The notes under the pieces: generated by a model
The model's input: only the letters and a program-made list of their open reading frames with translations
Database searches by the model: none
What the model was told of the DNA's origin: nothing
Made by a program: the position numbers and the translations under genes
Part shown: in pieces, positions 1-64,000 of the stretch
Position numbering within the stretch: position 1 is the first letter of the stretch
How the letters are laid out: each line of letters begins with the position of its first letter
Source: Gammaproteobacteria bacterium
GTDB taxonomy: Bacteria; Pseudomonadota; Gammaproteobacteria; RBG-16-57-12
DNA length: 64,000 nt
Assembly (NCBI GenBank): GCA_021647245.1
Contig: JAKIVC010000003.1
Coordinates: 1 to 64,000, forward strand
Direction: 5' to 3'

Positions 1-125
1 CATTTTGAGTCCATTTTTTTGATCGTTTGAGGCGAATATTGAGCATATTCAACGAAAATGATCGGAGAAATGGGCCTGAATGGCTTTTCCGCAGTAGATT
101 CACCCTAAGTCCGACAGCCTCCTAG
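1..125. repeat. Palindromic interspersed repeat, copy 1 (left end outside window)
   Basis: This is the right three quarters of a ~167 bp interspersed repeat also found at 4208-4374 and 27933-28073. The centre of symmetry is at about position 42, where GAATAT (34-39) pairs with ATATTC (45-50). The right end carries CCGACAGCCTCCTAG (111-125), matching the right end of copy 2. By symmetry with copy 2 the left end would lie about 41 bases before the window. Internal sequence is almost the same as copy 2. No coding potential is visible inside. Confidence 0.85.
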
Positions 126-161
126 GCAAATATCAGGTTATTAAAACAGTATGAGGCAATT

Positions 162-956
162 ATGAGCTGGCGTTTTTTTGTACACTTTTCACACCTTCCA
201 CTGGTGCAAAAGGCTCTTTACAGTGGTGCACTTTGTGTATTAGGCCTTGGTTACACATTCGCAATGATCTACGTATTTGCCAGCCACCACGGTCGTGATG
301 GTGAGCCAATGCTCACAGTTGATGATATTGTTATTGCCTACAGTGGCACCAAAACAGGTACCGTGCTGGAATCTTCACTTAGGGGTCCCATGTCTAACAT
401 GTTACCCGCCGATGAAAATATAAAAATCAGCAACTGGGTGCGTAACGGTATTACCGAGGAGCGTTATGAGAGTGAGATGAAAGCGATTTTTGATAAACGC
501 TGCATCACCTGCCACAACAAACGTAACCCTCACCTCCCACAACTGGAAGATTTTGAGGGTATCCAGAATGTTGCCGAGGAGGATCATGGTGCTGACCTGT
601 ATACGCTGGTACGGGTTTCACATATTCATCTGTTTGGTCTCACCTTCATATTTTTCATTATTGGATCAATCTTCTGCCACGCCTACTTGAAGCGTGAATG
701 GGTTAAGGTTTCACTTATTACTGTCCCTTTTATCGCCATATTCCTTGATATTTCCGCCTGGTACATCACCAAAATATTTGAACCCTTCGCTTGGGTTGTA
801 CTCATCAGCGGTGCCGCAATGGGGATCTGCTTTGCGGTGATGTTTTTCATCTCGATGTACCAGATGTGGTTCTACAAATTACCCTCTAATGCCCACCAGG
901 AAGAGCAGGGACTGGTACAGCAAGATGAGGCAGACCCGCCAGCCTCAACCTCATAA
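162..956 (+). CDS. Membrane-anchored c-type cytochrome-like protein
   Basis: The protein has 264 residues. An N-terminal membrane segment (about 17-40) is followed by a loop of roughly 110 residues with one haem c site, CITCH at 114-118. Three further membrane segments lie at about 151-175, 182-203 and 208-232. Two histidines at the start of the second segment (VSHIHLFG) could be ligands, but that is inference. The CxxCH implies covalent haem and a periplasmic loop. The next gene, 58 bases downstream on the same strand, is a six-haem lipoprotein, so the two may share an electron-transfer route. I do not recognise a named family, so the function is unknown beyond a predicted redox role. The tail after 235 is acidic and polar. 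The ATG at 162 is the first plausible start. Confidence 0.75.
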   Translation: MSWRFFVHFSHLPLVQKALYSGALCVLGLGYTFAMIYVFASHHGRDGEPMLTVDDIVIAYSGTKTGTVLESSLRGPMSNMLPADENIKISNWVRNGITEERYESEMKAIFDKRCITCHNKRNPHLPQLEDFEGIQNVAEEDHGADLYTLVRVSHIHLFGLTFIFFIIGSIFCHAYLKREWVKVSLITVPFIAIFLDISAWYITKIFEPFAWVVLISGAAMGICFAVMFFISMYQMWFYKLPSNAHQEEQGLVQQDEADPPASTS

Positions 957-1014
957 TTGAAATCGCGGCGCTACTCGGTAGCGCCATCACCCTTTACCCT
1001 GAAAGGAGCGATCA

Positions 1015-2808
1015 ATGAAATTCACACGCGTCATGCTGGCACTGCTATTCATATTGCTTAGCGGTTGCGATTCGTCCCCGGCTCCAGACTCGCTGAAAAG
1101 TAATCACGAAAAACCAACCACCCCGGAAGAGAGTGACGACACAACCGACCTTTCAAAGGTGGAAGCGACTGTAGCCGAGCCATTTCACATTGGAGACATC
1201 GCTGCGGGTCGCCAAGTCGCAAAATCCAGCTGTGCACTCTGCCACGGCATGAGCGGTGTTGAAGCACGTAGCGGTGCTCCCTTCATTGCCGGCATGGAGC
1301 AGGATTATCTGATTCGCTCAATGATTGCCTACACCAATGGCGCACGCAAACATGCTGAAATGGAGCGCATTACCCAAAAGGTTAGCCCCGAGAGTCTGGC
1401 CAATGTATCTGCTTACTACGCCAGCCTGGAGACCCTGTGGACGGGTGCGGTGGCGGATGCCGAGTCCAAATCAATACTGAGCGATAAAAAAGCACTTAAA
1501 GTTGGCTCGCGCATCGCTAAAAGCTGTGATGGCTGCCACGGGGAGAAGGGGCGTAGCCAAAAACATGTCAATACACCAAGCCTTGCGGGTATGCCGCTTG
1601 AGTATTTTGAACCGGCACTTAACAGCTACTTTAATGGCGAGCGTGACCACGAATTGATGGCTATGTTCAAAAGTATGCTGGGTGGGGAGAATGAAAAAAT
1701 TCGCGCTATCGCCGCGCACTATGCGGTTCAAAAGCCGGAAAAACCACCCAAGCCTAAAAAAGGTAACGCCAACCGAGGCAAGCGCCTGGCGGAGCGTTGC
1801 GCCGGGTGCCACGGCTATGATGGCAACAGCCTCAACCCCTACATGCCTAGCCTGGCGGGTTCACCCGCTGCCTACCTGGTCAAAGCAACCATGGATTACC
1901 GTGATGGCAAACGCAACGAAGAGCTGATGCAAGAGCCCGTAGCCAAGCTGAGTAACCAACAGATTCGTGACCTTTCAGCCTATTACGCCTTGCAAACCAC
2001 CGAGTCGCCACTACACAAAGATATCGAGTCAGACGGTGCTTTCCACCCGTTGGAAGATGGCAAACGCATGGCCGCCTCCTGTAACGGCTGCCATGGCAAC
2101 AAGGGTAATAGCCAGATGAAAAACATCCCCAGCCTCACCGGGTTTGATGTCAAATATCTGGCCCGCGCCACCAAAGATTACCAAATTGATGTTCGTCACC
2201 ATAAAGCGATGACTAACCTGGTCTCCGGGTTGAGTGATGTAGATATCGAAAAAATCGCCTATTTCTATGCCAGGCAGGAGCCGGAACGGCAAAATAAACC
2301 GAGTGTTGAAGGTGATATTAGCCGTGGTGAAGAGCTGGCATCCGCCTGTACCGTGTGCCACGGTGACAAGGGCATCAGTGGTGATCCTGCCAATGTACCC
2401 GGGCTGGCCGGGCAAGACTCATTTTATCTGGTCTCCGCCACACTCGCCTATAGCAACGGCAAACGCAGCCATGAGAGCATGGAAACGGTTGCTCAAGGCC
2501 TCACCACACAGCAGCTCAACGATATTGCGCTCTACTTTGAGGCCCAACAAGCGGCAAAACCGACCACCTACCCACTCTATGACCCTGCCAGACTGGTGGA
2601 AGAGCGCTGCAGCTTTTGTCACGGCGAACGTGGGTACAGTACACAACCCGGCGTGCCACGCCTGGCGGGGCAATTGGAACCTTATATTGTGTTAGCCATG
2701 CAAGAGTACCAACAAGGGCTGCGTAAAGACCCCAAAATGACCGCCATGTCAGATGTGCTCAGCCTCATCGAAATCAAAGCCATCGCCGCCTACTACGCCA
2801 AGCAATAA
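1015..2808 (+). CDS. Six-haem c-type cytochrome lipoprotein with six tandem cytochrome units
   Basis: The protein has 597 residues. The signal peptide ends in a lipobox (LLSGC, Cys18), so it should be a lipid-anchored periplasmic protein. Six CxxCH haem sites start at residues 73 (CALCH), 171 (CDGCH), 262 (CAGCH), 356 (CNGCH), 445 (CTVCH) and 532 (CSFCH), spaced 87-98 residues apart. Each unit repeats the pattern CxxCHG...PxLAG...Y...Y..G.R......M......L......I..Y(Y/F)A, typical of the cytochrome c4/c553 (class I) family. Residues 20-60 form a polar linker. The shine-dalgarno GAAAGGAG lies 6 bases before the ATG. It follows the membrane cytochrome gene by 58 bases. Known c4 proteins have two units, so six in one chain is unusual. 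It probably acts as an electron conduit; partners cannot be read from the sequence. Confidence 0.88.
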   Translation: MKFTRVMLALLFILLSGCDSSPAPDSLKSNHEKPTTPEESDDTTDLSKVEATVAEPFHIGDIAAGRQVAKSSCALCHGMSGVEARSGAPFIAGMEQDYLIRSMIAYTNGARKHAEMERITQKVSPESLANVSAYYASLETLWTGAVADAESKSILSDKKALKVGSRIAKSCDGCHGEKGRSQKHVNTPSLAGMPLEYFEPALNSYFNGERDHELMAMFKSMLGGENEKIRAIAAHYAVQKPEKPPKPKKGNANRGKRLAERCAGCHGYDGNSLNPYMPSLAGSPAAYLVKATMDYRDGKRNEELMQEPVAKLSNQQIRDLSAYYALQTTESPLHKDIESDGAFHPLEDGKRMAASCNGCHGNKGNSQMKNIPSLTGFDVKYLARATKDYQIDVRHHKAMTNLVSGLSDVDIEKIAYFYARQEPERQNKPSVEGDISRGEELASACTVCHGDKGISGDPANVPGLAGQDSFYLVSATLAYSNGKRSHESMETVAQGLTTQQLNDIALYFEAQQAAKPTTYPLYDPARLVEERCSFCHGERGYSTQPGVPRLAGQLEPYIVLAMQEYQQGLRKDPKMTAMSDVLSLIEIKAIAAYYAKQ

Positions 2809-2817
2809 CCCCGCCAA

Positions 2818-2837
2818 CCCGCAGCCACGGTTGCGGG
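2818..2837 (+). terminator. Possible hairpin after the six-haem cytochrome gene
   Basis: CCCGCA (2818-2823) pairs with TGCGGG (2832-2837) nine bases after the stop codon. No T tract follows, so intrinsic termination is doubtful. Confidence 0.3.
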
Positions 2838-2921
2838 CACACCCACCACAATCCCGAGCAATAGGCATTACTCGCCGCTTTCTGTTAAAATGCGCCACCG
2901 CACCACCAAGAGGCCACCCCG

Positions 2922-4193
2922 TTGTTTGCACATTTCAATTTCCATCGCTCACTGTTACGCGCCCTTAACGAGATGAACATCAAGGATCCGACCGCTGTTC
3001 AGGTTAAAGCGATCCCACTGGCACTGGAACAGATTGACCTACAGATCAACGCCGAAACCGGCAGTGGTAAAACCATCGCCTTTTTGGTACCGATGCTACA
3101 CACCCTGCTAAGCAAAGCCAGCCCAGGAGGCACCCGCGCCTTGGTGCTGCTGCCAACACGCGAGCTGGCCACCCAGGTTCATGGTGTTTGCGCTGAGCTG
3201 GCAAAATTCACCCGCCTGAAAATAGATTTAATCAGTGGTGGTGACGATATCAATGCACAGCTTGAACTACTGCAACATAATCCCGATGTCATCATCGCCA
3301 CCCCGGGTCGACTACTGGAGCTACTGAAAAAAGGTGCCGCCGATTTTCTTGATCTTGAGATGCTGGTGCTCGACGAAGCAGACCGCATGTTGGATCTGGG
3401 GATGAGCGATGATGTTCTGACCATTGCCGGGCAGTGCAATAGTGAGCGCCAGACGCTGCTGGTCTCAGCCTCTAGCAAAGGCAGCATTAGCGTCATTGCT
3501 CAACAGATAATGAACCAACCTGAGCTGATCTCACTCAATACCGTATGGGATCGACACGCTAATATTCTGCAACAGATGATCCTGAGTGATAACGCACAAC
3601 ACAAGCAAGAGCAGATCTACTGGTTACTGCGTAACGAACACTATCAAAAAGCAATTGTATTTGCCAACAGCCGCGAAAAGGCAGAAAAAATTGGTAGCTA
3701 CTTGATGCACAGAGGACTGCGTGCAACGGTTCTACACGGCAGTCTAGAGCAGAACCAGCGAGACCGGGCTATGGATCTGCTGCATGACGGTAAAATTAAT
3801 ATACTGGTTGCCACCGACCTCGCTGCACGAGGGCTGGACATCGAAGGCGTTGATTTGGTAGTGAACTCAGCAATGGCGCGCCGAGGTGACAGCTATCTAC
3901 ACCGCATCGGCCGCACCGGCCGCGCTGGTAACAAAGGCCTTGCGATTACATTGATAGATCCCACCGAGTGGAATCTTGCCGCTAGCATTGAGCGCTATCT
4001 AAAACAGAAACTGATACGACGCATCATCGAAGAGCTACCCGGCCACTACCGAGGACCCGAGCGAGTAAAAGCATCGGGCAAAGCCTACGGGGTTAAAAAC
4101 CCAGACAAAAAGAGGCTAACGGCAAGAGAAAAACGCCGTAAAAACAACAAAAAAATCAAACGACAGCGTCGCCAGAAAGCAGACAAGGGGTAA
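2922..4193 (+). CDS. DEAD-box ATP-dependent RNA helicase
   Basis: The protein has 423 residues and carries the superfamily 2 RNA helicase motifs: Walker A AETGSGKT (44-51), PTRELA (79-84), ATPGR (126-130), DEAD (151-154), ARGLDIEG and [10 protein letters not shown] (from 327). Motif III is SAS (182-184) instead of the usual SAT. After about residue 365 there is a lysine/arginine-rich tail, as in RNA-binding helicases. The reading frame opens with TTG at 2922, preceded by AAGAGG 8 bases upstream; no ATG occurs before residue 18, and translation must start early to include the N-terminal region. It probably remodels RNA or ribosome precursors. The subfamily (SrmB/RhlE-like) is not certain. A palindromic repeat begins 14 bases after its stop. 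Confidence 0.9.
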   Translation: MFAHFNFHRSLLRALNEMNIKDPTAVQVKAIPLALEQIDLQINAETGSGKTIAFLVPMLHTLLSKASPGGTRALVLLPTRELATQVHGVCAELAKFTRLKIDLISGGDDINAQLELLQHNPDVIIATPGRLLELLKKGAADFLDLEMLVLDEADRMLDLGMSDDVLTIAGQCNSERQTLLVSASSKGSISVIAQQIMNQPELISLNTVWDRHANILQQMILSDNAQHKQEQIYWLLRNEHYQKAIVFANSREKAEKIGSYLMHRGLRATVLHGSLEQNQRDRAMDLLHDGKINILVATDLAARGLDIEGVDLVVNSAMARRGDSYLHRIGRTGRAGNKGLAITLIDPTEWNLAASIERYLKQKLIRRIIEELPGHYRGPERVKASGKAYGVKNPDKKRLTAREKRRKNNKKIKRQRRQKADKG

Positions 4194-4207
4194 CCCATCT
4201 GAGCAAT

Positions 4208-4374
4208 CTAGAAGGCTGTCGGGTTTAGGTGATCGTAGCGAGGAAAAACCACTTTAAGTCCATTTTTTTGATCATTTGAGGCGAATATTGGGCATATTCA
4301 ACGAAAAGGATCGGAGAAATAGGCCGGAATGGCTTTTCCGCAGTAGATTCACCCTAAGTCCGACAGCCTCCTAG
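4208..4374. repeat. Palindromic interspersed repeat, copy 2 (complete, MITE-like fold-back element)
   Basis: This complete copy is 167 bp and is bounded by CTAG at both ends (4208-4211 and 4371-4374). The outer ends are inverted repeats: the left end CTAGAAGGCTGTCGGGTTTA matches the reverse complement of the right end (CTAGGAGGCTGTCGGACTTA) with three mismatches in 20. The complementarity continues inward, e.g. GGAAAAACCA against the reverse complement of TGGCTTTTCC, CCATTT against AAATGG, GATC against GATC, to GAATAT (4283-4288) / ATATTC (4294-4299) around a five-base loop. The centre at 4291 is the exact midpoint. No reading frame spans it, so it would need a transposase from elsewhere. Whether CTAG is a target duplication or part of the element cannot be decided here. 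Confidence 0.9.
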
Positions 4375-4405
4375 ACTTTCCTAATTATTAAAATGGAACA
4401 CGAAT

Positions 4406-4729
4406 ATGCGCACCAGAAAAAACATGAGTAAATACGCGGGCATTTATAACGATAGAAATGGCGGCATGACCGACACCGGTAAGGTTATCCGTGATGCCTG
4501 GGTGTTTGGGCTCATTCCCGAAACTGAAACCTGTGAGGGGTGGCTCTCAACGGCTATTCAGGATCTGTGGGATAAAACCAGCAAAGAGTGGGAGAAATAC
4601 GGTTTTTTGGTCAGCAATCTTCCAGAAGAGCAAAGAAAATGCTTCGAACGCATCCAGAGCGAAGCGATTAAACGCGCCAACAAAGAGGGTTGGGATCCGC
4701 AAAAAGATATTGATGATGATGTATTGTAA
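4406..4729 (+). CDS. Small hypothetical protein, hydrophilic
   Basis: I do not recognise this 107-residue protein. It is soluble, has no signal peptide or membrane segment, and is rich in Lys, Glu and Trp (five Trp). Trp and Gly cluster in the first half (KVIRDAWVFGLIPETE), and the C-terminal half looks helical and charged, ending in Asp-Asp-Asp. The start at 4406 has a weak GGAA 8 bases upstream; a second ATG at 4424 is an alternative. It stands alone: the palindromic repeat ends 31 bases upstream and the next gene starts 162 bases downstream. The frame is open in full and the codon use looks like that of its neighbours, so I take it as real. Confidence 0.6.
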   Translation: MRTRKNMSKYAGIYNDRNGGMTDTGKVIRDAWVFGLIPETETCEGWLSTAIQDLWDKTSKEWEKYGFLVSNLPEEQRKCFERIQSEAIKRANKEGWDPQKDIDDDVL

Positions 4730-4804
4730 CGCGTCACGCTCTTGTATCACTACCCTGTAAAACGGCTGAAATAGATACCACCTGGCTTATAAAATAGCCA
4801 TGAC

Positions 4805-4832
4805 TTGTCAGGCAACGCCTCAAGCGTAGTAC
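4805..4832 (+). promoter_or_regulatory. Candidate promoter for the DAACS transporter gene
   Basis: TTGTCA (4805-4810) and TAGTAC (4827-4832) are separated by 16 bases, 59 bases upstream of the start codon. This is a weak match to a sigma-70 promoter and is only a candidate. Confidence 0.3.
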
Positions 4833-4891
4833 ACTAGCGACAGGTTTCTGCAAATTGACCACTACATCGTCACCCGATAAATGGAGTTCCT

Positions 4892-6214
4892 ATGTCTTCA
4901 AAGACAACCATGACCACCAAAATTTTAATCTGGATGGTGGCCGGCCTCATAGTAGGTAGCATCATCAACACCTTTTTGTCGGATGTCGAATGGGTGCAGG
5001 TATACTTGGTTGAGGGGCTGTTTCTGGTTGTTGGGGCGCTCTTTATCAGCACCCTGAAAATGCTAGTGGTTCCACTGGTCACCTTCTCACTGATCTGTGG
5101 CGTGTGTGGTTTAGGTGATGTAAATAAATTAGGCCGAGTCGGCTTGAAATCATTTTTGTTGTTTTTGATGACAACTGCTCTGGCTATCTCCATGGCCATT
5201 GCGTTTGCCACACTGATTGGCCCTGGCCAGGGGTTCGATATGGCGGATAATGCGGCAACCAGCTTTACCGCACCCGAGGCCCCGCCTTTGAGCCAAGTTA
5301 TTATAGACCTAGTGCCCACCAACCCGGTTGCCGCCTATGCCGAAGGAAATATGCTGCAAATCATCTTCTTTACCATTCTATTTGGTATCTGCATATTGAT
5401 GATTGGTGAGCGTGGAAAACCATTAATTGATATAACCGAGCGCCTCAACGAGGTGATGATGCAGGTGGTCAATATCGTGATGCATATTGCCCCCTATGGC
5501 GTATTTGCACTGATGTGCAAAACATTTTCTCAGCAAGGGCTAGACCTCATTATTCCGATGATGAGTTATTTTTTGACCGTGGCACTGGTGCTGTTACTAC
5601 ACCTCACCGGCACTCTGATGCTGATACTCAAACTACTGGGCAAAGTGAACCCCCTCATCTTCTTAAAAAAAATGCGTGCTGCGCAGATTTTTGCCTTTAG
5701 CACCTCCAGCTCCAACGCCACCATTCCGGTCACACTCACCAGTGTTGAAAAACGTATCGGTGTCGACAACTCCACCGCCTCATTTGTGGTTCCGTTTGGT
5801 GCGACCATCAATATGGATGGCACCGCGATCATGCAAGGTGTTGCCACTGTCTTCATCGCCAATGTGTACGGTATTGAACTGGGTTTAATGGGCTATCTTA
5901 CCGTGGTATCAATGGCGGTACTGGCCTCTATCGGCACCGCCGGTGTGCCAGGTGTCGGATTGATCATGCTGGCCATGGTATTAAACCAGGTGGGGCTGCC
6001 GGTTGAAGGCATTGCGCTTATTATCGGCGTTGACCGGCTGCTGGATATGATGCGGACGGCGGTCAATGTCACCGGCGATGCGGTGGTGACCACCGTGGTT
6101 GCCCGCTCTGAAAAAACGCTGAATATGGATACCTTTAACAACCCGGATGCTGGCGTTATCGATAAAAACATAGAGCTGCCCCATCAAAAACCAACCGGCA
6201 CTCATCAAGCCTGA
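4892..6214 (+). CDS. Dicarboxylate/amino acid:cation symporter (DAACS family)
   Basis: The protein has 440 residues and about eight membrane segments, as expected for the glutamate/dicarboxylate symporter (GltP/DctA) family. The serine-rich re-entrant loop STSSSNATIPVTL lies near residue 270 and the sodium/substrate-site motif NMDGTA begins at N307. The second re-entrant loop (ASIGTAGVPGVGLIML) follows. It should import an acidic amino acid or C4-dicarboxylate with H+ or Na+; the substrate cannot be fixed from sequence. The start at 4892 follows GGAG by 7 bases. The RRM gene starts 19 bases downstream, so the two may be co-transcribed. Confidence 0.92.
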   Translation: MSSKTTMTTKILIWMVAGLIVGSIINTFLSDVEWVQVYLVEGLFLVVGALFISTLKMLVVPLVTFSLICGVCGLGDVNKLGRVGLKSFLLFLMTTALAISMAIAFATLIGPGQGFDMADNAATSFTAPEAPPLSQVIIDLVPTNPVAAYAEGNMLQIIFFTILFGICILMIGERGKPLIDITERLNEVMMQVVNIVMHIAPYGVFALMCKTFSQQGLDLIIPMMSYFLTVALVLLLHLTGTLMLILKLLGKVNPLIFLKKMRAAQIFAFSTSSSNATIPVTLTSVEKRIGVDNSTASFVVPFGATINMDGTAIMQGVATVFIANVYGIELGLMGYLTVVSMAVLASIGTAGVPGVGLIMLAMVLNQVGLPVEGIALIIGVDRLLDMMRTAVNVTGDAVVTTVVARSEKTLNMDTFNNPDAGVIDKNIELPHQKPTGTHQA

Positions 6215-6233
6215 ACACGACAAAGAGAGCACC

Positions 6234-6503
6234 ATGAGCAAAACAAAAATTTATTTAGGTAACCTCAGTCAATCAGTCACCCAAGAGACCCTGAAACAGC
6301 ACTTTTCAGAGTTTGGTGAGATTAAAGAGGTTCTTTTGCCACAAGACCGAAAAACCAAACAGATCAAAGGATACGCTTTTATCATCTTTAGTCAGGAGTC
6401 GTCAGCTGAACAAGCACTGGCTCAAGATGGGCAGAGCGTTTTCGGCCAAGAGATTATCGTACAGATTGCCACTGAAAAATCACGAGTAAAAAAATCACAA
6501 TGA
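6234..6503 (+). CDS. RRM-type RNA-binding protein
   Basis: This 89-residue protein is essentially one RNA recognition motif. RNP2 is IYLGNL (about 5-10) and RNP1 is KGYAFIIF (about 44-51), both with the aromatic residues that stack on RNA. Such single-RRM proteins occur in cyanobacteria and many proteobacteria, often as cold-shock or stress-related factors; the RNA target is unknown. GAGAG lies just before the ATG at 6234. The stop overlaps the start of the next gene by 4 bases (ATGA), which indicates translational coupling. Confidence 0.9.
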   Translation: MSKTKIYLGNLSQSVTQETLKQHFSEFGEIKEVLLPQDRKTKQIKGYAFIIFSQESSAEQALAQDGQSVFGQEIIVQIATEKSRVKKSQ

Positions 6504-6730
6504 CCAATAACGAAATCATCAAAAAACTACGCATCGCCCTCGACCTGAAAGAGATCGATATGATCGAGATATTTGAAATGTCAGGATATGAGATAAAGAA
6601 GTCTGAGCTATCCGGCATTTTTCGTAAAGAGGGGCATAAAAACTACAAGGTGTGTAGCGACCTACTGCTAAATCACTTCCTGAATGGCTATATTATTCAC
6701 AAACGTGGCGTGCAGGAGCACAGTGCGTAA
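6500..6730 (+). CDS. DUF1456-family protein with a single repeat
   Basis: This 76-residue protein begins NNEIIKKLRIALDLKEIDMI and continues with GYEIKKSELSGIFRKEGHKNY, features of the DUF1456 (YehS) family, whose function is not known. Family members such as YehS have about 150 residues with two copies of this unit; here only one is present and the frame closes cleanly. Its ATG overlaps the stop of the RRM gene (ATGA), so both are made from one message. A role linked to RNA or translation is only guilt by association. Confidence 0.75.
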   Translation: MTNNEIIKKLRIALDLKEIDMIEIFEMSGYEIKKSELSGIFRKEGHKNYKVCSDLLLNHFLNGYIIHKRGVQEHSA

Positions 6731-6804
6731 TACTCCCTTAAATAAAATGCCATGAAAGAACAAATAGGTCAGATAACTCCCCATAAAGGCGCTATTCTCA
6801 GCAT

Positions 6805-7563
6805 ATGAGCACTCACCACCCCATCACTCTCCTGGGTACACCTGAGCAGGAAAGCTTCCTTATCGGCAGCCAAAACCAGCGCCAGAACCTGATCAATATG
6901 ATCATCACCAAAGAGATTCCGGTCACCGTTCATCTTGTTGATGATACTAAAAAAACCACCGTAAACTTCTCCACCCGCCTACTCGGCATTGATCCGGAAA
7001 ACGGCTCTCTGATATTTGAGACGACACCCGATGAGCCGCTCAACCAGCAGATCAGTGAAGCGACAATGCTCTATTGCGCATCGACAATTAATGATGTGCC
7101 CATCGAATTTATGCTGGATGCACCGCATCAGGAGAAATGCACCGATAAAATGTGCTTTATCACCCCCTTCCCGCAACTATTGATACGCATGCAGCGGCGG
7201 GAGTTTTTTCGCATTAATATTCCCCAAGGCATCTCCGCTATTTGCTACTTCCCGACCGATACCACCCCGGTGAAAACCGAGTTGGCTGACATCAGTATTG
7301 GCGGATTTTCGATTCTGGTTCATGGTGATTGCCACCTGTCATTCAAAGTGGATGACATTATAGAGGCGTGCGAAATTCAACTCTCACTGAATGATGGCTT
7401 TAAAACCACTTTAAAAGTAAAAAACAACATCGTAAAATCAAATAATAACAGCGAAACAACCACCCTGATCGGTTTCACTTTTATCGATATATCGGCATCG
7501 ATAGAGAGCCAGATCCAACGATTTATTTTTAATATAGAGTCGAAGCGACTGCGTACACGTTAA
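6805..7563 (+). CDS. YcgR-like PilZ-domain c-di-GMP effector
   Basis: The protein has 252 residues. The N-terminal 110 or so residues resemble the YcgR N-terminal (PilZN) domain and the rest is a PilZ domain. The c-di-GMP binding signature is complete: RRxxxR at 131-136 (R131, R132, R136) and DxSxxG at 162-167 (DISIGG). By family knowledge it binds c-di-GMP and slows the flagellar motor or adjusts another surface process. No flagellar genes lie in the window, but a GGDEF-EAL protein is encoded at 45807. It is separated from its neighbours by 74 bases upstream and 27 downstream. Confidence 0.88.
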   Translation: MSTHHPITLLGTPEQESFLIGSQNQRQNLINMIITKEIPVTVHLVDDTKKTTVNFSTRLLGIDPENGSLIFETTPDEPLNQQISEATMLYCASTINDVPIEFMLDAPHQEKCTDKMCFITPFPQLLIRMQRREFFRINIPQGISAICYFPTDTTPVKTELADISIGGFSILVHGDCHLSFKVDDIIEACEIQLSLNDGFKTTLKVKNNIVKSNNNSETTTLIGFTFIDISASIESQIQRFIFNIESKRLRTR

Positions 7564-7590
7564 ACCTCAGCCCATGGAGAGCGAACCACC

Positions 7591-9552
7591 GTGTCAAACA
7601 ACATAGAATCCACCCTCATCGAAGAGCGTCTGTTCACTCCATCCGCCGCGTTTGCCAAGCAAGCCCGCATTACCCCCGAAAAGCTACAACAGTTGCGCGC
7701 AGAAGCCGACAACGATTACACCGGCTTCTGGGCCAATCGGGCCAATCAGGAGATCAGCTGGAAAATACCGTTTAGCAAAGTACTCGATGAGAGCCGGGCA
7801 CCCCATTTTAGCTGGTTTGGCGATGGCAGCCTCAACGTCTCCTACAACTGCCTGGATCGCCACCTTGAAAACCGTGGCGACAAAACTGCCATCATCTTTG
7901 AAGGTGAACAGGGCGACACCCGCCATATCAGCTACAAAGAGCTGTATGGCGACGTGTGTGCAATGTCTAACCTCTTAAAGAGCCAAGGGGTGGTCAGTGG
8001 TGATCGCGTTGTCATCTATATGCCAATGACCCCGGAAGCCGTTATCGCCATGCAGGCCTGTGCACGTATCGGAGCCATACACTCTGTGGTATTTGGTGGT
8101 TTCTCCGCTGAGTCACTCAAAGATCGCATCGAAGATGCCCGCGCAAAAATCCTGATCACCGCTGATGGTGGTCACCGTGGCGGAAAAATCGTTGCACTAA
8201 AAACTGCCGCCGATAAAGCACTTGACGCTGGCTGTCCGAGCATCGAAAGAGTCATCGTTCTGCAGCGTACAAAGCAGCCGATCAACATGCAGAGCGAACG
8301 AGACATCTGGTGGCACGATGCTGTTGCAGAGCAGCCCCGCCACTGCGAGCCTGAGTGGGTTAATAGCGAACATCCTCTCTTCCTGCTCTACACATCAGGC
8401 TCCACTGGTAAGCCAAAAGGGATACAACACGCCAGCGCCGGTTATCTGCTAGGAGCTATCACCACCTGTAAATGGGTCTTTGACGTACAAGAGAGTGACA
8501 TCTTCTGGTGCACCGCCGATGTTGGCTGGATTACCGGCCACACCTACGTTGCCTACGGGCCACTGGCTATCGGTGGCACCGTAGTGATCTACGAAGGTGC
8601 ACCCACGGTTCCTGATAGCGGGCGTTTCTGGAAGCTCTGCCAAGACCACAAAGTGACTATTTTCTATACCGCTCCCACTGCAATCCGTGCACTCATGAAG
8701 CTGGGGGATGAGATTCCCAACCAATATGACCTCAGCTCAATACGCCTGCTCGGCACTGTGGGAGAGCCGATCAACCCGGAAGCCTGGATCTGGTATCACA
8801 CCGTGATAGGAAAAGAGCGCTGCCCGATTGTCGATACTTGGTGGCAGACCGAAACCGGCGCCAATGTAATAGCCCCCCTCCCCGGTGCCACCGCCACCAA
8901 GCCCGGTTCATGTACACACGCCCTGCCCGGCATGGATGTGGATATCGTTGATGAACAGGGAAACAGTATTACCGAAGCCAATCAAGGAGGCTATCTGGTC
9001 ATCAAAAAACCGTGGCCCGCCATGTTGCGCACGGTATGGGGAGATGAACAGCGCTACAAAGAGACCTACTGGGGAATGTTTGATGGAAAATATTACCTGG
9101 CAGGCGACAGCGCCCGCCGCGATAACGATGGCTACTTCTGGATCATGGGACGCATTGATGATGTATTGAATGTCTCCGGCCATCGCCTGGGCACCATGGA
9201 AATCGAATCCGCACTGGTCGCAAACCCCATGGTGGCTGAAGCAGCGGTAGTGGGTCGTCGCGATGAGATCAAGGGTGAAGGTATCTTTGCCTTTGTGGTG
9301 CTTAAAGGCGAACGCCCGGCAGGTGGTATCGATCAGGCACTTACCCAAGAGTTACGCGCCTGGGTCGGCGAACAAATTGGCCCTATCGCTAAACCGGATG
9401 AGATGCGCTTTTCTGACAACCTGCCCAAAACTCGTTCCGGAAAGATAATGCGCCGCCTGCTCCGCACCATTGCCAAAGGTGAAAAAATCACCCAGGACAC
9501 CTCAACACTGGAAAACGAAAATATCCTGAAACAGCTACAGGGAATAGAGTAA
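7591..9552 (+). CDS. acs: Acetyl-coenzyme A synthetase (AMP-forming)
   Basis: The protein has 653 residues, the usual length for Acs. It activates acetate to acetyl-CoA through acetyl-AMP. The AMP-binding P-loop is [11 protein letters not shown] (267-277). WWQTETG lies in the middle of the chain, and the C-terminal [11 protein letters not shown] (612-622) carries K618, equivalent to the lysine whose acetylation switches off Acs in enteric bacteria. The start is GTG at 7591 with GGAGAG about 9 bases upstream. It ends before a strong palindrome and converges on the porin gene. Confidence 0.97.
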
Positions 9553-9568
9553 CTGCCATAACGTGTAG

Positions 9569-9650
9569 CAGGGGGCAAGCCCAGTCCATCAACCCTCTTG
9601 TATTGCCTGGTCAGGCAATACAAGAGGGTAGAGGGCTGCCCCCGCCTGTT
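9569..9650. terminator. Large nested palindrome between acs and the porin gene
   Basis: The core 9593-9628 is a perfect 36-base palindrome (17 bp stem, two-base loop; CCCTCTTGTATTGCCTG pairs with CAGGCAATACAAGAGGG). It is flanked by an outer imperfect stem (GGGGCAAGCCC against GGGCTGCCCC). TTTTG follows on the + strand. The position between converging genes suggests a bidirectional terminator. Confidence 0.75.
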
Positions 9651-9655
9651 TTGTT

Positions 9656-10741
9656 CTAAATCCGCAACTCCAGCTCAGTAATAAACACCGTAGCACGCTG
9701 CTTTCCAGTCAACAGACTTGTCTCATTGTATTGGACAAGATCCGCCCGCCAATGAAGATTGCGTATCACCTCCATGGACATCCCCACACCCAGCAGATCA
9801 TAGTCACGACCAGAAGAGGTCACACTGGCCGCAGAGAACGCGGCGCGCCACTTTCGACCCTGCCACTTGCGCCCACGCCATGAGACCCCCATATTGATCT
9901 CCTCCTGGTCATAGTTGGCAGTACGCAGATTACTATCACCTCGCCACACATACGCCGTACCCAAGGTGAAGCGGCCACGGCGCAACTCACCACCCACACT
10001 CCATGAATCGAGATCCGCACGCTGGGTGCTGGCATCCGCATCACCCGTCACATAGCCACCACTAACTCCACCGACCCACTCGCCGATATCTTGCTGATAC
10101 TGCACCCCAAACTCCATGGCGTTACGTTGGCGGGTGCGGTCACGGGGGTCAATAGCATCCTGGTTGCGCGTATACTCAGGCGCATACGAGAGGCCATAAC
10201 GCCACCCCCTCATAGGTGCTGAGAGAAATATAAGCTTTGCCGCATCACTGGTATCATATGCCGAAAGCAGTGCCTGACTGCCAACATAGCGTGAAAAATC
10301 ACCCCGTATCTGCCCCAGCGCAGTAATCGGTGCATGAAAAGCCAGCCGATCCGCCGGACCATCCTGCTCACCTATCTCCACACGCCCGAAGCTACCCACC
10401 ATATATGCGTAGATCTCATCACGCTTCAAATCTTCTGCAGTGTGAGTATTTGAATCATACTCGACACGCAACCCGTAAGTCAGTGCATTGTCACTGATCC
10501 AACGCAAATTCAAACGCAGTGACGCATCGCCATTCCAGTTACTACTATCACGCGCCGTCATATTAGTATCCAGTGCCGATACCTGCGAAGAGAGCGCTAA
10601 GCGTGCCCATGCCTCAAAACCATCATTGCTGTATTTGAATCGCTTAGCCTCAACCGGTGAAGCCGAGAGCAACGTGGCGGCAATAATCAAGGGAGCCACC
10701 ACATGTCGTGCGGAAAAGGAAGGAAGTATGTTGTACATCAT
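9656..10741 (-). CDS. Gram-negative porin (general diffusion porin-like)
   Basis: The likely protein has 361 residues, starting at the ATG at 10741. A frame upstream to 10786 exists, but the signal peptide (MMYNILPSFSA... ending SASPVEA) begins at 10741. The mature part has alternating polar/aromatic strands typical of a 16-stranded porin. It includes the region DEIYAYMVGSFGRVEIGEQD, which resembles the porin signature (R-x-A/E-x-G-x-Q/D), and ends in FITELELRI, as expected for outer-membrane insertion. It should allow passive diffusion of small solutes. It converges on acs with a shared palindrome. AAGG lies 9-10 bases upstream of the start. Confidence 0.88.
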   Translation of the reverse strand: MMYNILPSFSARHVVAPLIIAATLLSASPVEAKRFKYSNDGFEAWARLALSSQVSALDTNMTARDSSNWNGDASLRLNLRWISDNALTYGLRVEYDSNTHTAEDLKRDEIYAYMVGSFGRVEIGEQDGPADRLAFHAPITALGQIRGDFSRYVGSQALLSAYDTSDAAKLIFLSAPMRGWRYGLSYAPEYTRNQDAIDPRDRTRQRNAMEFGVQYQQDIGEWVGGVSGGYVTGDADASTQRADLDSWSVGGELRRGRFTLGTAYVWRGDSNLRTANYDQEEINMGVSWRGRKWQGRKWRAAFSAASVTSSGRDYDLLGVGMSMEVIRNLHWRADLVQYNETSLLTGKQRATVFITELELRI

Positions 10742-11004
10742 ATCTGGCCTTATATGGGTTCTTAGTACAGACACAACGATAGCCAAACTGATTTATTCCA
10801 CCCCGCGATTATTTTTTATCTCTAGACTCAAAAAAGAGAGCCTGCCAGATATTATCTCTCTGAGTAATATGAACGAAGAGATGCAGACTCTTAAGTTTGC
10901 ATTATTGCCTATAATGGCATCAAAGGGTTCTGACACCAGCAGCAGTAAGTTAAGCCCTAATAAATTTCATTAAATAATCGAAGGGGTCAGCAAAGTTAAT
11001 TTAT

Positions 11005-11271
11005 TTATTTAGTATATGGCTTTTCAAAGCACATGACAGCAGCCGTAGCAGATTTATTACTCGTTGTATATTCGGAAGCATAAACCATTTTCCAGCCATC
11101 ATATTTCTTTAAATTAGCATTCATAGCTCTTTCACTACTAGTACTCATATCAACACAACGCATCATTAGGTTGGAACCTTCATGGCCTGATTCTCGAGAG
11201 AGAGAGCTAATATTTGCTCCAACACAACCTGTTAATAATATGACCAAGCTTAAAGTTATAATTTTTTTCAT
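11005..11271 (-). CDS. Small predicted lipoprotein
   Basis: The protein has 88 residues. The signal peptide ends in a lipobox LLTGC with Cys16. The mature part of about 72 residues has two further cysteines (in MMRCVD and AVMCFEKP) that could form a disulfide, and no recognised domain. GGAG lies 8 bases before the ATG. The gene and its flanks are clearly richer in A+T than the surrounding genes, which suggests recent acquisition. Function unknown. Confidence 0.65.
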   Translation of the reverse strand: MKKIITLSLVILLTGCVGANISSLSRESGHEGSNLMMRCVDMSTSSERAMNANLKKYDGWKMVYASEYTTSNKSATAAVMCFEKPYTK

Positions 11272-11529
11272 TTTGTATCTCCATATTTGGCGCGGATTTT
11301 AGTCATAAGTGCTCCGCATTTTAAAAGTGTGGGTCTGTACCAACACCAGCATGTTAAACCTGACTCTTCCTCTGCCTTGTGAGTGAAAAAAGATACCAAA
11401 TATTATTTCGCTGAGGGTGCTGACCCTAGATGCACTGACTTAACCCCGCAGTTAAGTATCGCACCCCAGAGTTCCTTGCCCCCTTTGATTGATATTCCAA
11501 GGATAGATTTGAATCCCAACCCTTCAGAT

Positions 11530-12924
11530 CTATTCGCGCCGCCAGGTGGTGCCTTGGCCGCTATCTTCCAAAATAATACCTTCTGCTTTCAATTGATCTC
11601 GAATTCGGTCGCTCTCAGCCCAGGCTTTACTCTTGCGCGCATCCAGACGTTGCTGGATCAGCTGTTCAATCTGCTCATTACTGATGCCGGCTTCACCCGC
11701 TGTGCCGTTTTGGAAAAATGCTTGTGGCTCGCGCTGCAAGATACCCAGCGTTGCCGCCAGCTGTTTTAGCTGCGATGCCCACAGCACGGCTTTATCATGG
11801 TCACGGTTACGGGCCTTATTAACTTTTCCAGCAAGTTCAAACAGCACAGCCATGGCCGCCGGGGTGTTAAAGTCATCATTCATCGCAGCAAAGAACTTTT
11901 CAGCCATTTCACCCGTCATCTCTACACCCCTATCGATTTCGATACCACGTAGCGCCGTGTAGAGTGTGGTTAGCGCATTTTTCGCCTCATCCAGATGGCT
12001 ATCTGAGTAGTTGAGCGGGCTGCGATAGTGACTATTCAATATGAATGAACGCACCACTTCTGCATCATAAATTTTCAACACCTCGCGGATGGTGAAAAAG
12101 TTATTCAGCGACTTCGACATCTTCTCATCATTAATCCGCACAAAACCGTTGTGCATCCAGACATTGGCAAACTTTTCGCCGGTGGCGGCTTCAGATTGTG
12201 CGATTTCATTTTCATGGTGAGGGAATTGCAGGTCCAGACCACCGCCATGAATGTCAAAGTGGTTTCCTAGGCAACAGGTCGACATAGCAGAGCACTCAAT
12301 ATGCCAGCCCGGACGGCCTGCACCCCAGGGTGACTCCCAGCTAGGCTCCCCTGGCTTGGCTGATTTCCACAACACAAAATCCATCGGGTCATTTTTTGAT
12401 TCATCCACGGCAACCCGCTCACCGACACGCAAATCTTCCAGCCGCTTACCGGAGAGCTGGCCATAGCTCTCAAACTTTGAAATATCGTAATAGACATCAC
12501 CATTCTTTGCTGCATAGGCAACCCCTTTATCAACCAGAGTCTGGATCATCTCCAGAATCTCTTGCATGTAATGGGTTGCCCGTGGTTCCTGATCAGGCGG
12601 TAAAATGCCCAGCGCGGCTTCATCGGCCTTCATTTCGGTGATAAAACGCTCGGTAAGTGATGAGTAGGGTTCGCTATTTTCGTTGGCCCGCTTGATTATT
12701 TTGTCGTCAATGTCGGTCACATTGCGCACATAGGTGACCGCTTCTTTACCATAGAGGTGGCAGAGGTAGCGGTAGACCACATCAAACACTACCATCACCC
12801 GGGCATGCCCCACATGGCAGAAGTCATACACCGTCATACCACAGACATAGAGCCTGACATTTTTATCGTCTATCGGTTGAAAGGACTCTTTTTTACGGCT
12901 CAGATTGTTGTGTATTTGCAGCAT
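11530..12924 (-). CDS. cysS: Cysteinyl-tRNA synthetase
   Basis: The protein has 464 residues, the normal length. It charges tRNA-Cys in the cytoplasm. The class I motifs are HVGH (37-40) and KMSKS (268-272). The zinc ligands are in place: C28, C211, H236 and E240. The DALR-type anticodon-binding helical region follows. It is divergent from ppiA, with 95 bases between the genes. It ends at 11530, beyond which lies an AT-rich stretch without a clear gene. Confidence 0.97.
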
Positions 12925-12963
12925 CAGGAAGCGGTTCCGTTAGTTGGCTTGGATGAGCGGCTT

Positions 12964-12992
12964 TTGTATCAAGCCGAAAAGCTTTATATTAT
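12964..12992 (+). promoter_or_regulatory. Candidate sigma-70 promoter for ppiA-ppiB-lpxH
   Basis: TTGTAT (12964-12969) and TATTAT (12987-12992) are separated by 17 bases, 28 bases before the start codon of ppiA, in the divergent gap with cysS. Confidence 0.5.
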
Positions 12993-13019
12993 GCCCTACT
13001 TATTAATTAGGATGTAGTG

Positions 13020-13592
13020 ATGAAACTATTAATTTCAGCCATTCTGGCATCATGCCTGTTCATTTCTGGCTCGGTGCTGGCTGCCGAGAACCCCCGGGTT
13101 AAAATAGAGACCAATCTGGGTGATATTATCTTGGAGCTCAACCCACAAAAGGCTCCCAAAACAGTTGAAAATTTTTTGCGTTATGTTGAAGAGGGATATT
13201 ATCCGGGCACCATTTTCCATCGGGTGATTGCCAACTTCATGATCCAAGGGGGTGGATTTACCACGGACTACAGTAAAAAACCCACCCATGAACCTATCAA
13301 AAATGAGGCCTATAACGGCCTGCGCAATGAACGAGGTTCAATTGCCATGGCGCGTACCGGCGAGCCGCACTCGGCAACGGCACAATTCTTTATTAATGTA
13401 CTCGATAACGGCTCGCTTAATTACCGCAGCAAAACACCTCGCGGCTGGGGCTACACTGTGTTTGGCAAAGTGGTCGAGGGGATGAATACTGTGGATACAA
13501 TCCGTGATGTTCGCACCGGTCGTGGTGGCCCTTTCCGCAGCGATGCGCCACAAGATAAAGTCATTATCGAAAACGTCACTCTCATCAATTAA
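13020..13592 (+). CDS. ppiA: Periplasmic peptidyl-prolyl cis-trans isomerase (cyclophilin)
   Basis: The protein has 190 residues with a cleavable signal peptide (MKLLISAILASCLFISGSVLA). The rest is a cyclophilin domain with IFHRVI, MIQGGG, SATAQFFIN and the C-terminal VFGKVVEGM motifs. It isomerises X-Pro bonds in exported proteins. I place the start at the ATG at 13020, 7 bases after AGGA; the GTG one codon upstream is possible. It is followed after 13 bases by a cytosolic paralogue, with which it shares extended similarity (KAPKTVENF, GTIFHRVI). Confidence 0.92.
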   Translation: MKLLISAILASCLFISGSVLAAENPRVKIETNLGDIILELNPQKAPKTVENFLRYVEEGYYPGTIFHRVIANFMIQGGGFTTDYSKKPTHEPIKNEAYNGLRNERGSIAMARTGEPHSATAQFFINVLDNGSLNYRSKTPRGWGYTVFGKVVEGMNTVDTIRDVRTGRGGPFRSDAPQDKVIIENVTLIN

Positions 13593-13605
13593 ACAGGTAA
13601 ATATA

Positions 13606-14109
13606 ATGATTAAGATCAATACCAATAAAGGCAGCTTCACACTGGAGCTGGATGCAGAAAAAGCCCCTAAAACAGTTGAAAATTTCATTCAATATGCCAA
13701 AGATGGCTTCTACGATGGCACTATATTTCACCGTGTCATTAAGGGGTTCATGGTTCAGGGTGGCGGCATGGAGCCGGGTATGCAGCAGAAAAAGACCAAC
13801 GCCACCATTGAAAATGAGGCAGACAATGGTCTGACCAATGAGGTGGGTACCGTCGCCATGGCACGCACCCCCGACCCGCACTCGGCCAGCTCACAGTTTT
13901 TCATTAATGTGGCCAACAACAGCTTTCTCAACTTCAGCTCGGCAACAGCAGAGGGGTATGGCTACTGTGTGTTTGGAAAAATAGTGGATGGCATGGAGAT
14001 CATCTCTGAAATTGAAGGTGTTGAAACAGGGACCGTCTCGGGACATCAAAATGTACCTGTAGACGACATCATTATCGAAAGCATCGATATTATTGAGTCA
14101 GCCGCCTAA
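13606..14109 (+). CDS. ppiB: Cytosolic peptidyl-prolyl cis-trans isomerase (cyclophilin)
   Basis: The protein has 167 residues and no signal peptide (begins MIKINTNKGSFTLELD). The cyclophilin motifs are IFHRVI, MVQGGGMEPG, SASSQFFINV and YCVFGKIVDGM. The frame is open further upstream (to 13504), but AGG ahead of the ATG at 13606 and the family length fix this start. Its stop overlaps the lpxH start by one base (TAATG). Together with ppiA it forms an exported/cytosolic pair. Confidence 0.94.
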   Translation: MIKINTNKGSFTLELDAEKAPKTVENFIQYAKDGFYDGTIFHRVIKGFMVQGGGMEPGMQQKKTNATIENEADNGLTNEVGTVAMARTPDPHSASSQFFINVANNSFLNFSSATAEGYGYCVFGKIVDGMEIISEIEGVETGTVSGHQNVPVDDIIIESIDIIESAA

Positions 14110-14825
14110 TGGCCGACTATTTCATCTCTGATCTGCATTTGGGGCCACAACAGCCCCATCTGACCGAGATATTCATTCGCTTCCTGAATAGCCGCGCCCG
14201 TGATGCTGAGCGGCTCTTTATTCTGGGTGATCTTTTTGAGTACTGGTTAGGTGATGATGCTATACACCCCCACTATCAGCCGGTTATTAGCGCGCTGAAA
14301 AGCCTGAGTTCGAGCGGTGTCGAGGTCCTCTTTATGCGGGGTAATCGTGACTTTTTGGTGGGCCAGCACTTTGCTGATCTGACCGGTGCCACACTACTGG
14401 ATGATCCCTGCGTATTTGACGTAGCCGGTGAGGCAACACTGCTCAGCCACGGTGATATTTTTTGTAGTGACGATACTGCCTACCAACAGTTTCGCTCCCA
14501 GGTCAGAAATCCTCAATGGCAGGCTGAGTTTCTCTCAAAATCCATCGAAGAGCGGATGCAGTTTGCAGAACAGGCGCGCAGCGCCAGCCGCGAAGCAACC
14601 CAGGAGAAGAGCGACGCCATAATGGATGTTAATCTACAGAACGTGAGTGACAGTATGCAAAAATACCACGTCTCACGCTTAATTCATGGCCATACCCACC
14701 GGCCCGCCCAGCATACACTTGAAGTCGGTGGCCAGCGCTGCCAGCGGATCGTGTTGGCTAACTGGAATGATCATGGGCACCTGCTCATCTGCGGCCGGCA
14801 ATGTACCACCGAAAAGATCACATAG
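14109..14825 (+). CDS. lpxH: UDP-2,3-diacylglucosamine diphosphatase
   Basis: The protein has 238 residues. It is the calcineurin-like metallophosphoesterase that hydrolyses UDP-2,3-diacylglucosamine to lipid X in lipid A synthesis. The metal-binding motifs are in order: FISDLHLG (near 5-12), GDLFEYWLGDD, RGNRDFL and HGHTHRP. The ppiB-lpxH overlap is common in gammaproteobacteria. It converges on the P-type ATPase gene. Confidence 0.95.
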   Translation: MADYFISDLHLGPQQPHLTEIFIRFLNSRARDAERLFILGDLFEYWLGDDAIHPHYQPVISALKSLSSSGVEVLFMRGNRDFLVGQHFADLTGATLLDDPCVFDVAGEATLLSHGDIFCSDDTAYQQFRSQVRNPQWQAEFLSKSIEERMQFAEQARSASREATQEKSDAIMDVNLQNVSDSMQKYHVSRLIHGHTHRPAQHTLEVGGQRCQRIVLANWNDHGHLLICGRQCTTEKIT

Positions 14826-14881
14826 GCACTTGGTTTTACAGGGGAGTTATGGGGGCATCGCCGTATCATCGTGTAACATGC

Positions 14882-17620
14882 TCATGATGAGTTATCCGGG
14901 TTAGCCCGGATATTTATCTGCAAGCCATAACGCCACATTTTTTCAATACCCACCACGGTATAAATCAACACACCGCCCGCCAGCACCCACAACCATTCGG
15001 TAATACCGATGGGCGCACTACCAAACAGCTGATTTAAAATGGGCAAGTAGGTAAACAGCAGTTGTAACAGCACCATGAGTGCAACCCCAACAACTAGCCA
15101 GCGGTTGGAGAAAACCCCCAGCTTAAACATTGAATAACGCAGTGACCGGCAGTTAAGCAGATAGAAGGCCTGACCAAATATAAACATATTAACCGCGACG
15201 GTACGCGCTGTTTCGATGCTGCCGCCTTGTCGTAGGGTCAACTCAAACAGTCCAAAAGCCCCCACTAACAACATCATGCCAACAATACCGATACGCACAC
15301 CCAACTCGCGAGTCAATACCGGGGTGTTAGGTCGCCGGGGTGGACGCGCCATAATCCCTGGCTCCTTATTTTCGAAGGCCAGCATCATCCCTAATAGCAG
15401 TGCGGTGGTCATGTTGATCCAGAGAATCTGTACCGGGGTCACTGGCAGAGCAACTCCGGCAATAATAGCCACTAGAATCACCGAACCCTGGCCGACATTT
15501 GTGGGTAACGTCCAGGTGATAAATTTAACCAGGTTATCAAACACCGCCCGCCCCTCCTCTACCGCCGCCTCAATGGTGGAGAAGTTGTCATCAGTCAACA
15601 CCATATCCGCCGCCTCTTTCGCCACCTCGGTACCCGCCACGCCCATGGCAATACCGATATCGGCCTGTTTAAGTGCCGGCGCATCATTGACGCCATCACC
15701 CGTCATGGCGACTATGTGGCCACCGGCTTGTAGCGCCTCGACTAGGCGAAGTTTCTGCTCCGGAGAGACCCTGGCAAAAACCGAGATCCGCTCGACAACT
15801 GCCAGCAGCTCGTGATCAGGCAGTGCTGAGAGTGTATGACCGCTCATGGCAAAGCGCTCATGTCCACCCTCTGTCACGCCCTGCAAACCAATCTGCTGGG
15901 CAATCGCTGCGGCGGTTGCCACATGGTCACCGGTGATCATTTTGACCTGAATCCCCGCCCGCTGACAGGCTCGTACTGCGCTGACCGCCTCCACTCTAGG
16001 GGGGTCCATCATCGCCTGTAGCCCCAAAAAGGTGAGCCCTTCTGCCACCTCCGCATGGTTTACCGAGGAGATTGAGGCCCCAATACGTTGACAGGCGAAC
16101 GCCAATATGCGCAGCCCGCTGGCGGCCATTATCTCCATTTCATGGTGAATTGCGGCCTGATCAATGGGCCGCTCTTCACCCTTTACGTCCACACAACAAC
16201 GGCAACGGGCAAGCACTTTTTCAACCGACCCTTTCAGATAGATGATCGCCCCGCCATTACCCAAATCGTGCAGCGTCGCCATATATTGATGCTGTGACTC
16301 AAACGGCAGAGTGTCGCGGCGCGGCCATTGCTTTTCAACCGTTTCACGCACCAGCCCCGCTTTTTCCGCCGCAACAATTAAAGCGGCTTCGGTGGGATCA
16401 CCCTCAATCTGCCACTCGCCTTCGTGATTAAATAACCGTGAATCATTACAGAGCAGGCCTGCTATCAAGCACTGCTCTAGGGCTGGGTACCTCTTCAGGT
16501 CAATCGCTACCCCATTGAGTAACATCTCCCCTTGTGGGGCATAACCTATGCCGGAGAGCTGAAACCCCTGACCCGCTACAAAGAGCTGCTGCACTGTCAT
16601 CTGGTTTTGTGTCAAGGTGCCGGTTTTATCAGAGCAGATCACCGTGGTACTACCGAGTGTTTCCACTGCGGGCATTTTGCGGATAATGGCATGGCTGCGC
16701 GCCATTTTGTTCACACCAATCGCCAACATAATGGTCATCGCCGCAGGCAACCCTTCGGGTATGGCCGCCACGGCTAATGCCACCGCCGCCATAAAGGTGT
16801 CAAGCAGTGACTCACCACGTAACCAACCGGCCAGTAGCGTAAAAGTGGCCAGAATTAAAATAACCCGTAACAGAATGCTGCTGAAATGGGTTATTTTTTT
16901 AGTTAAAGGTGTCGCCAGCGTATCGGCACTGGCAATCAGCGTGTTGATATAGCCTATTTCTGTCTCATCGCCAGTGGCAACCACAACACCCGTAGCCGTA
17001 CCATAGCTGACAAGCGCTGATGAGTAGGCCATATTGATGCGATCCGCCAGCGGTGTCTCGCGGACCAGTTGCCGAGACTGCTTCTGCACCGGAACCGACT
17101 CCCCTGTCAGGGCCGACTCATCAATCTGCAACTCGCGGGTCGATAACAGTCGCAGGTCGGCAGGCACCCGATCACCTGATTGTAAAAAAACCACATCGCC
17201 CGGCACCAGCTCAGCGGCGGAGAGCTGTACTTTCTCCCCTGCTCTCAGCACCATTGCACTCCCCTCCAGAGTACAGCTCAGCGCCTCAATCGCTTTTAAC
17301 GCTTTTGACTCTTGAATATAGCCAATAACCGCATTGATCAGCACCACCCCAAAAATCACACCGCTATCTACCCACGCTTGCAATAAAAAAGTAATTAGCG
17401 CCGCAGCCAGCAGAATGTAGACCAATGGCTGGTTAAACTGCAACAGGAATAGAATAAAGGGTGATTTTCCCTTTTTAAGCGTCAGGCGATTTTCGCCATA
17501 ATGGGCTTGCCGGTGGGCTACTTCAAAAGTATCTAACCCTTTACTTTCCTCCACCTCCAACAGTGTCATTACCTCATCATCAGGCAGATGGTGCCAATGT
17601 TTTGAAAGTAAGTTCTCCAC
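14882..17620 (-). CDS. Cation-transporting P-type ATPase (P2-like)
   Basis: The protein has 912 residues. The N-terminal cation-ATPase domain (about 1-70) is followed by the actuator motif LTGESVPV (171-178), PEGLP in membrane helix 4 (288-292), and the phosphorylated DKTGTLT with D331. The hinge is MTGDGVNDAPALKQADIG, and a C-terminal block of about six helices follows. PEGLP points to the Ca2+/Na+/K+-type P2 class. In helix 6 the sequence is WINMTTALLLG, where Ca2+ pumps have an Asp after N-x-x-T, so the transported ion is uncertain. It starts 15 bases after the last antiporter-like gene and is probably the final gene of that operon. Near its C terminus the DNA contains a short hairpin (ATCCGGG/CCCGGAT, about 14898-14915). 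Confidence 0.9.
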   Translation of the reverse strand: MENLLSKHWHHLPDDEVMTLLEVEESKGLDTFEVAHRQAHYGENRLTLKKGKSPFILFLLQFNQPLVYILLAAALITFLLQAWVDSGVIFGVVLINAVIGYIQESKALKAIEALSCTLEGSAMVLRAGEKVQLSAAELVPGDVVFLQSGDRVPADLRLLSTRELQIDESALTGESVPVQKQSRQLVRETPLADRINMAYSSALVSYGTATGVVVATGDETEIGYINTLIASADTLATPLTKKITHFSSILLRVILILATFTLLAGWLRGESLLDTFMAAVALAVAAIPEGLPAAMTIMLAIGVNKMARSHAIIRKMPAVETLGSTTVICSDKTGTLTQNQMTVQQLFVAGQGFQLSGIGYAPQGEMLLNGVAIDLKRYPALEQCLIAGLLCNDSRLFNHEGEWQIEGDPTEAALIVAAEKAGLVRETVEKQWPRRDTLPFESQHQYMATLHDLGNGGAIIYLKGSVEKVLARCRCCVDVKGEERPIDQAAIHHEMEIMAASGLRILAFACQRIGASISSVNHAEVAEGLTFLGLQAMMDPPRVEAVSAVRACQRAGIQVKMITGDHVATAAAIAQQIGLQGVTEGGHERFAMSGHTLSALPDHELLAVVERISVFARVSPEQKLRLVEALQAGGHIVAMTGDGVNDAPALKQADIGIAMGVAGTEVAKEAADMVLTDDNFSTIEAAVEEGRAVFDNLVKFITWTLPTNVGQGSVILVAIIAGVALPVTPVQILWINMTTALLLGMMLAFENKEPGIMARPPRRPNTPVLTRELGVRIGIVGMMLLVGAFGLFELTLRQGGSIETARTVAVNMFIFGQAFYLLNCRSLRYSMFKLGVFSNRWLVVGVALMVLLQLLFTYLPILNQLFGSAPIGITEWLWVLAGGVLIYTVVGIEKMWRYGLQINIRANPDNSS

Positions 17621-17635
17621 CTTATGCTTCCTTAT

Positions 17636-18874
17636 TTAGTTAACAAGCCAAGCCAAACCAACACCCAGCAATACGAACAGTGTGATCGCACTACGCCAAT
17701 GACAACGCAACCGTGTTGAATCCTGTCGTTCCAGCCAATCTTGTAGCTGTTTCACCCTTTTTAACCCCGCCTGATGCCAATGGCAATACCAAGCAGGCAG
17801 CTTACGAAATAAAGCACCGCAACCCACCCATACACGTTCAACCAAAGGGGCTGAACGATACGGCGGCAACACCACAGCCCCCCGTGAGCAGATAAAACCC
17901 GCCACCGATAAACTGATGCCGATTAGCGCAATCAGTGGATAGACAAGTGTGCCATACGGCTGCCACCATAACGGCTCAAGCAGAACCAGCCCAACGAACG
18001 CGGTGACCACGCCACTGGCAAGCAAACTCGCTCTGGCAAGGGGCATACCCTGTACAGAGCGCTGAAAAAACCACCACCCTGCATACAGTATAGAGGCTCC
18101 ACCAGCGACCATAAGCAACCACCCCAGTCGTCCATCGTGCAGATAGCCCAATGGCAACCAACGTATCAAGGTGAACAGCGCCATAACAACAGGCAACACC
18201 AGTAGCAGAGCAGAAAAAGGGCTGGCTGACCGATAACTGGCGCAGAGCCAGAAATGGGCAGGCCAGAGCCCCGCTTTTAAAATAACCGCGCCAAACACCA
18301 TCAACAGGTAAGGTGTACTGAAATCCGTCAAAGAAGATAAAGAGAGCTGTTGATGGTTAAAGGCAGACAATAGCAGTGCCTCAAAAAGCAGCAGATCAGC
18401 GATGATCAGGCAGATCAAATAGTAGCGAGCCGCCTGCTGAACCGCTCTACTCTGCCCGCAAACTAATAACCCATAAAACCCATAGCCCATTAGTGTTGAA
18501 AAACTAAAAAAACCCACCTTATCACTGGCCAATACCACCCCTAAGCTGCCTGCCAAAGTGATTAGATAGAGGGTATTTTGCCAATGGGCTACCGTGTACT
18601 GTGGATCACGCCGCTGCGTCGCAGCCAATACCCAGATGAAAACCACCGCAGCCACTACCCAACGGCGCTCACCGTCAACACTCACTCCCACACCCAGTAA
18701 TAACCAGGAGAGCGTCGAGCTCAAGTCTACAGGCAGCCATACCAGCAACAGCGCAGGTAAAATAGCAAGGTAATCAGGCGTGGGAAGAGAGCGGCGTACC
18801 GCCGGTATCGCCAACAAGAGTGGCCAGCCCACAACAACCCACAACACAACACCATAGGGGTCACTGTTGATCAT
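17636..18874 (-). CDS. Divergent proton-translocating antiporter-like membrane subunit (NuoL/M/N-like)
   Basis: The protein has about 412 residues and 10-12 membrane segments. It is diverged from the NuoL/M/N-MnhA/D family: GAVILKAGLWPAHFWLCASYRSAS aligns with the LKA.LFPLHFWLP.A. block of the MnhD genes beside it, and retains the lysine (VILKAGLWP) although much of the rest is degenerate. The start at 18874 overlaps the stop of the upstream gene (ATGA). A cytoplasmic, basic segment near 360-390 (HQAGLKRVKQLQDWLERQD) precedes a last helix. The role is inferred from context: third channel-type subunit of the Mrp-like complex. I do not know a named orthologue. Confidence 0.7.
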   Translation of the reverse strand: MINSDPYGVVLWVVVGWPLLLAIPAVRRSLPTPDYLAILPALLLVWLPVDLSSTLSWLLLGVGVSVDGERRWVVAAVVFIWVLAATQRRDPQYTVAHWQNTLYLITLAGSLGVVLASDKVGFFSFSTLMGYGFYGLLVCGQSRAVQQAARYYLICLIIADLLLFEALLLSAFNHQQLSLSSLTDFSTPYLLMVFGAVILKAGLWPAHFWLCASYRSASPFSALLLVLPVVMALFTLIRWLPLGYLHDGRLGWLLMVAGGASILYAGWWFFQRSVQGMPLARASLLASGVVTAFVGLVLLEPLWWQPYGTLVYPLIALIGISLSVAGFICSRGAVVLPPYRSAPLVERVWVGCGALFRKLPAWYCHWHQAGLKRVKQLQDWLERQDSTRLRCHWRSAITLFVLLGVGLAWLVN

Positions 18875-20367
18875 GGGACAAACTCCCGCTGCACTACAAA
18901 CTGAACCCACGCCAAAGGGCTGAAGGGAGCCAGCGCCAGCAGACCAACAGCCAGTGCCAGCAGCGCCGTCACCACGGGTGGTAACAACAGTGCCCAGGCG
19001 GTCTCTTTATCTCCGAACTTACGCTCTTCTGGCCATGAGTCTGGGGGTTCGCGGAACCAGGCCGCATGTAAAATGGGCAAAAAATAGGCCGCATTCATTA
19101 GCGTACTGGCGGCTAATATTAAAATCAGCCACCCCTGATTCATCTCCAATGCGCCCATACCCAGATACCACTTACTGATAAAACCGGCCACGGGTGGTGC
19201 ACCGATCATACCGAAAGCACCGACAGTAAATGCGGCCATGGTCCACGGCATACGCCGCCCCACACCGTTCATCTCACTCACCTTGTGAATACCCAGGGTT
19301 TCGGCCAGATTACCGGCACAGAAAAACAGCGTAATTTTCATCAACCCCTGATGTACTAGATGCACCATACCACCCACTGCGGCAATGGGTCCTGCAATCG
19401 CCACACCCAACGTGATATAGGCCACTTGACTGACCGTGGAAAACGCCAGCCGACGCTTTAGATCATCCTGAAACAGTGCCCGTAGTGAGCCGTAGAGAAT
19501 GGTGATCGCAGCCAATATTACCAGTGGCCCGGTCACCCCCAGCAGCGTCGCAAAGTCGACACCAAAGACATCATAAACCACACGAATAATGCCAAACGCA
19601 CCGGCCTTCACCACCGCCACCGCGTGCAACAGTGCACTCACCGGTGCAGGTGCCACCATCGCCTCGGGTAACCAGCCGTGTAACGGCACCAGTGCCGCTT
19701 TGACACCCAAACCGGCAATCAACAACACAAAAATCATAATGAGTGCCGGATGATGTTGCTCATCCATATCGTCCAGAAAGCCCTGTGGGGTAAACTCCAG
19801 CGTGCCACTCAAGGTATAGAGCCAGACAATAGCGACCAACAGCAGCGCACCTCCTGCCATGGTATAGCGCAGATAAATCTTGCCTGCACGCCGTGACGCT
19901 TCTGTACCACGGTGCATAATCAAAGGGTAAGTTGCCAGAGTCAGAAGCTCATAAAAAAGCAGAAAAGTGATCAAGTTACCTGCCAGGGCCAGCCCGACCG
20001 TGGCGGTCACACAGAGACTGAAGAAACCAAAAAAACGGCTTCGATTGGGTGAGCCTTCCAGATAGCCAATGGCATATACCGTAGTCACCAGCCATAATAG
20101 CGAAGAGAGCGTAACAAACAGCAGTGACAACGCATCAGCACGCAACACCAACTCCAGCTGCGGTAACAGCGCCCACCTCACTTCATAGTGTTGACCGTGA
20201 TAAACCCCCCATAACATCGCCGCGACCAGTGCCATTTTCAACAGTGCGCCGCACAAGTTAAGTGCGGTTCGCAACTTCACCTGCCGTTCAGCCAGCCCAA
20301 AGATAATCACCCCCGGTATCAGTGAGCTGGCAATCACCAGTAGTGGCAACCATACACTCCAGTTCAT
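18871..20367 (-). CDS. mnhD: Mrp-type antiporter subunit D-like (second copy)
   Basis: The protein has 498 residues and about 14 membrane segments, of the NuoM/MnhD family. Diagnostic blocks are FYELLTLATYPLIMH (the glutamate in helix 5), LGVKAALVPLHGWLPEAMVAPAPVSALLHAVAVVKAG split across helices 7-8 with conserved lysines, and STVSQVAYI. It begins 4 bases inside the preceding mnhD copy, so the two are coupled. By family knowledge it carries part of a proton path in a multi-subunit Na+/H+ antiporter. Confidence 0.87.
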   Translation of the reverse strand: MNWSVWLPLLVIASSLIPGVIIFGLAERQVKLRTALNLCGALLKMALVAAMLWGVYHGQHYEVRWALLPQLELVLRADALSLLFVTLSSLLWLVTTVYAIGYLEGSPNRSRFFGFFSLCVTATVGLALAGNLITFLLFYELLTLATYPLIMHRGTEASRRAGKIYLRYTMAGGALLLVAIVWLYTLSGTLEFTPQGFLDDMDEQHHPALIMIFVLLIAGLGVKAALVPLHGWLPEAMVAPAPVSALLHAVAVVKAGAFGIIRVVYDVFGVDFATLLGVTGPLVILAAITILYGSLRALFQDDLKRRLAFSTVSQVAYITLGVAIAGPIAAVGGMVHLVHQGLMKITLFFCAGNLAETLGIHKVSEMNGVGRRMPWTMAAFTVGAFGMIGAPPVAGFISKWYLGMGALEMNQGWLILILAASTLMNAAYFLPILHAAWFREPPDSWPEERKFGDKETAWALLLPPVVTALLALAVGLLALAPFSPLAWVQFVVQREFVP

Positions 20368-21812
20368 CTCTCCACCCCGCCAAAAGGATTACCAATATCC
20401 AGCAGTGCAAACACCCAAGGGGCTGTGAGGCCCAACAAAATTGAAGAGAGGGCCAACAGCAGTGCGGCCCACTCCATGCTCGCAGGGATCGATTTCGGCT
20501 CATGTGTCGCGGTCGAGCGGGTAAATGCGTAACCCACCACCTTAAAGATGTAAGCAGATGCCAGTAGCCCGCCAACCACCATAACGGCTCCCAGCAGCCA
20601 ATACCCCTGCTCTATTGCAGCCTCCAGCAACAACCACTTGCCAATAAAACCACCACTGGGTGGTAACCCCATAATGCTCACTCCGGCCAAGGCAAAAGCG
20701 GCGGTACTGATGGGCAAACGCTGCACCGCTCTATCCAGCTCTGCAATTCGATCATGGCCACCAAACAGCAGTAGATTACCCGCTGCCAGAAACATCGCCG
20801 CCTTGGCCAGGGCATGGGAGAGCATCAGATAAGAGACCCCATTCCATAACATCGTTCCGGCGGCGGCTGCCAATGGAAATGCCACGAAAAGATAGCCGAT
20901 CTGCGCCACCGTCGAGTAGGCTACCAGTAGTTTAAGGCGTGTTTGGCGTAGCGCCCGCCAGGAACCCCAGAGTATCGCCAGTGCCCCAAGCAGCCCCAAC
21001 AGCAGCGCCACATCACCACCCAGCGGGGAAAATAGCTCCCGCCACAAACGTAAAAAAATATAGAACGAAGCCTTTACCAGCAGTGCTGAGAGCAGTGCAC
21101 TGATCGGTGCTGGCGCACTGGCATGGGCGGGGGGCAACCAAAAATGCAATGGAAACAGTGCTGTCTTCAGCAGCAGCCCAGCCCCCATCAAACCCAGCGC
21201 CGCCCAAACCACTGGGCTGCTATCAATGCGTTCAGCCAACAGTGCAATATCCACGGTGCCATAACTGTGATAGAGCAGTGCCACACCGAGCAGATAGGTC
21301 AATGAACCCAACAGTGTGGCCAACAGGTAACGCATCGCGCCATTCAGTGCATCGCGCCCACCTTTCAAAGCAACCAACGCAACAGCGGCCAGGCCCACCA
21401 TCTCCAGGGTGATATAGAGGTTAAAAATATCAGCGGATAAAAATAGCGCATTCAATGCTGCCAACAGCAGGAGCCAGAGCGGCCAAAACACTCGCGCCTG
21501 TTTTTGGCTGAAGTAGCTCCGTGCATAGAGAGTAACCGCCAGCCCCACCAGCGCGGTCATTACCAGCATCAACAGGCTCAGGCCGTCACCATAAAGGTCA
21601 ATGCCTAGTGGTGCTCCCCACCCACCTACTGCATGCTGGTAAACACCTTGGCAATATAGCTGCCAACCAAAAGCGCCCACGACCAGCGTGACCAGTATCA
21701 CCGCTACCACTCCCGTAAGAGCGGCCAGTCGGGGCAAAACAAAACAGAATATGGCGGCGGCTAATGGCAGTAGAATCAACAGGGCACCCCAGGGGATTTC
21801 ACTGCTCAGCAC
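20364..21812 (-). CDS. mnhD: Mrp-type antiporter subunit D-like (first copy)
   Basis: The protein has 482 residues and about 14 membrane segments. The NuoM/MnhD motifs include YITLEMVGLAAVALVAL, LLKTALFPLHFWLPPAHASA and STVAQIGYLF. It is closer to classical MnhD than the following copy. It starts 5 bases after mnhC and overlaps the next gene by 4 bases. In Mrp systems MnhD works with MnhA; no large MnhA gene occurs here, so the second mnhD-like gene probably replaces it. Confidence 0.88.
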   Translation of the reverse strand: MLSSEIPWGALLILLPLAAAIFCFVLPRLAALTGVVAVILVTLVVGAFGWQLYCQGVYQHAVGGWGAPLGIDLYGDGLSLLMLVMTALVGLAVTLYARSYFSQKQARVFWPLWLLLLAALNALFLSADIFNLYITLEMVGLAAVALVALKGGRDALNGAMRYLLATLLGSLTYLLGVALLYHSYGTVDIALLAERIDSSPVVWAALGLMGAGLLLKTALFPLHFWLPPAHASAPAPISALLSALLVKASFYIFLRLWRELFSPLGGDVALLLGLLGALAILWGSWRALRQTRLKLLVAYSTVAQIGYLFVAFPLAAAAGTMLWNGVSYLMLSHALAKAAMFLAAGNLLLFGGHDRIAELDRAVQRLPISTAAFALAGVSIMGLPPSGGFIGKWLLLEAAIEQGYWLLGAVMVVGGLLASAYIFKVVGYAFTRSTATHEPKSIPASMEWAALLLALSSILLGLTAPWVFALLDIGNPFGGVER

Positions 21813-21817
21813 CCTGG

Positions 21818-22126
21818 CTACTCCTCTGATTGATCAGACAGCTCGGCACAGCGATTTTCTATCGCTACCCGCACCATTAACGTAAGCGCTAAGGCTGTCG
21901 CGGCAACCGTTACGACGATTCCGGTAATCACCATGGCGTGGGGAACGGCATCAGGAAAGGATGTCACGCTACGTTTTGTTAGTGCAATCAACAACAGAAA
22001 CACCCCACTGCCCATGACATTGATCGCGAGAATTTTGCGCAACAGATGGGCGTGCACAATCAGTGCGTACAACCCCAAAGAGAAGAGTCCGATACCCACC
22101 AAGGCATATAGGAGAGCAGTACTCAT
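21818..22126 (-). CDS. mnhC: Mrp-type antiporter subunit C
   Basis: The protein has 102 residues and three membrane segments. It is NuoK/MnhC-like, with IGLFSLGLYALIVHAHLL and KILAINVMGSGVFLLLIAL; family members carry a conserved glutamate in the NuoK branch, not evident here, as in many MnhC. Its start overlaps the end of the preceding gene by 4 bases. Confidence 0.88.
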   Translation of the reverse strand: MSTALLYALVGIGLFSLGLYALIVHAHLLRKILAINVMGSGVFLLLIALTKRSVTSFPDAVPHAMVITGIVVTVAATALALTLMVRVAIENRCAELSDQSEE

Positions 22127-23061
22127 CCCGACTCCTTATTGGAGGCGCGGGGACGATAGCCCAAAAATAGCGCAGCAAGGGTAACCGCGATAGAGAACGT
22201 AGCGGCGACCTCCAGGATAAAAATCAACTTACCCGCATGTTGTGGCGGATAGGCCAGCAGTCCCACATCCAGCAGGGTTAGCCCGGCAAGGGCCACGAAA
22301 GTGGCAGGGCCCGCCACCAACACCAGCCGCAGCGCCCACCCGCTCAGCAGATGTTGAAGAGGCCAGCCAGCCAATAATAGCAGCACCATCGCTGCCGCCA
22401 ACACCGCGCCTGCCTGAAAAGCACCACCCGGTGCATCGGCACCCGCCCAAAGTAGATAGGCGGCCACCAGAATCAGTAGCGGCGTTAAAAACTGCACCAG
22501 GGTAGTGAGCACCTGGCCAGCGGGCTTCTCTCGCGTGGGTGCGCTTCTACCCAGTGACCAGACCCCCAGCAGTGCCAACAACAACACCATTAACTCAAGT
22601 AGTGTGTCGTAGCCGCGAAAGTTGAGCAGTACCGCAGTGACCGGGTTATTGACTCCACTGCTCGCAAGGTTACTGGCAATTTCAGCACCCAAGCCTGGCG
22701 CACTCTCAGGCAGTGATAACACCACGGAACCCAACCCGACAGCAACCAGTAGCAGTGTCAGCCGTAACAGCCAGTAGCCTTTTTCATCTGCCAGAGACTC
22801 TGATGTGTCCCGCGATGGCAATTTTGCCAGCGCCGCCATTAGGAGTGCACCGGTTAACCCCGCACCAATCGCCGCCTCTGCCAGCGCCACATCGGGGGCA
22901 TCGAGGCGTACCCAGGCAAGCGCCATCAACAGACCAAAAGCGACAAACAGTACGATCGCCTTGAATAGATCCCTGCTCTCAAGTAGCTGCCAAGCCAACC
23001 AAAGCAACCCTAATCCCAGCAGAACATCGAACAGCATCACTAACAGTGTCACTTTTTCCAT
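22123..23061 (-). CDS. mnhB: Antiporter subunit: MbhD/MbhE-like region fused to MnhB domain
   Basis: The protein has 312 residues. Residues 1-80 match the DUF4040/MbhD type (AWVRLDAPDVALAEAAIGAG). A middle MbhE-like portion contains NPVTAVLLNFRGYDTLLE. From about 180 the MnhB domain appears (LVQFLTPLLILVAAYLLWAG...DAPGGAFQAG). In classical Mrp systems the first two parts are the C-terminal end of the large MnhA subunit; here that end is attached to MnhB while the MnhA core is absent. It overlaps mnhG by 13 bases and mnhC by 4. Confidence 0.87.
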   Translation of the reverse strand: MEKVTLLVMLFDVLLGLGLLWLAWQLLESRDLFKAIVLFVAFGLLMALAWVRLDAPDVALAEAAIGAGLTGALLMAALAKLPSRDTSESLADEKGYWLLRLTLLLVAVGLGSVVLSLPESAPGLGAEIASNLASSGVNNPVTAVLLNFRGYDTLLELMVLLLALLGVWSLGRSAPTREKPAGQVLTTLVQFLTPLLILVAAYLLWAGADAPGGAFQAGAVLAAAMVLLLLAGWPLQHLLSGWALRLVLVAGPATFVALAGLTLLDVGLLAYPPQHAGKLIFILEVAATFSIAVTLAALFLGYRPRASNKESG

Positions 23062-23348
23062 GGGCGAACCCCCTGTTTCAAGGCACTACTGGCAATTAGA
23101 TGTGCGACACTGGCACCCGCCAGCAGCACCAACCCCCAGATCAGTAGCAACTTCCCCACCACAGCCCAGGACTCCGCCTGTATCGCTAACCCCGCAATCA
23201 TCAGGCCCAAGCCAACATTATCCGCCTTGGTGAGTGCATGCAGACGAGTGTAGAGGTCAGGAAAACGCAACAGCCCGACAGTGCCTGCCAGGAAAAAAAA
23301 ACCTCCGGCTATTAACAGAGTGGCAGAGAGATAATCACTGGCGCTCAT
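23049..23348 (-). CDS. mnhG: Mrp-type antiporter subunit G
   Basis: The protein has 99 residues and three membrane segments. The MnhG/PhaG signature GLLRFPDLYTRLHALTKADN is present. The frame is open upstream to 23528, but that part is antisense-like to mnhF, and the ATG at 23348 gives the family length. It overlaps the end of mnhF by 14 bases. Confidence 0.9.
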   Translation of the reverse strand: MSASDYLSATLLIAGGFFFLAGTVGLLRFPDLYTRLHALTKADNVGLGLMIAGLAIQAESWAVVGKLLLIWGLVLLAGASVAHLIASSALKQGVRPWKK

Positions 23349-23601
23349 GGCTCGACCCGATACGCCGCACAAAGGCCACTGCGGTGACTGCCGCCAGCAA
23401 GGCAAACAGCAGTGCCACATCCCGTAACGCTGGCGTGGCGAAACGCTCCGCCAACAACAGTAAAATAGCCACCGCAGTGGTGCCAAACAGCTGACTGGCC
23501 AGCATCCGATCCGCTGCACTTGGCCCACGCAAAACTCGCCACAGGCCTGCCAGCAGGTTCAACAGCAAAAAAAAAGCAACCCCAAGATACAGCATATCCA
23601 T
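23335..23601 (-). CDS. mnhF: Mrp-type antiporter subunit F
   Basis: The protein has 88 residues and three membrane segments. WRVLRGPSAADRMLA is the MnhF signature (RGP.A.DR). It starts 6 bases after the uspE-like gene and overlaps mnhG. It should be a small membrane subunit of the antiporter complex. Confidence 0.9.
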   Translation of the reverse strand: MDMLYLGVAFFLLLNLLAGLWRVLRGPSAADRMLASQLFGTTAVAILLLLAERFATPALRDVALLFALLAAVTAVAFVRRIGSSHERQ

Positions 23602-23607
23602 ACGGTT

Positions 23608-24582
23608 TTACTCCACTGGAGAGACAAATCCTTCCGGTTTAATCGCCATCACCGAGCACTCAATTTGATTGAGTATCGACTCCGCCGTGTTACCCATAAT
23701 AAAACCAGGCACACCAGTACGCGCCACCGTACCCATCACCAGAAGATCGGCATTAATCTCTTTTGCCAGTCGCGGAACCTCTTTGCGCACACCCCCTTTG
23801 ATTAGATGAATTTCAGGCTTAAGATAATCCAGCGTATCCTGCCCCACCGTTTCGGCCACTTCGTGCATCAACTGATCCATGCTGGATTGGTGTTGCTGGC
23901 GCACCTGCTCCACATAGGTGTTAATTTTCTCTTCGGTGTTACTCATAAACCCAGAACGCATAATCCCCTCACCAATCGCTTCCCAGATATGCACAATGTG
24001 CAGCTCAGCCGAGTTGGAGAGTGCCAGTGAACTGGCCATTTCAAGGATTTTACGGCTCGCACTTCGTAGCCGTTCTACCTCTTCAGCGGAACCCGCTTCA
24101 CTCTCATCAACATCCACTGCCGCTAGAATACGTTGATGATTTTGAGATGTGTTTGGTCTAATCAGCCAAACCGGAGAGGGACATTTGCGCATCAAGTGCA
24201 TATCATCACTGCCAAACACCCGCGTCAGCCAATCCTCTGTCTCGGTCACTTTGATCACCAGATCATAGTTGTGACACAAGACTGCACGGATAATAACCAG
24301 AAAAGGGGTTCCCTGTAACACCTTGTAGTGGATCTCAATTCGTTCACGGTAGGGGGCAACCAACGCCTGCAGATTTTTAGTGTGAAAGTTATTCATCGCC
24401 TGCTGCAACTCCTCCCCGCTCAGCCCCTCACAAGGCAGATTAGAGCCAGCAGTCTGTTCGATCACATCGACAACCGTCAGCCTGGCCTGATTCTTTTCAG
24501 CCAACGAAACAGCCCGTTCCAATGCCGGTTTACTCTGGTCACCCGGTTCCACAACACAAAGAATATTTTTAAATCTTTTCAT
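23608..24582 (-). CDS. Tandem-domain universal stress protein (UspE-like)
   Basis: The protein has 324 residues and two Usp domains (about 1-150 and 160-320). The second domain ends with the nucleotide-binding pattern MGTVARTGVPGFIMGNTAE and the typical VMAIKP strand. The first domain is less conserved at that site. It lies between mnhE and mnhF with spacers of 1 and 6 bases, so it is integral to the operon. It may sense nucleotides or stress and adjust the antiporter; this is inference. Confidence 0.87.
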   Translation of the reverse strand: MKRFKNILCVVEPGDQSKPALERAVSLAEKNQARLTVVDVIEQTAGSNLPCEGLSGEELQQAMNNFHTKNLQALVAPYRERIEIHYKVLQGTPFLVIIRAVLCHNYDLVIKVTETEDWLTRVFGSDDMHLMRKCPSPVWLIRPNTSQNHQRILAAVDVDESEAGSAEEVERLRSASRKILEMASSLALSNSAELHIVHIWEAIGEGIMRSGFMSNTEEKINTYVEQVRQQHQSSMDQLMHEVAETVGQDTLDYLKPEIHLIKGGVRKEVPRLAKEINADLLVMGTVARTGVPGFIMGNTAESILNQIECSVMAIKPEGFVSPVE

Positions 24583-24583
24583 C

Positions 24584-25093
24584 TTATTCCACTCCGTCAG
24601 AACCCATTAATGAGGCGTCAAATATATGTGCCACTCGTACCTCCAGCTGTCGTAACTCTGCCAAACAATTTTCCCGTCCACCCAGCAGGTGCACTTGCAA
24701 TACATTTCCATCAACTGCCGCACTCAATGTGCCCGGCAGTAGCGTGACACAATTGACCATCACCACCCGTGATAACCCAGCAGGTAACCGCAGCCGGTAG
24801 CAGAGCAGTGCGGGGGTAATAGGCAGTTGTGGATGAAAAGCACGCCAAGCCACATCAGCCCCACCCAGCAGTGAACGTATCAGGAAAAAGGGGATAAACC
24901 GAAACAGTGCGTGCCACACCAAACGCTGTGGCGGCAGTAGCAAAATACTCACAAGCAGTGCCAACACGACCGCCGGAACCCCGAGCCACCAAGAGGCCGC
25001 CACTCCGCCACTAAGAGACCACCAGATAAATGCCAGAAACAGACCGCGCAGCAGAGTCGATGAAAACCACTGTTGCCGTCCTGTATCACTCAT
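24584..25093 (-). CDS. mnhE: Mrp-type antiporter subunit E
   Basis: The protein has 169 residues from the ATG at 25093, which overlaps the stop of the CPA2 gene by 8 bases. Membrane segments near the N terminus (RGLFLAFIWWSLSGG, PAVVLALLVSILLLPP) are followed by the MnhE signature region GGADVAWRAFHPQLPITPALL and VMVNCVTLLPGTLSAAVDGN. MnhE is a small subunit needed for assembly of Mrp complexes. Confidence 0.88.
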   Translation of the reverse strand: MSDTGRQQWFSSTLLRGLFLAFIWWSLSGGVAASWWLGVPAVVLALLVSILLLPPQRLVWHALFRFIPFFLIRSLLGGADVAWRAFHPQLPITPALLCYRLRLPAGLSRVVMVNCVTLLPGTLSAAVDGNVLQVHLLGGRENCLAELRQLEVRVAHIFDASLMGSDGVE

Positions 25094-26750
25094 CACGAGC
25101 CTCCTTCGCGGCTGGCTGCAAAAGCCGATCAACCGCCTCACCGGCAGCATCGGCATAAGGCACCATCACCAGGTCGGCACCCGCCTGCTCCAGCCGACCC
25201 GCCTCAGTGACACTATGTGCAGTCACTGCAATACGCCCTTGGTAGCCAAGATCTTGCAAGGTATGAATCAGTGAGTGGCTCACATGACGCTCCCGCGCCG
25301 TACAGATCACCCATTCGACATTATCCAGAGAGAGAGAAGCCACAAACTCAGGATCTTCCGCATCGCCAAATAACACCGAGTGCCCCATATCATCCCCGGA
25401 GCGTATCAATTCAGGATTATAATCGACACCCTGCACACGGCAGCCGCGCTCCCGCAGCACTTGAGCAATACTCGCCCCGTACCGCCCCAGACCAAACAGA
25501 ATCACCTCACGATCACCACTTTCGGATTTAACCGCTTGCTCGTTCTCGCGATAAGGATTCTTGCGCTCAAACAGCGTTAACCAAGGGGCTAGGCGCTCAT
25601 AAATAGGATGAGAGAAGATAATCATGTAGGTCGATACACTAATGGTGATCAACCCCACCAAAGTAATCAGCCCCATGGTTTCAACATTGATATGGCCCAG
25701 GCTTAAACCCAGCGCACCCAAAATAAGCGAAAACTCACTGATCTGCGCCACCGTTAATCCGGCTAAAAACCCGGTTCGTTTTCGGTACCCCAAAAAACCC
25801 ATAATAACCATCACGATCAATGGATTGCCAATCAATACAAACAGGGAGAAGATGATCGCTTCGGGAATTTGCGTTCCCAGCAAGGCAAGATCCAGGCGTG
25901 CACCCAGATCAATAAAGAAAAACAGCAGCAAGAAGTCTCGCAGACTTACCAGCCGTGCACCCAGCGCATCGCGATAAGGTGTTGATGCCAGCGAAACACC
26001 CGCAACAAAGGCACCCACCTCTTTACTAAAGCCCAAGGTGTCGCCCAGCATCGCCAAACTCACTGCCCAAGCAATACCAAACAGCACCAGCAGCTCCTGA
26101 GAGCTAGCGAGCAACCCCAACAGGCGTGGTAAAACATAACGGGTGATTAATGCCACCACCACCAGAAAAGCGATGCCTTTCAGTAGTACGGACAGTGCGG
26201 CCATGGAGATCGGCATATCATCGGTCTGAGCCAGTGCATTCAGCCCGATCATCACCAACACCACAATCAGGTCCTGAACAATCAGAAAACCCAGTGCGAT
26301 GCGCCCGTGCAAGGTATCAACTTCACGTTTATCCGAGAGCAACTTGACGATAATGATGGTACTGGAGAAGGTTAAAGCAACTGCCACATAAAGGGCTGCA
26401 ATCGGAGTCATTCCCATGGTGATCGCAATGAGATAACCAAATACACTGGTGAAAATGACCTGTCCCAGCCCCGTCGCTAGCGCCACCGGCCCCATGGTGC
26501 GGATAATATGAAGATCCAGCTTAAGCCCCACCACAAACAGCAGCAGAGTAATACCAAACTTTGCCAGCAGGTCAATCTGATCATTAGCACTGACCAAGCC
26601 CAACACCGATGGGCCGACCAGAATACCCACCGCAATAAAGGAGACAATCAATGGTTGCCGCAAGCGCACGCCCACAGCACCTACTGCTGCCGCTATCAAC
26701 AGCAGCACCGCCATTTCTGTGAAAATATCAGGGAAAACGCCAACGCTCAA
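25086..26750 (-). CDS. CPA2-family cation:proton antiporter with TrkA-N (RCK) domain
   Basis: The protein has 554 residues. About 12 membrane segments (1-385) are of the KefB/C-type CPA2 family (DLIVVLVMIGLNALAQ, AVSLAMLGDTLGFSKEVGAFVAGVSLA). The RCK/TrkA-N domain starts with VILFGLGRYGASIAQVL at about 412, carrying the GxGxxG nucleotide-binding loop. It should exchange K+ or Na+ for H+ under nucleotide control. The frame starts with TTG at 26750 behind a strong AGGGGGTG; an ATG at 26714 is the alternative. It is the first gene of the ion-transport operon that runs down to 14882. Confidence 0.88.
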   Translation of the reverse strand: MSVGVFPDIFTEMAVLLLIAAAVGAVGVRLRQPLIVSFIAVGILVGPSVLGLVSANDQIDLLAKFGITLLLFVVGLKLDLHIIRTMGPVALATGLGQVIFTSVFGYLIAITMGMTPIAALYVAVALTFSSTIIIVKLLSDKREVDTLHGRIALGFLIVQDLIVVLVMIGLNALAQTDDMPISMAALSVLLKGIAFLVVVALITRYVLPRLLGLLASSQELLVLFGIAWAVSLAMLGDTLGFSKEVGAFVAGVSLASTPYRDALGARLVSLRDFLLLFFFIDLGARLDLALLGTQIPEAIIFSLFVLIGNPLIVMVIMGFLGYRKRTGFLAGLTVAQISEFSLILGALGLSLGHINVETMGLITLVGLITISVSTYMIIFSHPIYERLAPWLTLFERKNPYRENEQAVKSESGDREVILFGLGRYGASIAQVLRERGCRVQGVDYNPELIRSGDDMGHSVLFGDAEDPEFVASLSLDNVEWVICTARERHVSHSLIHTLQDLGYQGRIAVTAHSVTEAGRLEQAGADLVMVPYADAAGEAVDRLLQPAAKEARDE

Positions 26751-27087
26751 TGCTTTACACCCCCTAACGGGTTAACCCATCAATGTAGTGACCAAACCAA
26801 CCATCACATCCCGAGTAATATAAATAAGACCACCTGCCTTAAATATAGTTTAGAAATGCCTAATTTTCCTCACATTTTTAGGCTATTACACAGATAAAAT
26901 CACACCGTTTCACTCCACACGACAATCAAAGGGCAAATTTGAAAGCCAAGCTAAATTGATGGTAAAATATCAATTAGTTATGCTTTTTTAACCAGCTAAA
27001 ACCTGTCAAAAAACCAAGAATAGGAAAGGCCAATGGGTTTAGCTAAATTCAAGCTTTATTAACCAACAACAACAAGGAGATATGCTA
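26751..27087. other. Divergent intergenic region, antiporter operon / mscS
   Basis: These 337 bases separate the first gene of the antiporter operon (-) from mscS (+). The stretch is AT-rich, especially 26820-26990, and has no open frame on either strand that looks like a gene. It should hold both promoters. A GGGTTAACCC palindrome sits at about 26769-26778. A candidate + strand promoter is listed separately. Confidence 0.6.
26956..26984 (+). promoter_or_regulatory. Candidate promoter for mscS
   Basis: TTGATG (26956-26961) and TATGCT (26979-26984) are separated by 17 bases. An inverted repeat ATTGAT...ATCAAT (26955-26974) overlaps the -35 element and spacer and could be an operator. The transcript leader would be about 95 bases. 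Confidence 0.4.
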
Positions 27088-27936
27088 ATGGACGCTTTAA
27101 CCGGCCAACAAGCATCGGATATTTTAAATGTATATTTGATCCCCTGGGGGATCAAAATTATCACTGCCATTGCAATTTTCATCATCGGTCGCTGGGTTGC
27201 GCGAGCACTTACCAAGACTGCCGGACGCGTCATGGGGAAGAGTGGTGTTGATGAAACCCTGAGTGACTTTCTTGGCAAAATCATCTACGCCCTCTTACTG
27301 ATTGCGGTCATTATTGCGGCCCTTGAGCAGCTTGGCGTCAACACTACCTCGGCGATTGCCATCTTTGCTGCGGCCGGTTTAGCCATCGGCATGGCGCTTA
27401 AAGACACGCTCTCCAACTTCTCTGCTGGCGTTATGCTGATTCTATTCAAGCCTTTTAAAAATGGCGACTTCATTGAGGCGGGCGGCGTAACGGGTGTGGT
27501 TGAAAAAATATCGGTCTTCAGCACCATCATGCGCACCGGTGACAACAAAGAGGTTATCGTACCTAACTCCGGCATATATGGCGGCACCATTACCAACTAC
27601 TCCGCCAAAGAGACCCGCCGTGTTGATATGGTTTTTGGTATCGGTTATGACGACAACATCAAGCAGGCCAAACAACTGATTGAACAGATATTGAATGCCG
27701 ATGAGCGAGTGCTTAAAGATCCCGCCCCCACCATTGCAGTGGGAGAACTTGCCGATAGTAGCGTTAATATCAACGTAAGACCCTGGGTAAAGTCAGCCGA
27801 CTACTGGGGCGTTTACGCCGACACGCTAGAGAACGTAAAAGAGATTTTTGATGCCAACGGCATCAGCATTCCCTACCCACAGATGGATGTACACAACCCA
27901 ACTGTTCAAGCAGAGACCCCTGAAAAAGCGGCCTAG
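27088..27936 (+). CDS. mscS: Small-conductance mechanosensitive channel (MscS)
   Basis: The protein has 282 residues. Three N-terminal membrane segments are followed by the pore-lining TM3 pattern (AIFAAAGLAIGMALKDTLSNFSAGVMLILFKPF split across about 90-125), then the beta domain (GDFIEAGGVTGVVEKISVF, PNSGIYGGTITNYS) and the C-terminal alpha/beta domain. It opens under membrane tension to release solutes on osmotic downshock. The AAGGAG at 27074-27079 favours the ATG at 27088 (8-base spacing) over the one at 27082. The stop TAG is part of the CTAG that bounds palindromic repeat copy 3. Confidence 0.95.
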   Translation: MDALTGQQASDILNVYLIPWGIKIITAIAIFIIGRWVARALTKTAGRVMGKSGVDETLSDFLGKIIYALLLIAVIIAALEQLGVNTTSAIAIFAAAGLAIGMALKDTLSNFSAGVMLILFKPFKNGDFIEAGGVTGVVEKISVFSTIMRTGDNKEVIVPNSGIYGGTITNYSAKETRRVDMVFGIGYDDNIKQAKQLIEQILNADERVLKDPAPTIAVGELADSSVNINVRPWVKSADYWGVYADTLENVKEIFDANGISIPYPQMDVHNPTVQAETPEKAA

Positions 27937-28073
27937 GAGGAGGCTGTCGAACTTAAGTGATCGTAGCGAGGGAAAGCTATTTTGAGTCCATTTTTTTGAT
28001 CGTTTGAGGCGAATATTGGCATATTCAACGAAAAGGATCGGAGAAATGGGCCGGAATGGCTTTTCCGCAGTAA
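27933..28073. repeat. Palindromic interspersed repeat, copy 3 (right end lost)
   Basis: The left end CTAGGAGGAGGCTGTCG starts within the mscS stop codon and has three extra bases relative to copy 2. Inward sequence then follows copy 2 closely, through GAATAT (28011-28016) and ATATTC (28021-28026), up to TTTTCCGCAGTA at 28072. After that the expected last ~31 bases, including the right inverted repeat, are missing and the sequence passes into a terminator hairpin. The loop is one base shorter than in the other copies. Confidence 0.85.
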
Positions 28074-28099
28074 AGGCCGGGCATTTACCCGGCCTTTTT
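28072..28099. terminator. Bidirectional intrinsic terminator between mscS and murI
   Basis: AAAGGCCGGG (28072-28081) pairs with CCCGGCCTTT (28088-28097) around a six-base loop and is followed by further T residues. It serves mscS on the + strand and murI on the - strand. Confidence 0.88.
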
Positions 28100-28103
28100 C
28101 ACT

Positions 28104-28925
28104 TCAATCACACCACACCCTGCGGCAACTCAAAACAGGCAGAGAGTGAAGCCGCAAAGGCGCTCCCCAGACTTTCTGTAACAGCGACTGCTGTGTTTTC
28201 AACTCACCACTACTCCAGCAACGCAGAAGGGATGGCCTAGCCTGTGAGTTAAGTAAGTTTCGCTCAGCTAACTGCTGCTGCAAACGCCGTGCAACCGCTG
28301 AACCACTCTCCACCACGGCAACCCCCTCACCCACTCGCTCAGTAATTAACGAACGAATTAACGGATAGTGAGTGCAACCCAAAATCAGGGTATCAATGTG
28401 TGCTTGGCGTAATGGCGCAAGATATTGATCCAGCAACTCACCCAGTGCAACTGAGGAGAAATCACCCGCCTCAATCACCTCTACCAAGCCGGGACAAGCT
28501 TGATTAATAACCGAAATATGGCGGGCATGTTGGCGTAACAAAGATTCATACTTTTTGCTGCTCAAGGTACCGGCTGTTGCCAGCACGCCCACCCTCCCCG
28601 TACGGGTGATCTCTCCCGCCGGTTTTATGGCAGGTTCCATGGCGATAATAGGCAGGGTATATCGAGCACGCAGCGGGCCAATTGCCGCAGCGGTTGCCGT
28701 ATTGCAGGCCACCACAATCGCCTTGGCACCTTGTTCAATCAGCCAATCGACACAGGCGATGCTGCGCTGACAAATCTGAACTTGTGACTTCTCACCGTAG
28801 GGAGCATAGTGTGAATCGGCAATATAGCAGAGCGACTCATGGGGCATTAGCTGACGAATCTCGTGCAATACCGAGAGACCGCCTAACCCTGAATCAAAAA
28901 CACCAATTGGTGCAGAAGGAGACAC
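28104..28925 (-). CDS. murI: Glutamate racemase
   Basis: The protein has 273 residues. It converts L- to D-glutamate for peptidoglycan. GVFDSGLGG (8-16) opens the active site. The two catalytic cysteines are in VVACNTATAA (C74) and LGCTHYPLI (C184). It starts 6 bases after a small membrane-protein gene on the same strand, so the two are probably co-transcribed. Confidence 0.95.
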   Translation of the reverse strand: MSPSAPIGVFDSGLGGLSVLHEIRQLMPHESLCYIADSHYAPYGEKSQVQICQRSIACVDWLIEQGAKAIVVACNTATAAAIGPLRARYTLPIIAMEPAIKPAGEITRTGRVGVLATAGTLSSKKYESLLRQHARHISVINQACPGLVEVIEAGDFSSVALGELLDQYLAPLRQAHIDTLILGCTHYPLIRSLITERVGEGVAVVESGSAVARRLQQQLAERNLLNSQARPSLLRCWSSGELKTQQSLLQKVWGAPLRLHSLPVLSCRRVWCD

Positions 28926-28931
28926 TGCCCA

Positions 28932-29399
28932 CTACTCACTATCGGTTGCGTCAGCCGTCTGTTGTTCAGGTTTATAACGAAAGGCGATACCACCCACCAC
29001 AAACGCACTAGCCAAGATCGCGCCGGTAATAAAAAAATTCACAAAAATAAACGGTAAAAAGATCAGTCCGGCGGCAATAAGAATTGCGTTATCGGTCAAA
29101 CCACTACGACGTGCAAGCCAGAACATAAAAGGTGCCATCAGCACAAAAAAGAGTACATTTTTTGCCAGATAACCCAATTGATCCTCAACAATATTATCTT
29201 TTTGGTTTAACTCCTGAAGCAACCTATCAAGCCGCTCTTTTTTCTCAGGATCAACCTCAGGCTCCGCCACCATCTCCGTATACAGCGCCTGATACTCCAA
29301 CATAGTTGACGCAGAGGCCGGCAGCAGGTAATTACTCACCAAAAATGCACCGACCACCGAGAGCCATAACATCAGAAAAACTTTTAAAAACTGCTTCAT
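28932..29399 (-). CDS. Hypothetical inner-membrane protein
   Basis: The protein has 155 residues. Membrane segments lie at about 8-27, 79-96 and 105-140 (the last probably two short helices). A charged helical stretch (DPEKKERLDRLLQELNQKD, about 50-68) lies between the first and second. The C terminus is polar. I do not recognise a family. It precedes murI by 6 bases on the same strand. Confidence 0.7.
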   Translation of the reverse strand: MKQFLKVFLMLWLSVVGAFLVSNYLLPASASTMLEYQALYTEMVAEPEVDPEKKERLDRLLQELNQKDNIVEDQLGYLAKNVLFFVLMAPFMFWLARRSGLTDNAILIAAGLIFLPFIFVNFFITGAILASAFVVGGIAFRYKPEQQTADATDSE

Positions 29400-29482
29400 G
29401 TTGCAACCGCCATAATTTACGCAAAATATGGGGGCATAATACCTAGCCTTGCATCAAAAACATAGCCCCAAAAATCCACCAG

Positions 29483-29508
29483 GGTTGATATTGAGTCTTA
29501 AATCAACC
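29483..29508. promoter_or_regulatory. Inverted repeat upstream of the TraF_2-like gene
   Basis: GGTTGAT (29483-29489) and ATCAACC (29502-29508) form a 7-base perfect inverted repeat with a 12-base spacer, 150 bases upstream of the start at 29658. It has the size of an operator for a dimeric regulator; the regulator is unknown. Confidence 0.35.
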
Positions 29509-29657
29509 TGTTTACTGAAAAATCACTTAAAATCCAGAAGGCATAAAATAATAGGTGATATCTTTTGTTGAGCTGCCGCTACACTACAGATGATTATTTC
29601 ATTAACCCGTTCGAGGATCGCTCATTCTCGGTTGCAACGATAATAAAGGAATTAACG

Positions 29658-30953
29658 ATGAAAAAACTCGCCTTCGCCATGGCACTTATCATTCCATTTG
29701 CAGCACATGCACAACCGCTGTTTCACCCATCAGGCAGCAACTTAACCAACGGTATGAGCAGCAATAGCCCCTCCGTCATCAGCATCACCAACAACCCTGC
29801 TGCCGCCGCAGCCACCCTCACCAGAGAAGAGAACAGCACCACTACTGCAATCGGTGTAATCAGCTCGATTGGTATCTCCACCGAACTGGGCCAAGTGGAT
29901 AATTTCTCACAGCAGATTGATGACCTGAGCACACAACTTGATCGAACCAACCTCACACTCGCTGAAGGCCAGCAGATCGAAAGCGATTTTAACGACTTCC
30001 TGCTTCTGGCAGAAAGAGACGGGTATTTGATCATTAATGCCGCTGCCCACGTTCCGGCCATGCCTTTCATGATTAACAGTGAAACATTGGGAGGAGCGAT
30101 CACTCTCGATATTAACGCAGCTGTGCAAGCCTATTTAGGTGTTCTTTCAGCACCACTCTCATATAACGCAATAACGCAGGAGATGACGACTGACTCCGCA
30201 TTCTATATAAAGGGCGCTACCGTTTTAGAGGCCAGCGTTGGCTATAGCCGAAAGGTATGGAATAATCAGCACGGTAATCTATTTGCTGGCGTTACCGGAA
30301 AATATTATCAGGTTGGGCTCAGTAAAAATGTCATTCCACTGATGGATGATGCAAACAACGATGTTGGCGATACGCTTGCAGATGAGTTTGAGCAAAACCA
30401 GAATACCTCCACAGGCATCGGCATCGATCTGGGGGTGTTGTGGGTCGCCAACAACTATAGCCTCGGCGCAACCCTCGCCAACGCCAATTCACCCCGCTTT
30501 GATTATGGCGAAATCGGTAACGACTGCAACCTATTAACCGGTAGCGCACAGAGTAACTGCCTTGCCGCAGCCACCCACAGTAACAAAATAGACCTCACCG
30601 AAACCTACACTATGGATGCCCAACTGCGTATTGAAGGCTCACTCCACTCTCAAAACAAACATTGGCAACTCAGTGCCTCATATGATGGTAATGCCGTATA
30701 CGGCCCGGTGGGTAATGAGATGCAGTGGGCCACCCTGGCGGTTGGCTACGCCCCTGACAACTGGATTCCAGGTGTTCGTGTAGGTTATCGTAAAAATATG
30801 GCTGGCAGCGAGCTGAGCATGGCAACCTTTGGCCTCACGTTAATAAAAGGGCTTAATCTCGATGTCGGCTATGGTCTGGAAGAGGTTGAAGAGGATGGCG
30901 AAAAATACCCGCGCACCTTGGCAGTAAACCTTGGACTCGAGATGCGCTTCTGA
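29658..30953 (+). CDS. Predicted outer-membrane beta-barrel, TraF_2-like family
   Basis: The protein has 431 residues from the ATG at 29658, which follows AAGGA and opens a signal peptide (MKKLAFAMALIIPFAAHA). The frame is open upstream to 29565 but lacks a signal there. The mature start (GSNLTNGMSSNSPSVISITNNPAAAAATL) and the barrel-like strands ending EKYPRTLAVNLGLEMRF suggest the FadL-like TraF_2 family, often annotated 'conjugal transfer TraF'. Residues 90-130 form a helical, coiled-coil-like insert (FSQQIDDLSTQLDRTNLTL). A C-x-x-x-x-x-x-x-x-x-C pair lies in DCNLLTGSAQSNC. No conjugation genes are nearby, so a transfer role is unlikely. Confidence 0.65.
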   Translation: MKKLAFAMALIIPFAAHAQPLFHPSGSNLTNGMSSNSPSVISITNNPAAAAATLTREENSTTTAIGVISSIGISTELGQVDNFSQQIDDLSTQLDRTNLTLAEGQQIESDFNDFLLLAERDGYLIINAAAHVPAMPFMINSETLGGAITLDINAAVQAYLGVLSAPLSYNAITQEMTTDSAFYIKGATVLEASVGYSRKVWNNQHGNLFAGVTGKYYQVGLSKNVIPLMDDANNDVGDTLADEFEQNQNTSTGIGIDLGVLWVANNYSLGATLANANSPRFDYGEIGNDCNLLTGSAQSNCLAAATHSNKIDLTETYTMDAQLRIEGSLHSQNKHWQLSASYDGNAVYGPVGNEMQWATLAVGYAPDNWIPGVRVGYRKNMAGSELSMATFGLTLIKGLNLDVGYGLEEVEEDGEKYPRTLAVNLGLEMRF

Positions 30954-30978
30954 GGTAAAAACTGGATTTTTAATCTGA

Positions 30979-32139
30979 TCAGCAGTAAGCCACTACCAGT
31001 GGTACGCGCATTTCAGCTTCGCTCAGGCCGCCGTGTTGGCCGATCATCTGCAGGTCGGCTTCTCCCGGTAGGCGTTGGGTGAGAATATAGTTCTCTTTCA
31101 TCTCCAAGACAAACTCACCTACCCGATGCTTTAGTTCTGGGTGGGCTTGGCCTAGACCAAACAGCCCCTGTGCAATGAGGTTCTCGCCCCGGTGAATAGT
31201 CAGCGCATGCCCTAACTGCTGCTCTACCCGCTCAACAAAGCGTTTCTGCTGGCTGTTTTGCACATAGCAATAGGCTAGGCGTGGTTCGCCACACAACGGG
31301 ATTTGCAGGCAATCCATAATTTCCGGGTAATCATTAATCGAGAGGCGACTCTCCGGAGTAGTGTTAATGAAGCCGTGGTCGGCGGTTAGCAGCAACAGTG
31401 TCTGGCTACCTGCCAGCTGCTGTTGAAGCTTTTCAAAACCTCGGTTCAGTTTAGCGAAGTGTTTGGCGAGCTGCTTACTCTCCGTGCCATATTTATGGGC
31501 CAGTGTGTCAAATTGGGGCCAGTAGGCGTAGAGGTATTTGGCTTGTTCATCCTGCTGAACAACTTCAGCAATTTTATCGAAATAGTCACTCACACCACGG
31601 TGTAGTATCAGCTCACTTTTTCCCAACAGCGAGTCGTTGAATGCCGACTCACCCAACCAGTCCGGCATCAGTGTGTAGCTGGCGACGTTTAGCTGATCCG
31701 AAAAAGGTTTGTGGTTAAACAGCTGCTGGGGTGTCATACCGTTGGCACCCAGGTCGCTGCGATTACCGCGCATGGCGAAGGGGAGCACCGTCACCACACC
31801 ACCCACTTCACGCAGCCAAGTGAACCAACCAGTCAGACCGTGCTGTTGCGGCGCTACACCGGTTAAAAAAGTGGTAATGGAAGCGGCGGTGGTGGGGGGT
31901 GCCACAGCATCTAGAGCGCAGTGCAGCTGTTGCTGTAGTGAGCTACCGTGGCCCTGATTGGTGAGGTAGTCGTAGCCGAGTCCATCGACCACCAACAACA
32001 CTACATTTTTAGCATCACTGAGCTGTGCGCAGCTGAAATCCCGCAGCGCTGGGTATAACCCCGGTTCACCGCCACACCCCTGGCGAATGGAGCTGACAAG
32101 GTTAACGATGGAGCCACCCTGGTAATCAGGAATACGCAT
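30979..32139 (-). CDS. Alkaline-phosphatase-fold phosphodiesterase / nucleotide pyrophosphatase-like protein
   Basis: The protein has 386 residues. The metal site motifs of the type I phosphodiesterase/nucleotide pyrophosphatase fold are visible: VVDGLGYD (first Asp), PPTTAASITTFLTG (nucleophile Thr region), YWPQFDTLAHKYG (Asp and His), LTADHGF (Asp-His) and QHGGLSEAEMRVPLVV (final His). There is no signal peptide, so it is probably cytoplasmic. The substrate is unknown. It starts 39 bases after serS on the same strand. Confidence 0.82.
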   Translation of the reverse strand: MRIPDYQGGSIVNLVSSIRQGCGGEPGLYPALRDFSCAQLSDAKNVVLLVVDGLGYDYLTNQGHGSSLQQQLHCALDAVAPPTTAASITTFLTGVAPQQHGLTGWFTWLREVGGVVTVLPFAMRGNRSDLGANGMTPQQLFNHKPFSDQLNVASYTLMPDWLGESAFNDSLLGKSELILHRGVSDYFDKIAEVVQQDEQAKYLYAYWPQFDTLAHKYGTESKQLAKHFAKLNRGFEKLQQQLAGSQTLLLLTADHGFINTTPESRLSINDYPEIMDCLQIPLCGEPRLAYCYVQNSQQKRFVERVEQQLGHALTIHRGENLIAQGLFGLGQAHPELKHRVGEFVLEMKENYILTQRLPGEADLQMIGQHGGLSEAEMRVPLVVAYC

Positions 32140-32178
32140 TAGCAGTGCCGTTAGGGTCTATCTGACGGTGGCGAAGCA

Positions 32179-33474
<1,296 letters not shown>

Positions 33475-33517
33475 TCAGATAATAACAGTGCCCTAATCTT
33501 CGGATAGGGTATCGGCT

Positions 33518-33829
33518 TTAAGGGCTACCATTTACATTAACCTGCCACCACACTAGGTGACCGGGCTTTACCAGTGACCCGAGATGCTCGATAGCTTTTT
33601 CAACCTTTTCCGGCGTATCGAAAAACTCAACCACAATCGGCAGATCCAGCGACAAATTGACCAAGCTCCAGGTATGAATATCTCCCGAGCCGCCAAAGCC
33701 ACTGATGCCACGAAAGACAGTCACACCACGTAACTTTTCCCAGTCGTGCAGGCGTTTCATCAGTGTCGAGAGTTGCGCTTCTCCCTCGCTCAGATAGATA
33801 CGCACCATGGTAATGGTTTCACCGTTCAT
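33518..33829 (-). CDS. DUF190-family PII-like protein
   Basis: The protein has 103 residues from the ATG at 33829, which follows GGGAGG. The DUF190 fold is PII-like (GVTVFRGISGFGGSG; WSLVNLSLDLPIVVEFFD). Its start overlaps the crcB stop by 4 bases (ATGA). The pairing of DUF190 with crcB is seen in many bacteria, and the protein may modulate the fluoride channel; its ligand is unknown. Confidence 0.87.
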   Translation of the reverse strand: MNGETITMVRIYLSEGEAQLSTLMKRLHDWEKLRGVTVFRGISGFGGSGDIHTWSLVNLSLDLPIVVEFFDTPEKVEKAIEHLGSLVKPGHLVWWQVNVNGSP

Positions 33830-34200
33830 AATTGCCTCCCCGCTATCATACCAACCCACGCCGCTGCGATACACAATATTACACTCAACAGCACATTGAG
33901 CACCGCTTTGGCCAGTTCACCACTCTCTATTAGCGCAATGCTCTCGATGGAAAAAGTGGAGAAGGTGGTAAACGCACCCAGCAAACCAACCAGCAGTGCG
34001 GCTCGCCACTCTGGCGATAGTGCAGTGCGCTCTATCAACCAAACATAGAGAAAACCCATCAGCAATGAACCCAGCACATTCACCACCAAAGTACCGTAGG
34101 GAAAACCGCGACCCATTTGAGCGTAAACCCAGCCGGAGACCCAAAAGCGCAGCAGCGCACCGGTAGCACCCCCCACAGCAATGGCTATTATCTGATTCAT
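33826..34200 (-). CDS. crcB: Fluoride ion channel CrcB/Fluc
   Basis: The protein has 124 residues and four membrane segments. Conserved blocks are GGATGALLRFWVSG, GTLVVNVLGSLLMGF (the pore Asn) and GLLGAFTTFSTFSIE (the phenylalanine-box region). It exports fluoride as a dual-topology dimer. The ATG at 34200 is chosen because upstream residues do not match the family. The 60-base gap to the divergent DUF3592 gene is too short for a fluoride riboswitch and none is seen. Confidence 0.94.
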   Translation of the reverse strand: MNQIIAIAVGGATGALLRFWVSGWVYAQMGRGFPYGTLVVNVLGSLLMGFLYVWLIERTALSPEWRAALLVGLLGAFTTFSTFSIESIALIESGELAKAVLNVLLSVILCIAAAWVGMIAGRQL

Positions 34201-34260
34201 GTGGTGAGTATACCCCATCCTGGGTTGGGGTAAAAAAGAGAAATCGGTTAGAATTATCCG

Positions 34261-34689
34261 ATGATCTATCAACTATTAAGAGTCTGCTTCTCTCTCCTGC
34301 CTATCATTATGGGGTTGTTCATCCTCTCCAACACCCTGCTTAATCTAAATGCCAGCCTACAAGCGGTAGATTGGCCCACAACACAAGGGCAGATGAGAAG
34401 CTACAACGATGGCAGCATCATCAACTACAGCGGTGTAAACAGTGCCAGCCTGCAGTATCACTACCGTGTCAACGGGGTAGAATACTCAAGTCAACGCGCC
34501 GCTTTTGGTGGTGGAAAAATAAGAGATACCCAGCAGTTGGACGCACAATCGCTGACGGTTTACTACAACCCGATCAATCACAGTGAGTCGGTGCTCTATG
34601 TGGGCTTCCATTTCAGCTATCTACTGCACGCCTTGATTGCAATCGCACTTATGCTACTCGGCAAGCACCTCTGGCATCGACTCAAATAA
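34261..34689 (+). CDS. DUF3592-family membrane protein
   Basis: The protein has 142 residues. N- and C-terminal membrane segments (about 5-28 and 118-138) enclose an extracytoplasmic beta-rich domain with the DUF3592 pattern WPTTQGQM...YHYRVNGVEYSS...VYYNPINHSESVL. The function of the family is not known. It is a single gene divergent from crcB, ending in a clear terminator. Confidence 0.8.
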   Translation: MIYQLLRVCFSLLPIIMGLFILSNTLLNLNASLQAVDWPTTQGQMRSYNDGSIINYSGVNSASLQYHYRVNGVEYSSQRAAFGGGKIRDTQQLDAQSLTVYYNPINHSESVLYVGFHFSYLLHALIAIALMLLGKHLWHRLK

Positions 34690-34696
34690 CCCCCAT

Positions 34697-34722
34697 AAAA
34701 AAGGGGCGTAAGCCCCTTTTTT
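34697..34722. terminator. Bidirectional intrinsic terminator
   Basis: AAAAAAGGGGC (34697-34707) pairs with GCCCCTTTTTT (34712-34722) around GTAA. It terminates the DUF3592 gene (+) and rhlE (-), which converge here. Confidence 0.93.
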
Positions 34723-34724
34723 AC

Positions 34725-35981
34725 TTAATGGGATGAGCGATTGCGGGGTGCCGCACTCCGTCCCGCTGCCCTCCGCTGCCCTTGACCCTGCCCTCTGCGT
34801 GGCTGTGCGGGCCTTCTTGTGCTATTTGTCGAGATTGTTGGGACTTTGTCTTTAGGTTCAAACCCCTCAATAACATCGCGCTCAAACTTACGCCCGATAA
34901 CACGTTCAATAGCATGCAACTGCTTTGACTCATCAATACTGACTAGTGAGATCGCAAGGCCGTTGGAACCGGCACGACCAGTGCGACCAATGCGGTGCAC
35001 ATAATCTTCTGGCACCTGTGGCAAGTCAAAATTAACCACATAGGGGAGCTGATCAATATCAATACCACGGGCCGCAATATCAGTGGCCACCAGCACTGCA
35101 ATACTACCCTTTTTAAAATTATCCAGTGCCCGGGTACGTGCGCCCTGACTCTTGTCTCCGTGAATAGCTGCGGCTTGAATTCCGACGCTATCCAACTGTC
35201 GAGCCAGCCGGTTTGCACCGTGTTTAGTACGGCTGAAAACCAGCACTTGATGCCAATTATTAGTTTTGATCAAGTGGATCAGCACATCACGTTTCTGTGA
35301 TTTATCCACCGGGTGAATAATTTGTTTAATGTTGTCTGCCGTGCAGTTAGCAGCCGCCACCTCAACGTAAATAGGGTTATTAATCATCCCCTTCGCCAGC
35401 GCTTTGATCTCTTTTGAAAAGGTGGCAGAGAACATCAGCGTTTGGCGTTTTACCGGCAACAGTTTTTGGATGCGGCGAATGTCGTGGATAAAACCCATAT
35501 CCAACATCCGATCCGCTTCATCCAGCACCAGCACTTCCAGCTGATCAAAATTGATAGCGCGTTGATTATAAAGATCCATCAAACGCCCCGGCGTGGCCAC
35601 CAGCACATCCAACCCACCTTGTAATTTGGAAATTTGCGGGCCAGCTTTCACCCCACCAAAGACCACCGCAGAGCGAATATTAAGGTAACGACTGTAGTTC
35701 TGCACGCTTTCGGCCACTTGGGCTGCCAGCTCGCGTGTGGGTGTGAGCACCAATGCGCGCACCTGCTTGGCTGCCGGGCGTTTACCCGCTGCCAGGCGCT
35801 GCACCATCGGTAACGTAAAGCTGGCCGTTTTACCGGTGCCGGTTTGCGCTGCCGCCATTACATCGCGATGGCTGAGTACCGCCGGAATCGCTTCCAGCTG
35901 AATCGGTGAGGGTTTTTCATAACCTTGCTCTGCAACTGCTTTTAACAGCTCATCACACAGGCCGAGGGAAGAAAATGACAT
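34725..35981 (-). CDS. rhlE: DEAD-box RNA helicase RhlE
   Basis: The protein has 418 residues from the ATG at 35981, 9 bases after AAGGA. All helicase motifs are present: Q motif ([14 protein letters not shown]), [52 protein letters not shown] and [10 protein letters not shown]. The basic, proline/arginine-rich tail ([19 protein letters not shown]) is typical of RhlE. It acts in ribosome maturation and RNA turnover. It is independent of the other helicase at 2922. Confidence 0.93.
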
Positions 35982-36099
35982 AAACAATATTCCTTGGATC
36001 AATTCATACGCTGTCCAGAAATATCGCTTAAGCGTTACTCTCGACTTGAATGCCGCGCAGTATACGCTAATTCAGCTCAATATGGTGCGCACTCCATAC

Positions 36100-36145
36100 A
36101 AAAAAGGCGTGGTGAGTAAAATAATGAACTCACCACGCCTTTTAT
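36100..36145. terminator. Intrinsic terminator after the chemoreceptor gene
   Basis: AGGCGTGGTGAGT (36105-36117) pairs perfectly with ACTCACCACGCCT (36128-36140) around a ten-base loop. A-rich and T-rich flanks on the two sides let it work in both directions; the chemoreceptor gene (-) reads into it. Confidence 0.88.
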
Positions 36146-36169
36146 TGTGTTACGCCCGCAGCGCCCGCT

Positions 36170-38275
36170 TTATAAACGAAAGCGTGACACAATTGTCTGC
36201 AAATCACTCGCCAACTGCGCCAGCTCATCGGTGGCAGTCACCGTGTGCAGCGCCGTCTGTTCAGTGCTTTGAGAGACCTCGGTGACCTCTGTAACATTTT
36301 GGGTTATCTCATCGGCAACAGCCGACTGCTCGGTTGCCGCTGTGGCAATTTGCTGGAAACGGCTTGAGAGGCTATCTACCACGGTCACAATTTCCTCCAG
36401 CGCACTGCCCGCCTTGGCAACCAACTCAACACCGCTCTCCACCTCCTGCTTACCCACATTCATGGAGTGAACCGCCGACTCAGTACCACTCTGAATGTTT
36501 TTGATCATATCGGCAATCTCCTGAGTTGCCACCGTGGTACGACTAGCCAGTGACCGCACTTCATCGGCAACCACTGCGAAACCACGCCCCTGCTCACCTG
36601 CTCGGGCCGCCTCAATGGCTGCATTCAGTGCCAGCAGGTTTGTTTGGTTGGCAATATCTTCAATCACCGAGACAATCTGGCCAATCTGATCCGAATGTTT
36701 GGCCAGCTCGCCAACGTTATCAGCAGTATCTTGAACCGCACTGGAGATGCGCGACATGCCATCGATACTTTGTCGAACAATATCACCACCCGAGGTCGCC
36801 GCCTGAGAGGCCAGCTCTGCCGCCTGAGCCGCTTCGCTGGTGTTATTACACACCTCAGTAGAGGTGGCGCCCAGCTCATTAATTGCCGCAGAGACACTGT
36901 CCATCTGCCGGCTCTGACTCTCGGCACCGGTGGCCATTTCTCGCGATGCAACCGCAATTTGCTCCGTTGCAGAAGCTAGCTGCTCAGCAGAACCCGAAAT
37001 TTTTGCCACTATCTGATTAAGACTACCCGCCATCTCATTAATTGATGTTGAAAGGTTACCGATCTCATCATCGCCACGCACCTCCAACCGGACACTCAAA
37101 TCCCCCTCAGCGATGGCATTGGCAGCACGGGTCACCTCTTGTACTGGACCAATAATCATTTTACTGGTCAGCAGATAAAAGACCGCAAAGGCCAACAGTG
37201 ACATCAGCAACATGCCCACAACCGCCCAGAAAATGTAAGCGCTTTTCTTCTCAGCCAGCTGCACAAAGCGGACGGTAAGGCCATCACTCAATTTGAATAG
37301 CGTATTGGACCCCACGAGCACATCCTGCTTTGCCAGCGCAAAGGCATCCGAACCAATTTTTGCACTTTTCAGGCGATCCACCGCATCAACAAAGCGCGCC
37401 AGCTCTGTCTCTATAACAGAAATCTTGCTCAGCACCTCAGCATCACTACTCCCGGCGAAATAGGCCGCTTGGCTCAACGTAAAATCAGTAGGATATTCAC
37501 CACCACGCTTCATCGCCTGCAGTGTTTTACTGAAAATGGTCAGTGCCGCTTCATAGCCATCCAGGTTCGGTATTAAACGCTGCTTGCCCAGTGCAATATC
37601 ATTGGAGTAGTGAAGAACAAAACGTCGAATACCCAGCAGATCACCCATCTCAACCGGAGTACCCAGCAGCTGGGTATGGCAATCAGCACAAGCCGCTACC
37701 GTTGCCCTATCCGGTGTATAAAAATTGAGATAGAGCTGGCCATCCCTCGCAACCTCTTTGAAATAGAGTTCCTCACCATTTTTATTTAACGCGGCAAAGG
37801 CATCACGATCTATCTGATCACGCAAGCCCATCTCCGAATTGATTGGATTATCGGTGATAATTTCAACTGAAATAGCACTTTTCTCTGAAAACCGCTCACT
37901 CACCATGCGCGCAAAAGTAGCGGGGTAAGGGACCTCCTTCTGGCCATCCGGATGCATGGAGAGAGGGAGTCCCATTGACTTAACCGGAGCCACCACACTC
38001 GAAGTATACACAGTACGCATCTGCGTAATATATTCATCCAGTTTCTGGACTTCTAAGGTTGCTGTTTGCAAGCTACTTTTTGCCAGAATATAGCTTAGAA
38101 TATCTTTACCCATCATCTGGCTCAACATGCGCTGCTTACCCACTGCGTTCACCACTTCTGAGTCATGTTGGCTGTTTGCCAGTGAGGTGAAAATAATGAC
38201 ACTGCAAAGTATCAATAACACGCCAAAAAAGACGGAAAGCATTAAACCTTTTTGTTTGAGATTAAGGCTTTTCAT
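36170..38275 (-). CDS. Methyl-accepting chemotaxis protein with a CxxCH haem motif in its sensor domain
   Basis: The protein has 701 residues. TM1 is at about 11-32. The periplasmic sensor starts with a PilJ-N-like helix ([20 protein letters not shown], 41-60) and includes a DUF3365-like region with CADCH at 196-200, which implies covalent haem c. TM2 lies at about 350-372 and leads into HAMP (to about 425). The cytoplasmic MCP domain carries the hairpin tip [20 protein letters not shown]. It should report a redox or gas signal to the CheA/CheW array. It is a single gene with a terminator behind it. Confidence 0.9.
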
Positions 38276-38462
38276 GCGGCCTCCTAGTTAAGTTAAAGTC
38301 CATATATTCTTCCCTTTCTTCCCCACAAAAAGAAGCAAGCAGAAGCCACGCTACCCGAGGTGTGACTATAGTAACGGCCAATACGTTTTTAGCTTTATTT
38401 TGGTATAGACATTTTAGGAGTAGACTCCCTATCTACCCCTTGCCAGATATTACAGGCACAAA

Positions 38463-38484
38463 AAAACCCGCCGAAGCGGGTTTT
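38463..38484. terminator. Intrinsic terminator after the pyruvate dehydrogenase operon
   Basis: AAAACCCGC (38463-38471) pairs with GCGGGTTTT (38476-38484) around CGAA, 20 bases past the lpdA stop on the - strand. Confidence 0.92.
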
Positions 38485-38504
38485 GCTGGACGATCAACCA
38501 ACCG

Positions 38505-40241
38505 CTATTTTTTTTTCGGTGCATAGAGGTCAGTACAGCTCCCCTCGGCCATTTCAGCGGCAAAGTTAATAGTTTCAGAAAGGGTGGGATGTGGATGTAT
38601 TGTCAGGGCAATATCTTCCACATCCGCTCCCATCTCCAGTGCCAATACTGCCTCTGCAATTAACTCACCGGCGTTGGTACCAACAATCGCCGCGCCGATG
38701 ATTTTATGATTTTCATCGAACAGCAGCTTGGTTAACCCCTCATCACGACCAATGGAGAGCGAGCGACCCGAGGCGGCCCAAGGAAAGGCGCCTTTGGTAT
38801 ATTGAATACCCTCTTTTTTACACTCCTCTTCGGTTTTACCCATCCACGCCACTTCGGGGTCCGTGTAGGCAACCGATGGGATAGTGCGCGCATCGAAGAA
38901 TGACTTTTCACCGGCAATGTTTTGTGCCGCCACTTTGCCTTCATGGGTCGCCTTGTGAGCCAGCATCGGTTGGCCCACCACATCGCCAATGGCGAAGATA
39001 TGATCCACATTGGTGCGCTGCTGCTTATCAACCTCGATAAAGCCCCACTCATTGACTGCAACACCGGCTTTTTCTGCGTCAATCAGCTTGCCATTAGGGG
39101 TGCGGCCTATGGAGACCAGTACCCGGTCAAAAGTATCGGTTGCGGGAGCATCCTTACCTTCGAAGGTACAGAGCAGCCCGGCATCCGTTGACTCAATGGC
39201 TGAAACCTTTGTGTTGGTGTAGATGTTTTCATAGCGCTTTTTAATACGTCGTTCCAGTGGCCGCACGATGTCGCGGTCAACACCCGGAATCAGGCCGGCG
39301 GAGAGTTCAACCACGGTGACATTTGCACCCAGTGCGTCATAGACCGTCGCCATCTCCAGGCCGATAATGCCGCCACCCACCACCAGTAGTCGCTTGGGAA
39401 TCTCTTTAATCTCCAGTGCATCGGTTGAGTCCATGACACGGGGATCATCCCACGGAATAAAGGGCAATTTGGTAACGCGGGAGCCTGCTGCAATAATACA
39501 GCTCTGGAAACCAATGGTTTGTTTGCTACCATCAGCGGCCTCTACCTCAAGGGTATGTGCTGAGGTGAATTTTCCATAGCCGTGGACTATTTTCACCTTA
39601 CGCTGTTTGGCGAGACCTTTTAAGCCACCGGTCAGTTTACCGACAATCGAGTTTTTATAATCGCGCAGCTGTTCCAGATCCACCTCGGGCTTGTTGAATT
39701 TAACCCCAATGTGTTCAAACTCTTCTGCTTCATTGATCACCTGTGCGGTATGCAACAGTGCCTTGGAGGGGATACAGCCCACATTCAGACAGACACCGCC
39801 AATGCTCTCATAACGCTCAATCAGCACCACCTGCTTACCCAGATCAGCCGCCCGAAACGCCGCCGTATAACCACCTGGCCCAGACCCCAACACCACCACT
39901 TCGGTGCTGATGTCCACATCACCTGCAAAATTAACGGCGGCGGGAGCTGGCGTGTGCACGGTTTGCACCCCTTCTGTCTTTGCTACTGTGGAAGCAACCC
40001 CACCGACTTCCAGTAGGAGCACTGCACTTCCTTTGGAGACGTTGTCACCGACCTTCAGCAGAATTTCTCTAACCACACCTCCTTGTGGAGCGGGGATCTC
40101 CATCGAGGCTTTATCCGACTCAACTGTGATCAGTGACTGCTCTTCTGCAATGGAGTCACCCACACTCACCAAAATTTCAATCACTTCAACCGTGTCGAAG
40201 TCACCAATATCGGGGACATTTATCTCAATTAGATTGCTCAT
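38505..40241 (-). CDS. lpdA: Dihydrolipoamide dehydrogenase with N-terminal lipoyl domain (E3)
   Basis: The protein has 578 residues from the ATG at 40241 (after AGAGGAAATCC). Residues 1-80 are a lipoyl domain with the modified lysine in ESDKASME; it is close in sequence to the lipoyl domain of the neighbouring aceF. After a linker, FAD-binding (VVLGSGPGGYTAAFRAADLG) and the redox disulfide (GGVCLNVGCIPSKALLH) follow, with the His-Glu site in IHPHPTLSE. It reoxidises dihydrolipoyl groups with NAD+. It is the last gene of aceE-aceF-lpdA. Confidence 0.96.
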   Translation of the reverse strand: MSNLIEINVPDIGDFDTVEVIEILVSVGDSIAEEQSLITVESDKASMEIPAPQGGVVREILLKVGDNVSKGSAVLLLEVGGVASTVAKTEGVQTVHTPAPAAVNFAGDVDISTEVVVLGSGPGGYTAAFRAADLGKQVVLIERYESIGGVCLNVGCIPSKALLHTAQVINEAEEFEHIGVKFNKPEVDLEQLRDYKNSIVGKLTGGLKGLAKQRKVKIVHGYGKFTSAHTLEVEAADGSKQTIGFQSCIIAAGSRVTKLPFIPWDDPRVMDSTDALEIKEIPKRLLVVGGGIIGLEMATVYDALGANVTVVELSAGLIPGVDRDIVRPLERRIKKRYENIYTNTKVSAIESTDAGLLCTFEGKDAPATDTFDRVLVSIGRTPNGKLIDAEKAGVAVNEWGFIEVDKQQRTNVDHIFAIGDVVGQPMLAHKATHEGKVAAQNIAGEKSFFDARTIPSVAYTDPEVAWMGKTEEECKKEGIQYTKGAFPWAASGRSLSIGRDEGLTKLLFDENHKIIGAAIVGTNAGELIAEAVLALEMGADVEDIALTIHPHPTLSETINFAAEMAEGSCTDLYAPKKK

Positions 40242-40254
40242 GGATTTCCTCTCA

Positions 40255-41529
40255 TCACAACAACAGGCGGCGTGTATCGGATAATACACGACTAAGGAAG
40301 GTGGTAAAACGAGCGCCATCCGCGCCATCAATGACACGGTGGTCATATGAGAGTGACAGTGGCAACATCAAGCGCGGCTCAAACTCTTTACCATTCCAGA
40401 CTGGCTGCATCTTCGAACGAGAGACACCTAAGATGGCCACCTCAGGTGCATTGACGATGGGTGTGAACTGGGTGCCACCGATACCACCGAGACTAGAGAT
40501 AGTAATTGAACCACCTTGCATATCAGAGGGCTTGAGTTTTTTATCACGCGCCTTGACGCTGATCTCACCCAACTCTACCGCCAGTTCGACAATGCTTTTA
40601 TGATCCACATCGCGCACCACCGGCACCACCAAGCCATCGGGCGTATCAATGGCGATACCGACATTGAAGTAGCTCTTCATAATCAAGTTTTCACCACTGG
40701 AGTCCAGTGATGAGTTAAAACGCGGGTATTGTTTCATGGCCGAGACCAGCGCTTTCATCAGGAAAACCAAGGGTGTAATACGAATCCCTTTCTCTTTATA
40801 GTCTGCTGCCAGCTCCTTACGAAACGCCTCCATATCAGTCACATCAGCCTCATCGAACTGAGTCACATGGGGAATGGTGACCCAGTTACGATGTAGAAAT
40901 TGACCCGTCAATTTGTTGATTTTAGAGAGTGGCTGAGACTCAACCTCACCCCATTGGCTGAAGTCGATCTCCGGCATCGGCGCAACGCCTAAGCCACCGC
41001 CGGCAGGCTGGCTCATAGCATGTTTCACAAAGCCCTGCACATCCTGTTTGAGGATACGTCCTTTGCGCCCCGTGCCATCTACTCGGCCCAAGTCTACCCC
41101 TAACTCACGGGCAAATTTTCGTACCGAGGGCGAGGCATAAGCTTTCGAGAAGCTCACCTCATCAATTTTTGCGGTGGGCGATTGACGAGCAGGTCTGGGT
41201 GCTACTTTGGCTGTTGGCAGCGCTACGCTCGACTCCGTTGTTTTTGCAGCCGGTGTCACCTCAGCTTCAGTGGCTTTGGCGGATGCCGATTCGGTACTGG
41301 GCTCTAAAACAATCAGCGGACTACCTTCCGCAATACGATCACCCAAGGCAACCTTGATCTCTTTGATTACACCCGCTTCGGGGCAAGGGATCTCCATCGA
41401 GGCTTTATCTGACTCTACTGAAATCAACGAATCATCAGCGGCGACGGTGTCGCCCACTGAGACCAAAATCTCAATAACTTCAACATCTGCGAAGTCACCA
41501 ATATCAGGAACAAGTATCTCTTTACTCAT
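40255..41529 (-). CDS. aceF: Dihydrolipoyl acetyltransferase (E2 of pyruvate dehydrogenase)
   Basis: The protein has 424 residues. A single lipoyl domain (1-75, lysine in ESDKASMEIP) is followed by an Ala/Pro/Thr linker, a peripheral subunit-binding domain (SPSVRKFARELGVDLGRVDG, about 130-150) and the catalytic domain ending LPLSLSYDHRVIDGADGARF with the active-site His and Asp. Enteric AceF has three lipoyl domains; one is present here. It lies 18 bases after aceE and 13 before lpdA. Confidence 0.96.
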   Translation of the reverse strand: MSKEILVPDIGDFADVEVIEILVSVGDTVAADDSLISVESDKASMEIPCPEAGVIKEIKVALGDRIAEGSPLIVLEPSTESASAKATEAEVTPAAKTTESSVALPTAKVAPRPARQSPTAKIDEVSFSKAYASPSVRKFARELGVDLGRVDGTGRKGRILKQDVQGFVKHAMSQPAGGGLGVAPMPEIDFSQWGEVESQPLSKINKLTGQFLHRNWVTIPHVTQFDEADVTDMEAFRKELAADYKEKGIRITPLVFLMKALVSAMKQYPRFNSSLDSSGENLIMKSYFNVGIAIDTPDGLVVPVVRDVDHKSIVELAVELGEISVKARDKKLKPSDMQGGSITISSLGGIGGTQFTPIVNAPEVAILGVSRSKMQPVWNGKEFEPRLMLPLSLSYDHRVIDGADGARFTTFLSRVLSDTRRLLL

Positions 41530-41547
41530 GATCTTCCTTCTCTCCGC

Positions 41548-44211
41548 CTAGTTATACAGAGGGTTTGGTTTTTCTGAATCAAGTCCGTACTTGGCAATCG
41601 CCTCTTCTACCTTTTTGGCCGGAAGTTTCCCTTCATCTGCCAACGCCTTCAGTGCCGCAAGGACTACGCTGAAACTGTCCACTTCAAAGTGACGGCGCAA
41701 ATTGGCGCGAATATCCGAGCGGCCAAAGCCATCGGTACCCAGCACCACATATTGTCCTGGCACCCATTTACGAATCTGATCCGCATAGTTACGAATATAG
41801 TCCGTTGCCGCAATGAAGGGGCCTTCACGATCTTGTAGCATCTGGGCAACATAGGGCAGACGCTGCTCTTTGGCAGGATTCAAGCGGTTCCAACGCTCAC
41901 AATCTTCACCTTGGCGACTCAGTTCATTAAAGCTGGTAGCACTCAAAATATCAGACTCGATACCCCAGTCATCTTTAAGCATCTCCGATGCCTTAATCAC
42001 TTCACGGAAGATGGTGCCGGAGCCCATCAACTGAACCTTAAGCTTCTTCTTGCCACCTTTGCGGAACTCATACATGCCTTTGATGATGCCCTCTTCAACG
42101 CCTTCCGGCATCGCTGGCATGGTGTAGTTTTCATTCATGGTGGTGACATAGTAGAAAACATTCTCCTGCTCGCCATACATGCGACGCAAACCATCATGGA
42201 TAATGACCGCCAACTCATAACCAAAGGTGGGGTCATAGCTGACGCAATTAGGAATAGTGCCCGCCTGAACCAGCCCGTGGCCATCCTGATGCTGTAGCCC
42301 CTCACCCGACAAGGTAGTACGGCCCGCCGTGGCTCCAATCAGAAAGCCTCGTGCCTGCATATCACCCGCTGCCCACGCCAAGTCGCCAATGCGTTGGAAA
42401 CCAAACATCGAGTAGTAGATGTAGAATGGCACCATGTTGACGTTATGGTTGGCATAGGAGGTGGCTGCGGCAATCCAGGACGACATGGCACCCGCTTCAT
42501 TAATACCCTCTTCCAGAATCTGGCCCGATTTGTCCTCTTTATAGAACATGATCTCATCTTTATCCTGTGGGGTATAAAGCTGCCCCACCGAAGAGTAGAT
42601 ACCCAGCTGGCGGAACATCCCCTCCATACCGAAGGTGCGCGCCTCATCGGGAACAATCGGCACCACATATCTGCCCATCTTTTTGTCACGGCACAACAGC
42701 GTCAACAGACGCACGTAGACCATAGTGGTGGACATCTCTTTTTCGCCTGACCCTTTCAAAAGAGCGGCGAAAGTCTCCAGCGGGGGCACCTCAAGCGGTG
42801 CAGCATTTTGATTGCGCTGTGGCAGGTAGCCACCCAGCTCTTTGCGACGGGCGTGCATATACTGCATTTCAGGACTTTTCGCATCAGGCACATAATACTT
42901 ACCCGCCGCCGCATCCTCATCATTCAGCGGGATATTAAAGCGATCACGCACATAGATCATCTCATCGCCCGCCAGCTTTTTCTGTGAGTGGGTACGGTTT
43001 TGTGCTTCACCCGCCGAACCCATACCATACCCTTTAACGGTGTGGGCCAACACAACCGTCGGCTGACCTTCGGTATTCATAGCATTATGATAGGCCGCAT
43101 ATACTTTATGAGGATCGTGGCCACCACGATTCAAGCGCCAAATATCATCATCCGACATTTTGGAAACCATCTCCAGCAGCTCTGGATATTTACCAAAAAA
43201 GTGCTCTCGAACATAAGCGCCATCCTTCGCCTTGTAGTTCTGTAAATCACCATCCACGCATTCCATCATGCGCTTTTGCAGCAATCCGCTGGTATCTTTC
43301 GCCAGCAGTGGGTCCCAATAGGAGCCCCACAAAACCTTAACCACATTCCAGCCCGCACCCCGGAACATCGCCTCCAGCTCTTGAACAATTTTACCGTTAC
43401 CACGCACCGGCCCATCGAGCCGTTGCAGGTTACAGTTGATCACCCAGGCCAGGTTATCCAAATTTTCCCGCGAAGCCAGCGAGATAGCACCTAGTGATTC
43501 AGGCTCATCACACTCGCCATCACCCAAAAAAGCCCAGACTTTACGCTGCTGAGTATTGGCAATGCCTCGATCCTGAAGGTACTTCATAAACCGCGCCTGG
43601 TAGATCGACATAATCGGCCCCAGCCCCATGGAGACGGTCGGGAATTGCCAGAAGTCCGGCATCAAATACGGGTGTGGATATGAGGGCAGACCTTTACCAT
43701 CCACCTCTTGGCGGAAATGGTCCATCTGCTCTTCTGTCAAACGCCCCTCCAGAAAGGCGCGGGCATAGGTCCCCGGTGATGCGTGCCCTTGTGAGTAGAT
43801 CAGATCACCACCGTGCTCATGACTGGGTGCGCGCCAAAAGTGGTTGAAACCGACATCATACAAAACCGCTGAAGAGGCAAAAGAGGCGATGTGCCCGCCC
43901 AGTTCGGAAGCCTTGCGGTTCGCTTTGACCACCATGGCAATCGCATTCCAGCGAATAAAGGAGCGGATTCGATCCTCAATCGCCTGATCACCCGGAATAG
44001 GCGCCTCCATATGGGTTGGAATGGTATTCACGTAAGCGGTATTCGCAGAGTAGGGTAAATTAGCACCCGAGCGACGCGCCTTATCAATCATCTGTTCCAG
44101 CAGGAAATGGGCACGTTCGACCCCTTCGGTCTCAATAACCGCTTCCAGGGCTTCCAGCCACTCCTGGGTTTCAACTGCATCGATATCGGGTATCTGTGAT
44201 TGCTGAGACAT
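41548..44211 (-). CDS. aceE: Pyruvate dehydrogenase E1 component (homodimeric)
   Basis: The protein has 887 residues from the ATG at 44211. The thiamine diphosphate motif runs from FLGDGECDEPESLGAI to the NLQRLDGPV region. It decarboxylates pyruvate and acetylates the E2 lipoyl groups. The frame is open three codons further (TTG), but AGAGG nine bases upstream of the ATG favours 44211. It is the first gene of aceEF-lpdA. Confidence 0.96.
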   Translation of the reverse strand: MSQQSQIPDIDAVETQEWLEALEAVIETEGVERAHFLLEQMIDKARRSGANLPYSANTAYVNTIPTHMEAPIPGDQAIEDRIRSFIRWNAIAMVVKANRKASELGGHIASFASSAVLYDVGFNHFWRAPSHEHGGDLIYSQGHASPGTYARAFLEGRLTEEQMDHFRQEVDGKGLPSYPHPYLMPDFWQFPTVSMGLGPIMSIYQARFMKYLQDRGIANTQQRKVWAFLGDGECDEPESLGAISLASRENLDNLAWVINCNLQRLDGPVRGNGKIVQELEAMFRGAGWNVVKVLWGSYWDPLLAKDTSGLLQKRMMECVDGDLQNYKAKDGAYVREHFFGKYPELLEMVSKMSDDDIWRLNRGGHDPHKVYAAYHNAMNTEGQPTVVLAHTVKGYGMGSAGEAQNRTHSQKKLAGDEMIYVRDRFNIPLNDEDAAAGKYYVPDAKSPEMQYMHARRKELGGYLPQRNQNAAPLEVPPLETFAALLKGSGEKEMSTTMVYVRLLTLLCRDKKMGRYVVPIVPDEARTFGMEGMFRQLGIYSSVGQLYTPQDKDEIMFYKEDKSGQILEEGINEAGAMSSWIAAATSYANHNVNMVPFYIYYSMFGFQRIGDLAWAAGDMQARGFLIGATAGRTTLSGEGLQHQDGHGLVQAGTIPNCVSYDPTFGYELAVIIHDGLRRMYGEQENVFYYVTTMNENYTMPAMPEGVEEGIIKGMYEFRKGGKKKLKVQLMGSGTIFREVIKASEMLKDDWGIESDILSATSFNELSRQGEDCERWNRLNPAKEQRLPYVAQMLQDREGPFIAATDYIRNYADQIRKWVPGQYVVLGTDGFGRSDIRANLRRHFEVDSFSVVLAALKALADEGKLPAKKVEEAIAKYGLDSEKPNPLYN

Positions 44212-44564
44212 ATGCTCCAACCTCTCATTATTGATTCAAACCGCCTCCCTTACTTGGGGACAACGGTGGCATAGCGGGCTAACACCACGCATATTTATAT
44301 GGGGTGTGAAAATGCGCTATGATCAGGGTTTTCCGTCATAAGGTCAAGCACAGCGCACTGTTCACAACAAAATATGAATATCATATATCTTTAATTTACA
44401 GGGTGTTACAAAACTATCCTATTACTTAATGATACCACTATTTAGTAAGCCATCCTGTAAAACACGGGGTAAAATTGCTAAAGGATCTCACTACTCAGCC
44501 GATTCATCACCCAGACTAAAAGCCTCTATTTACGGGGTAATGACATAGAAACAACACCAACAGG
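44212..44564. other. Divergent intergenic region, aceE / HDOD-GGDEF operon
   Basis: These 353 bases lie between aceE (-) and the signalling operon (+). No gene-like frame is seen. The part near 44360-44440 is AT-rich. A spaced inverted repeat TGCGCT...AGCGCA lies around 44311-44360 and might be a regulator site for either operon; I see no match to a known operator such as PdhR. Promoters must lie here but none stands out clearly. Confidence 0.5.
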
Positions 44565-44963
44565 ATGTTACTTTGTAACGCGCAAATAGACAGGTGGTAC
44601 AAGCGTATGGTGCAGACAGAACATCTACAGCCCGGCATGACATTGCACAGTGATGTTCGCGACAGCTATGGTCGCTTGCTGGTCAAAACAGATACCGTGC
44701 TAACGGCCCACTACATAAAGGTACTCAAAACCTGGGGGATTACTGAAGTGAGCGTTGACGGAGGCTCGACCGAAGAGAAGCCACTACAACAGAGCATCAC
44801 TCCAGCCACCCACGCTGCGATCAAACGTGCTCACGAAATTGCCAATGACTTATTCAGTCTAGCCAACCAGCAACATCCCGTCATGCAACAGCTATTCGAT
44901 ATTAGCGTACAACACATTGCTATCGAGCTGGATAGCGGGGAAAAGCGTGATAAACATGTATGA
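44565..44963 (+). CDS. Small protein resembling the N-terminal domain of HD-GYP/HDOD signalling proteins
   Basis: The protein has 132 residues, or 118 if the ATG at 44607 is used (MVQTEHLQPGMTLHSDV). The first part follows the pattern LQPGM.L..DV.D..GRLLVK..TVLT..YI..LK.WGI.EV.V, found at the N terminus of many HD-GYP and related phosphohydrolases. Here no HD domain follows; the rest is helical. The stop overlaps the HDOD gene by 8 bases. It may be an adaptor domain encoded apart from its HD partner. The function is not established. Confidence 0.65.
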   Translation: MLLCNAQIDRWYKRMVQTEHLQPGMTLHSDVRDSYGRLLVKTDTVLTAHYIKVLKTWGITEVSVDGGSTEEKPLQQSITPATHAAIKRAHEIANDLFSLANQQHPVMQQLFDISVQHIAIELDSGEKRDKHV

Positions 44964-45810
44964 TCTTGAGGCGCTTATTTCCCGCACCACTACACTGGCC
45001 ACACCGCCCTCGACATATTATCAACTGAACAACGCGATCAATAACCCCAACTCAAGCCTGAAGGATATTAGCAACATTATAAATCAGGATGCCTCGCTCA
45101 CTGCCCAGTTATTACGCATTGCCAATAGTGCCTTTTTCAGTTTTCCGGCAGAAATCACCACCGTAGCGCAAGCCATTACTATTGTTGGAATACAACAGTT
45201 ACGCGAGCTCACCTTAGCCTGCGCTATGCTCAGGGCATTTCCATCCATCCCCAACGACGACTTCAACATAAACGGTTTTTGGCAGCACAGCCTGGGTGTT
45301 GCCGTGGCTTCGCGCGTGATTGCCACCCTACGAAAAGAGTCTAATATTGAGCGTTATTATGTGCTGGGTCTTTTACATGACATTGGCCGCATTGTCATCT
45401 GCCTGGGCGACCCTGGTGAGGCTCGTAAACTCCTGCAAACGGCTCATCAATCCAAACGACTACTGCACCAAACGGAGCTTGCCATGTGGCAGATTGACCA
45501 CGGTGAAATTGGTGCCCGTTTTTTAGCACACTGGCACCTTCCCCCCTCGATTCATCAACCCATTCACCACCACCATCACCCTGAAAGTGCAGAGCACTAT
45601 CAAGATGAGTGTGCCACACTTCATATGGCAGACATCATTGCCCACGCACTGCAACTGGGAAACAGCGGCGAAAAACGCATTGCGCCACTCTCTGATATGG
45701 CCTGGCAGCGGCTTGGGATCACCTTGGAACAACTGCCAGAAATGACAGAACAGGTCAAAATGCAGTACAACGAATCAATCAAACTATTTAAGAGCACTCT
45801 GCACTCGTGA
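44956..45810 (+). CDS. HDOD-domain signalling protein
   Basis: The protein has 284 residues from the ATG at 44956. An HDOD domain covers about 15-215, with INQDASLTAQLLRIANSAFFSFPAEI and VLGLLHDIGRIVICLGD. HDOD proteins are HD-fold but usually without a full metal site, and act as regulatory scaffolds. A His run occurs in HQPIHHHHHPES. The start overlaps the previous gene by 8 bases and the end overlaps the GGDEF-EAL gene by 4, so all three are coupled. Confidence 0.87.
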   Translation: MYDLEALISRTTTLATPPSTYYQLNNAINNPNSSLKDISNIINQDASLTAQLLRIANSAFFSFPAEITTVAQAITIVGIQQLRELTLACAMLRAFPSIPNDDFNINGFWQHSLGVAVASRVIATLRKESNIERYYVLGLLHDIGRIVICLGDPGEARKLLQTAHQSKRLLHQTELAMWQIDHGEIGARFLAHWHLPPSIHQPIHHHHHPESAEHYQDECATLHMADIIAHALQLGNSGEKRIAPLSDMAWQRLGITLEQLPEMTEQVKMQYNESIKLFKSTLHS

Positions 45811-47714
45811 AACCCTCAACCACAATCCCAGATGATGACCTGCAACAGTGGCACGAGCTGACACTGGAGCTGCTAACCTCCCTAAACGGCATGTACGGTT
45901 CATCCAGTCAGAGCCGGGATGTCGGTGCGATATTCGCCACCAGCCTGAGTTACATACAACGCACAATCAATTTTAAAAGCCTGGCCATTCTCACCATTGA
46001 TGAAGCGGATGCCTCATTCAATCTCACTCACTGGAAGCCTGATGAGCATTACGAGCCGCTGCAACAGCAGGTTGATAGATTAATTGAAAGCGGCCAGTTT
46101 GCCTGGGCCATCCAGCAAAACCGCCCGGTCACCATGGAGTCTAAAGAAAAGGATAAACCGGTTATTCTGCACGTTCTCACCACAAAAACCCGGGTGCGGG
46201 GTATGTTTATCGGTGTGAGCGAAGTACCCTTTGATCAACTCTCTGCCACTCGTCTAAGCCTGCTCTCTGTTATTCTGCACAACTGCGCCTCAGCACTAGA
46301 AAGTTCAGCACTGTACAACCTAATTCAACAGCAAAATCGCACCCTGACGAATGCGATTGACCAGCGCACTCAAGAGCTCGAATACCGGCTTGGCCACGAC
46401 CCGCTTACCGGCCTGGCAAATCGAATGCTGTTTCAAGATCGCGTGGAACAAGCGATCAGTAATGCCCACCGTCACAAAACCAAGCTGGCGATTTTACTGC
46501 TCGATATCGACCTGTTTAGCCGAATCAATGAGAGCATGGGGCACAGTGCCGGTGATGAACTATTAAAAGCCGTTGCCAACCGGCTCAACAATACACTGCG
46601 AAACAGCGACTCCATTGGCAGGCCCGCCGATGATAAAAACAACATCAGCATCTCCCGCTTAGGTGGTGATGAGTTCAGCCTACTGATTATCGACCTCGAA
46701 GATGTTGACAACATCATCAACATTATTCGAAGAATTTTTGAAGTCATCTCAACACCCTTTTCACTACAGGGCCAAGAGGTACTCATTACGTTAAGCATCG
46801 GTATATCACTCTTTCCCACCGATAGTGAAGAGACCGCCACACTATTGCAAAAAGCAGATGTCGCAATGCATCATGCAAAAGAAGAGGGGCGTAACAACTA
46901 CCAGTTTTACTCTGAAGAGATCAACTGTATCAGCTATCAACACCTGGTCATCGAGAGTCAGTTGCGACATGCCATCGAAAACCATGAATTCAAACTCTTC
47001 TACCAACCCAAAATTGATGTAAAAACACAGACGATTACCGGTGCCGAAGCCCTTATCCGCTGGATCAAGAGCGATGGCAGTATCGTCCCGCCGAACGACT
47101 TCATTTCGATAGCTGAACACTCAGGCCAGATCATTCAAATTGGTGAGTGGGTACTTCAAGAAGCGTGCAGGCAAGCCAAAGAGTGGTTAGATCTGGGGTT
47201 AGAGCAAAAGATTGCCGTCAACATATCTGCTCAGCAATTCAAAGACAGCTTATTGATAGAAAAGATAAAAAATGCGCTCAGCCAAAGCCAGCTGCCACCC
47301 GCGTTGCTCGAGCTGGAGATCACCGAAAGTACTATCATGCAAAATAGCACCCGCTGTATCGATACCCTTCAAGCCATTCACCAGCTGGGGATTACACTCT
47401 CAATTGATGACTTTGGTGTCGGGTACTCATCACTGAGCTACCTTAAACGCTTCCCCATCGACACACTGAAAATTGACCGCTCTTTCGTAAAAGATATCGA
47501 ACATGACAAGAGTGATGCCGCCATTGTCACCGCCATTATCGCCCTTGCCCACAGCCTTCACCTCAACGTTGTTGCCGAAGGAGTGGAAGAGGCCGTACAA
47601 GCCAGATTCCTTTGCACCCTACACTGTGAAATGATCCAGGGATTCCTCTACAGTAAACCTGTACCGGCTGATGAATATCTTGCGTTGTTAAATATACCGA
47701 TTAAAAAACACTAA
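45807..47714 (+). CDS. GAF-GGDEF-EAL bifunctional c-di-GMP protein
   Basis: The protein has 635 residues. A GAF-like sensor (about 25-165) is followed by a short coiled coil, the GGDEF domain (HDPLTGLANR; GGDEF at 286-290) and the EAL domain (EAL at 414-416; NISAQQF; LEITES; DDFGVGYSSL; VVAEGVE). Both catalytic signatures look intact, so it could make and degrade c-di-GMP. No RxxD inhibitory site is seen ahead of GGDEF. No membrane segment is present. The GTG start at 45807 overlaps the HDOD stop (GTGA). Confidence 0.92.
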   Translation: MKPSTTIPDDDLQQWHELTLELLTSLNGMYGSSSQSRDVGAIFATSLSYIQRTINFKSLAILTIDEADASFNLTHWKPDEHYEPLQQQVDRLIESGQFAWAIQQNRPVTMESKEKDKPVILHVLTTKTRVRGMFIGVSEVPFDQLSATRLSLLSVILHNCASALESSALYNLIQQQNRTLTNAIDQRTQELEYRLGHDPLTGLANRMLFQDRVEQAISNAHRHKTKLAILLLDIDLFSRINESMGHSAGDELLKAVANRLNNTLRNSDSIGRPADDKNNISISRLGGDEFSLLIIDLEDVDNIINIIRRIFEVISTPFSLQGQEVLITLSIGISLFPTDSEETATLLQKADVAMHHAKEEGRNNYQFYSEEINCISYQHLVIESQLRHAIENHEFKLFYQPKIDVKTQTITGAEALIRWIKSDGSIVPPNDFISIAEHSGQIIQIGEWVLQEACRQAKEWLDLGLEQKIAVNISAQQFKDSLLIEKIKNALSQSQLPPALLELEITESTIMQNSTRCIDTLQAIHQLGITLSIDDFGVGYSSLSYLKRFPIDTLKIDRSFVKDIEHDKSDAAIVTAIIALAHSLHLNVVAEGVEEAVQARFLCTLHCEMIQGFLYSKPVPADEYLALLNIPIKKH

Positions 47715-47754
47715 CGCCCCCTGCACCAGGACCTTCAAAAAGGGAAATAATCAT

Positions 47755-48525
47755 TTAATCCCTATGCGTGTCAGTAGATGTGGCGACTTCTGGCTTGCCT
47801 CCGAACATCTCCAACCGACTCAGCAACACACCCAGTTCGAACAGTAGCCACATGGGTACGGCCAGCAGTGTTTGTGAGAAGATATCTGGTGGAGTCAGCA
47901 ACATGCCCAAAGCAAACGCGCCTACAATGACATAGGGTCTTTTCGCCAGTAGTTTTTGCGGTGTAGTGATGCCACTGCGCACTAAAATAATGGTCAATAC
48001 TGGCACTTCAAATACCACACCAAAGGCGAAGAACATTTTGAGTATAAAGTCGAGATAGCTCGAGATATCGGTCATCACCGTGACCCCTTCGGGTGCCATT
48101 GCAGTGAAAAAACCAAAAACCAGCGGAAAAACAGCATAGTAGGCGAATAAGGCACCCAGATAAAAAAGGGTGACGCTCATAAACAGCAGGGGGAAAACCA
48201 GGCGACGTTCATGTTTGTAAAGCCCTGGCGCGATAAAGCCCCACAGTTGGTACAGCACCACGGGGATGGCGGCAAAGATGGCGGCAACCAGTGATAGCTT
48301 GAAGGGTGCCATGAAGGGTGATGATACCTGAGTGGCAATCATGCTAGTGTCTGTGGGAAGATGTTTTAACAGCGGCTGCGCGACAAAGTTGTAGAGTTCG
48401 TTGGCAAAGGGGTAGATAGCTACCAGTGCGATGAGGATCGCCACCACAGAGATAATGAGTCGATTACGCAACTCACTGAGGTGCTGTATAAGCGATTGCT
48501 GGGGGTGAACCGGTGCATCACTCAT
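47755..48525 (-). CDS. tatC: Twin-arginine translocase subunit TatC
   Basis: The protein has 256 residues and six membrane segments. The conserved N-terminal region (LIQHLSELRNRLI) with the signal-binding glutamate/arginine pattern, and the F...FGVVFEVPVL block, are present. TatC recognises twin-arginine signal peptides of folded proteins. Its start overlaps the end of tatB by 4 bases. It converges on the GGDEF-EAL gene. Confidence 0.96.
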   Translation of the reverse strand: MSDAPVHPQQSLIQHLSELRNRLIISVVAILIALVAIYPFANELYNFVAQPLLKHLPTDTSMIATQVSSPFMAPFKLSLVAAIFAAIPVVLYQLWGFIAPGLYKHERRLVFPLLFMSVTLFYLGALFAYYAVFPLVFGFFTAMAPEGVTVMTDISSYLDFILKMFFAFGVVFEVPVLTIILVRSGITTPQKLLAKRPYVIVGAFALGMLLTPPDIFSQTLLAVPMWLLFELGVLLSRLEMFGGKPEVATSTDTHRD

Positions 48526-48815
48526 GGTTGTTTTGGCGGCAAATGCTTATTTGCACTATTTATTTCATTGGGTTTTGCTTGAATATCAAGTGCCTCTGTG
48601 GCGCTCTGCTCTATTTTTTGTTCCGTCTCTTGGCGCAATACTTCGGCATTATGAAACTCCCGTTTCATTTCGCTTTTGGTGTTATTGACCCAGTAACGAA
48701 TTTTCCCAAACCAGTAGCCACCGGTGCGTACCAGCCCCGGCAAACGCTCTGGGCCGACCACAAACAACGCAACCACAGCGACCACAGCCATTTCAAAGAA
48801 GCCGATATCAAACAC
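48522..48815 (-). CDS. tatB: Twin-arginine translocase subunit TatB
   Basis: The protein has 97 residues when started at GTG (48815), which gives the family-typical MFDIGFFEMAVVAVVALFVVGPERLP. The frame opens further upstream to 48893, but that part overlaps tatA and does not match. No clear ribosome binding site precedes the GTG; it lies 20 bases after the tatA stop. The single membrane segment and amphipathic helix (PGLVRTGGYWFGKIRYWV) are as expected. Confidence 0.88.
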   Translation of the reverse strand: MFDIGFFEMAVVAVVALFVVGPERLPGLVRTGGYWFGKIRYWVNNTKSEMKREFHNAEVLRQETEQKIEQSATEALDIQAKPNEINSANKHLPPKQP

Positions 48816-48834
48816 GGGATCAACAGAGGCAGCG

Positions 48835-49092
48835 TTAGCTGCGCTCTGCCTCCTTCTTTGGTGTTTCGCCCTCGACCACTTTTGCAGCGGCATCCGCTGA
48901 TGGCTGATGCTCTACTGAAGAGGGGGTTGTTTGAGGTGGGGCGGCATCTTTTTCACCATCACTCATTGCGTTTTTGAAGCCTTTAACCGCATCACCTGCA
49001 TCTTTACCCATGTTTTTCAGTTTTTTGGTACCAAACAGCAGTACGACAATCACTAGCAGAATTAACAGCTGCCAAACACTTATGCCACCCAT
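48835..49092 (-). CDS. tatA: Twin-arginine translocase subunit TatA
   Basis: The protein has 85 residues from the ATG at 49092 ([27 protein letters not shown]). One membrane segment is followed by the amphipathic helix with FGTKKL and an acidic, alanine-rich tail. It forms the Tat conduit. It lies 10 bases after the HIT gene. Confidence 0.95.
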
Positions 49093-49102
49093 AACTAACT
49101 CC

Positions 49103-49447
49103 TCACTCTTTCGTGAACGTGGGTAGATTATTGCCACCCAGTAGATGTATATGTAGGTGGAAGACCTCTTGTCCGCCACCTTTTCCTGTATTGATGATAG
49201 TGCGGAAGCCGCTTTCAAGCCCCTGTTTTTTGGCCAGCGACTGCTGAATCTTGATCATGTGCGCCATTAATGGGTCGTGGCTATCATCGATCTCGGCCAA
49301 ACTTTCTATGTGTTGTTTAGGAATAGTCAGCAAGTGCACCTGGGTGCGGGGGTTAATATCTTTAAAAACCAGAACCTTGTCATCTTCATATACAATGTTG
49401 GCTGGAATATCACCCGCCACAATTTTGCAAAAAACACAGTCACTCAT
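49103..49447 (-). CDS. HIT-family nucleotide hydrolase (HinT-like)
   Basis: The protein has 114 residues. [13 protein letters not shown] opens the fold and [10 protein letters not shown] carries the HxHxHxx histidine triad. HinT-type enzymes hydrolyse purine nucleoside phosphoramidates. It lies 3 bases after hisE and 10 before tatA, a common order in gammaproteobacteria. Confidence 0.94.
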
Positions 49448-49450
49448 GGG

Positions 49451-49774
49451 TTATTTATCCTTTCTGGCTACTTTTTCGGCGTGGCCAGAGAGGCCAAAGC
49501 GCCGTTCAAGCTCATTTAACACATCATCAGGCCCCAACCCCTTATGGGCTAACAATACCATGGTGTGAAACCAGAGATCTGCTACTTCGTAGACAATTTT
49601 ATCATTTTCACCGTCTTTGGCCGCCATCACGGTTTCTGTTGCCTCTTCGCCTATTTTTTTAAGGATAGCATCCAACCCTTTATGATAGAGACTTGCAACG
49701 TAGGAGTCATCGGCACTTTGCTGCTTGCGCTGCTCCAGTACCTGCGCTAACTGAATTAAGGTCTGTTCGCTCAT
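49451..49774 (-). CDS. hisE: Phosphoribosyl-ATP pyrophosphatase
   Basis: The protein has 107 residues. It hydrolyses PR-ATP to PR-AMP in histidine synthesis. The MazG-like motif [16 protein letters not shown]...EVADLWFH is intact. It is a separate gene here, while enteric bacteria have hisI and hisE fused. It overlaps hisI by 4 bases. Confidence 0.95.
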
Positions 49775-50163
49775 GATTTCCCGTAGATTTCGTTAGGGTT
49801 TTTGATAACCGGCTCAACACGCTGCCATTGGCTGTTTTGTAACTGCTGGTAAAAACAACTGTGTCGCCCGGTATGACAGGCTACTCCCTGCTGTTCAACT
49901 TTTAGCAATATCACATCGTTGTCGCAATCGAGACGTATATCCAGCACCTTTTGGGTATGGCCGGAGCGCTCTCCCTTGTGCCAGAGTTTGCCCCGGGAGC
50001 GTGACCAGTATACGGCTTCGCCAATGCGAGCGGTCATCTCCAGTGCTTCGCGGCTCATCCACGCAAACATCAATATCGTACCGCTGTCTGCTTCCTGAGT
50101 AATCACCGGAACCAAGCCATCACCACTCCATTTAATGACATCGAGCCACTCTGTTTTATTCAT
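49771..50163 (-). CDS. hisI: Phosphoribosyl-AMP cyclohydrolase
   Basis: The protein has 130 residues. It opens the purine ring of PR-AMP. The zinc/Mg site is visible in [22 protein letters not shown] and the [12 protein letters not shown] block. It is the stand-alone form. It overlaps hisF by one base and hisE by four. Confidence 0.95.
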
Positions 50164-50936
50164 TAAAGACGCACCTCAATACCTTGTGCCGCCATACACT
50201 GTTTCGCTTGTTCGACGCTGTATTCTCCAAAATGAAAAATACTGGCCGCCAGTACGGCCTCTGCCCCACCCTTGATAACACCATCGGCCAGATGCTCCAG
50301 CTTGCCGACACCCCCTGAGGCGATAACAGGCACGGGGACAGCGTCACTCACTGCGCGAACCAGTGCAAGGTCAAAGCCATTTTTGGTGCCATCGCGATCC
50401 ATGCTGGTGAGTAATATTTCACCCGCACCGTAGTCAGTCATGCGTTTTGCCCAGCTAACGGCATCGATGCCGGTGGGCTTGCGCCCGCCGTGGGTAAATA
50501 TTTCCCAGTGTGGCGCTTCACCCTTGGAGGAGACGCATTTGGCATCAATGGCGACCACAATACACTGACTGCCAAAGCGCTCCGCCGCCTCGCGCACAAA
50601 TTCTGGGCGAGACACGGCTGCGCTATTGATGGCTACTTTATCGGCACCGGCGTTTAACATGATACGAATATCATCGTTACTGCGTATCCCACCCCCCACT
50701 GTAAGCGGAATAAACACCTGACTTGCGACCTCTTCGACCACATGCACGATAGTATCCCGATCGTGGGCGGTGGCGGTTATATCAAGGAACACCAGCTCAT
50801 CAGCCCCTTGCTCATCGTAGCGACGCGCAACCTCTACCGGATCACCCGCATCACGAATATCTACAAACTGCACGCCTTTGACAACGCGGCCATTATCCAC
50901 ATCAAGGCAGGGGATGATTCGTTTTGCTAGACCCAT
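50163..50936 (-). CDS. hisF: Imidazole glycerol phosphate synthase cyclase subunit
   Basis: The protein has 257 residues, a (beta/alpha)8 barrel. [15 protein letters not shown] carries the catalytic Asp11, and [15 protein letters not shown] carries the second catalytic Asp. It works with HisH to form the imidazole ring and release AICAR. Confidence 0.97.
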
Positions 50937-50979
50937 TTTGTCCTCTTTATAACGGTGAGTGAGGGATTTATTTTAATCG

Positions 50980-51720
50980 TTACCGGCTACAAAGCTTGTC
51001 AGCTAGCGTTTGCCCTTCGGCAAAGTCGAGGCCTCCTTCGTAGATGGCACGACCGGTTATTGCACCTGAAATCCCCTCGTCCGCGACCTCACTCAGGGCA
51101 CGAATATCATCAATATTGGTAATACCACCGGAGGCGATAATGGGGATATTGACCGCTTGTGCCAACTTAACGGTTGCTTCCACGTTAACCCCCTGCATCA
51201 TTCCATCACGGCTGATGTCGGTATATATGATTGCTTCAACACCATCATTTTCAAAGTGTTTTGCCATATCAATAACATCGTGCTTGGAAAGTTTTGACCA
51301 ACCATCAATGGCCACTTTGCCATCCTTGGCATCCAGACCAACGATGATATGTCCCGGAAATTCAAGACACAAATCACCCACAAAGTCAGGTTCATTGACT
51401 GCTTTGGTGCCAATAATGGCAAACTGCACACCCGCATCCAGGTATGACTGCACGGTACTTTTGCTGCGAATGCCGCCACCAATCTGAATAGGCAGATCAG
51501 GAAACTCTTTGCTGATGCGGTGAATCACCTCAGCATTAACCGGTCGCCCAGCAAAGGCACCGTCCAGATCCACCAGATGCAAACGCCGTGCACCTGCCTC
51601 AACCCAACGAGCTGCCATGGCCACCGGATCGTCTGAAAAAACAGTGTCATCCTCCATACGTCCCTGACGGAGCCGAACACACTTTCCCTCTTTAAGATCA
51701 ATCGCAGGTATTAACAACAT
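50980..51720 (-). CDS. hisA: ProFAR isomerase
   Basis: The protein has 246 residues, a (beta/alpha)8 barrel related to His[15 protein letters not shown] contains the first catalytic Asp (D8), and [12 protein letters not shown] the second. It isomerises ProFAR to PRFAR. It lies between hisH and hisF. Confidence 0.97.
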
Positions 51721-51759
51721 GAGTACAATTTCCTCGTTTTGATAACAAACGCTATATTA

Positions 51760-52404
51760 TTACACATCCCAATTCAGGAAATTTGCGTATAACTGCAAAC
51801 CGTCATTGGCACTTTTTTCGGGATGAAACTGGGTCGCAAAGATATTTTCATGATGGAGTGCAGAGGCGATCTGAACACCGTATTCGGTTGTGGCTGAACA
51901 GGCTGCAACTTCTGCGGCCGGCGCATAATAACTGTGCACAAAATAGAAACGGCTATCCTGTGATATTTTCTCCCACATGGGATGAGAGAGGGCCTTTTGA
52001 TGAACCTGATTCCACCCCATGTGGGGCACTTTCAGCGGAGCGTATTCAGCTTTTCCTGAAAAAGTATCTGCAAAAAAACGAATCTCCCCCGGCAGGATGT
52101 TTAAGCCGTCTGTGCCACCATTTTCTGCGCTGTGTGACAGCAGTGCCTGCATACCGACACAGACAGCCAGCAACGGCTTGCTAGCCGCTACTTCGCTCAC
52201 CACTTGATCGATTCCCAGGCGTTTTATTTCGGCCATGCAGTCACGAATAGCACCCACTCCCGGAAGCACCACGCGGTCTGCTTTAACAATTGTCTCAGCG
52301 TCTGATGTCACGACCACCCGGGTATCCGTTGCCACTTTCTCTAACGCCTTGGCAACCGAGTGGAGGTTGCCCATTCCATAATCGATAACAGCCACTGTTT
52401 TCAT
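51760..52404 (-). CDS. hisH: Imidazole glycerol phosphate synthase glutaminase subunit
   Basis: The protein has 214 residues from the ATG at 52404 (MKTVAVIDYGMGNLHSV). It is a class I glutamine amidotransferase: the nucleophile is in LAVCVGMQAL and the His-Glu pair in ATQFHPEKSA. It supplies ammonia to HisF. Confidence 0.96.
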   Translation of the reverse strand: MKTVAVIDYGMGNLHSVAKALEKVATDTRVVVTSDAETIVKADRVVLPGVGAIRDCMAEIKRLGIDQVVSEVAASKPLLAVCVGMQALLSHSAENGGTDGLNILPGEIRFFADTFSGKAEYAPLKVPHMGWNQVHQKALSHPMWEKISQDSRFYFVHSYYAPAAEVAACSATTEYGVQIASALHHENIFATQFHPEKSANDGLQLYANFLNWDV

Positions 52405-52420
52405 GTTTTCAATCCTGACT

Positions 52421-53011
52421 TTACAAGGAGCCCTTGGTGGAGGGCATCTGATCACCTAGGCGCTCATCAAGCTCCACTGCATTACGTAGTGCGCGACCAA
52501 AGGCTTTGAAGATAGTTTCTGCAATATGGTGTGCATTGCGCCCACGCAAGGTGTCGATGTGCAGTGTTACACCTGCATGGTTAACAAAGCCCTGAAAAAA
52601 CTCGTAGAACAGCTCGGTATCAAAGCCACCAATTGAGGCGCGGGTAAACGCCACATGGTACTCCAGGCCCGGGCGACCAGAGAAGTCGATCACTACTCGG
52701 GATAGTGCTTCATCAAGGGGGCAATAGGCGTGCCCGTAACGACGGATACCACGTTTGTCACCCACCGCTTTAGCAAAAGCCTGGCCCAGTGTAATACCGA
52801 TATCCTCTACGGTGTGGTGTGCGTCGATATGCAGGTCACCTGTTGCGATGATCTCAAGGTCGAGCATGCCGTGGCGTGCAATTTGATCAAGCATATGTTC
52901 CAAAAATGCAACACCGGTATCTAGGCTGGCTTTTCCGCTGCCATCTAGGTTGATACTCACCGCAACCTGGGTCTCCAAGGTATTGCGTTTTACACTGGCT
53001 GTACGTGCCAT
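52421..53011 (-). CDS. hisB: Imidazoleglycerol-phosphate dehydratase
   Basis: The protein has 196 residues from the ATG at 53011 (GGAG 6 bases upstream). The metal ligands are in [11 protein letters not shown] and NAHHIAE. It is the monofunctional form, without the histidinol-phosphatase domain of enteric HisB, so that phosphatase must come from another locus. Confidence 0.96.
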
Positions 53012-53040
53012 ATTGCTCTCCAATCAATTATTGCACTACG

Positions 53041-54123
53041 CTAAAGCAGTGTAGTGAGTGCTTTGATAAAGGCTTGATTCTCTTCAGGTGTGCCTACGGT
53101 CACCCGCAGGCAGTCTTGCAGCAAGCCACCTTGGGGCGTTAAGTTTTTAATCAAGATGCCCGACTGTTTGAGCTTATCAAAAATATCGTTGCCCCGCCCT
53201 TCGGGTACGCGAAACAGGATGAAATTGGCGGCACTGGGAAAAACCTCCAGCAGTGCAATCTCTTCAAGTGCTACCATCAGCAGAGTTCGATCAGCGCGAA
53301 TGGCGGCAGTCTGTTTTGCAAAAACATCGGCATGCTGAAGTGCAAAGTCGGCGCTGACCTGGGTGAGTACATTGATGTTGTACGGAAGACGTACCTTATC
53401 GATTTCAGCCAGCCAGGCAGGCGGCCCGACCAGCAGGCCCAGGCGCAAACCCGCCAGACCTAACTTGGATAGAGTACGCATCACTAACAGGTTCGGATAG
53501 TTGCCCAGCGCTCCCATGAAGCTGTGATCGGCAAAGGCGTGGTAGGCCTCATCGACAATAACCAAGCCATCGGCGGCCTCAATAATTGCCTTCACTTGCT
53601 GCTCAGAAAACATGTTGCCGGTTGGGTTGTTTGGGTAGGCTAAGAAAATCAGTGCCGGTTGCTGCGCTTCAATTGCCGCGAGCATGGCGGGCATATCCAG
53701 CGAGAAGTCCTGCTTTAGTGGCACACCAATATAGTCCATCGCCACAAACCCGGCGATCATTTTATACATCACAAACCCAGGCTCAGGTGCCATAATAGCG
53801 CGCCCAGGTGCAGCCACGGCCATGGCGAGCATCTGAATGATTTCATCCGAGCCGTTACCCAGCACGATATCCATTCCGTCGGGTACCTCAAGCGCTTGCT
53901 TAAGGCGCAAACTTAACGCTTTTGCGCCCGAATCAGGATAGCGATTCACATCGGTAGCGCCCAGCAGCTTCTGCCACTCTTCTCGCATCGATGCTGGCCA
54001 TCTGTAGGGGTTTTCCATAGCATCCAGTTTTATCATGCCGCTGGCATCAGGTACAGGGTAGGCGTGAAGGGCGCGAATTTCAGGGCGAATCCAGCGCTTC
54101 ATACGGTTATCTATCGAGTTCAT
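53041..54123 (-). CDS. hisC: Histidinol-phosphate aminotransferase
   Basis: The protein has 360 residues. It is a class I/II PLP aminotransferase: NGSDEIIQ, YPNNPTGN, VDEAYHAF and the PLP lysine region MRTLSKLGLAGLRLG are in order. It transaminates imidazole acetol phosphate. It lies between hisD and hisB. Confidence 0.96.
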   Translation of the reverse strand: MNSIDNRMKRWIRPEIRALHAYPVPDASGMIKLDAMENPYRWPASMREEWQKLLGATDVNRYPDSGAKALSLRLKQALEVPDGMDIVLGNGSDEIIQMLAMAVAAPGRAIMAPEPGFVMYKMIAGFVAMDYIGVPLKQDFSLDMPAMLAAIEAQQPALIFLAYPNNPTGNMFSEQQVKAIIEAADGLVIVDEAYHAFADHSFMGALGNYPNLLVMRTLSKLGLAGLRLGLLVGPPAWLAEIDKVRLPYNINVLTQVSADFALQHADVFAKQTAAIRADRTLLMVALEEIALLEVFPSAANFILFRVPEGRGNDIFDKLKQSGILIKNLTPQGGLLQDCLRVTVGTPEENQAFIKALTTLL

Positions 54124-54184
54124 CGTTGAGATCTAATATCGCTGCGGGTTAATAGGTTGAGGCGTTGAGATTTAAAAAACCAGC

Positions 54185-55486
54185 TCACTGCTTAATACGA
54201 AACTCGGCAGACTGGGCGTGAGCGGTAAGCCCTTCACCACGTGCAAATACCGACGCAGTTCTTCCCAGCTCTGAGGCTCCCTCAGCAGAGCACATAATTA
54301 AGCTTGAGCGTTTCTGAAAGTCATAGACCCCAAGTGCTGAGCTAAAACGTGCGGTACGTGAGGTTGGCAGCACATGGTTGGGGCCTGCACAGTAGTCACC
54401 CAAAGCCTCCGCTGTGTATCGCCCCATAAAAATAGCACCCGCATGGCGAATTTCGGGTAGAAGCGCCTCTGGGTCGGCAACTGAAAGCTCCAAATGCTCT
54501 GGTGCAATGGTATTGGTTACCAACATCGCTTGTTGCATATCGGCGACATGGATGAGTGCGCCACGCGCTGTCAGTGAGGTGCTAATAATTTCTTTACGTT
54601 CCATGGTGGGTAACAGTCTGTTTATGCTCGCTTGCACCTTATCAAGAAAACCGGCATCGGGTGAAACAAGAATCGATTGAGCATCTTCATCATGCTCAGC
54701 TTGGGAGAAGAGATCCATTGCTATCCAATCTGGATCAGTCTGACCATCACACACCACTAGTATTTCTGAAGGCCCGGCAATCATGTCGATACCCACGGCT
54801 CCAAATACCATTCCCTTGGCGGTTGCCACATAGATATTACCGGGCCCCACCACTTTATCCACTTTGGGTATTGTCTCGGTACCGTAGGCGAGTGCGGCAA
54901 TCGCCTGTGCACCACCAATCGAAAAGATACGGTCAACATTAGAGATGGCGGCAGCGGCCAAAACCAGCTCATTCACTACGCCATCAGGTGTTGGCACCAC
55001 CATAATCAGCTCTTCAACGCCCGCCACTTTAGCTGGAATCGCATTCATTAATACGGACGAGGGGTACGCCGCTTTGCCACCCGGCACATAGAGGCCGACG
55101 CGATCTAATGGTGTGACCTGTTGGCCCAACATGGTGCCATCCGCCTCGGTGTATGACCAGGAGGCCTGTTTCTGGCGCTGATGATACTCGCGAATTCGCT
55201 GCGCCGATAATTTCAGTGCTGCCAGCTGCTCTTGAGGAATATTCTCTAGGGCGGCTACGGCTTGTGAGAGCGGTATTTCCAACTCTGTCATCGAATCGAC
55301 ACTCATTCGATCGAAACGGTTGGTAAACTCAACTACTGCCTCATCACCACGATGGCGAACACTTTGAATAATACCCTTAACCACATTGAAAACCGCATCA
55401 TCTGATACGGACTCCCACGCCAAAAGTGCCTCTAGTTGCTCGGCAAATTTTTCATCGGAGGCATTTAGACGTTTGATATTAACCAT
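54185..55486 (-). CDS. hisD: Histidinol dehydrogenase
   Basis: The protein has 433 residues. It oxidises histidinol to histidine with NAD+ in two steps. [44 protein letters not shown] and [17 protein letters not shown] are characteristic. It lies 53 bases after hisG. Confidence 0.97.
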
Positions 55487-55539
55487 GGCGCTCTCTCAAC
55501 CTTGTGACAACAACGGGTTATGCGTTTTGTACTGTATAG

Positions 55540-56169
55540 TTACTGTACTGCTTCAGAAAAATCTTTGATGAGCGCCTGAATACGCCTGTTTTTTGTTTTC
55601 ATTGACGCCTTGTTAACAATGAGGCGGGAGCTGATTTCGGCGATATGCTCTAGCGGCTCAAGACCATTTGCTCTCAGTGTATTGCCGGTATCCACTACAT
55701 CCACGATACGGTCGGCCATTCCGACCAAGGGCGCTAGCTCCATTGAACCGTACAGTTTAATAATATCGACCTGTTTACCCTGCTCAGCATAGTAACGCTT
55801 GGTGCTGTTGACAAATTTTGTAGCGATCCGCAAGCGGCGACTAGGCTCGGGTTGACCCTTGGGACCGGCCACCATCAACTTACAGCGGGCAATTTTCAAG
55901 TCCAGAGGCTCATACACCCCTTCACCGCCATGCTCCATCAACACATCTTTACCAGTGACCCCTAAGTCTGCCCCCCCGTACTGAACATAGGTTGGCACAT
56001 CGGAGGCGCGCACAATGATCAACTTAATATCATCATGATTGGTATCCAGAATCAGCTTGCGGCTCGACTCAGGCTCTTCCAGCGGCTCTATGCCCGCATG
56101 GGCTAACAGCGGCAGGGTCTCTTTGAAGATGCGCCCTTTTGAAAGGGCTATTATCAATTGTTCACTCAT
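55540..56169 (-). CDS. hisG: ATP phosphoribosyltransferase, short form
   Basis: The protein has 209 residues from the ATG at 56169 (a TTG four codons upstream is open). It is the short HisG type: catalytic region only, with the PRPP-binding loop in [17 protein letters not shown] and no C-terminal regulatory domain. Family knowledge says such enzymes need the HisZ subunit; no hisZ lies in this window. It starts 15 bases after murA. Confidence 0.94.
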
Positions 56170-56184
56170 GTTATCTGACAACCA

Positions 56185-57459
<1,275 letters not shown>

Positions 57460-57487
57460 TCATTCACGAGAGGGAAGTCATCTGTAA

Positions 57488-57739
57488 TCAGCTCACATTT
57501 TTTGCTAATGTTGCCCACTCTTCGGGGGTGTAGGCTTTGATTGTCACCGCATGAATCTCGCCACTGGCAATCTGCTCTGACAGCGTGGCATAGACCAACT
57601 TTTGCTCCTGCACCCTACTCAGGCCTTCAAACTGCTTGCTGATAATCGTTACCGCAAAATTACAGCCTTCGCCACTCACCAGCACCTCTGATTCTGGAAA
57701 TGCCGTTAATAATTGAACCTGAACCTGTTCATTTTGCAT
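57488..57739 (-). CDS. ibaG: BolA-family protein IbaG
   Basis: The protein has 83 residues of the BolA fold. It lies directly upstream of murA as in many gammaproteobacteria, which favours IbaG over BolA. The C-x-F/V strand region (GEGCNFAVTIISKQFEG) and the helix QEQKLVYATL are present. It is thought to work with monothiol glutaredoxin in iron-sulfur handling. Confidence 0.9.
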   Translation of the reverse strand: MQNEQVQVQLLTAFPESEVLVSGEGCNFAVTIISKQFEGLSRVQEQKLVYATLSEQIASGEIHAVTIKAYTPEEWATLAKNVS

Positions 57740-57806
57740 AGCGCTGCCTCACGATACTTTCAAGGCTGGCAAGGATACCTTAGATAACCCATGATAAACC
57801 ACCTTT

Positions 57807-58127
57807 TTAGGGTGATTGACTGCTATTCAGCAACGGGAGTCGCTGGGCAAGTCCGCTGACATCGATAATGGTCCACATCTGAGCCGGAATATTACTGAAA
57901 GAGAGCTTGAGATTTCGCAATTTTGCCATCTGCATCCACTCAAGGAGTAGAGCAACACCCGCACTGTCGGAGTGTGTGACCGCAGCGAGATCAATCGACA
58001 ACTCTTCCTGCGGTTTAAAATATGCCACACTCTCGGCCAGTAGTGATGTGACAGAGGAGAAGACCAGATCGCCCTTCACCTCCATTTTACCCGCCCCTTG
58101 TGACTCGATCGTTGCCAACGCAGCCAT
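57807..58127 (-). CDS. mlaB: STAS-domain protein MlaB
   Basis: The protein has 106 residues, a single STAS domain with the DSAGVALLLEWM loop. MlaB binds the MlaF ATPase and is needed for the activity of the phospholipid ABC transporter. It overlaps the mlaC stop by one base. Confidence 0.88.
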   Translation of the reverse strand: MAALATIESQGAGKMEVKGDLVFSSVTSLLAESVAYFKPQEELSIDLAAVTHSDSAGVALLLEWMQMAKLRNLKLSFSNIPAQMWTIIDVSGLAQRLPLLNSSQSP

Positions 58128-58729
58128 TAAGGGGAGCTGCTACGTGATGAGAGTTTAGCGAGCAGACCATCAATGCCATTTTTACGAATTTCACTCGAGA
58201 AGCTGGTACGGTAATTAGTCACCAGACTAATGCCGTCAATATTGACATCGTACACCTTCCAGCCATCATCATTCAGGTGCATTTTATAGTTAATCGGGAT
58301 CGGGAACCCGCCATCCTGAGGGATCTCTGTGCTCACCGTCACATCAACGGCATCCGCCTTGGCACGCAAAGGCAAAAAGTCTACAGGCTGATCCACATTT
58401 TCCAGCAACGCTTTAGCATAGGTGCGTACCAATAGCTGGCGAAACTCATAAACAAACTGCTGTCGCTGAGCCTGATCTGCCTTGCGCCAATATTTTCCGA
58501 GCACCCACTTCGACATTTTTTCAAAATCAAAGTGCGGAAGCACAACCTCGTCAACTAATCTAAAGAGCCGCTCGGGGTCATTTTGAATCTGCTGCCGGTC
58601 GGCCTTGATCTTCTGAATAATAATTTCTGTGGTCTGCTTCACTAGTGCATCCGGTGCAACATTGGCTACCGCCAAAGCCGGAAAGGATAAAGCCATTAAC
58701 AACACACCCATCATCCCATTTCGCAACAT
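58127..58729 (-). CDS. mlaC: Periplasmic phospholipid-binding protein MlaC
   Basis: The protein has 200 residues with a signal peptide (MLRNGMMGVLLMALSFPALAVA). The MlaC/Ttg2D pattern includes LVDEVVLPHFDFEKMSKWVLGKYWRKAD and GWKVYDVNIDGISLVTNYRTSF. It ferries phospholipid between the membranes. The start directly follows the TolC-family stop with no gap. Confidence 0.93.
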   Translation of the reverse strand: MLRNGMMGVLLMALSFPALAVANVAPDALVKQTTEIIIQKIKADRQQIQNDPERLFRLVDEVVLPHFDFEKMSKWVLGKYWRKADQAQRQQFVYEFRQLLVRTYAKALLENVDQPVDFLPLRAKADAVDVTVSTEIPQDGGFPIPINYKMHLNDDGWKVYDVNIDGISLVTNYRTSFSSEIRKNGIDGLLAKLSSRSSSP

Positions 58730-60091
58730 TTAACTCTCCCCACTCACAACAGATAGTGTTTTAACCTGCATATTATATTCGTACACTGCCTGCAAATATT
58801 GACTGTACGCCAACACATAAGCTTGTAGAGCTGTGACCGCCTTATCGGCTGTTTCCAGGCCCGCTTCAAAATCAGCATAACTGGCAATCATCCAGCGCCG
58901 AGACTCCCGGGCTGCCATCTCCAGTGATGCCACCATCTCTGAATAGCCTTGAACCTGGTAGTAACTCTCTGCCACTTGAAATGGAATACCTTGGCGTGCA
59001 AACGCTGCAATCGAGAGTGTTGCATCCAGTTCGGCTTGTGCCTGTGCAACTCTCGCCGGTTGAGCACCATAAGAGAACGACCACTGCAGACCCAACACCG
59101 GTGTGGCCGCCTCATAGTTAAAGGGATCATAAACATGTGGGTTATCCAGCTGATCCCGCCCGGGCGAGAAGGCCGCACCGGCAATAATTCCAGCATAGAT
59201 ATTGGGTTTCCCCTCCGACCGCTTTGCTTCAATCAATGCTTTTCGTGCCAACAAACCCGCCTCGACCTGCTTCATTTCAGGGCGATGTTCAAGGGCTTGT
59301 TGTTGCAGCTCAGGCAGCAGGAGTGCAGGCTTGGGCAGTGGCCGAATGCGCCGTTCAATTAATTCAAACGACTCAGCTACAGGCCACTGCGTGAGTGTTC
59401 TTAAGCCCGTCATTGCGACCTTCTCCAAGGCATTTGCTTTGGCAAAATAGCCTTTGGCTAGCGCGTGGCCCGCCTTAAGGGCATAAAGGTCTGACTGTTT
59501 CGCATCGCCGCTCCCCTCTTCAAGCCAACCTTCAACCAACTCTGTTGCACTCTGTAGACGATTGCTCACATCCCGCATCAGCTTGCGCGTATCACGCGCC
59601 GCAAGATAACCGTAATACGCCTTACTCACATCCAGTGTTGTTTTACCACGTTGAACAGCAACATCTCCCTGTTTGAGGGCAATATTGCCGGTAGCCGCCT
59701 TTTCATAGTTCTCAATTTTCCCAAATGTATAGAGTGGTTTAATCAGGCTAAGCTGCAGATTAAACCAGGGGGTTACCTCATCAAAATCACGATTATCATC
59801 TCTTGGTACGCAGCTTCCGGTACAACTTTCGCCATTCTCACCGTAAAACCCACCCTCTATTCTCGGCGTAAGCCCTACAAAAGTATTCAGGCTGATGAGG
59901 AGATCATCGCTACCACTCACCTCATCCTTGCGCGCACGCGCTGCCACTACATAGTGTTCGCGCTCTATGATTCTTTGATCCACATCAAGTGCCCGCTCAA
60001 GCACCTGATCAAAATCAAGTGGCTCGGCAACCGTCGTCATACTGGCAAACAGTAGCCACAGAGCACTCAATAAAACAGCTATCCGTTTCAT
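58730..60091 (-). CDS. TolC-family outer-membrane efflux protein encoded inside the mla operon
   Basis: The protein has 453 residues with a signal peptide (MKRIAVLLSALWLLFASMTTVAEP). It has the two-fold outer-membrane efflux protein pattern: long helices with QRGKTTLDVSKAYYGYLAARD and the matching RQGIPFQVAESYYQVQGYSE in the second half. An insert with CTGSC near 88-92 may form a small disulfide loop. Its ATG overlaps the mlaD stop by 4 bases, and its stop abuts the mlaC start, so it is fully integrated in the operon. Standard mla operons (mlaFEDCB) have no such gene; a role as outer-membrane partner is inference. Confidence 0.9.
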   Translation of the reverse strand: MKRIAVLLSALWLLFASMTTVAEPLDFDQVLERALDVDQRIIEREHYVVAARARKDEVSGSDDLLISLNTFVGLTPRIEGGFYGENGESCTGSCVPRDDNRDFDEVTPWFNLQLSLIKPLYTFGKIENYEKAATGNIALKQGDVAVQRGKTTLDVSKAYYGYLAARDTRKLMRDVSNRLQSATELVEGWLEEGSGDAKQSDLYALKAGHALAKGYFAKANALEKVAMTGLRTLTQWPVAESFELIERRIRPLPKPALLLPELQQQALEHRPEMKQVEAGLLARKALIEAKRSEGKPNIYAGIIAGAAFSPGRDQLDNPHVYDPFNYEAATPVLGLQWSFSYGAQPARVAQAQAELDATLSIAAFARQGIPFQVAESYYQVQGYSEMVASLEMAARESRRWMIASYADFEAGLETADKAVTALQAYVLAYSQYLQAVYEYNMQVKTLSVVSGES

Positions 60092-60546
60092 TCATCCGCC
60101 TTGCTAAATAAAAACTGCCCAATAAGCTGCTCCAATATAACGGCCGACTGAACCAGTTTAATCGTGTCACCATCTTTTAAAACTTCATCGCTGCCACCCG
60201 GCTCCAAGCTGACATACTGTTCACCCAGCAGGCCTGAGGTGAAGATGCTGGCAGAGGTATCTTCAGGAAAAGCATCATATTGATTATCAATCAACAGCAC
60301 CACCCGTGCCTCGAAATTTTCCATATCATAGCTGATCGCTTCGACACGCCCCACTTTAACCCCGGAAACAGAAACGGGTGAGCGAACCTTCAAGCCACCA
60401 ACATTCTCAAAGCTGGCCTCAACAGTATAGCCACTATCAACCGAAAACTTGTTCAAGCTACTGACTTGCATTGAGAGAAAAAAGAGCGCAGCTATCGCCA
60501 CCACCATGAATAGCCCAACCCAGATTTCTACTGATTTTTTATGCAT
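60088..60546 (-). CDS. mlaD: MCE-domain protein MlaD
   Basis: The protein has 152 residues. One N-terminal membrane anchor (VGLFMVVAIAALFFLSM) precedes an MCE domain (YTVEASFENVGGLKVRSPVSVSGVKVGRVEAI). MlaD forms the hexameric ring of the phospholipid ABC transporter. It lies 5 bases after mlaE and overlaps the TolC-family gene. Confidence 0.94.
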   Translation of the reverse strand: MHKKSVEIWVGLFMVVAIAALFFLSMQVSSLNKFSVDSGYTVEASFENVGGLKVRSPVSVSGVKVGRVEAISYDMENFEARVVLLIDNQYDAFPEDTSASIFTSGLLGEQYVSLEPGGSDEVLKDGDTIKLVQSAVILEQLIGQFLFSKADE

Positions 60547-60551
60547 CTCAA

Positions 60552-61331
60552 TTACTCTCCAAACATCAGTGCGGTCAGCATAAAGTCGAGCGCCAGAACC
60601 GCCAGCGCCGAATGCACCACAGTGCGTGTTGTTGCACGACTCACCCCTTCAGAGGTCGGGATGGCATCGTATCCTTCGTAAACGGCAATCCAGCTCACCA
60701 CCACACCAAAAACAATACTTTTAATCACACCGTTTAAAATATCTTCTGTCAGATCAACTTTCGATTGCATCTGGGACCAAAAAGCCCCTGCATCAATACC
60801 CAGCAAACCGACCCCAACGATGTAGCCACCCACAACGCCTATGGCGCTAAAAATAGCTGCCAGCAGTGGCATCGAAATCACACCGGCCCAAAAGCGGGGT
60901 GCCACAATACGTTTAATGGGATCAACCGCCATCATCTCCATGCCAGAGAGTTGTTCGGTCGCCTTCATCAAGCCTATTTCAGCGGTTAATGCGGAGCCCG
61001 CCCGCCCCGCAAAGAGAAGCGCGGTCACCACGGGGCCCAGCTCTCTTACCAAAGAGAGCGCCACCATCACCCCAAGCGACTCCTCAGCACCAAAGTCGAT
61101 CAAGGTATAGTAGCCCTGCAACCCCAACACCATACCAACAAACAGCCCTGAGACAAATATTATCAGAAAGGACAACACACCAATCGAGTAGAGCTGCTGA
61201 ACCAGCAGAGGAGCGCGCGTGACGACATTTGGCAGCGCCGCTATCAACTGCACAAAGAACAGAAACCCTCGCCCCAAGCGCTCCAGCACTGAGATGGTCG
61301 AGCGACCTAGCTGTTGTACCTTACTTAGCAT
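60552..61331 (-). CDS. mlaE: Phospholipid ABC transporter permease MlaE
   Basis: The protein has 259 residues and about five membrane segments. The MlaE (DUF140) signature [23 protein letters not shown] is intact. It pairs with MlaF and MlaD in the inner membrane. The start overlaps mlaF by 11 bases. Confidence 0.95.
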
Positions 61332-62148
61332 CCGCAGGCCCCTCTAACAGGTCATCTAGGTAGTCACCCGCCTCGAAGTGAAATGGCACCGGGCCATCGG
61401 GTTCGCCCCTCAAGAACTGCTTCACCCAGGGTGAGGCTGAATTATTCAGCTGCTCAGGTGTGCCGTGCTCAACCACCTTGCCGTTTGAAATAAGATAGAC
61501 ATGATCGGCAATCGCGGTCGCCTCAGCCACATCGTGGCTCACCACAATACTCGATAGCCCTAATGCACTGTTAAGCTTGCGAATCAACGACACCAGCACG
61601 CCCATTGAGATAGGATCCTGCCCGGTGAAAGGTTCATCATACATAATCATCATCGGGTCAAGGGCAATCGCCCTGGCCATGGCAACACGCCTGGCCATTC
61701 CTCCTGAAAGCTCACTGGGCATCAGCTCTCTTGCGCCACGAAGCCCAACCGCTTCCAGCTTCATCAAGACTAGGTTACGGATCATTGAGGGGGAGAGCTT
61801 GGTATGTTCACGCAATGGAAAGGCAACATTATCGTATACGGTCATATCCGTCAGCAGCGCGCCACTTTGAAACAACATACCCATGCGTTTCCGCAACTGG
61901 TAGAGCGCACGGCGTGATAATGTTGTGACCTCTTCGCCATCGACACGAATTGAGCCAGAGTCCGGGCGCAGCTGGCCACCAATCAAGCGCAGCAGTGTGG
62001 TTTTACCCGTGCCACTCGGCCCCATTATGGTCGTCACCTCGCCTCGGGCAATATCCATGTCAATATCGTCAAAAATCACCCTCTCTCCGCGAGAGAAGGT
62101 CAAGCCTCGAATCTCGATCAGCGGTGCAGTTGAATTTTGTTTACTCAT
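61321..62148 (-). CDS. mlaF: Phospholipid ABC transporter ATPase MlaF
   Basis: The protein has 275 residues. Walker A is GPSGTGKTT, the ABC signature [14 protein letters not shown], Walker [14 protein letters not shown], and the H-loop VVSHDVAEA. It powers the Mla transporter. It is the first gene of the mla-ibaG-murA-his series; a gap of 193 bases separates it from lnt. Confidence 0.95.
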
Positions 62149-62272
62149 TCAGCTTCCGTTTTCCAATTACCCATCGGCCAATTATGGGGCGCCGCATAAA
62201 GCATGAAGACTACACCATTACCCATTGCGACGAAACTCCCAGGCAATTCGACCTCACAACAAGCTGTTTTAA

Positions 62273-62278
62273 ATTATA
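62273..62278 (-). promoter_or_regulatory. Possible -10 element upstream of mlaF
   Basis: The - strand reads TATAAT here, 125 bases before the mlaF start. No good -35 stands at 16-18 bases, so it is weak. The inverted repeat GTTACAT (62305-62311) / ATGTAAC (62329-62335) lies just upstream and could be an operator. Confidence 0.25.
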
Positions 62279-62341
62279 GCCATTAGATTTTTTATACTGT
62301 TGCTGTTACATGCGTCTTTTGTATCAAAATGTAACCGCACG

Positions 62342-63853
62342 CTATATCGCACGCGCCCGATAATAGCGTCCACCAAACCATAATAGTGAGCTGACAATCA
62401 ACAGCCAAATTGGCCAGTTACCCCACATCACATAAGGCGTTGCACCGCTACGTGGCTGTACTTCACCGCTTACCACATACACTTCGTTTTGCGGGCTGAC
62501 TTCCCGCACTACACCTTTATCATCAATAATGGCGGAAATCCCGGTATTAGTGGCTCGCACGATCCATCGCTCACTCTCCAGCGCACGCATCCGTGCCATT
62601 TGCAGGTGTTGATAGGGTGCCAGTGAGCCATCAAACCAGGTATCGTTACTCACATTAACCAGCAGATTAGCCTTGGGCAGTGACTGAATCATCTCCTCGG
62701 CAAAAGCGATCTCATAACAGATCGAAGCACCAATATTTAAACCTGCGCCTCGCAGGGTCTCTTGCTGGTCACTTCCTGCGGTGAAACTGGACATTGGAAT
62801 ACTCATAAACTCAAGCAGCCGCCCGAGTACCGATTCAAAGGGGATGTATTCACCAAAAGGCACCAGGTGGCGCTTGTAATAGAGTGCTGTTTCCCCCTTA
62901 TTAAAGGCAACCAGCGCATTATAATACTGATCACTCTCTTGGTTATAAACCGGGATACCGGTAATTACCGTGGTCTCGGTCTCCTGCGCGGTGGCAATAA
63001 ACTGATCTATCTCGCCATCCACTTGATGAAGAAATGCAGTCATTGCGGTCTCCGGCCACAACACCAGATCACTTTTCCAGTGCAGATCGGTCAAGCCAGC
63101 GTAGATATTGAAATTCTCACTGCGCTGCTCAGGTAGCCACTTAACATCTAGGCCCACATTGCCTTGCATGGCACTCACCTGAATCGACTCACCCTCTGCC
63201 TCAGTCCACTCAACACTCTGCAATAGACCTGCACTCAGCCACAGCAGTATAAAAACGATGCCAAAGCGCCAGCCTTGCTGGCGCTGGTAAGCCCACAGCA
63301 ACAGCAGGCCAGCACTGAATGCAACCAGCCAGCTCACACCATAGACACCCAGTAGCGGAGCGAACCCTGACAATGGCATTTCAAGCTGGCTGGTGCCACT
63401 GTTGAGCCAGGAAAAACCGGTCAGAAACCAGCCACGAAACATCTCACACCCCGCCCACAGCGATGCTACCAGTAGCAGCTGCTGCCACGGCCTGTGACAA
63501 TGATCACGCAACTTAACTGCCAGCCAACTGGCCCCAGCTGGGTAGAGCGCCAGAATGGCCACAAAGATAGAGGTCGCTAAAAGACTGCCGGCCATTCCCA
63601 GACCGCCATAATTGTACATGCTGACAAAGACCCATGAACAGCCCACGCCAAACAGGCCAAGGCCAAACAGGTAGCCGCTGCGTAACGCCTGTTTGGAGGG
63701 TAAGGTCAGCCAATGGTGAAACAGTACCATTAAGGCCGGAAAGATGAGCAGTGAGAACTCAAAAGGGGCGAAGGCCAGCGGTGTTATGGCACCCGCAACC
63801 AGGGGAGCAATCCATATCACTGGCCCACGATTTAGGGATTTAACTAATGCCAC
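62342..63853 (-). CDS. lnt: Apolipoprotein N-acyltransferase
   Basis: The protein has 503 residues. About seven N-terminal membrane segments are followed by a periplasmic nitrilase-like domain with the catalytic Glu in VLWPETAMTAF, the Lys region YYKRHLVPFGEYIPF, and Cys in IGASICYEIAF. It adds the third acyl chain to lipoproteins. It starts with GTG at 63853, overlapping the end of corC by 14 bases. Confidence 0.95.
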   Translation of the reverse strand: MALVKSLNRGPVIWIAPLVAGAITPLAFAPFEFSLLIFPALMVLFHHWLTLPSKQALRSGYLFGLGLFGVGCSWVFVSMYNYGGLGMAGSLLATSIFVAILALYPAGASWLAVKLRDHCHRPWQQLLLVASLWAGCEMFRGWFLTGFSWLNSGTSQLEMPLSGFAPLLGVYGVSWLVAFSAGLLLLWAYQRQQGWRFGIVFILLWLSAGLLQSVEWTEAEGESIQVSAMQGNVGLDVKWLPEQRSENFNIYAGLTDLHWKSDLVLWPETAMTAFLHQVDGEIDQFIATAQETETTVITGIPVYNQESDQYYNALVAFNKGETALYYKRHLVPFGEYIPFESVLGRLLEFMSIPMSSFTAGSDQQETLRGAGLNIGASICYEIAFAEEMIQSLPKANLLVNVSNDTWFDGSLAPYQHLQMARMRALESERWIVRATNTGISAIIDDKGVVREVSPQNEVYVVSGEVQPRSGATPYVMWGNWPIWLLIVSSLLWFGGRYYRARAI

Positions 63854-64000
63854 CAGCGTGCTCTGTGGTGTTATCTTTTACTGATTTTGATGCGGGCGAT
63901 GATTCGCCATTCAGTAGAGTCATGCGCAGCAGGTGTATGCGCCGTTTGTCGGAGCGGACAACTGTAAAACTGAAGTTATCGACAACAATGACATCACCAC
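63840..64000 (-). CDS. corC: CorC/HlyC-type C-terminal end (partial, runs off the window)
   Basis: The last 52 codons of a - strand gene are visible, reading GDVIVVDNFSFTVVRSDKRR... to ...EHAGGIS and a TAA at 63840-63842. The segment matches the CorC_HlyC transporter-associated domain at the C terminus of CorC/YbeX, and corC-lnt is a conserved gene pair. The N-terminal CBS domains lie outside the window. It overlaps lnt by 14 bases. Confidence 0.85.
   Translation of the reverse strand, partial: GDVIVVDNFSFTVVRSDKRRIHLLRMTLLNGESSPASKSVKDNTTEHAGGIS

Follow-up and report, generated by a model that had tools for sequence, protein, structure and literature searches.

A CTAG-flanked fold-back element and its copies

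At 4208-4374 of the window, by which we mean the whole 64,000-nucleotide stretch of DNA analysed, lies a palindrome of 167 bp, and it raises the question whether such an element is a pair of transposon ends with an incidental hairpin between them, or whether the hairpin itself has been kept for what it does. This copy, copy 2 of the window, consists of 159 bp plus a CTAG on each side (4208-4211 and 4371-4374, both established from flank reading of the copies in the own genome), and on the plus strand its GTAGCGAG-bearing arm comes first. Inside the CTAGs lie the left terminal inverted repeat (4212-4229, plus strand), here AAGGCTGTCGGGTTTAGG with the consensus GAGGCTGTCGG[AG]CTTAGG, and the right one (4353-4370, minus strand; GAGGCTGTCGGACTTAGG), located by the end-motif scan. 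Between them, the alignments A1 and A4 described below place two conserved features on the plus strand: internal loop 1 (GUA versus AGUA), with its 5′ side TCGTAGCGAG at 4233-4242 and its 3′ side CGCAGTAGA at 4339-4347, and internal loop 2 (GAGGC versus AACGA), which together with the apical stem-loop occupies 4275-4307 (TTTGAGGCGAATA..TATTCAACGAAAA). Folded as single-stranded DNA, 4208-4374 reaches -26.8 kcal/mol against -16.2 ± 2.8 kcal/mol for shuffled sequences (z -3.75), an energy equalled by 0 of 200 shuffles, and the genome consensus of the element folded as RNA reaches about -100 kcal/mol. The fold energy and the flanks bear out the original prediction of a 167-bp fold-back with CTAG at both ends, and its further claim, that the two halves are complementary from end to end, holds in so far as the element folds over its whole length, but the arms are incompletely complementary and contain conserved internal loops. 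There is no ORF of 100 aa inside the element, which like a MITE is short and without a transposase gene.

The three interspersed copies anticipated in the window were all found. Besides copy 2, copy 1 (1-125, plus strand; 94% identical) is cut off by the contig start, the window beginning at base 1 of contig C3, and copy 3 (27933-28073, plus strand) carries a repeat of 3 bp on its left and is missing about 26 bp on its right. The left CTAG of copy 3 supplies the TAG stop of the ORF at 27082-27936, and its incomplete right end abuts a GC-rich terminator-like hairpin with a T run (window 27933-28100). From three copies in one window a high genomic number had been expected, and the own genome (2.57 Mb) indeed holds about 50 or more, with 72 candidate copies, 40 of these scored, and about 54 left ends at two mismatches or fewer. 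The true copy number is probably higher, because several copies sit at contig ends, and the element accounts for many contig breaks in these genomes.

In the own genome, 31 copies were read together with their flanks, and 16 of them have CTAG on both sides, the outer flanks being otherwise unrelated; among the other 15, nine have a second repeat joined at one end and most of the rest are off by one or two bases. In a Chromatiales MAG (L085), located via the flanking helicase gene, the orthologues of its neighbouring genes have no element between them, the intergenic DNA there being too diverged for reading the exact target site. The clearest intragenic insertion among 92 sites examined is the copy in genome G003 (L035), which splits an ATPase-like gene whose 392-codon frame is restored on dropping the element and one CTAG. 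The element is thus short, without a transposase gene, bounded by IS-matching terminal inverted repeats and a target-site duplication, and dispersed in some 50 or more copies with an empty orthologous site, and the suspicion that it is a non-autonomous, MITE-like fold-back is supported.

A second repeat of about 147 bp was seen in the same genome (G000 loci L141-L153, e.g. L018 1667-1813). Among its 13 full-length copies, 11 are fused terminally to the 167-bp element, with the identical junction CCTCCT/GATATG. It joins either element end, in several subfamilies, as if the element end were a preferred insertion site, and one section, a palindrome of 76 bp flanked by CTAG, also occurs free-standing (L158, L159).

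Ends matching those of IS1182-family insertion sequences

The original prediction had proposed looking for an IS with matching ends, and one is present in the own genome. A transposase search found it intact at G000:C24, with a length of 1594 bp and the ends CTAG followed by CAGCCTGTCGGGCTT and CTAG followed by CAGCCTGTCGGACTTA; its product of 453 aa scores 375 bits with NF033551 (IS1182 family; cutoff 270) and also matches DUF772 and DDE_Tnp_1. The host gene is SulP-like, as judged by eye from the translation, and without the IS and one CTAG it forms a continuous frame of 665 codons. The end pattern common to this IS and the element is CTAG followed by CAGCCTGTCGG[AG]CTT, with agreement at 13 of the first 15 terminal bases; the 2 differences count against the reading proposed below. 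Near-identical ends are found in the IS1182 relatives of other genomes, whose elements and ISs have SAGCCTGTCGGACTT in common: type I ends, CTAG then [CG]AG[CT]C[CT]GTCGGACT, are those of the relatives in G093, G152, G343, G138, G176 and G278. A more distant IS1182, in G112, has type II ends, CTAG followed by GAGGCTGTCCGAGAA. Like the element, IS1182-family ISs (NF033551; DUF772 plus DDE_Tnp_1) have the terminal repeat SAGSCTGTCGGACTT or GAGGCTGTCCGAGAA and a CTAG duplication; unlike them, the element has no transposase and a dissimilar interior, and it is no simple deletion derivative of the IS that was found. Derivation of the interior from IS1182 was rejected, as only the ends match and the subterminal IS sequences differ. 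The end-only matches that were read, in search of an autonomous form having the whole subterminal motif, were incomplete or short derivatives.

Across 274 genomes, the element is present in 18 of 42 with a strong IS1182 match and in 49 of 232 without one (odds ratio 2.8, p 0.005), a comparison of non-independent genomes that is uncorrected for relatedness; a strong match is lacking in 49 of the 67 element-bearing genomes, which weighs against IS1182 as the partner. The shared ends suggest that the element could be mobilised in trans by an IS1182 transposase. A second IS1182 copy of the own genome, incomplete, is joined to a gene that by eye appears to encode an IS200/IS605-type TnpA (G000:C52:1-2500; L137).

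One hairpin core across genera and end types

A scan of 369 gammaproteobacterial genomes found the exact end motif in 35 and gave 0 matches for the reversed control pattern, and facing end motifs are found repeatedly at spacings giving 166-169 bp. When 274 gammaproteobacterial genomes from 221 genera were searched with a covariance model, 67 of them, in 56 genera, were found to carry the element, and in a phylum-wide sample 53 of 319 genomes carry it; outside the class these belong mainly to one family, and at least one other class besides Gammaproteobacteria has the element. The length is nearly constant across genera, at about 165-170 bp. Type I ends (..CTGTCGGACTTAGG) are found in 46 of 53 distinct rows and type II ends (..CTGTCCGAGAATAG) in 7, the core being identical in kind, and both types occur together in G001, G055 and G078; each end type corresponds to a different IS1182 lineage, and one core is found with both.

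A plasmid search returned one carrier, a conjugative plasmid of Pseudomonas sp. MPC6, and no plasmid match when another variant of the element was the query; the E. coli genomes and phages searched gave no match, and a pattern scan of viral contigs found no element. On the MPC6 plasmid (L120, 3164 onward), the right CTAG of a type II element is common to a second CTAG-flanked end, CAGCCTGTCGAACTTGAG, which probably belongs to an adjacent IS. The complete genome G124 (L316-L335, L396-L435) carries an abundant repeat ending in TTGGTGCAATATCCGGG followed by CTAG, with 46 matches in 400 kb at two mismatches or fewer; 28 of 40 G124 elements lie less than 100 bp from it, and its CTAG serves many of them as target. 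Longer variants, with an insertion of about 75 bp in the arm beside the GTAGCG motif, were seen at L180 1496-1734 and at L450 (G258).

The structure of the core is conserved. In alignment A1, whose 26 elements were picked by sequence similarity or end motif and not by internal structure, 39 of the 60 base pairs have at least one compensatory double change, against 12-20 in slid controls, 94.0% of cells are paired, and the alignment scores 0.399 for covariation, against 0.169 when shuffled and 0.05-0.12 when slid by 1-3 columns. The hairpin is the same in alignment A4 (20 elements of the phylum sample), with double changes at 43 of 60 pairs and a score of 0.538, values to be read with the reservation that A4 was retrieved with the structural model, is not fully independent and has inflated pairing and G-U. 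At pairs with a Watson-Crick majority, the core of A1 has G-U and A-C in the ratio 46:20 and its ends in the ratio 22:11, and in A4, subject to that inflation, the ratios are 58:9 and 18:5; the five non-Watson-Crick majority pairs of A1 are all G-U, the only such kind that the folding program accepts. This excess of G-U over A-C at varying pairs suggests that the strand that folds is the GTAGCGAG-first strand, as RNA or, less probably, as single-stranded DNA.

These data bear on the simplest alternative, a plain MITE of which the ends alone are needed and the palindrome is a by-product, its arms matched by quasi-palindrome correction. Template switching lets long inverted repeats correct their own sequence, so that matching changes in the two arms can arise without selection on the fold, and the covariation does extend into the terminal repeats. 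Several genomes contain shortened forms of 57-104 bp that keep both ends, and one 104-bp form without the apical half is found at 3 loci in G124; therefore, movement does not depend on the apical half, and the core is not required in full. However, correction should remove mismatched loops, yet GTA/AGTA and GAGGC/AACGA (TCGTAGCGAG opposite CGCAGTAGA; TTTGAGGCGAATA opposite TATTTAACGAAAA) persist, conserved in sequence, in dozens of genera and with both end types; moreover, the length is kept constant, and the excess of G-U over A-C is unpredicted by arm correction. We therefore consider a plain MITE unlikely.

The folded strand and comparison with known systems

A conserved RNA gene had been named as the finding that would speak against a mobile element. 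The structure is indeed conserved, but the repeat that carries it is mobile and its copies occupy unrelated sites. Transposition could still have spread a structured RNA that works for the host (3′-UTR stabiliser, processing site or sRNA), a proposal made for YPAL in Yersinia, and the great stability of the hairpin, the one-strand G-U excess and the positions of copy 2, which begins 14 bp past a stop codon, and copy 3, which provides one, are consistent with such an RNA. Against this stand the unrelatedness of the sites and the orientation of the copies to neighbouring genes, which shows no bias (12:11 in the own genome, 8:7 in other genomes and 11:11 in G124), and at the sites examined for gene orientation divergent intergenic regions are not avoided. 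Random gene orientation and occupied divergent sites make cis-regulation of host genes unlikely as the selected function, and we regard a host-function RNA as quite improbable.

Alternatively, the hairpin may work as DNA, folded in single-stranded form (on the lagging strand, as a cruciform or in HUH-type recognition), which would entail a bias in replication strand. The raw count of G124 elements oriented with and against replication is 36:15, which becomes 26:14 when tandem copies are collapsed (p about 0.08, non-significant for G124 by itself), and G278 and G229 jointly lean in the same direction, with replication, at 14:6; GTAG at the inner hairpin foot, as in REPs, is a lead towards the same reading. 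The own genome, however, is without replication-strand bias (18 of 39), and the ends with their CTAG duplication are typical of a DDE element, so that action as DNA seems distinctly unlikely.

Based on these findings, we propose, with a probability of roughly 70%, that this is a selfish non-autonomous element of fixed design with IS1182-type ends, whose folded strand, of one polarity, aids the element's own persistence. First, the outer 18 bp or so would be the recognition ends for CTAG-targeting DDE transposases of the IS1182 family, and a transposase made elsewhere in the cell could move the element into new CTAG sites, duplicating CTAG. Between the ends, a hairpin of about 125 nt, with helices held by pairing rather than by sequence and with two conserved internal loops, would be selected for its fold in one particular strand, most likely as RNA transcribed by read-through and less likely as single-stranded DNA at replication forks or during transposition. 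The fold would probably benefit the element, e.g. if it draws in a host or transposase factor or softens the harm of insertion, and would not serve the regulation of a single host gene. More tentatively, and with somewhat less than an even chance of being right, the core may be a functional structured RNA or single-stranded DNA whose mobile element has swapped the ends of one transposase lineage for those of another with the fold preserved, and would represent an unrecognised class of structured selfish elements in about a quarter of the gammaproteobacterial genera sampled.

In conclusion, copy 2 belongs to a mobile family with IS1182-matching ends and, beyond what was originally seen, this family is conserved in structure over dozens of genera and combines one core with two kinds of transposon end. 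Bacterial MITEs are usually regarded as decaying IS ends confined to a handful of close species. In this family, a single 167-bp design with compensatory changes and conserved loops spans at least 56 genera, more than one class and two sets of transposase ends, and this persistence suggests that selection acts on a selfish element's folded molecule; the family is large enough for testing whether the interior of a MITE has a job. The view that no named family has this sequence stood: Rfam gave no match in the window at the gathering threshold and, when relaxed, only weak matches, nearly all to microRNA-type hairpins, which we discount because any long hairpin draws such matches. A literature search, with subscription papers mostly and ISfinder outside its scope, found no description of the sequence or of a comparable IS1182-linked family, and an earlier description is possible.

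Among known systems, the prokaryotic MITEs RUP and Correia/NEMIS resemble the element in being short, multicopy and hairpin-forming with IS-like ends, and for RUP mobilisation by IS630-Spn1 has been proposed. RUP and Correia/NEMIS have TA at their ends (PMC2229807); the element differs from them in its CTAG duplication and in a core structure conserved over dozens of genera. YPAL/RU-2 of Yersinia and Erwinia (168 bp) is likewise interspersed, hairpin-forming and of similar length, and YPAL has internal rather than terminal inverted repeats and duplications of 3-26 bp (PMC2229807); membership in YPAL/RU-2 was rejected, since the inverted repeats of the element stand at its very ends and its CTAG is fixed. 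With REP/REPIN sequences the element has in common its palindromic form, its intergenic location and GTAG at the hairpin foot; unlike REPs, which are 20-40 bp long (PMC3733652), it measures 167 bp and has DDE-type ends.

Follow-up and report, generated by a model that had tools for sequence, protein, structure and literature searches.

The outer-membrane partner of the standard Mla system is the lipoprotein MlaA, and both the outer-membrane end of this machine and its direction of transport have been disputed for years. The E. coli system (MlaFEDB, MlaC and MlaA with OmpC/F) resembles the locus analysed here in the gene order mlaD, mlaC, mlaB, ibaG, murA, in its short MlaD, and in that MlaE and MlaD score above the NCBIfam cut-offs. 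Our locus differs from it in two respects: no MlaA was found in its genome, and a TolC-family gene is placed between mlaD and mlaC. The Mla operons of Neisseria, Burkholderia and Ralstonia are continuous and contain MlaA (PMC11131202); they share with our locus an outer-membrane partner encoded in the operon itself, this being MlaA there and, as we read it, a TolC-family protein here.

The nearest precedent is the mlaEFD-tolC-tamB operon found in Veillonella parvula and further Negativicutes (PMC10665443), where the mla MCE gene is immediately followed by a tolC homologue and MlaA is absent. That system has no MlaC, a long MlaD with a helical region and a C-terminal beta-barrel, and tamB downstream, whereas the MlaD of our locus has 152 aa and is followed further downstream by mlaC, mlaB and bolA. 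Brucella Mpc, a Mla-Pqi hybrid, is likewise an MCE-containing ABC system that works without MlaA, but PMC12436622 describes it with a PqiC-like lipoprotein and an MpcD needle structure, and with no MlaC detected. In the literature searched, which included few subscription papers and bioRxiv preprints, we found no description of a proteobacterial mla operon that contains a TolC gene. Our data point to a Mla system with its own TolC-type channel and without MlaA, which would add a hitherto undescribed form to the well-studied machinery of membrane maintenance. From gene order, protein families, predicted fold, the absence of MlaA, a widely kept gene slot and a separate TolC clade, we consider it probable that a dedicated TolC-family protein serves here as the outer-membrane component instead of MlaA. 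Such a natural Mla system, with all other Mla parts retained, would help to separate the needs of the machine from the habit of E. coli, and lipid homeostasis would become one of the roles of TolC-type channels.

The mla-tolC locus and its genome

The window, i.e. the whole stretch of 64,000 nucleotides that was analysed, belongs to a genome of 2.57 Mb in 64 contigs with 99.46% completeness (G000), and carries the operon mlaF-mlaE-mlaD-tolC-mlaC-mlaB on its minus strand, like every feature for which coordinates are given in this section. The Mla transporter ABC ATPase gene mlaF (61321..62148, 275 aa; PF00005, E 6e-31) has NF008809 as its top NCBIfam match, with 418 bits just below the cut-off of 441, and overlaps by 11 bases with the permease gene mlaE (60552..61331, 259 aa; PF02405, E 8e-77; NF033619 above cut-off). 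The next gene, mlaD (60088..60546, 152 aa), encodes a protein of the short form with a single MCE domain at residues 39-117 (PF02470, E 1e-21; TIGR04430 OM_asym_MlaD above cut-off). Its stop codon TGA and the start ATG of tolC share the four bases ATGA (60088..60091). The tolC gene (58730..60091, 453 aa) encodes an outer-membrane protein matching PF02321 with E 5e-28 and 98.5 bits against a cut-off of 22; by eye, its N terminus is signal-peptide-like and without a lipobox cysteine. Read from the DNA, the ATG of mlaC (58127..58729; periplasmic lipid shuttle, 200 aa; PF05494, E 3e-58) directly follows the TAA stop of tolC. The mlaB-like gene (57807..58127, 106 aa) overlaps mlaC by one base and encodes a STAS protein (PF13466, E 3e-12; NF033618 mlaB_1 with 30 bits, cut-off 90). 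It is followed by a gene for a BolA/IbaG-like protein (57488..57739, 83 aa; PF01722, E 3e-15) and by a gene that was named murA-like from its position and translation, so that the order mlaB, ibaG-like, murA-like is that of E. coli mlaB-ibaG-murA.

MlaF, MlaE, MlaD, MlaC and MlaB are all encoded together, as expected of a Mla system; MlaC, MlaB and MlaF fall below the NCBIfam cut-offs and were placed by order and Pfam. A simple consensus scan gave no promoter-like site on the minus strand between mlaD and mlaC, and the window had no matches to Rfam or in a tRNA scan. The preliminary description of this DNA had placed a TolC-family gene within the mla operon, overlapping mlaD by four bases and abutting mlaC; both junctions are confirmed on the minus strand from the DNA, and the assignment agrees with the Pfam families and with a full TolC-type fold in the AlphaFold2 model.

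The same description had noted that MlaA is not in the window. This holds in a PF04333 search of the window, and the search of the whole genome for mlaA was likewise negative, with E. coli and Caulobacter as positive controls. That a divergent MlaA was missed was considered: the TolC-type genomes that we count as MlaA-less contain nothing at E <= 0.001, while even the weakest of the best matches in the 179 MlaA-containing genomes of the class sample reached E 8.5e-49 (G009), so that a borderline miss is unlikely. That a second MCE system performs this function was rejected for the window's genome, as the MlaD of the window is its only MCE match. More than one MCE match was found in 14 of 30 TolC-type genomes, one of these cases (G092) being two domains in a single ORF.

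Distribution of the TolC slot and of MlaA

Within the order, TolC was found in 4/4 genomes, each time in the same slot, and MlaA in 0/4; conservation of the slot at this level exceeds chance. The presence of mlaA and the absence of TolC from close relatives had been among the grounds named beforehand against a special role for the gene; MlaA was not found, and TolC occurs in all four genomes of the order. The TolC of a Chromatiales MAG is 93% identical to that of the window, and the class was on this ground taken as Gammaproteobacteria. In a class sample of 229 genomes, searched with a TolC profile at a threshold of 1e-12, 30 genomes matched, of which 29 were strong (>=378 bits, spanning 21 family codes) and one was weak (G194, 51 bits) and was left out thereafter. 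A phylum sample of 299 genomes added three strong matches in other classes, all with the order mlaE-mlaD-tolC-mlaC and with MlaA in 0/3. Two of the three belong to the class of G274, where mla-TolC is rare (strong matches in only 2/78 genomes). Two weak matches (L058 and L059) have no mla neighbours.

MlaA was found in 179 and MlaC in 210 of the 229 class genomes. MlaA is missing from 25/29 TolC-type genomes and present in 175/200 of the others. Among the 210 genomes with MlaC, TolC occurs in 25/34 without MlaA against 4/176 with MlaA (Fisher p 6e-21, kinship not corrected). MlaC itself is present in 29/29 TolC-type genomes. The replacement is not strict, because four of the 29 genomes (G085, G103, G130 and G199) hold both MlaA and mla-TolC. 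Some Mla operons have neither: mla-TolC is lacking in 9/34 genomes with MlaC and without MlaA, which means that MlaA can be missing without mla-TolC. Five of these nine were read. Three (L050, L053 and L054) have an ordinary mla operon without TolC, and in L051 and L052 mlaC lies apart from an mlaFED of this kind. For L050 and L053 (genomes G019 and G094) it may be recorded separately that neither a tolC in the operon nor MlaA in the genome was found.

Counting genomes with this gene order had been proposed in the preliminary description, and in the 30 loci that were read (those of the 29 strong class genomes and of G003, with starts chosen by script nearest to that of the window) tolC adjoins mlaD, mlaC or both in every case. 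It directly follows mlaD in 29/30, the junction being overlapping or abutting in 19/29 and within 47 bases in the remainder. It directly precedes mlaC in 29/30, overlapping or abutting in 22/29 and within 170 bases in the remainder; the exception is G089, where a contig end intervenes. In the exception on the mlaD side, G199, two genes lie between mlaD and tolC; by eye these are a NAD-binding dehydrogenase-like gene and a divergent LysR-type regulator (L049, 7497-9647). G199, with this insertion, also has MlaA.

For comparison, one locus was taken from each of 40 genomes among the 176 that have MlaC and MlaA; these 40 were picked for having one MlaC match with a listed position. The mla-TolC gene was found in 0/40 of the loci, and MlaA itself occupies the slot between mlaD and mlaC in 3/40. 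In G085 two distant mla operons occur, one with tolC and the other with mlaA in the same slot (L022 and L045), and this pair of operons makes a natural test case.

Fold, constraint and descent of mla-TolC

The AlphaFold2 monomer of mla-TolC (mean pLDDT 88.4, pTM 0.77) has four strands and two long helices, one of 68 residues (125-192) and one of 67 (343-409). Foldseek and VIA-align group it with TolC, OprN, CusC and OprM; TolC, OprN and CusC are matched over 385-411 residues with Z 28-30, the identity to solved relatives being 13-18%. The protein is therefore, by its OEP domain (PF02321) and its modelled TolC fold, a member of the family, and this fold is what it has in common with the outer-membrane factors of tripartite pumps. 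It differs from these in forming a clade of its own, in its tip, in a conserved extracellular loop and in having no adjoining fusion protein.

TolC proteins elsewhere work with several pumps, and mla-TolC might accordingly be an ordinary outer-membrane factor serving efflux pumps in trans, merely sharing the operon, with the loss of MlaA a coincidence. The fold, being that of the efflux factors, is as this explanation predicts, but several observations make us regard it as unlikely. The host genome has five outer-membrane factors, namely mla-TolC, a housekeeping TolC and three RND-associated ones, and each of the latter three is encoded beside a fusion protein and an RND pump of its own. The housekeeping TolC scores 358 bits to TIGR01844, the TolC subfamily model, and mla-TolC scores 42.6 bits, below the cut-off of 225. 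By Pfam there is no fusion-protein gene in the mla-tolC operon, and mla-TolC thus lacks the accompanying genes for a membrane fusion protein and an inner-membrane pump that the factors of the host's three RND operons have. A separate housekeeping TolC is present in 29/30 TolC-type genomes, and the slot is kept across 21 families and in other classes.

The distribution of constraint within the protein also argues against an ordinary factor. In pumps the periplasmic tips of TolC are the docking sites. In the 28 housekeeping TolC rows from the same genomes, with region borders set by eye, constraint is strongest at these tips (entropy z -1.0) and weakest in the extracellular loops (+0.9 to +1.2). 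In mla-TolC the values are -0.02 for predicted tip 1 (codons 189-203; 59483..59527, minus strand), -0.47 for predicted tip 2 (codons 402-418; 58838..58888, minus strand), which has a DFEAG core, and +0.52 for extracellular loop 1. For predicted extracellular loop 2 (codons 309-325; 59117..59167, minus strand) the value is -0.32, the ordinary TolC from these genomes having +0.86, and this modelled loop appears unusually conserved for an outer-membrane factor. The shift of constraint from the periplasmic tips, i.e. the docking sites for fusion proteins, to the outer-membrane end amounts to a difference of differences of 0.79 bits (95% bootstrap 0.53-1.01). Tip 1 is acidic in the window and unlike the tip of housekeeping TolC; its mean charge over the 29 mla-TolC is -2.1, with a range of -7 to +3.

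In a quick tree of the 29 aligned mla-TolC and the three from other classes, with long branches among the RND factors, mla-TolC forms one clade (SH-aLRT 99) apart from the 28 housekeeping rows. On the operon tree, made from the joined MlaE, MlaD and MlaC of 72 rows, the TolC state has to change eight times (bootstrap 8-9), with at least three changes forced by supported branches. Taken together, the sequences suggest one old origin of the tolC gene followed by several losses or whole-operon transfers, with MlaA mostly found where TolC is absent.

The single clade would also be expected if the TolC-bearing operon had arisen in an ancestor without MlaA and had remained as frozen history, the anticorrelation then reflecting descent and not functional substitution. 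Shared descent is indeed strong in all distance matrices, and the Fisher test ignores kinship. Against this stand the eight changes of TolC state, at least three of them forced, and the finding that the absence of MlaA accompanies TolC in a mean of 2.8 of 3 supported independent pairs on the quick tree, where n=3 cannot reach significance. We regard frozen history as a very unlikely explanation.

Correlation of distances (mirror-tree) gave no operon-specific coevolution, since for both MlaD and MlaC the correlation with the housekeeping TolC was equal or stronger. Single residues of MlaC differ between the two types of genome. At the position of E. coli Ile130, 23/29 TolC-type proteins have Asp or Glu and 19/40 MlaA-type proteins have Arg; at that of Pro144, 22/29 TolC-type proteins have Phe, which in the MlaA type is outside the four commonest residues. 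Both positions are near the cleft of MlaC that binds MlaA and MlaD, as mapped in PMC10245069. These differences are suggestive only, being confounded by kinship and by the cleft being shared between the two partners.

Possible routes of lipid through the envelope

In the arrangement that we favour, with TolC in place of MlaA, a TolC trimer would sit in the outer membrane and extend its alpha-helical barrel into the periplasm, a picture built on the model of the monomer. There it could be the station at which MlaC is loaded or unloaded with phospholipid, and lipid would be swapped between MlaC and the MlaD ring of MlaFEDB; the shuttle principle of Mla would thus be retained. The likeliest net task would be that of Mla, in which misplaced phospholipid is taken out of the outer leaflet. 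If a TolC-type barrel takes up lipid, the conserved extracellular loop 2 and the equatorial belt would be the first candidate sites. Because MlaC is present in 29/29 TolC-type genomes and MlaD is short, we presume that the shuttle has been retained and consider a closed tube less likely.

Such a tube would be a transenvelope conduit in which the MlaD hexamer docks on the tip of the TolC trimer, directly or via MlaC, and lipid passes through it inward or outward. The 6:3 symmetry required is seen in efflux pumps. The adjacency of tolC, mlaD and mlaC would fit such a conduit, as would the modelled helices of 68 and 67 residues, which correspond to a full-length periplasmic barrel, and a tip 1 unlike the pump-docking tip of housekeeping TolC. 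An MlaD with two MCE domains in G092 is in line with it, and in Veillonella the mlaEFD genes are linked with tolC in a system thought to bridge the envelope (PMC10665443). The length of MlaD, however, is 150-165 aa in 28/28 aligned TolC-type rows, which leaves no space for a helical extension, and MlaC is found in every TolC-type genome, although a closed tube would not require it. A conduit of this kind therefore seems quite unlikely. The G092 protein, which comes in addition to the 28 rows, is encoded by an MlaD ORF of 277 aa in a TolC-type operon (L032, 2859-3689, minus strand), and its two MCE domains could form two stacked rings.

The preliminary description had suggested a different outer-membrane route or, alternatively, export of lipids, by analogy to MCE systems that span the envelope. 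The first part is well in line with our data, in that the genome has no MlaA, 25/29 TolC-type genomes lack it, a single MCE system is present and the TolC clade is a dedicated one. Export as the likely direction is not supported by anything found here; MlaF, MlaE, MlaD, MlaC and MlaB are all of Mla type, and none of them reports direction. The analogy to envelope-spanning MCE proteins does not hold for the window, as its MlaD is itself too short with 152 aa, and this length rules out a long envelope-spanning MlaD as in Veillonella.

One could speculate further that Mla-type transporters originally had TolC as their outer-membrane partner, that MlaA displaced it repeatedly in Proteobacteria, and that mlaFED-tolC-mlaCB operons are surviving intermediates with both an MlaC shuttle and a TolC-type conduit. 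The idea is suggested by the mlaEFD-tolC operon of Negativicutes, and we hold it to be rather improbable. If it were true, TolC-family proteins would be lipid transporters as well as efflux ducts. Our locus may also connect two known types, the proteobacterial shuttle of MlaA and MlaC and the Negativicutes operon that bears tolC and has no MlaA.

Elsewhere in the window, the ORF at 38505-40346 (minus strand) belongs to a pyruvate dehydrogenase cluster together with those at 40255-41529 and 41548-44220, and encodes a dihydrolipoyl dehydrogenase to whose N terminus a lipoyl domain is fused. Three further ORFs (14882-21812, minus strand) adjoin a cation P-type ATPase; two encode antiporter subunits of the Mrp/complex-I type, to which the third is weakly related. 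A TraF_2-family protein (PF13729) is encoded at 29565-30953 on the plus strand.
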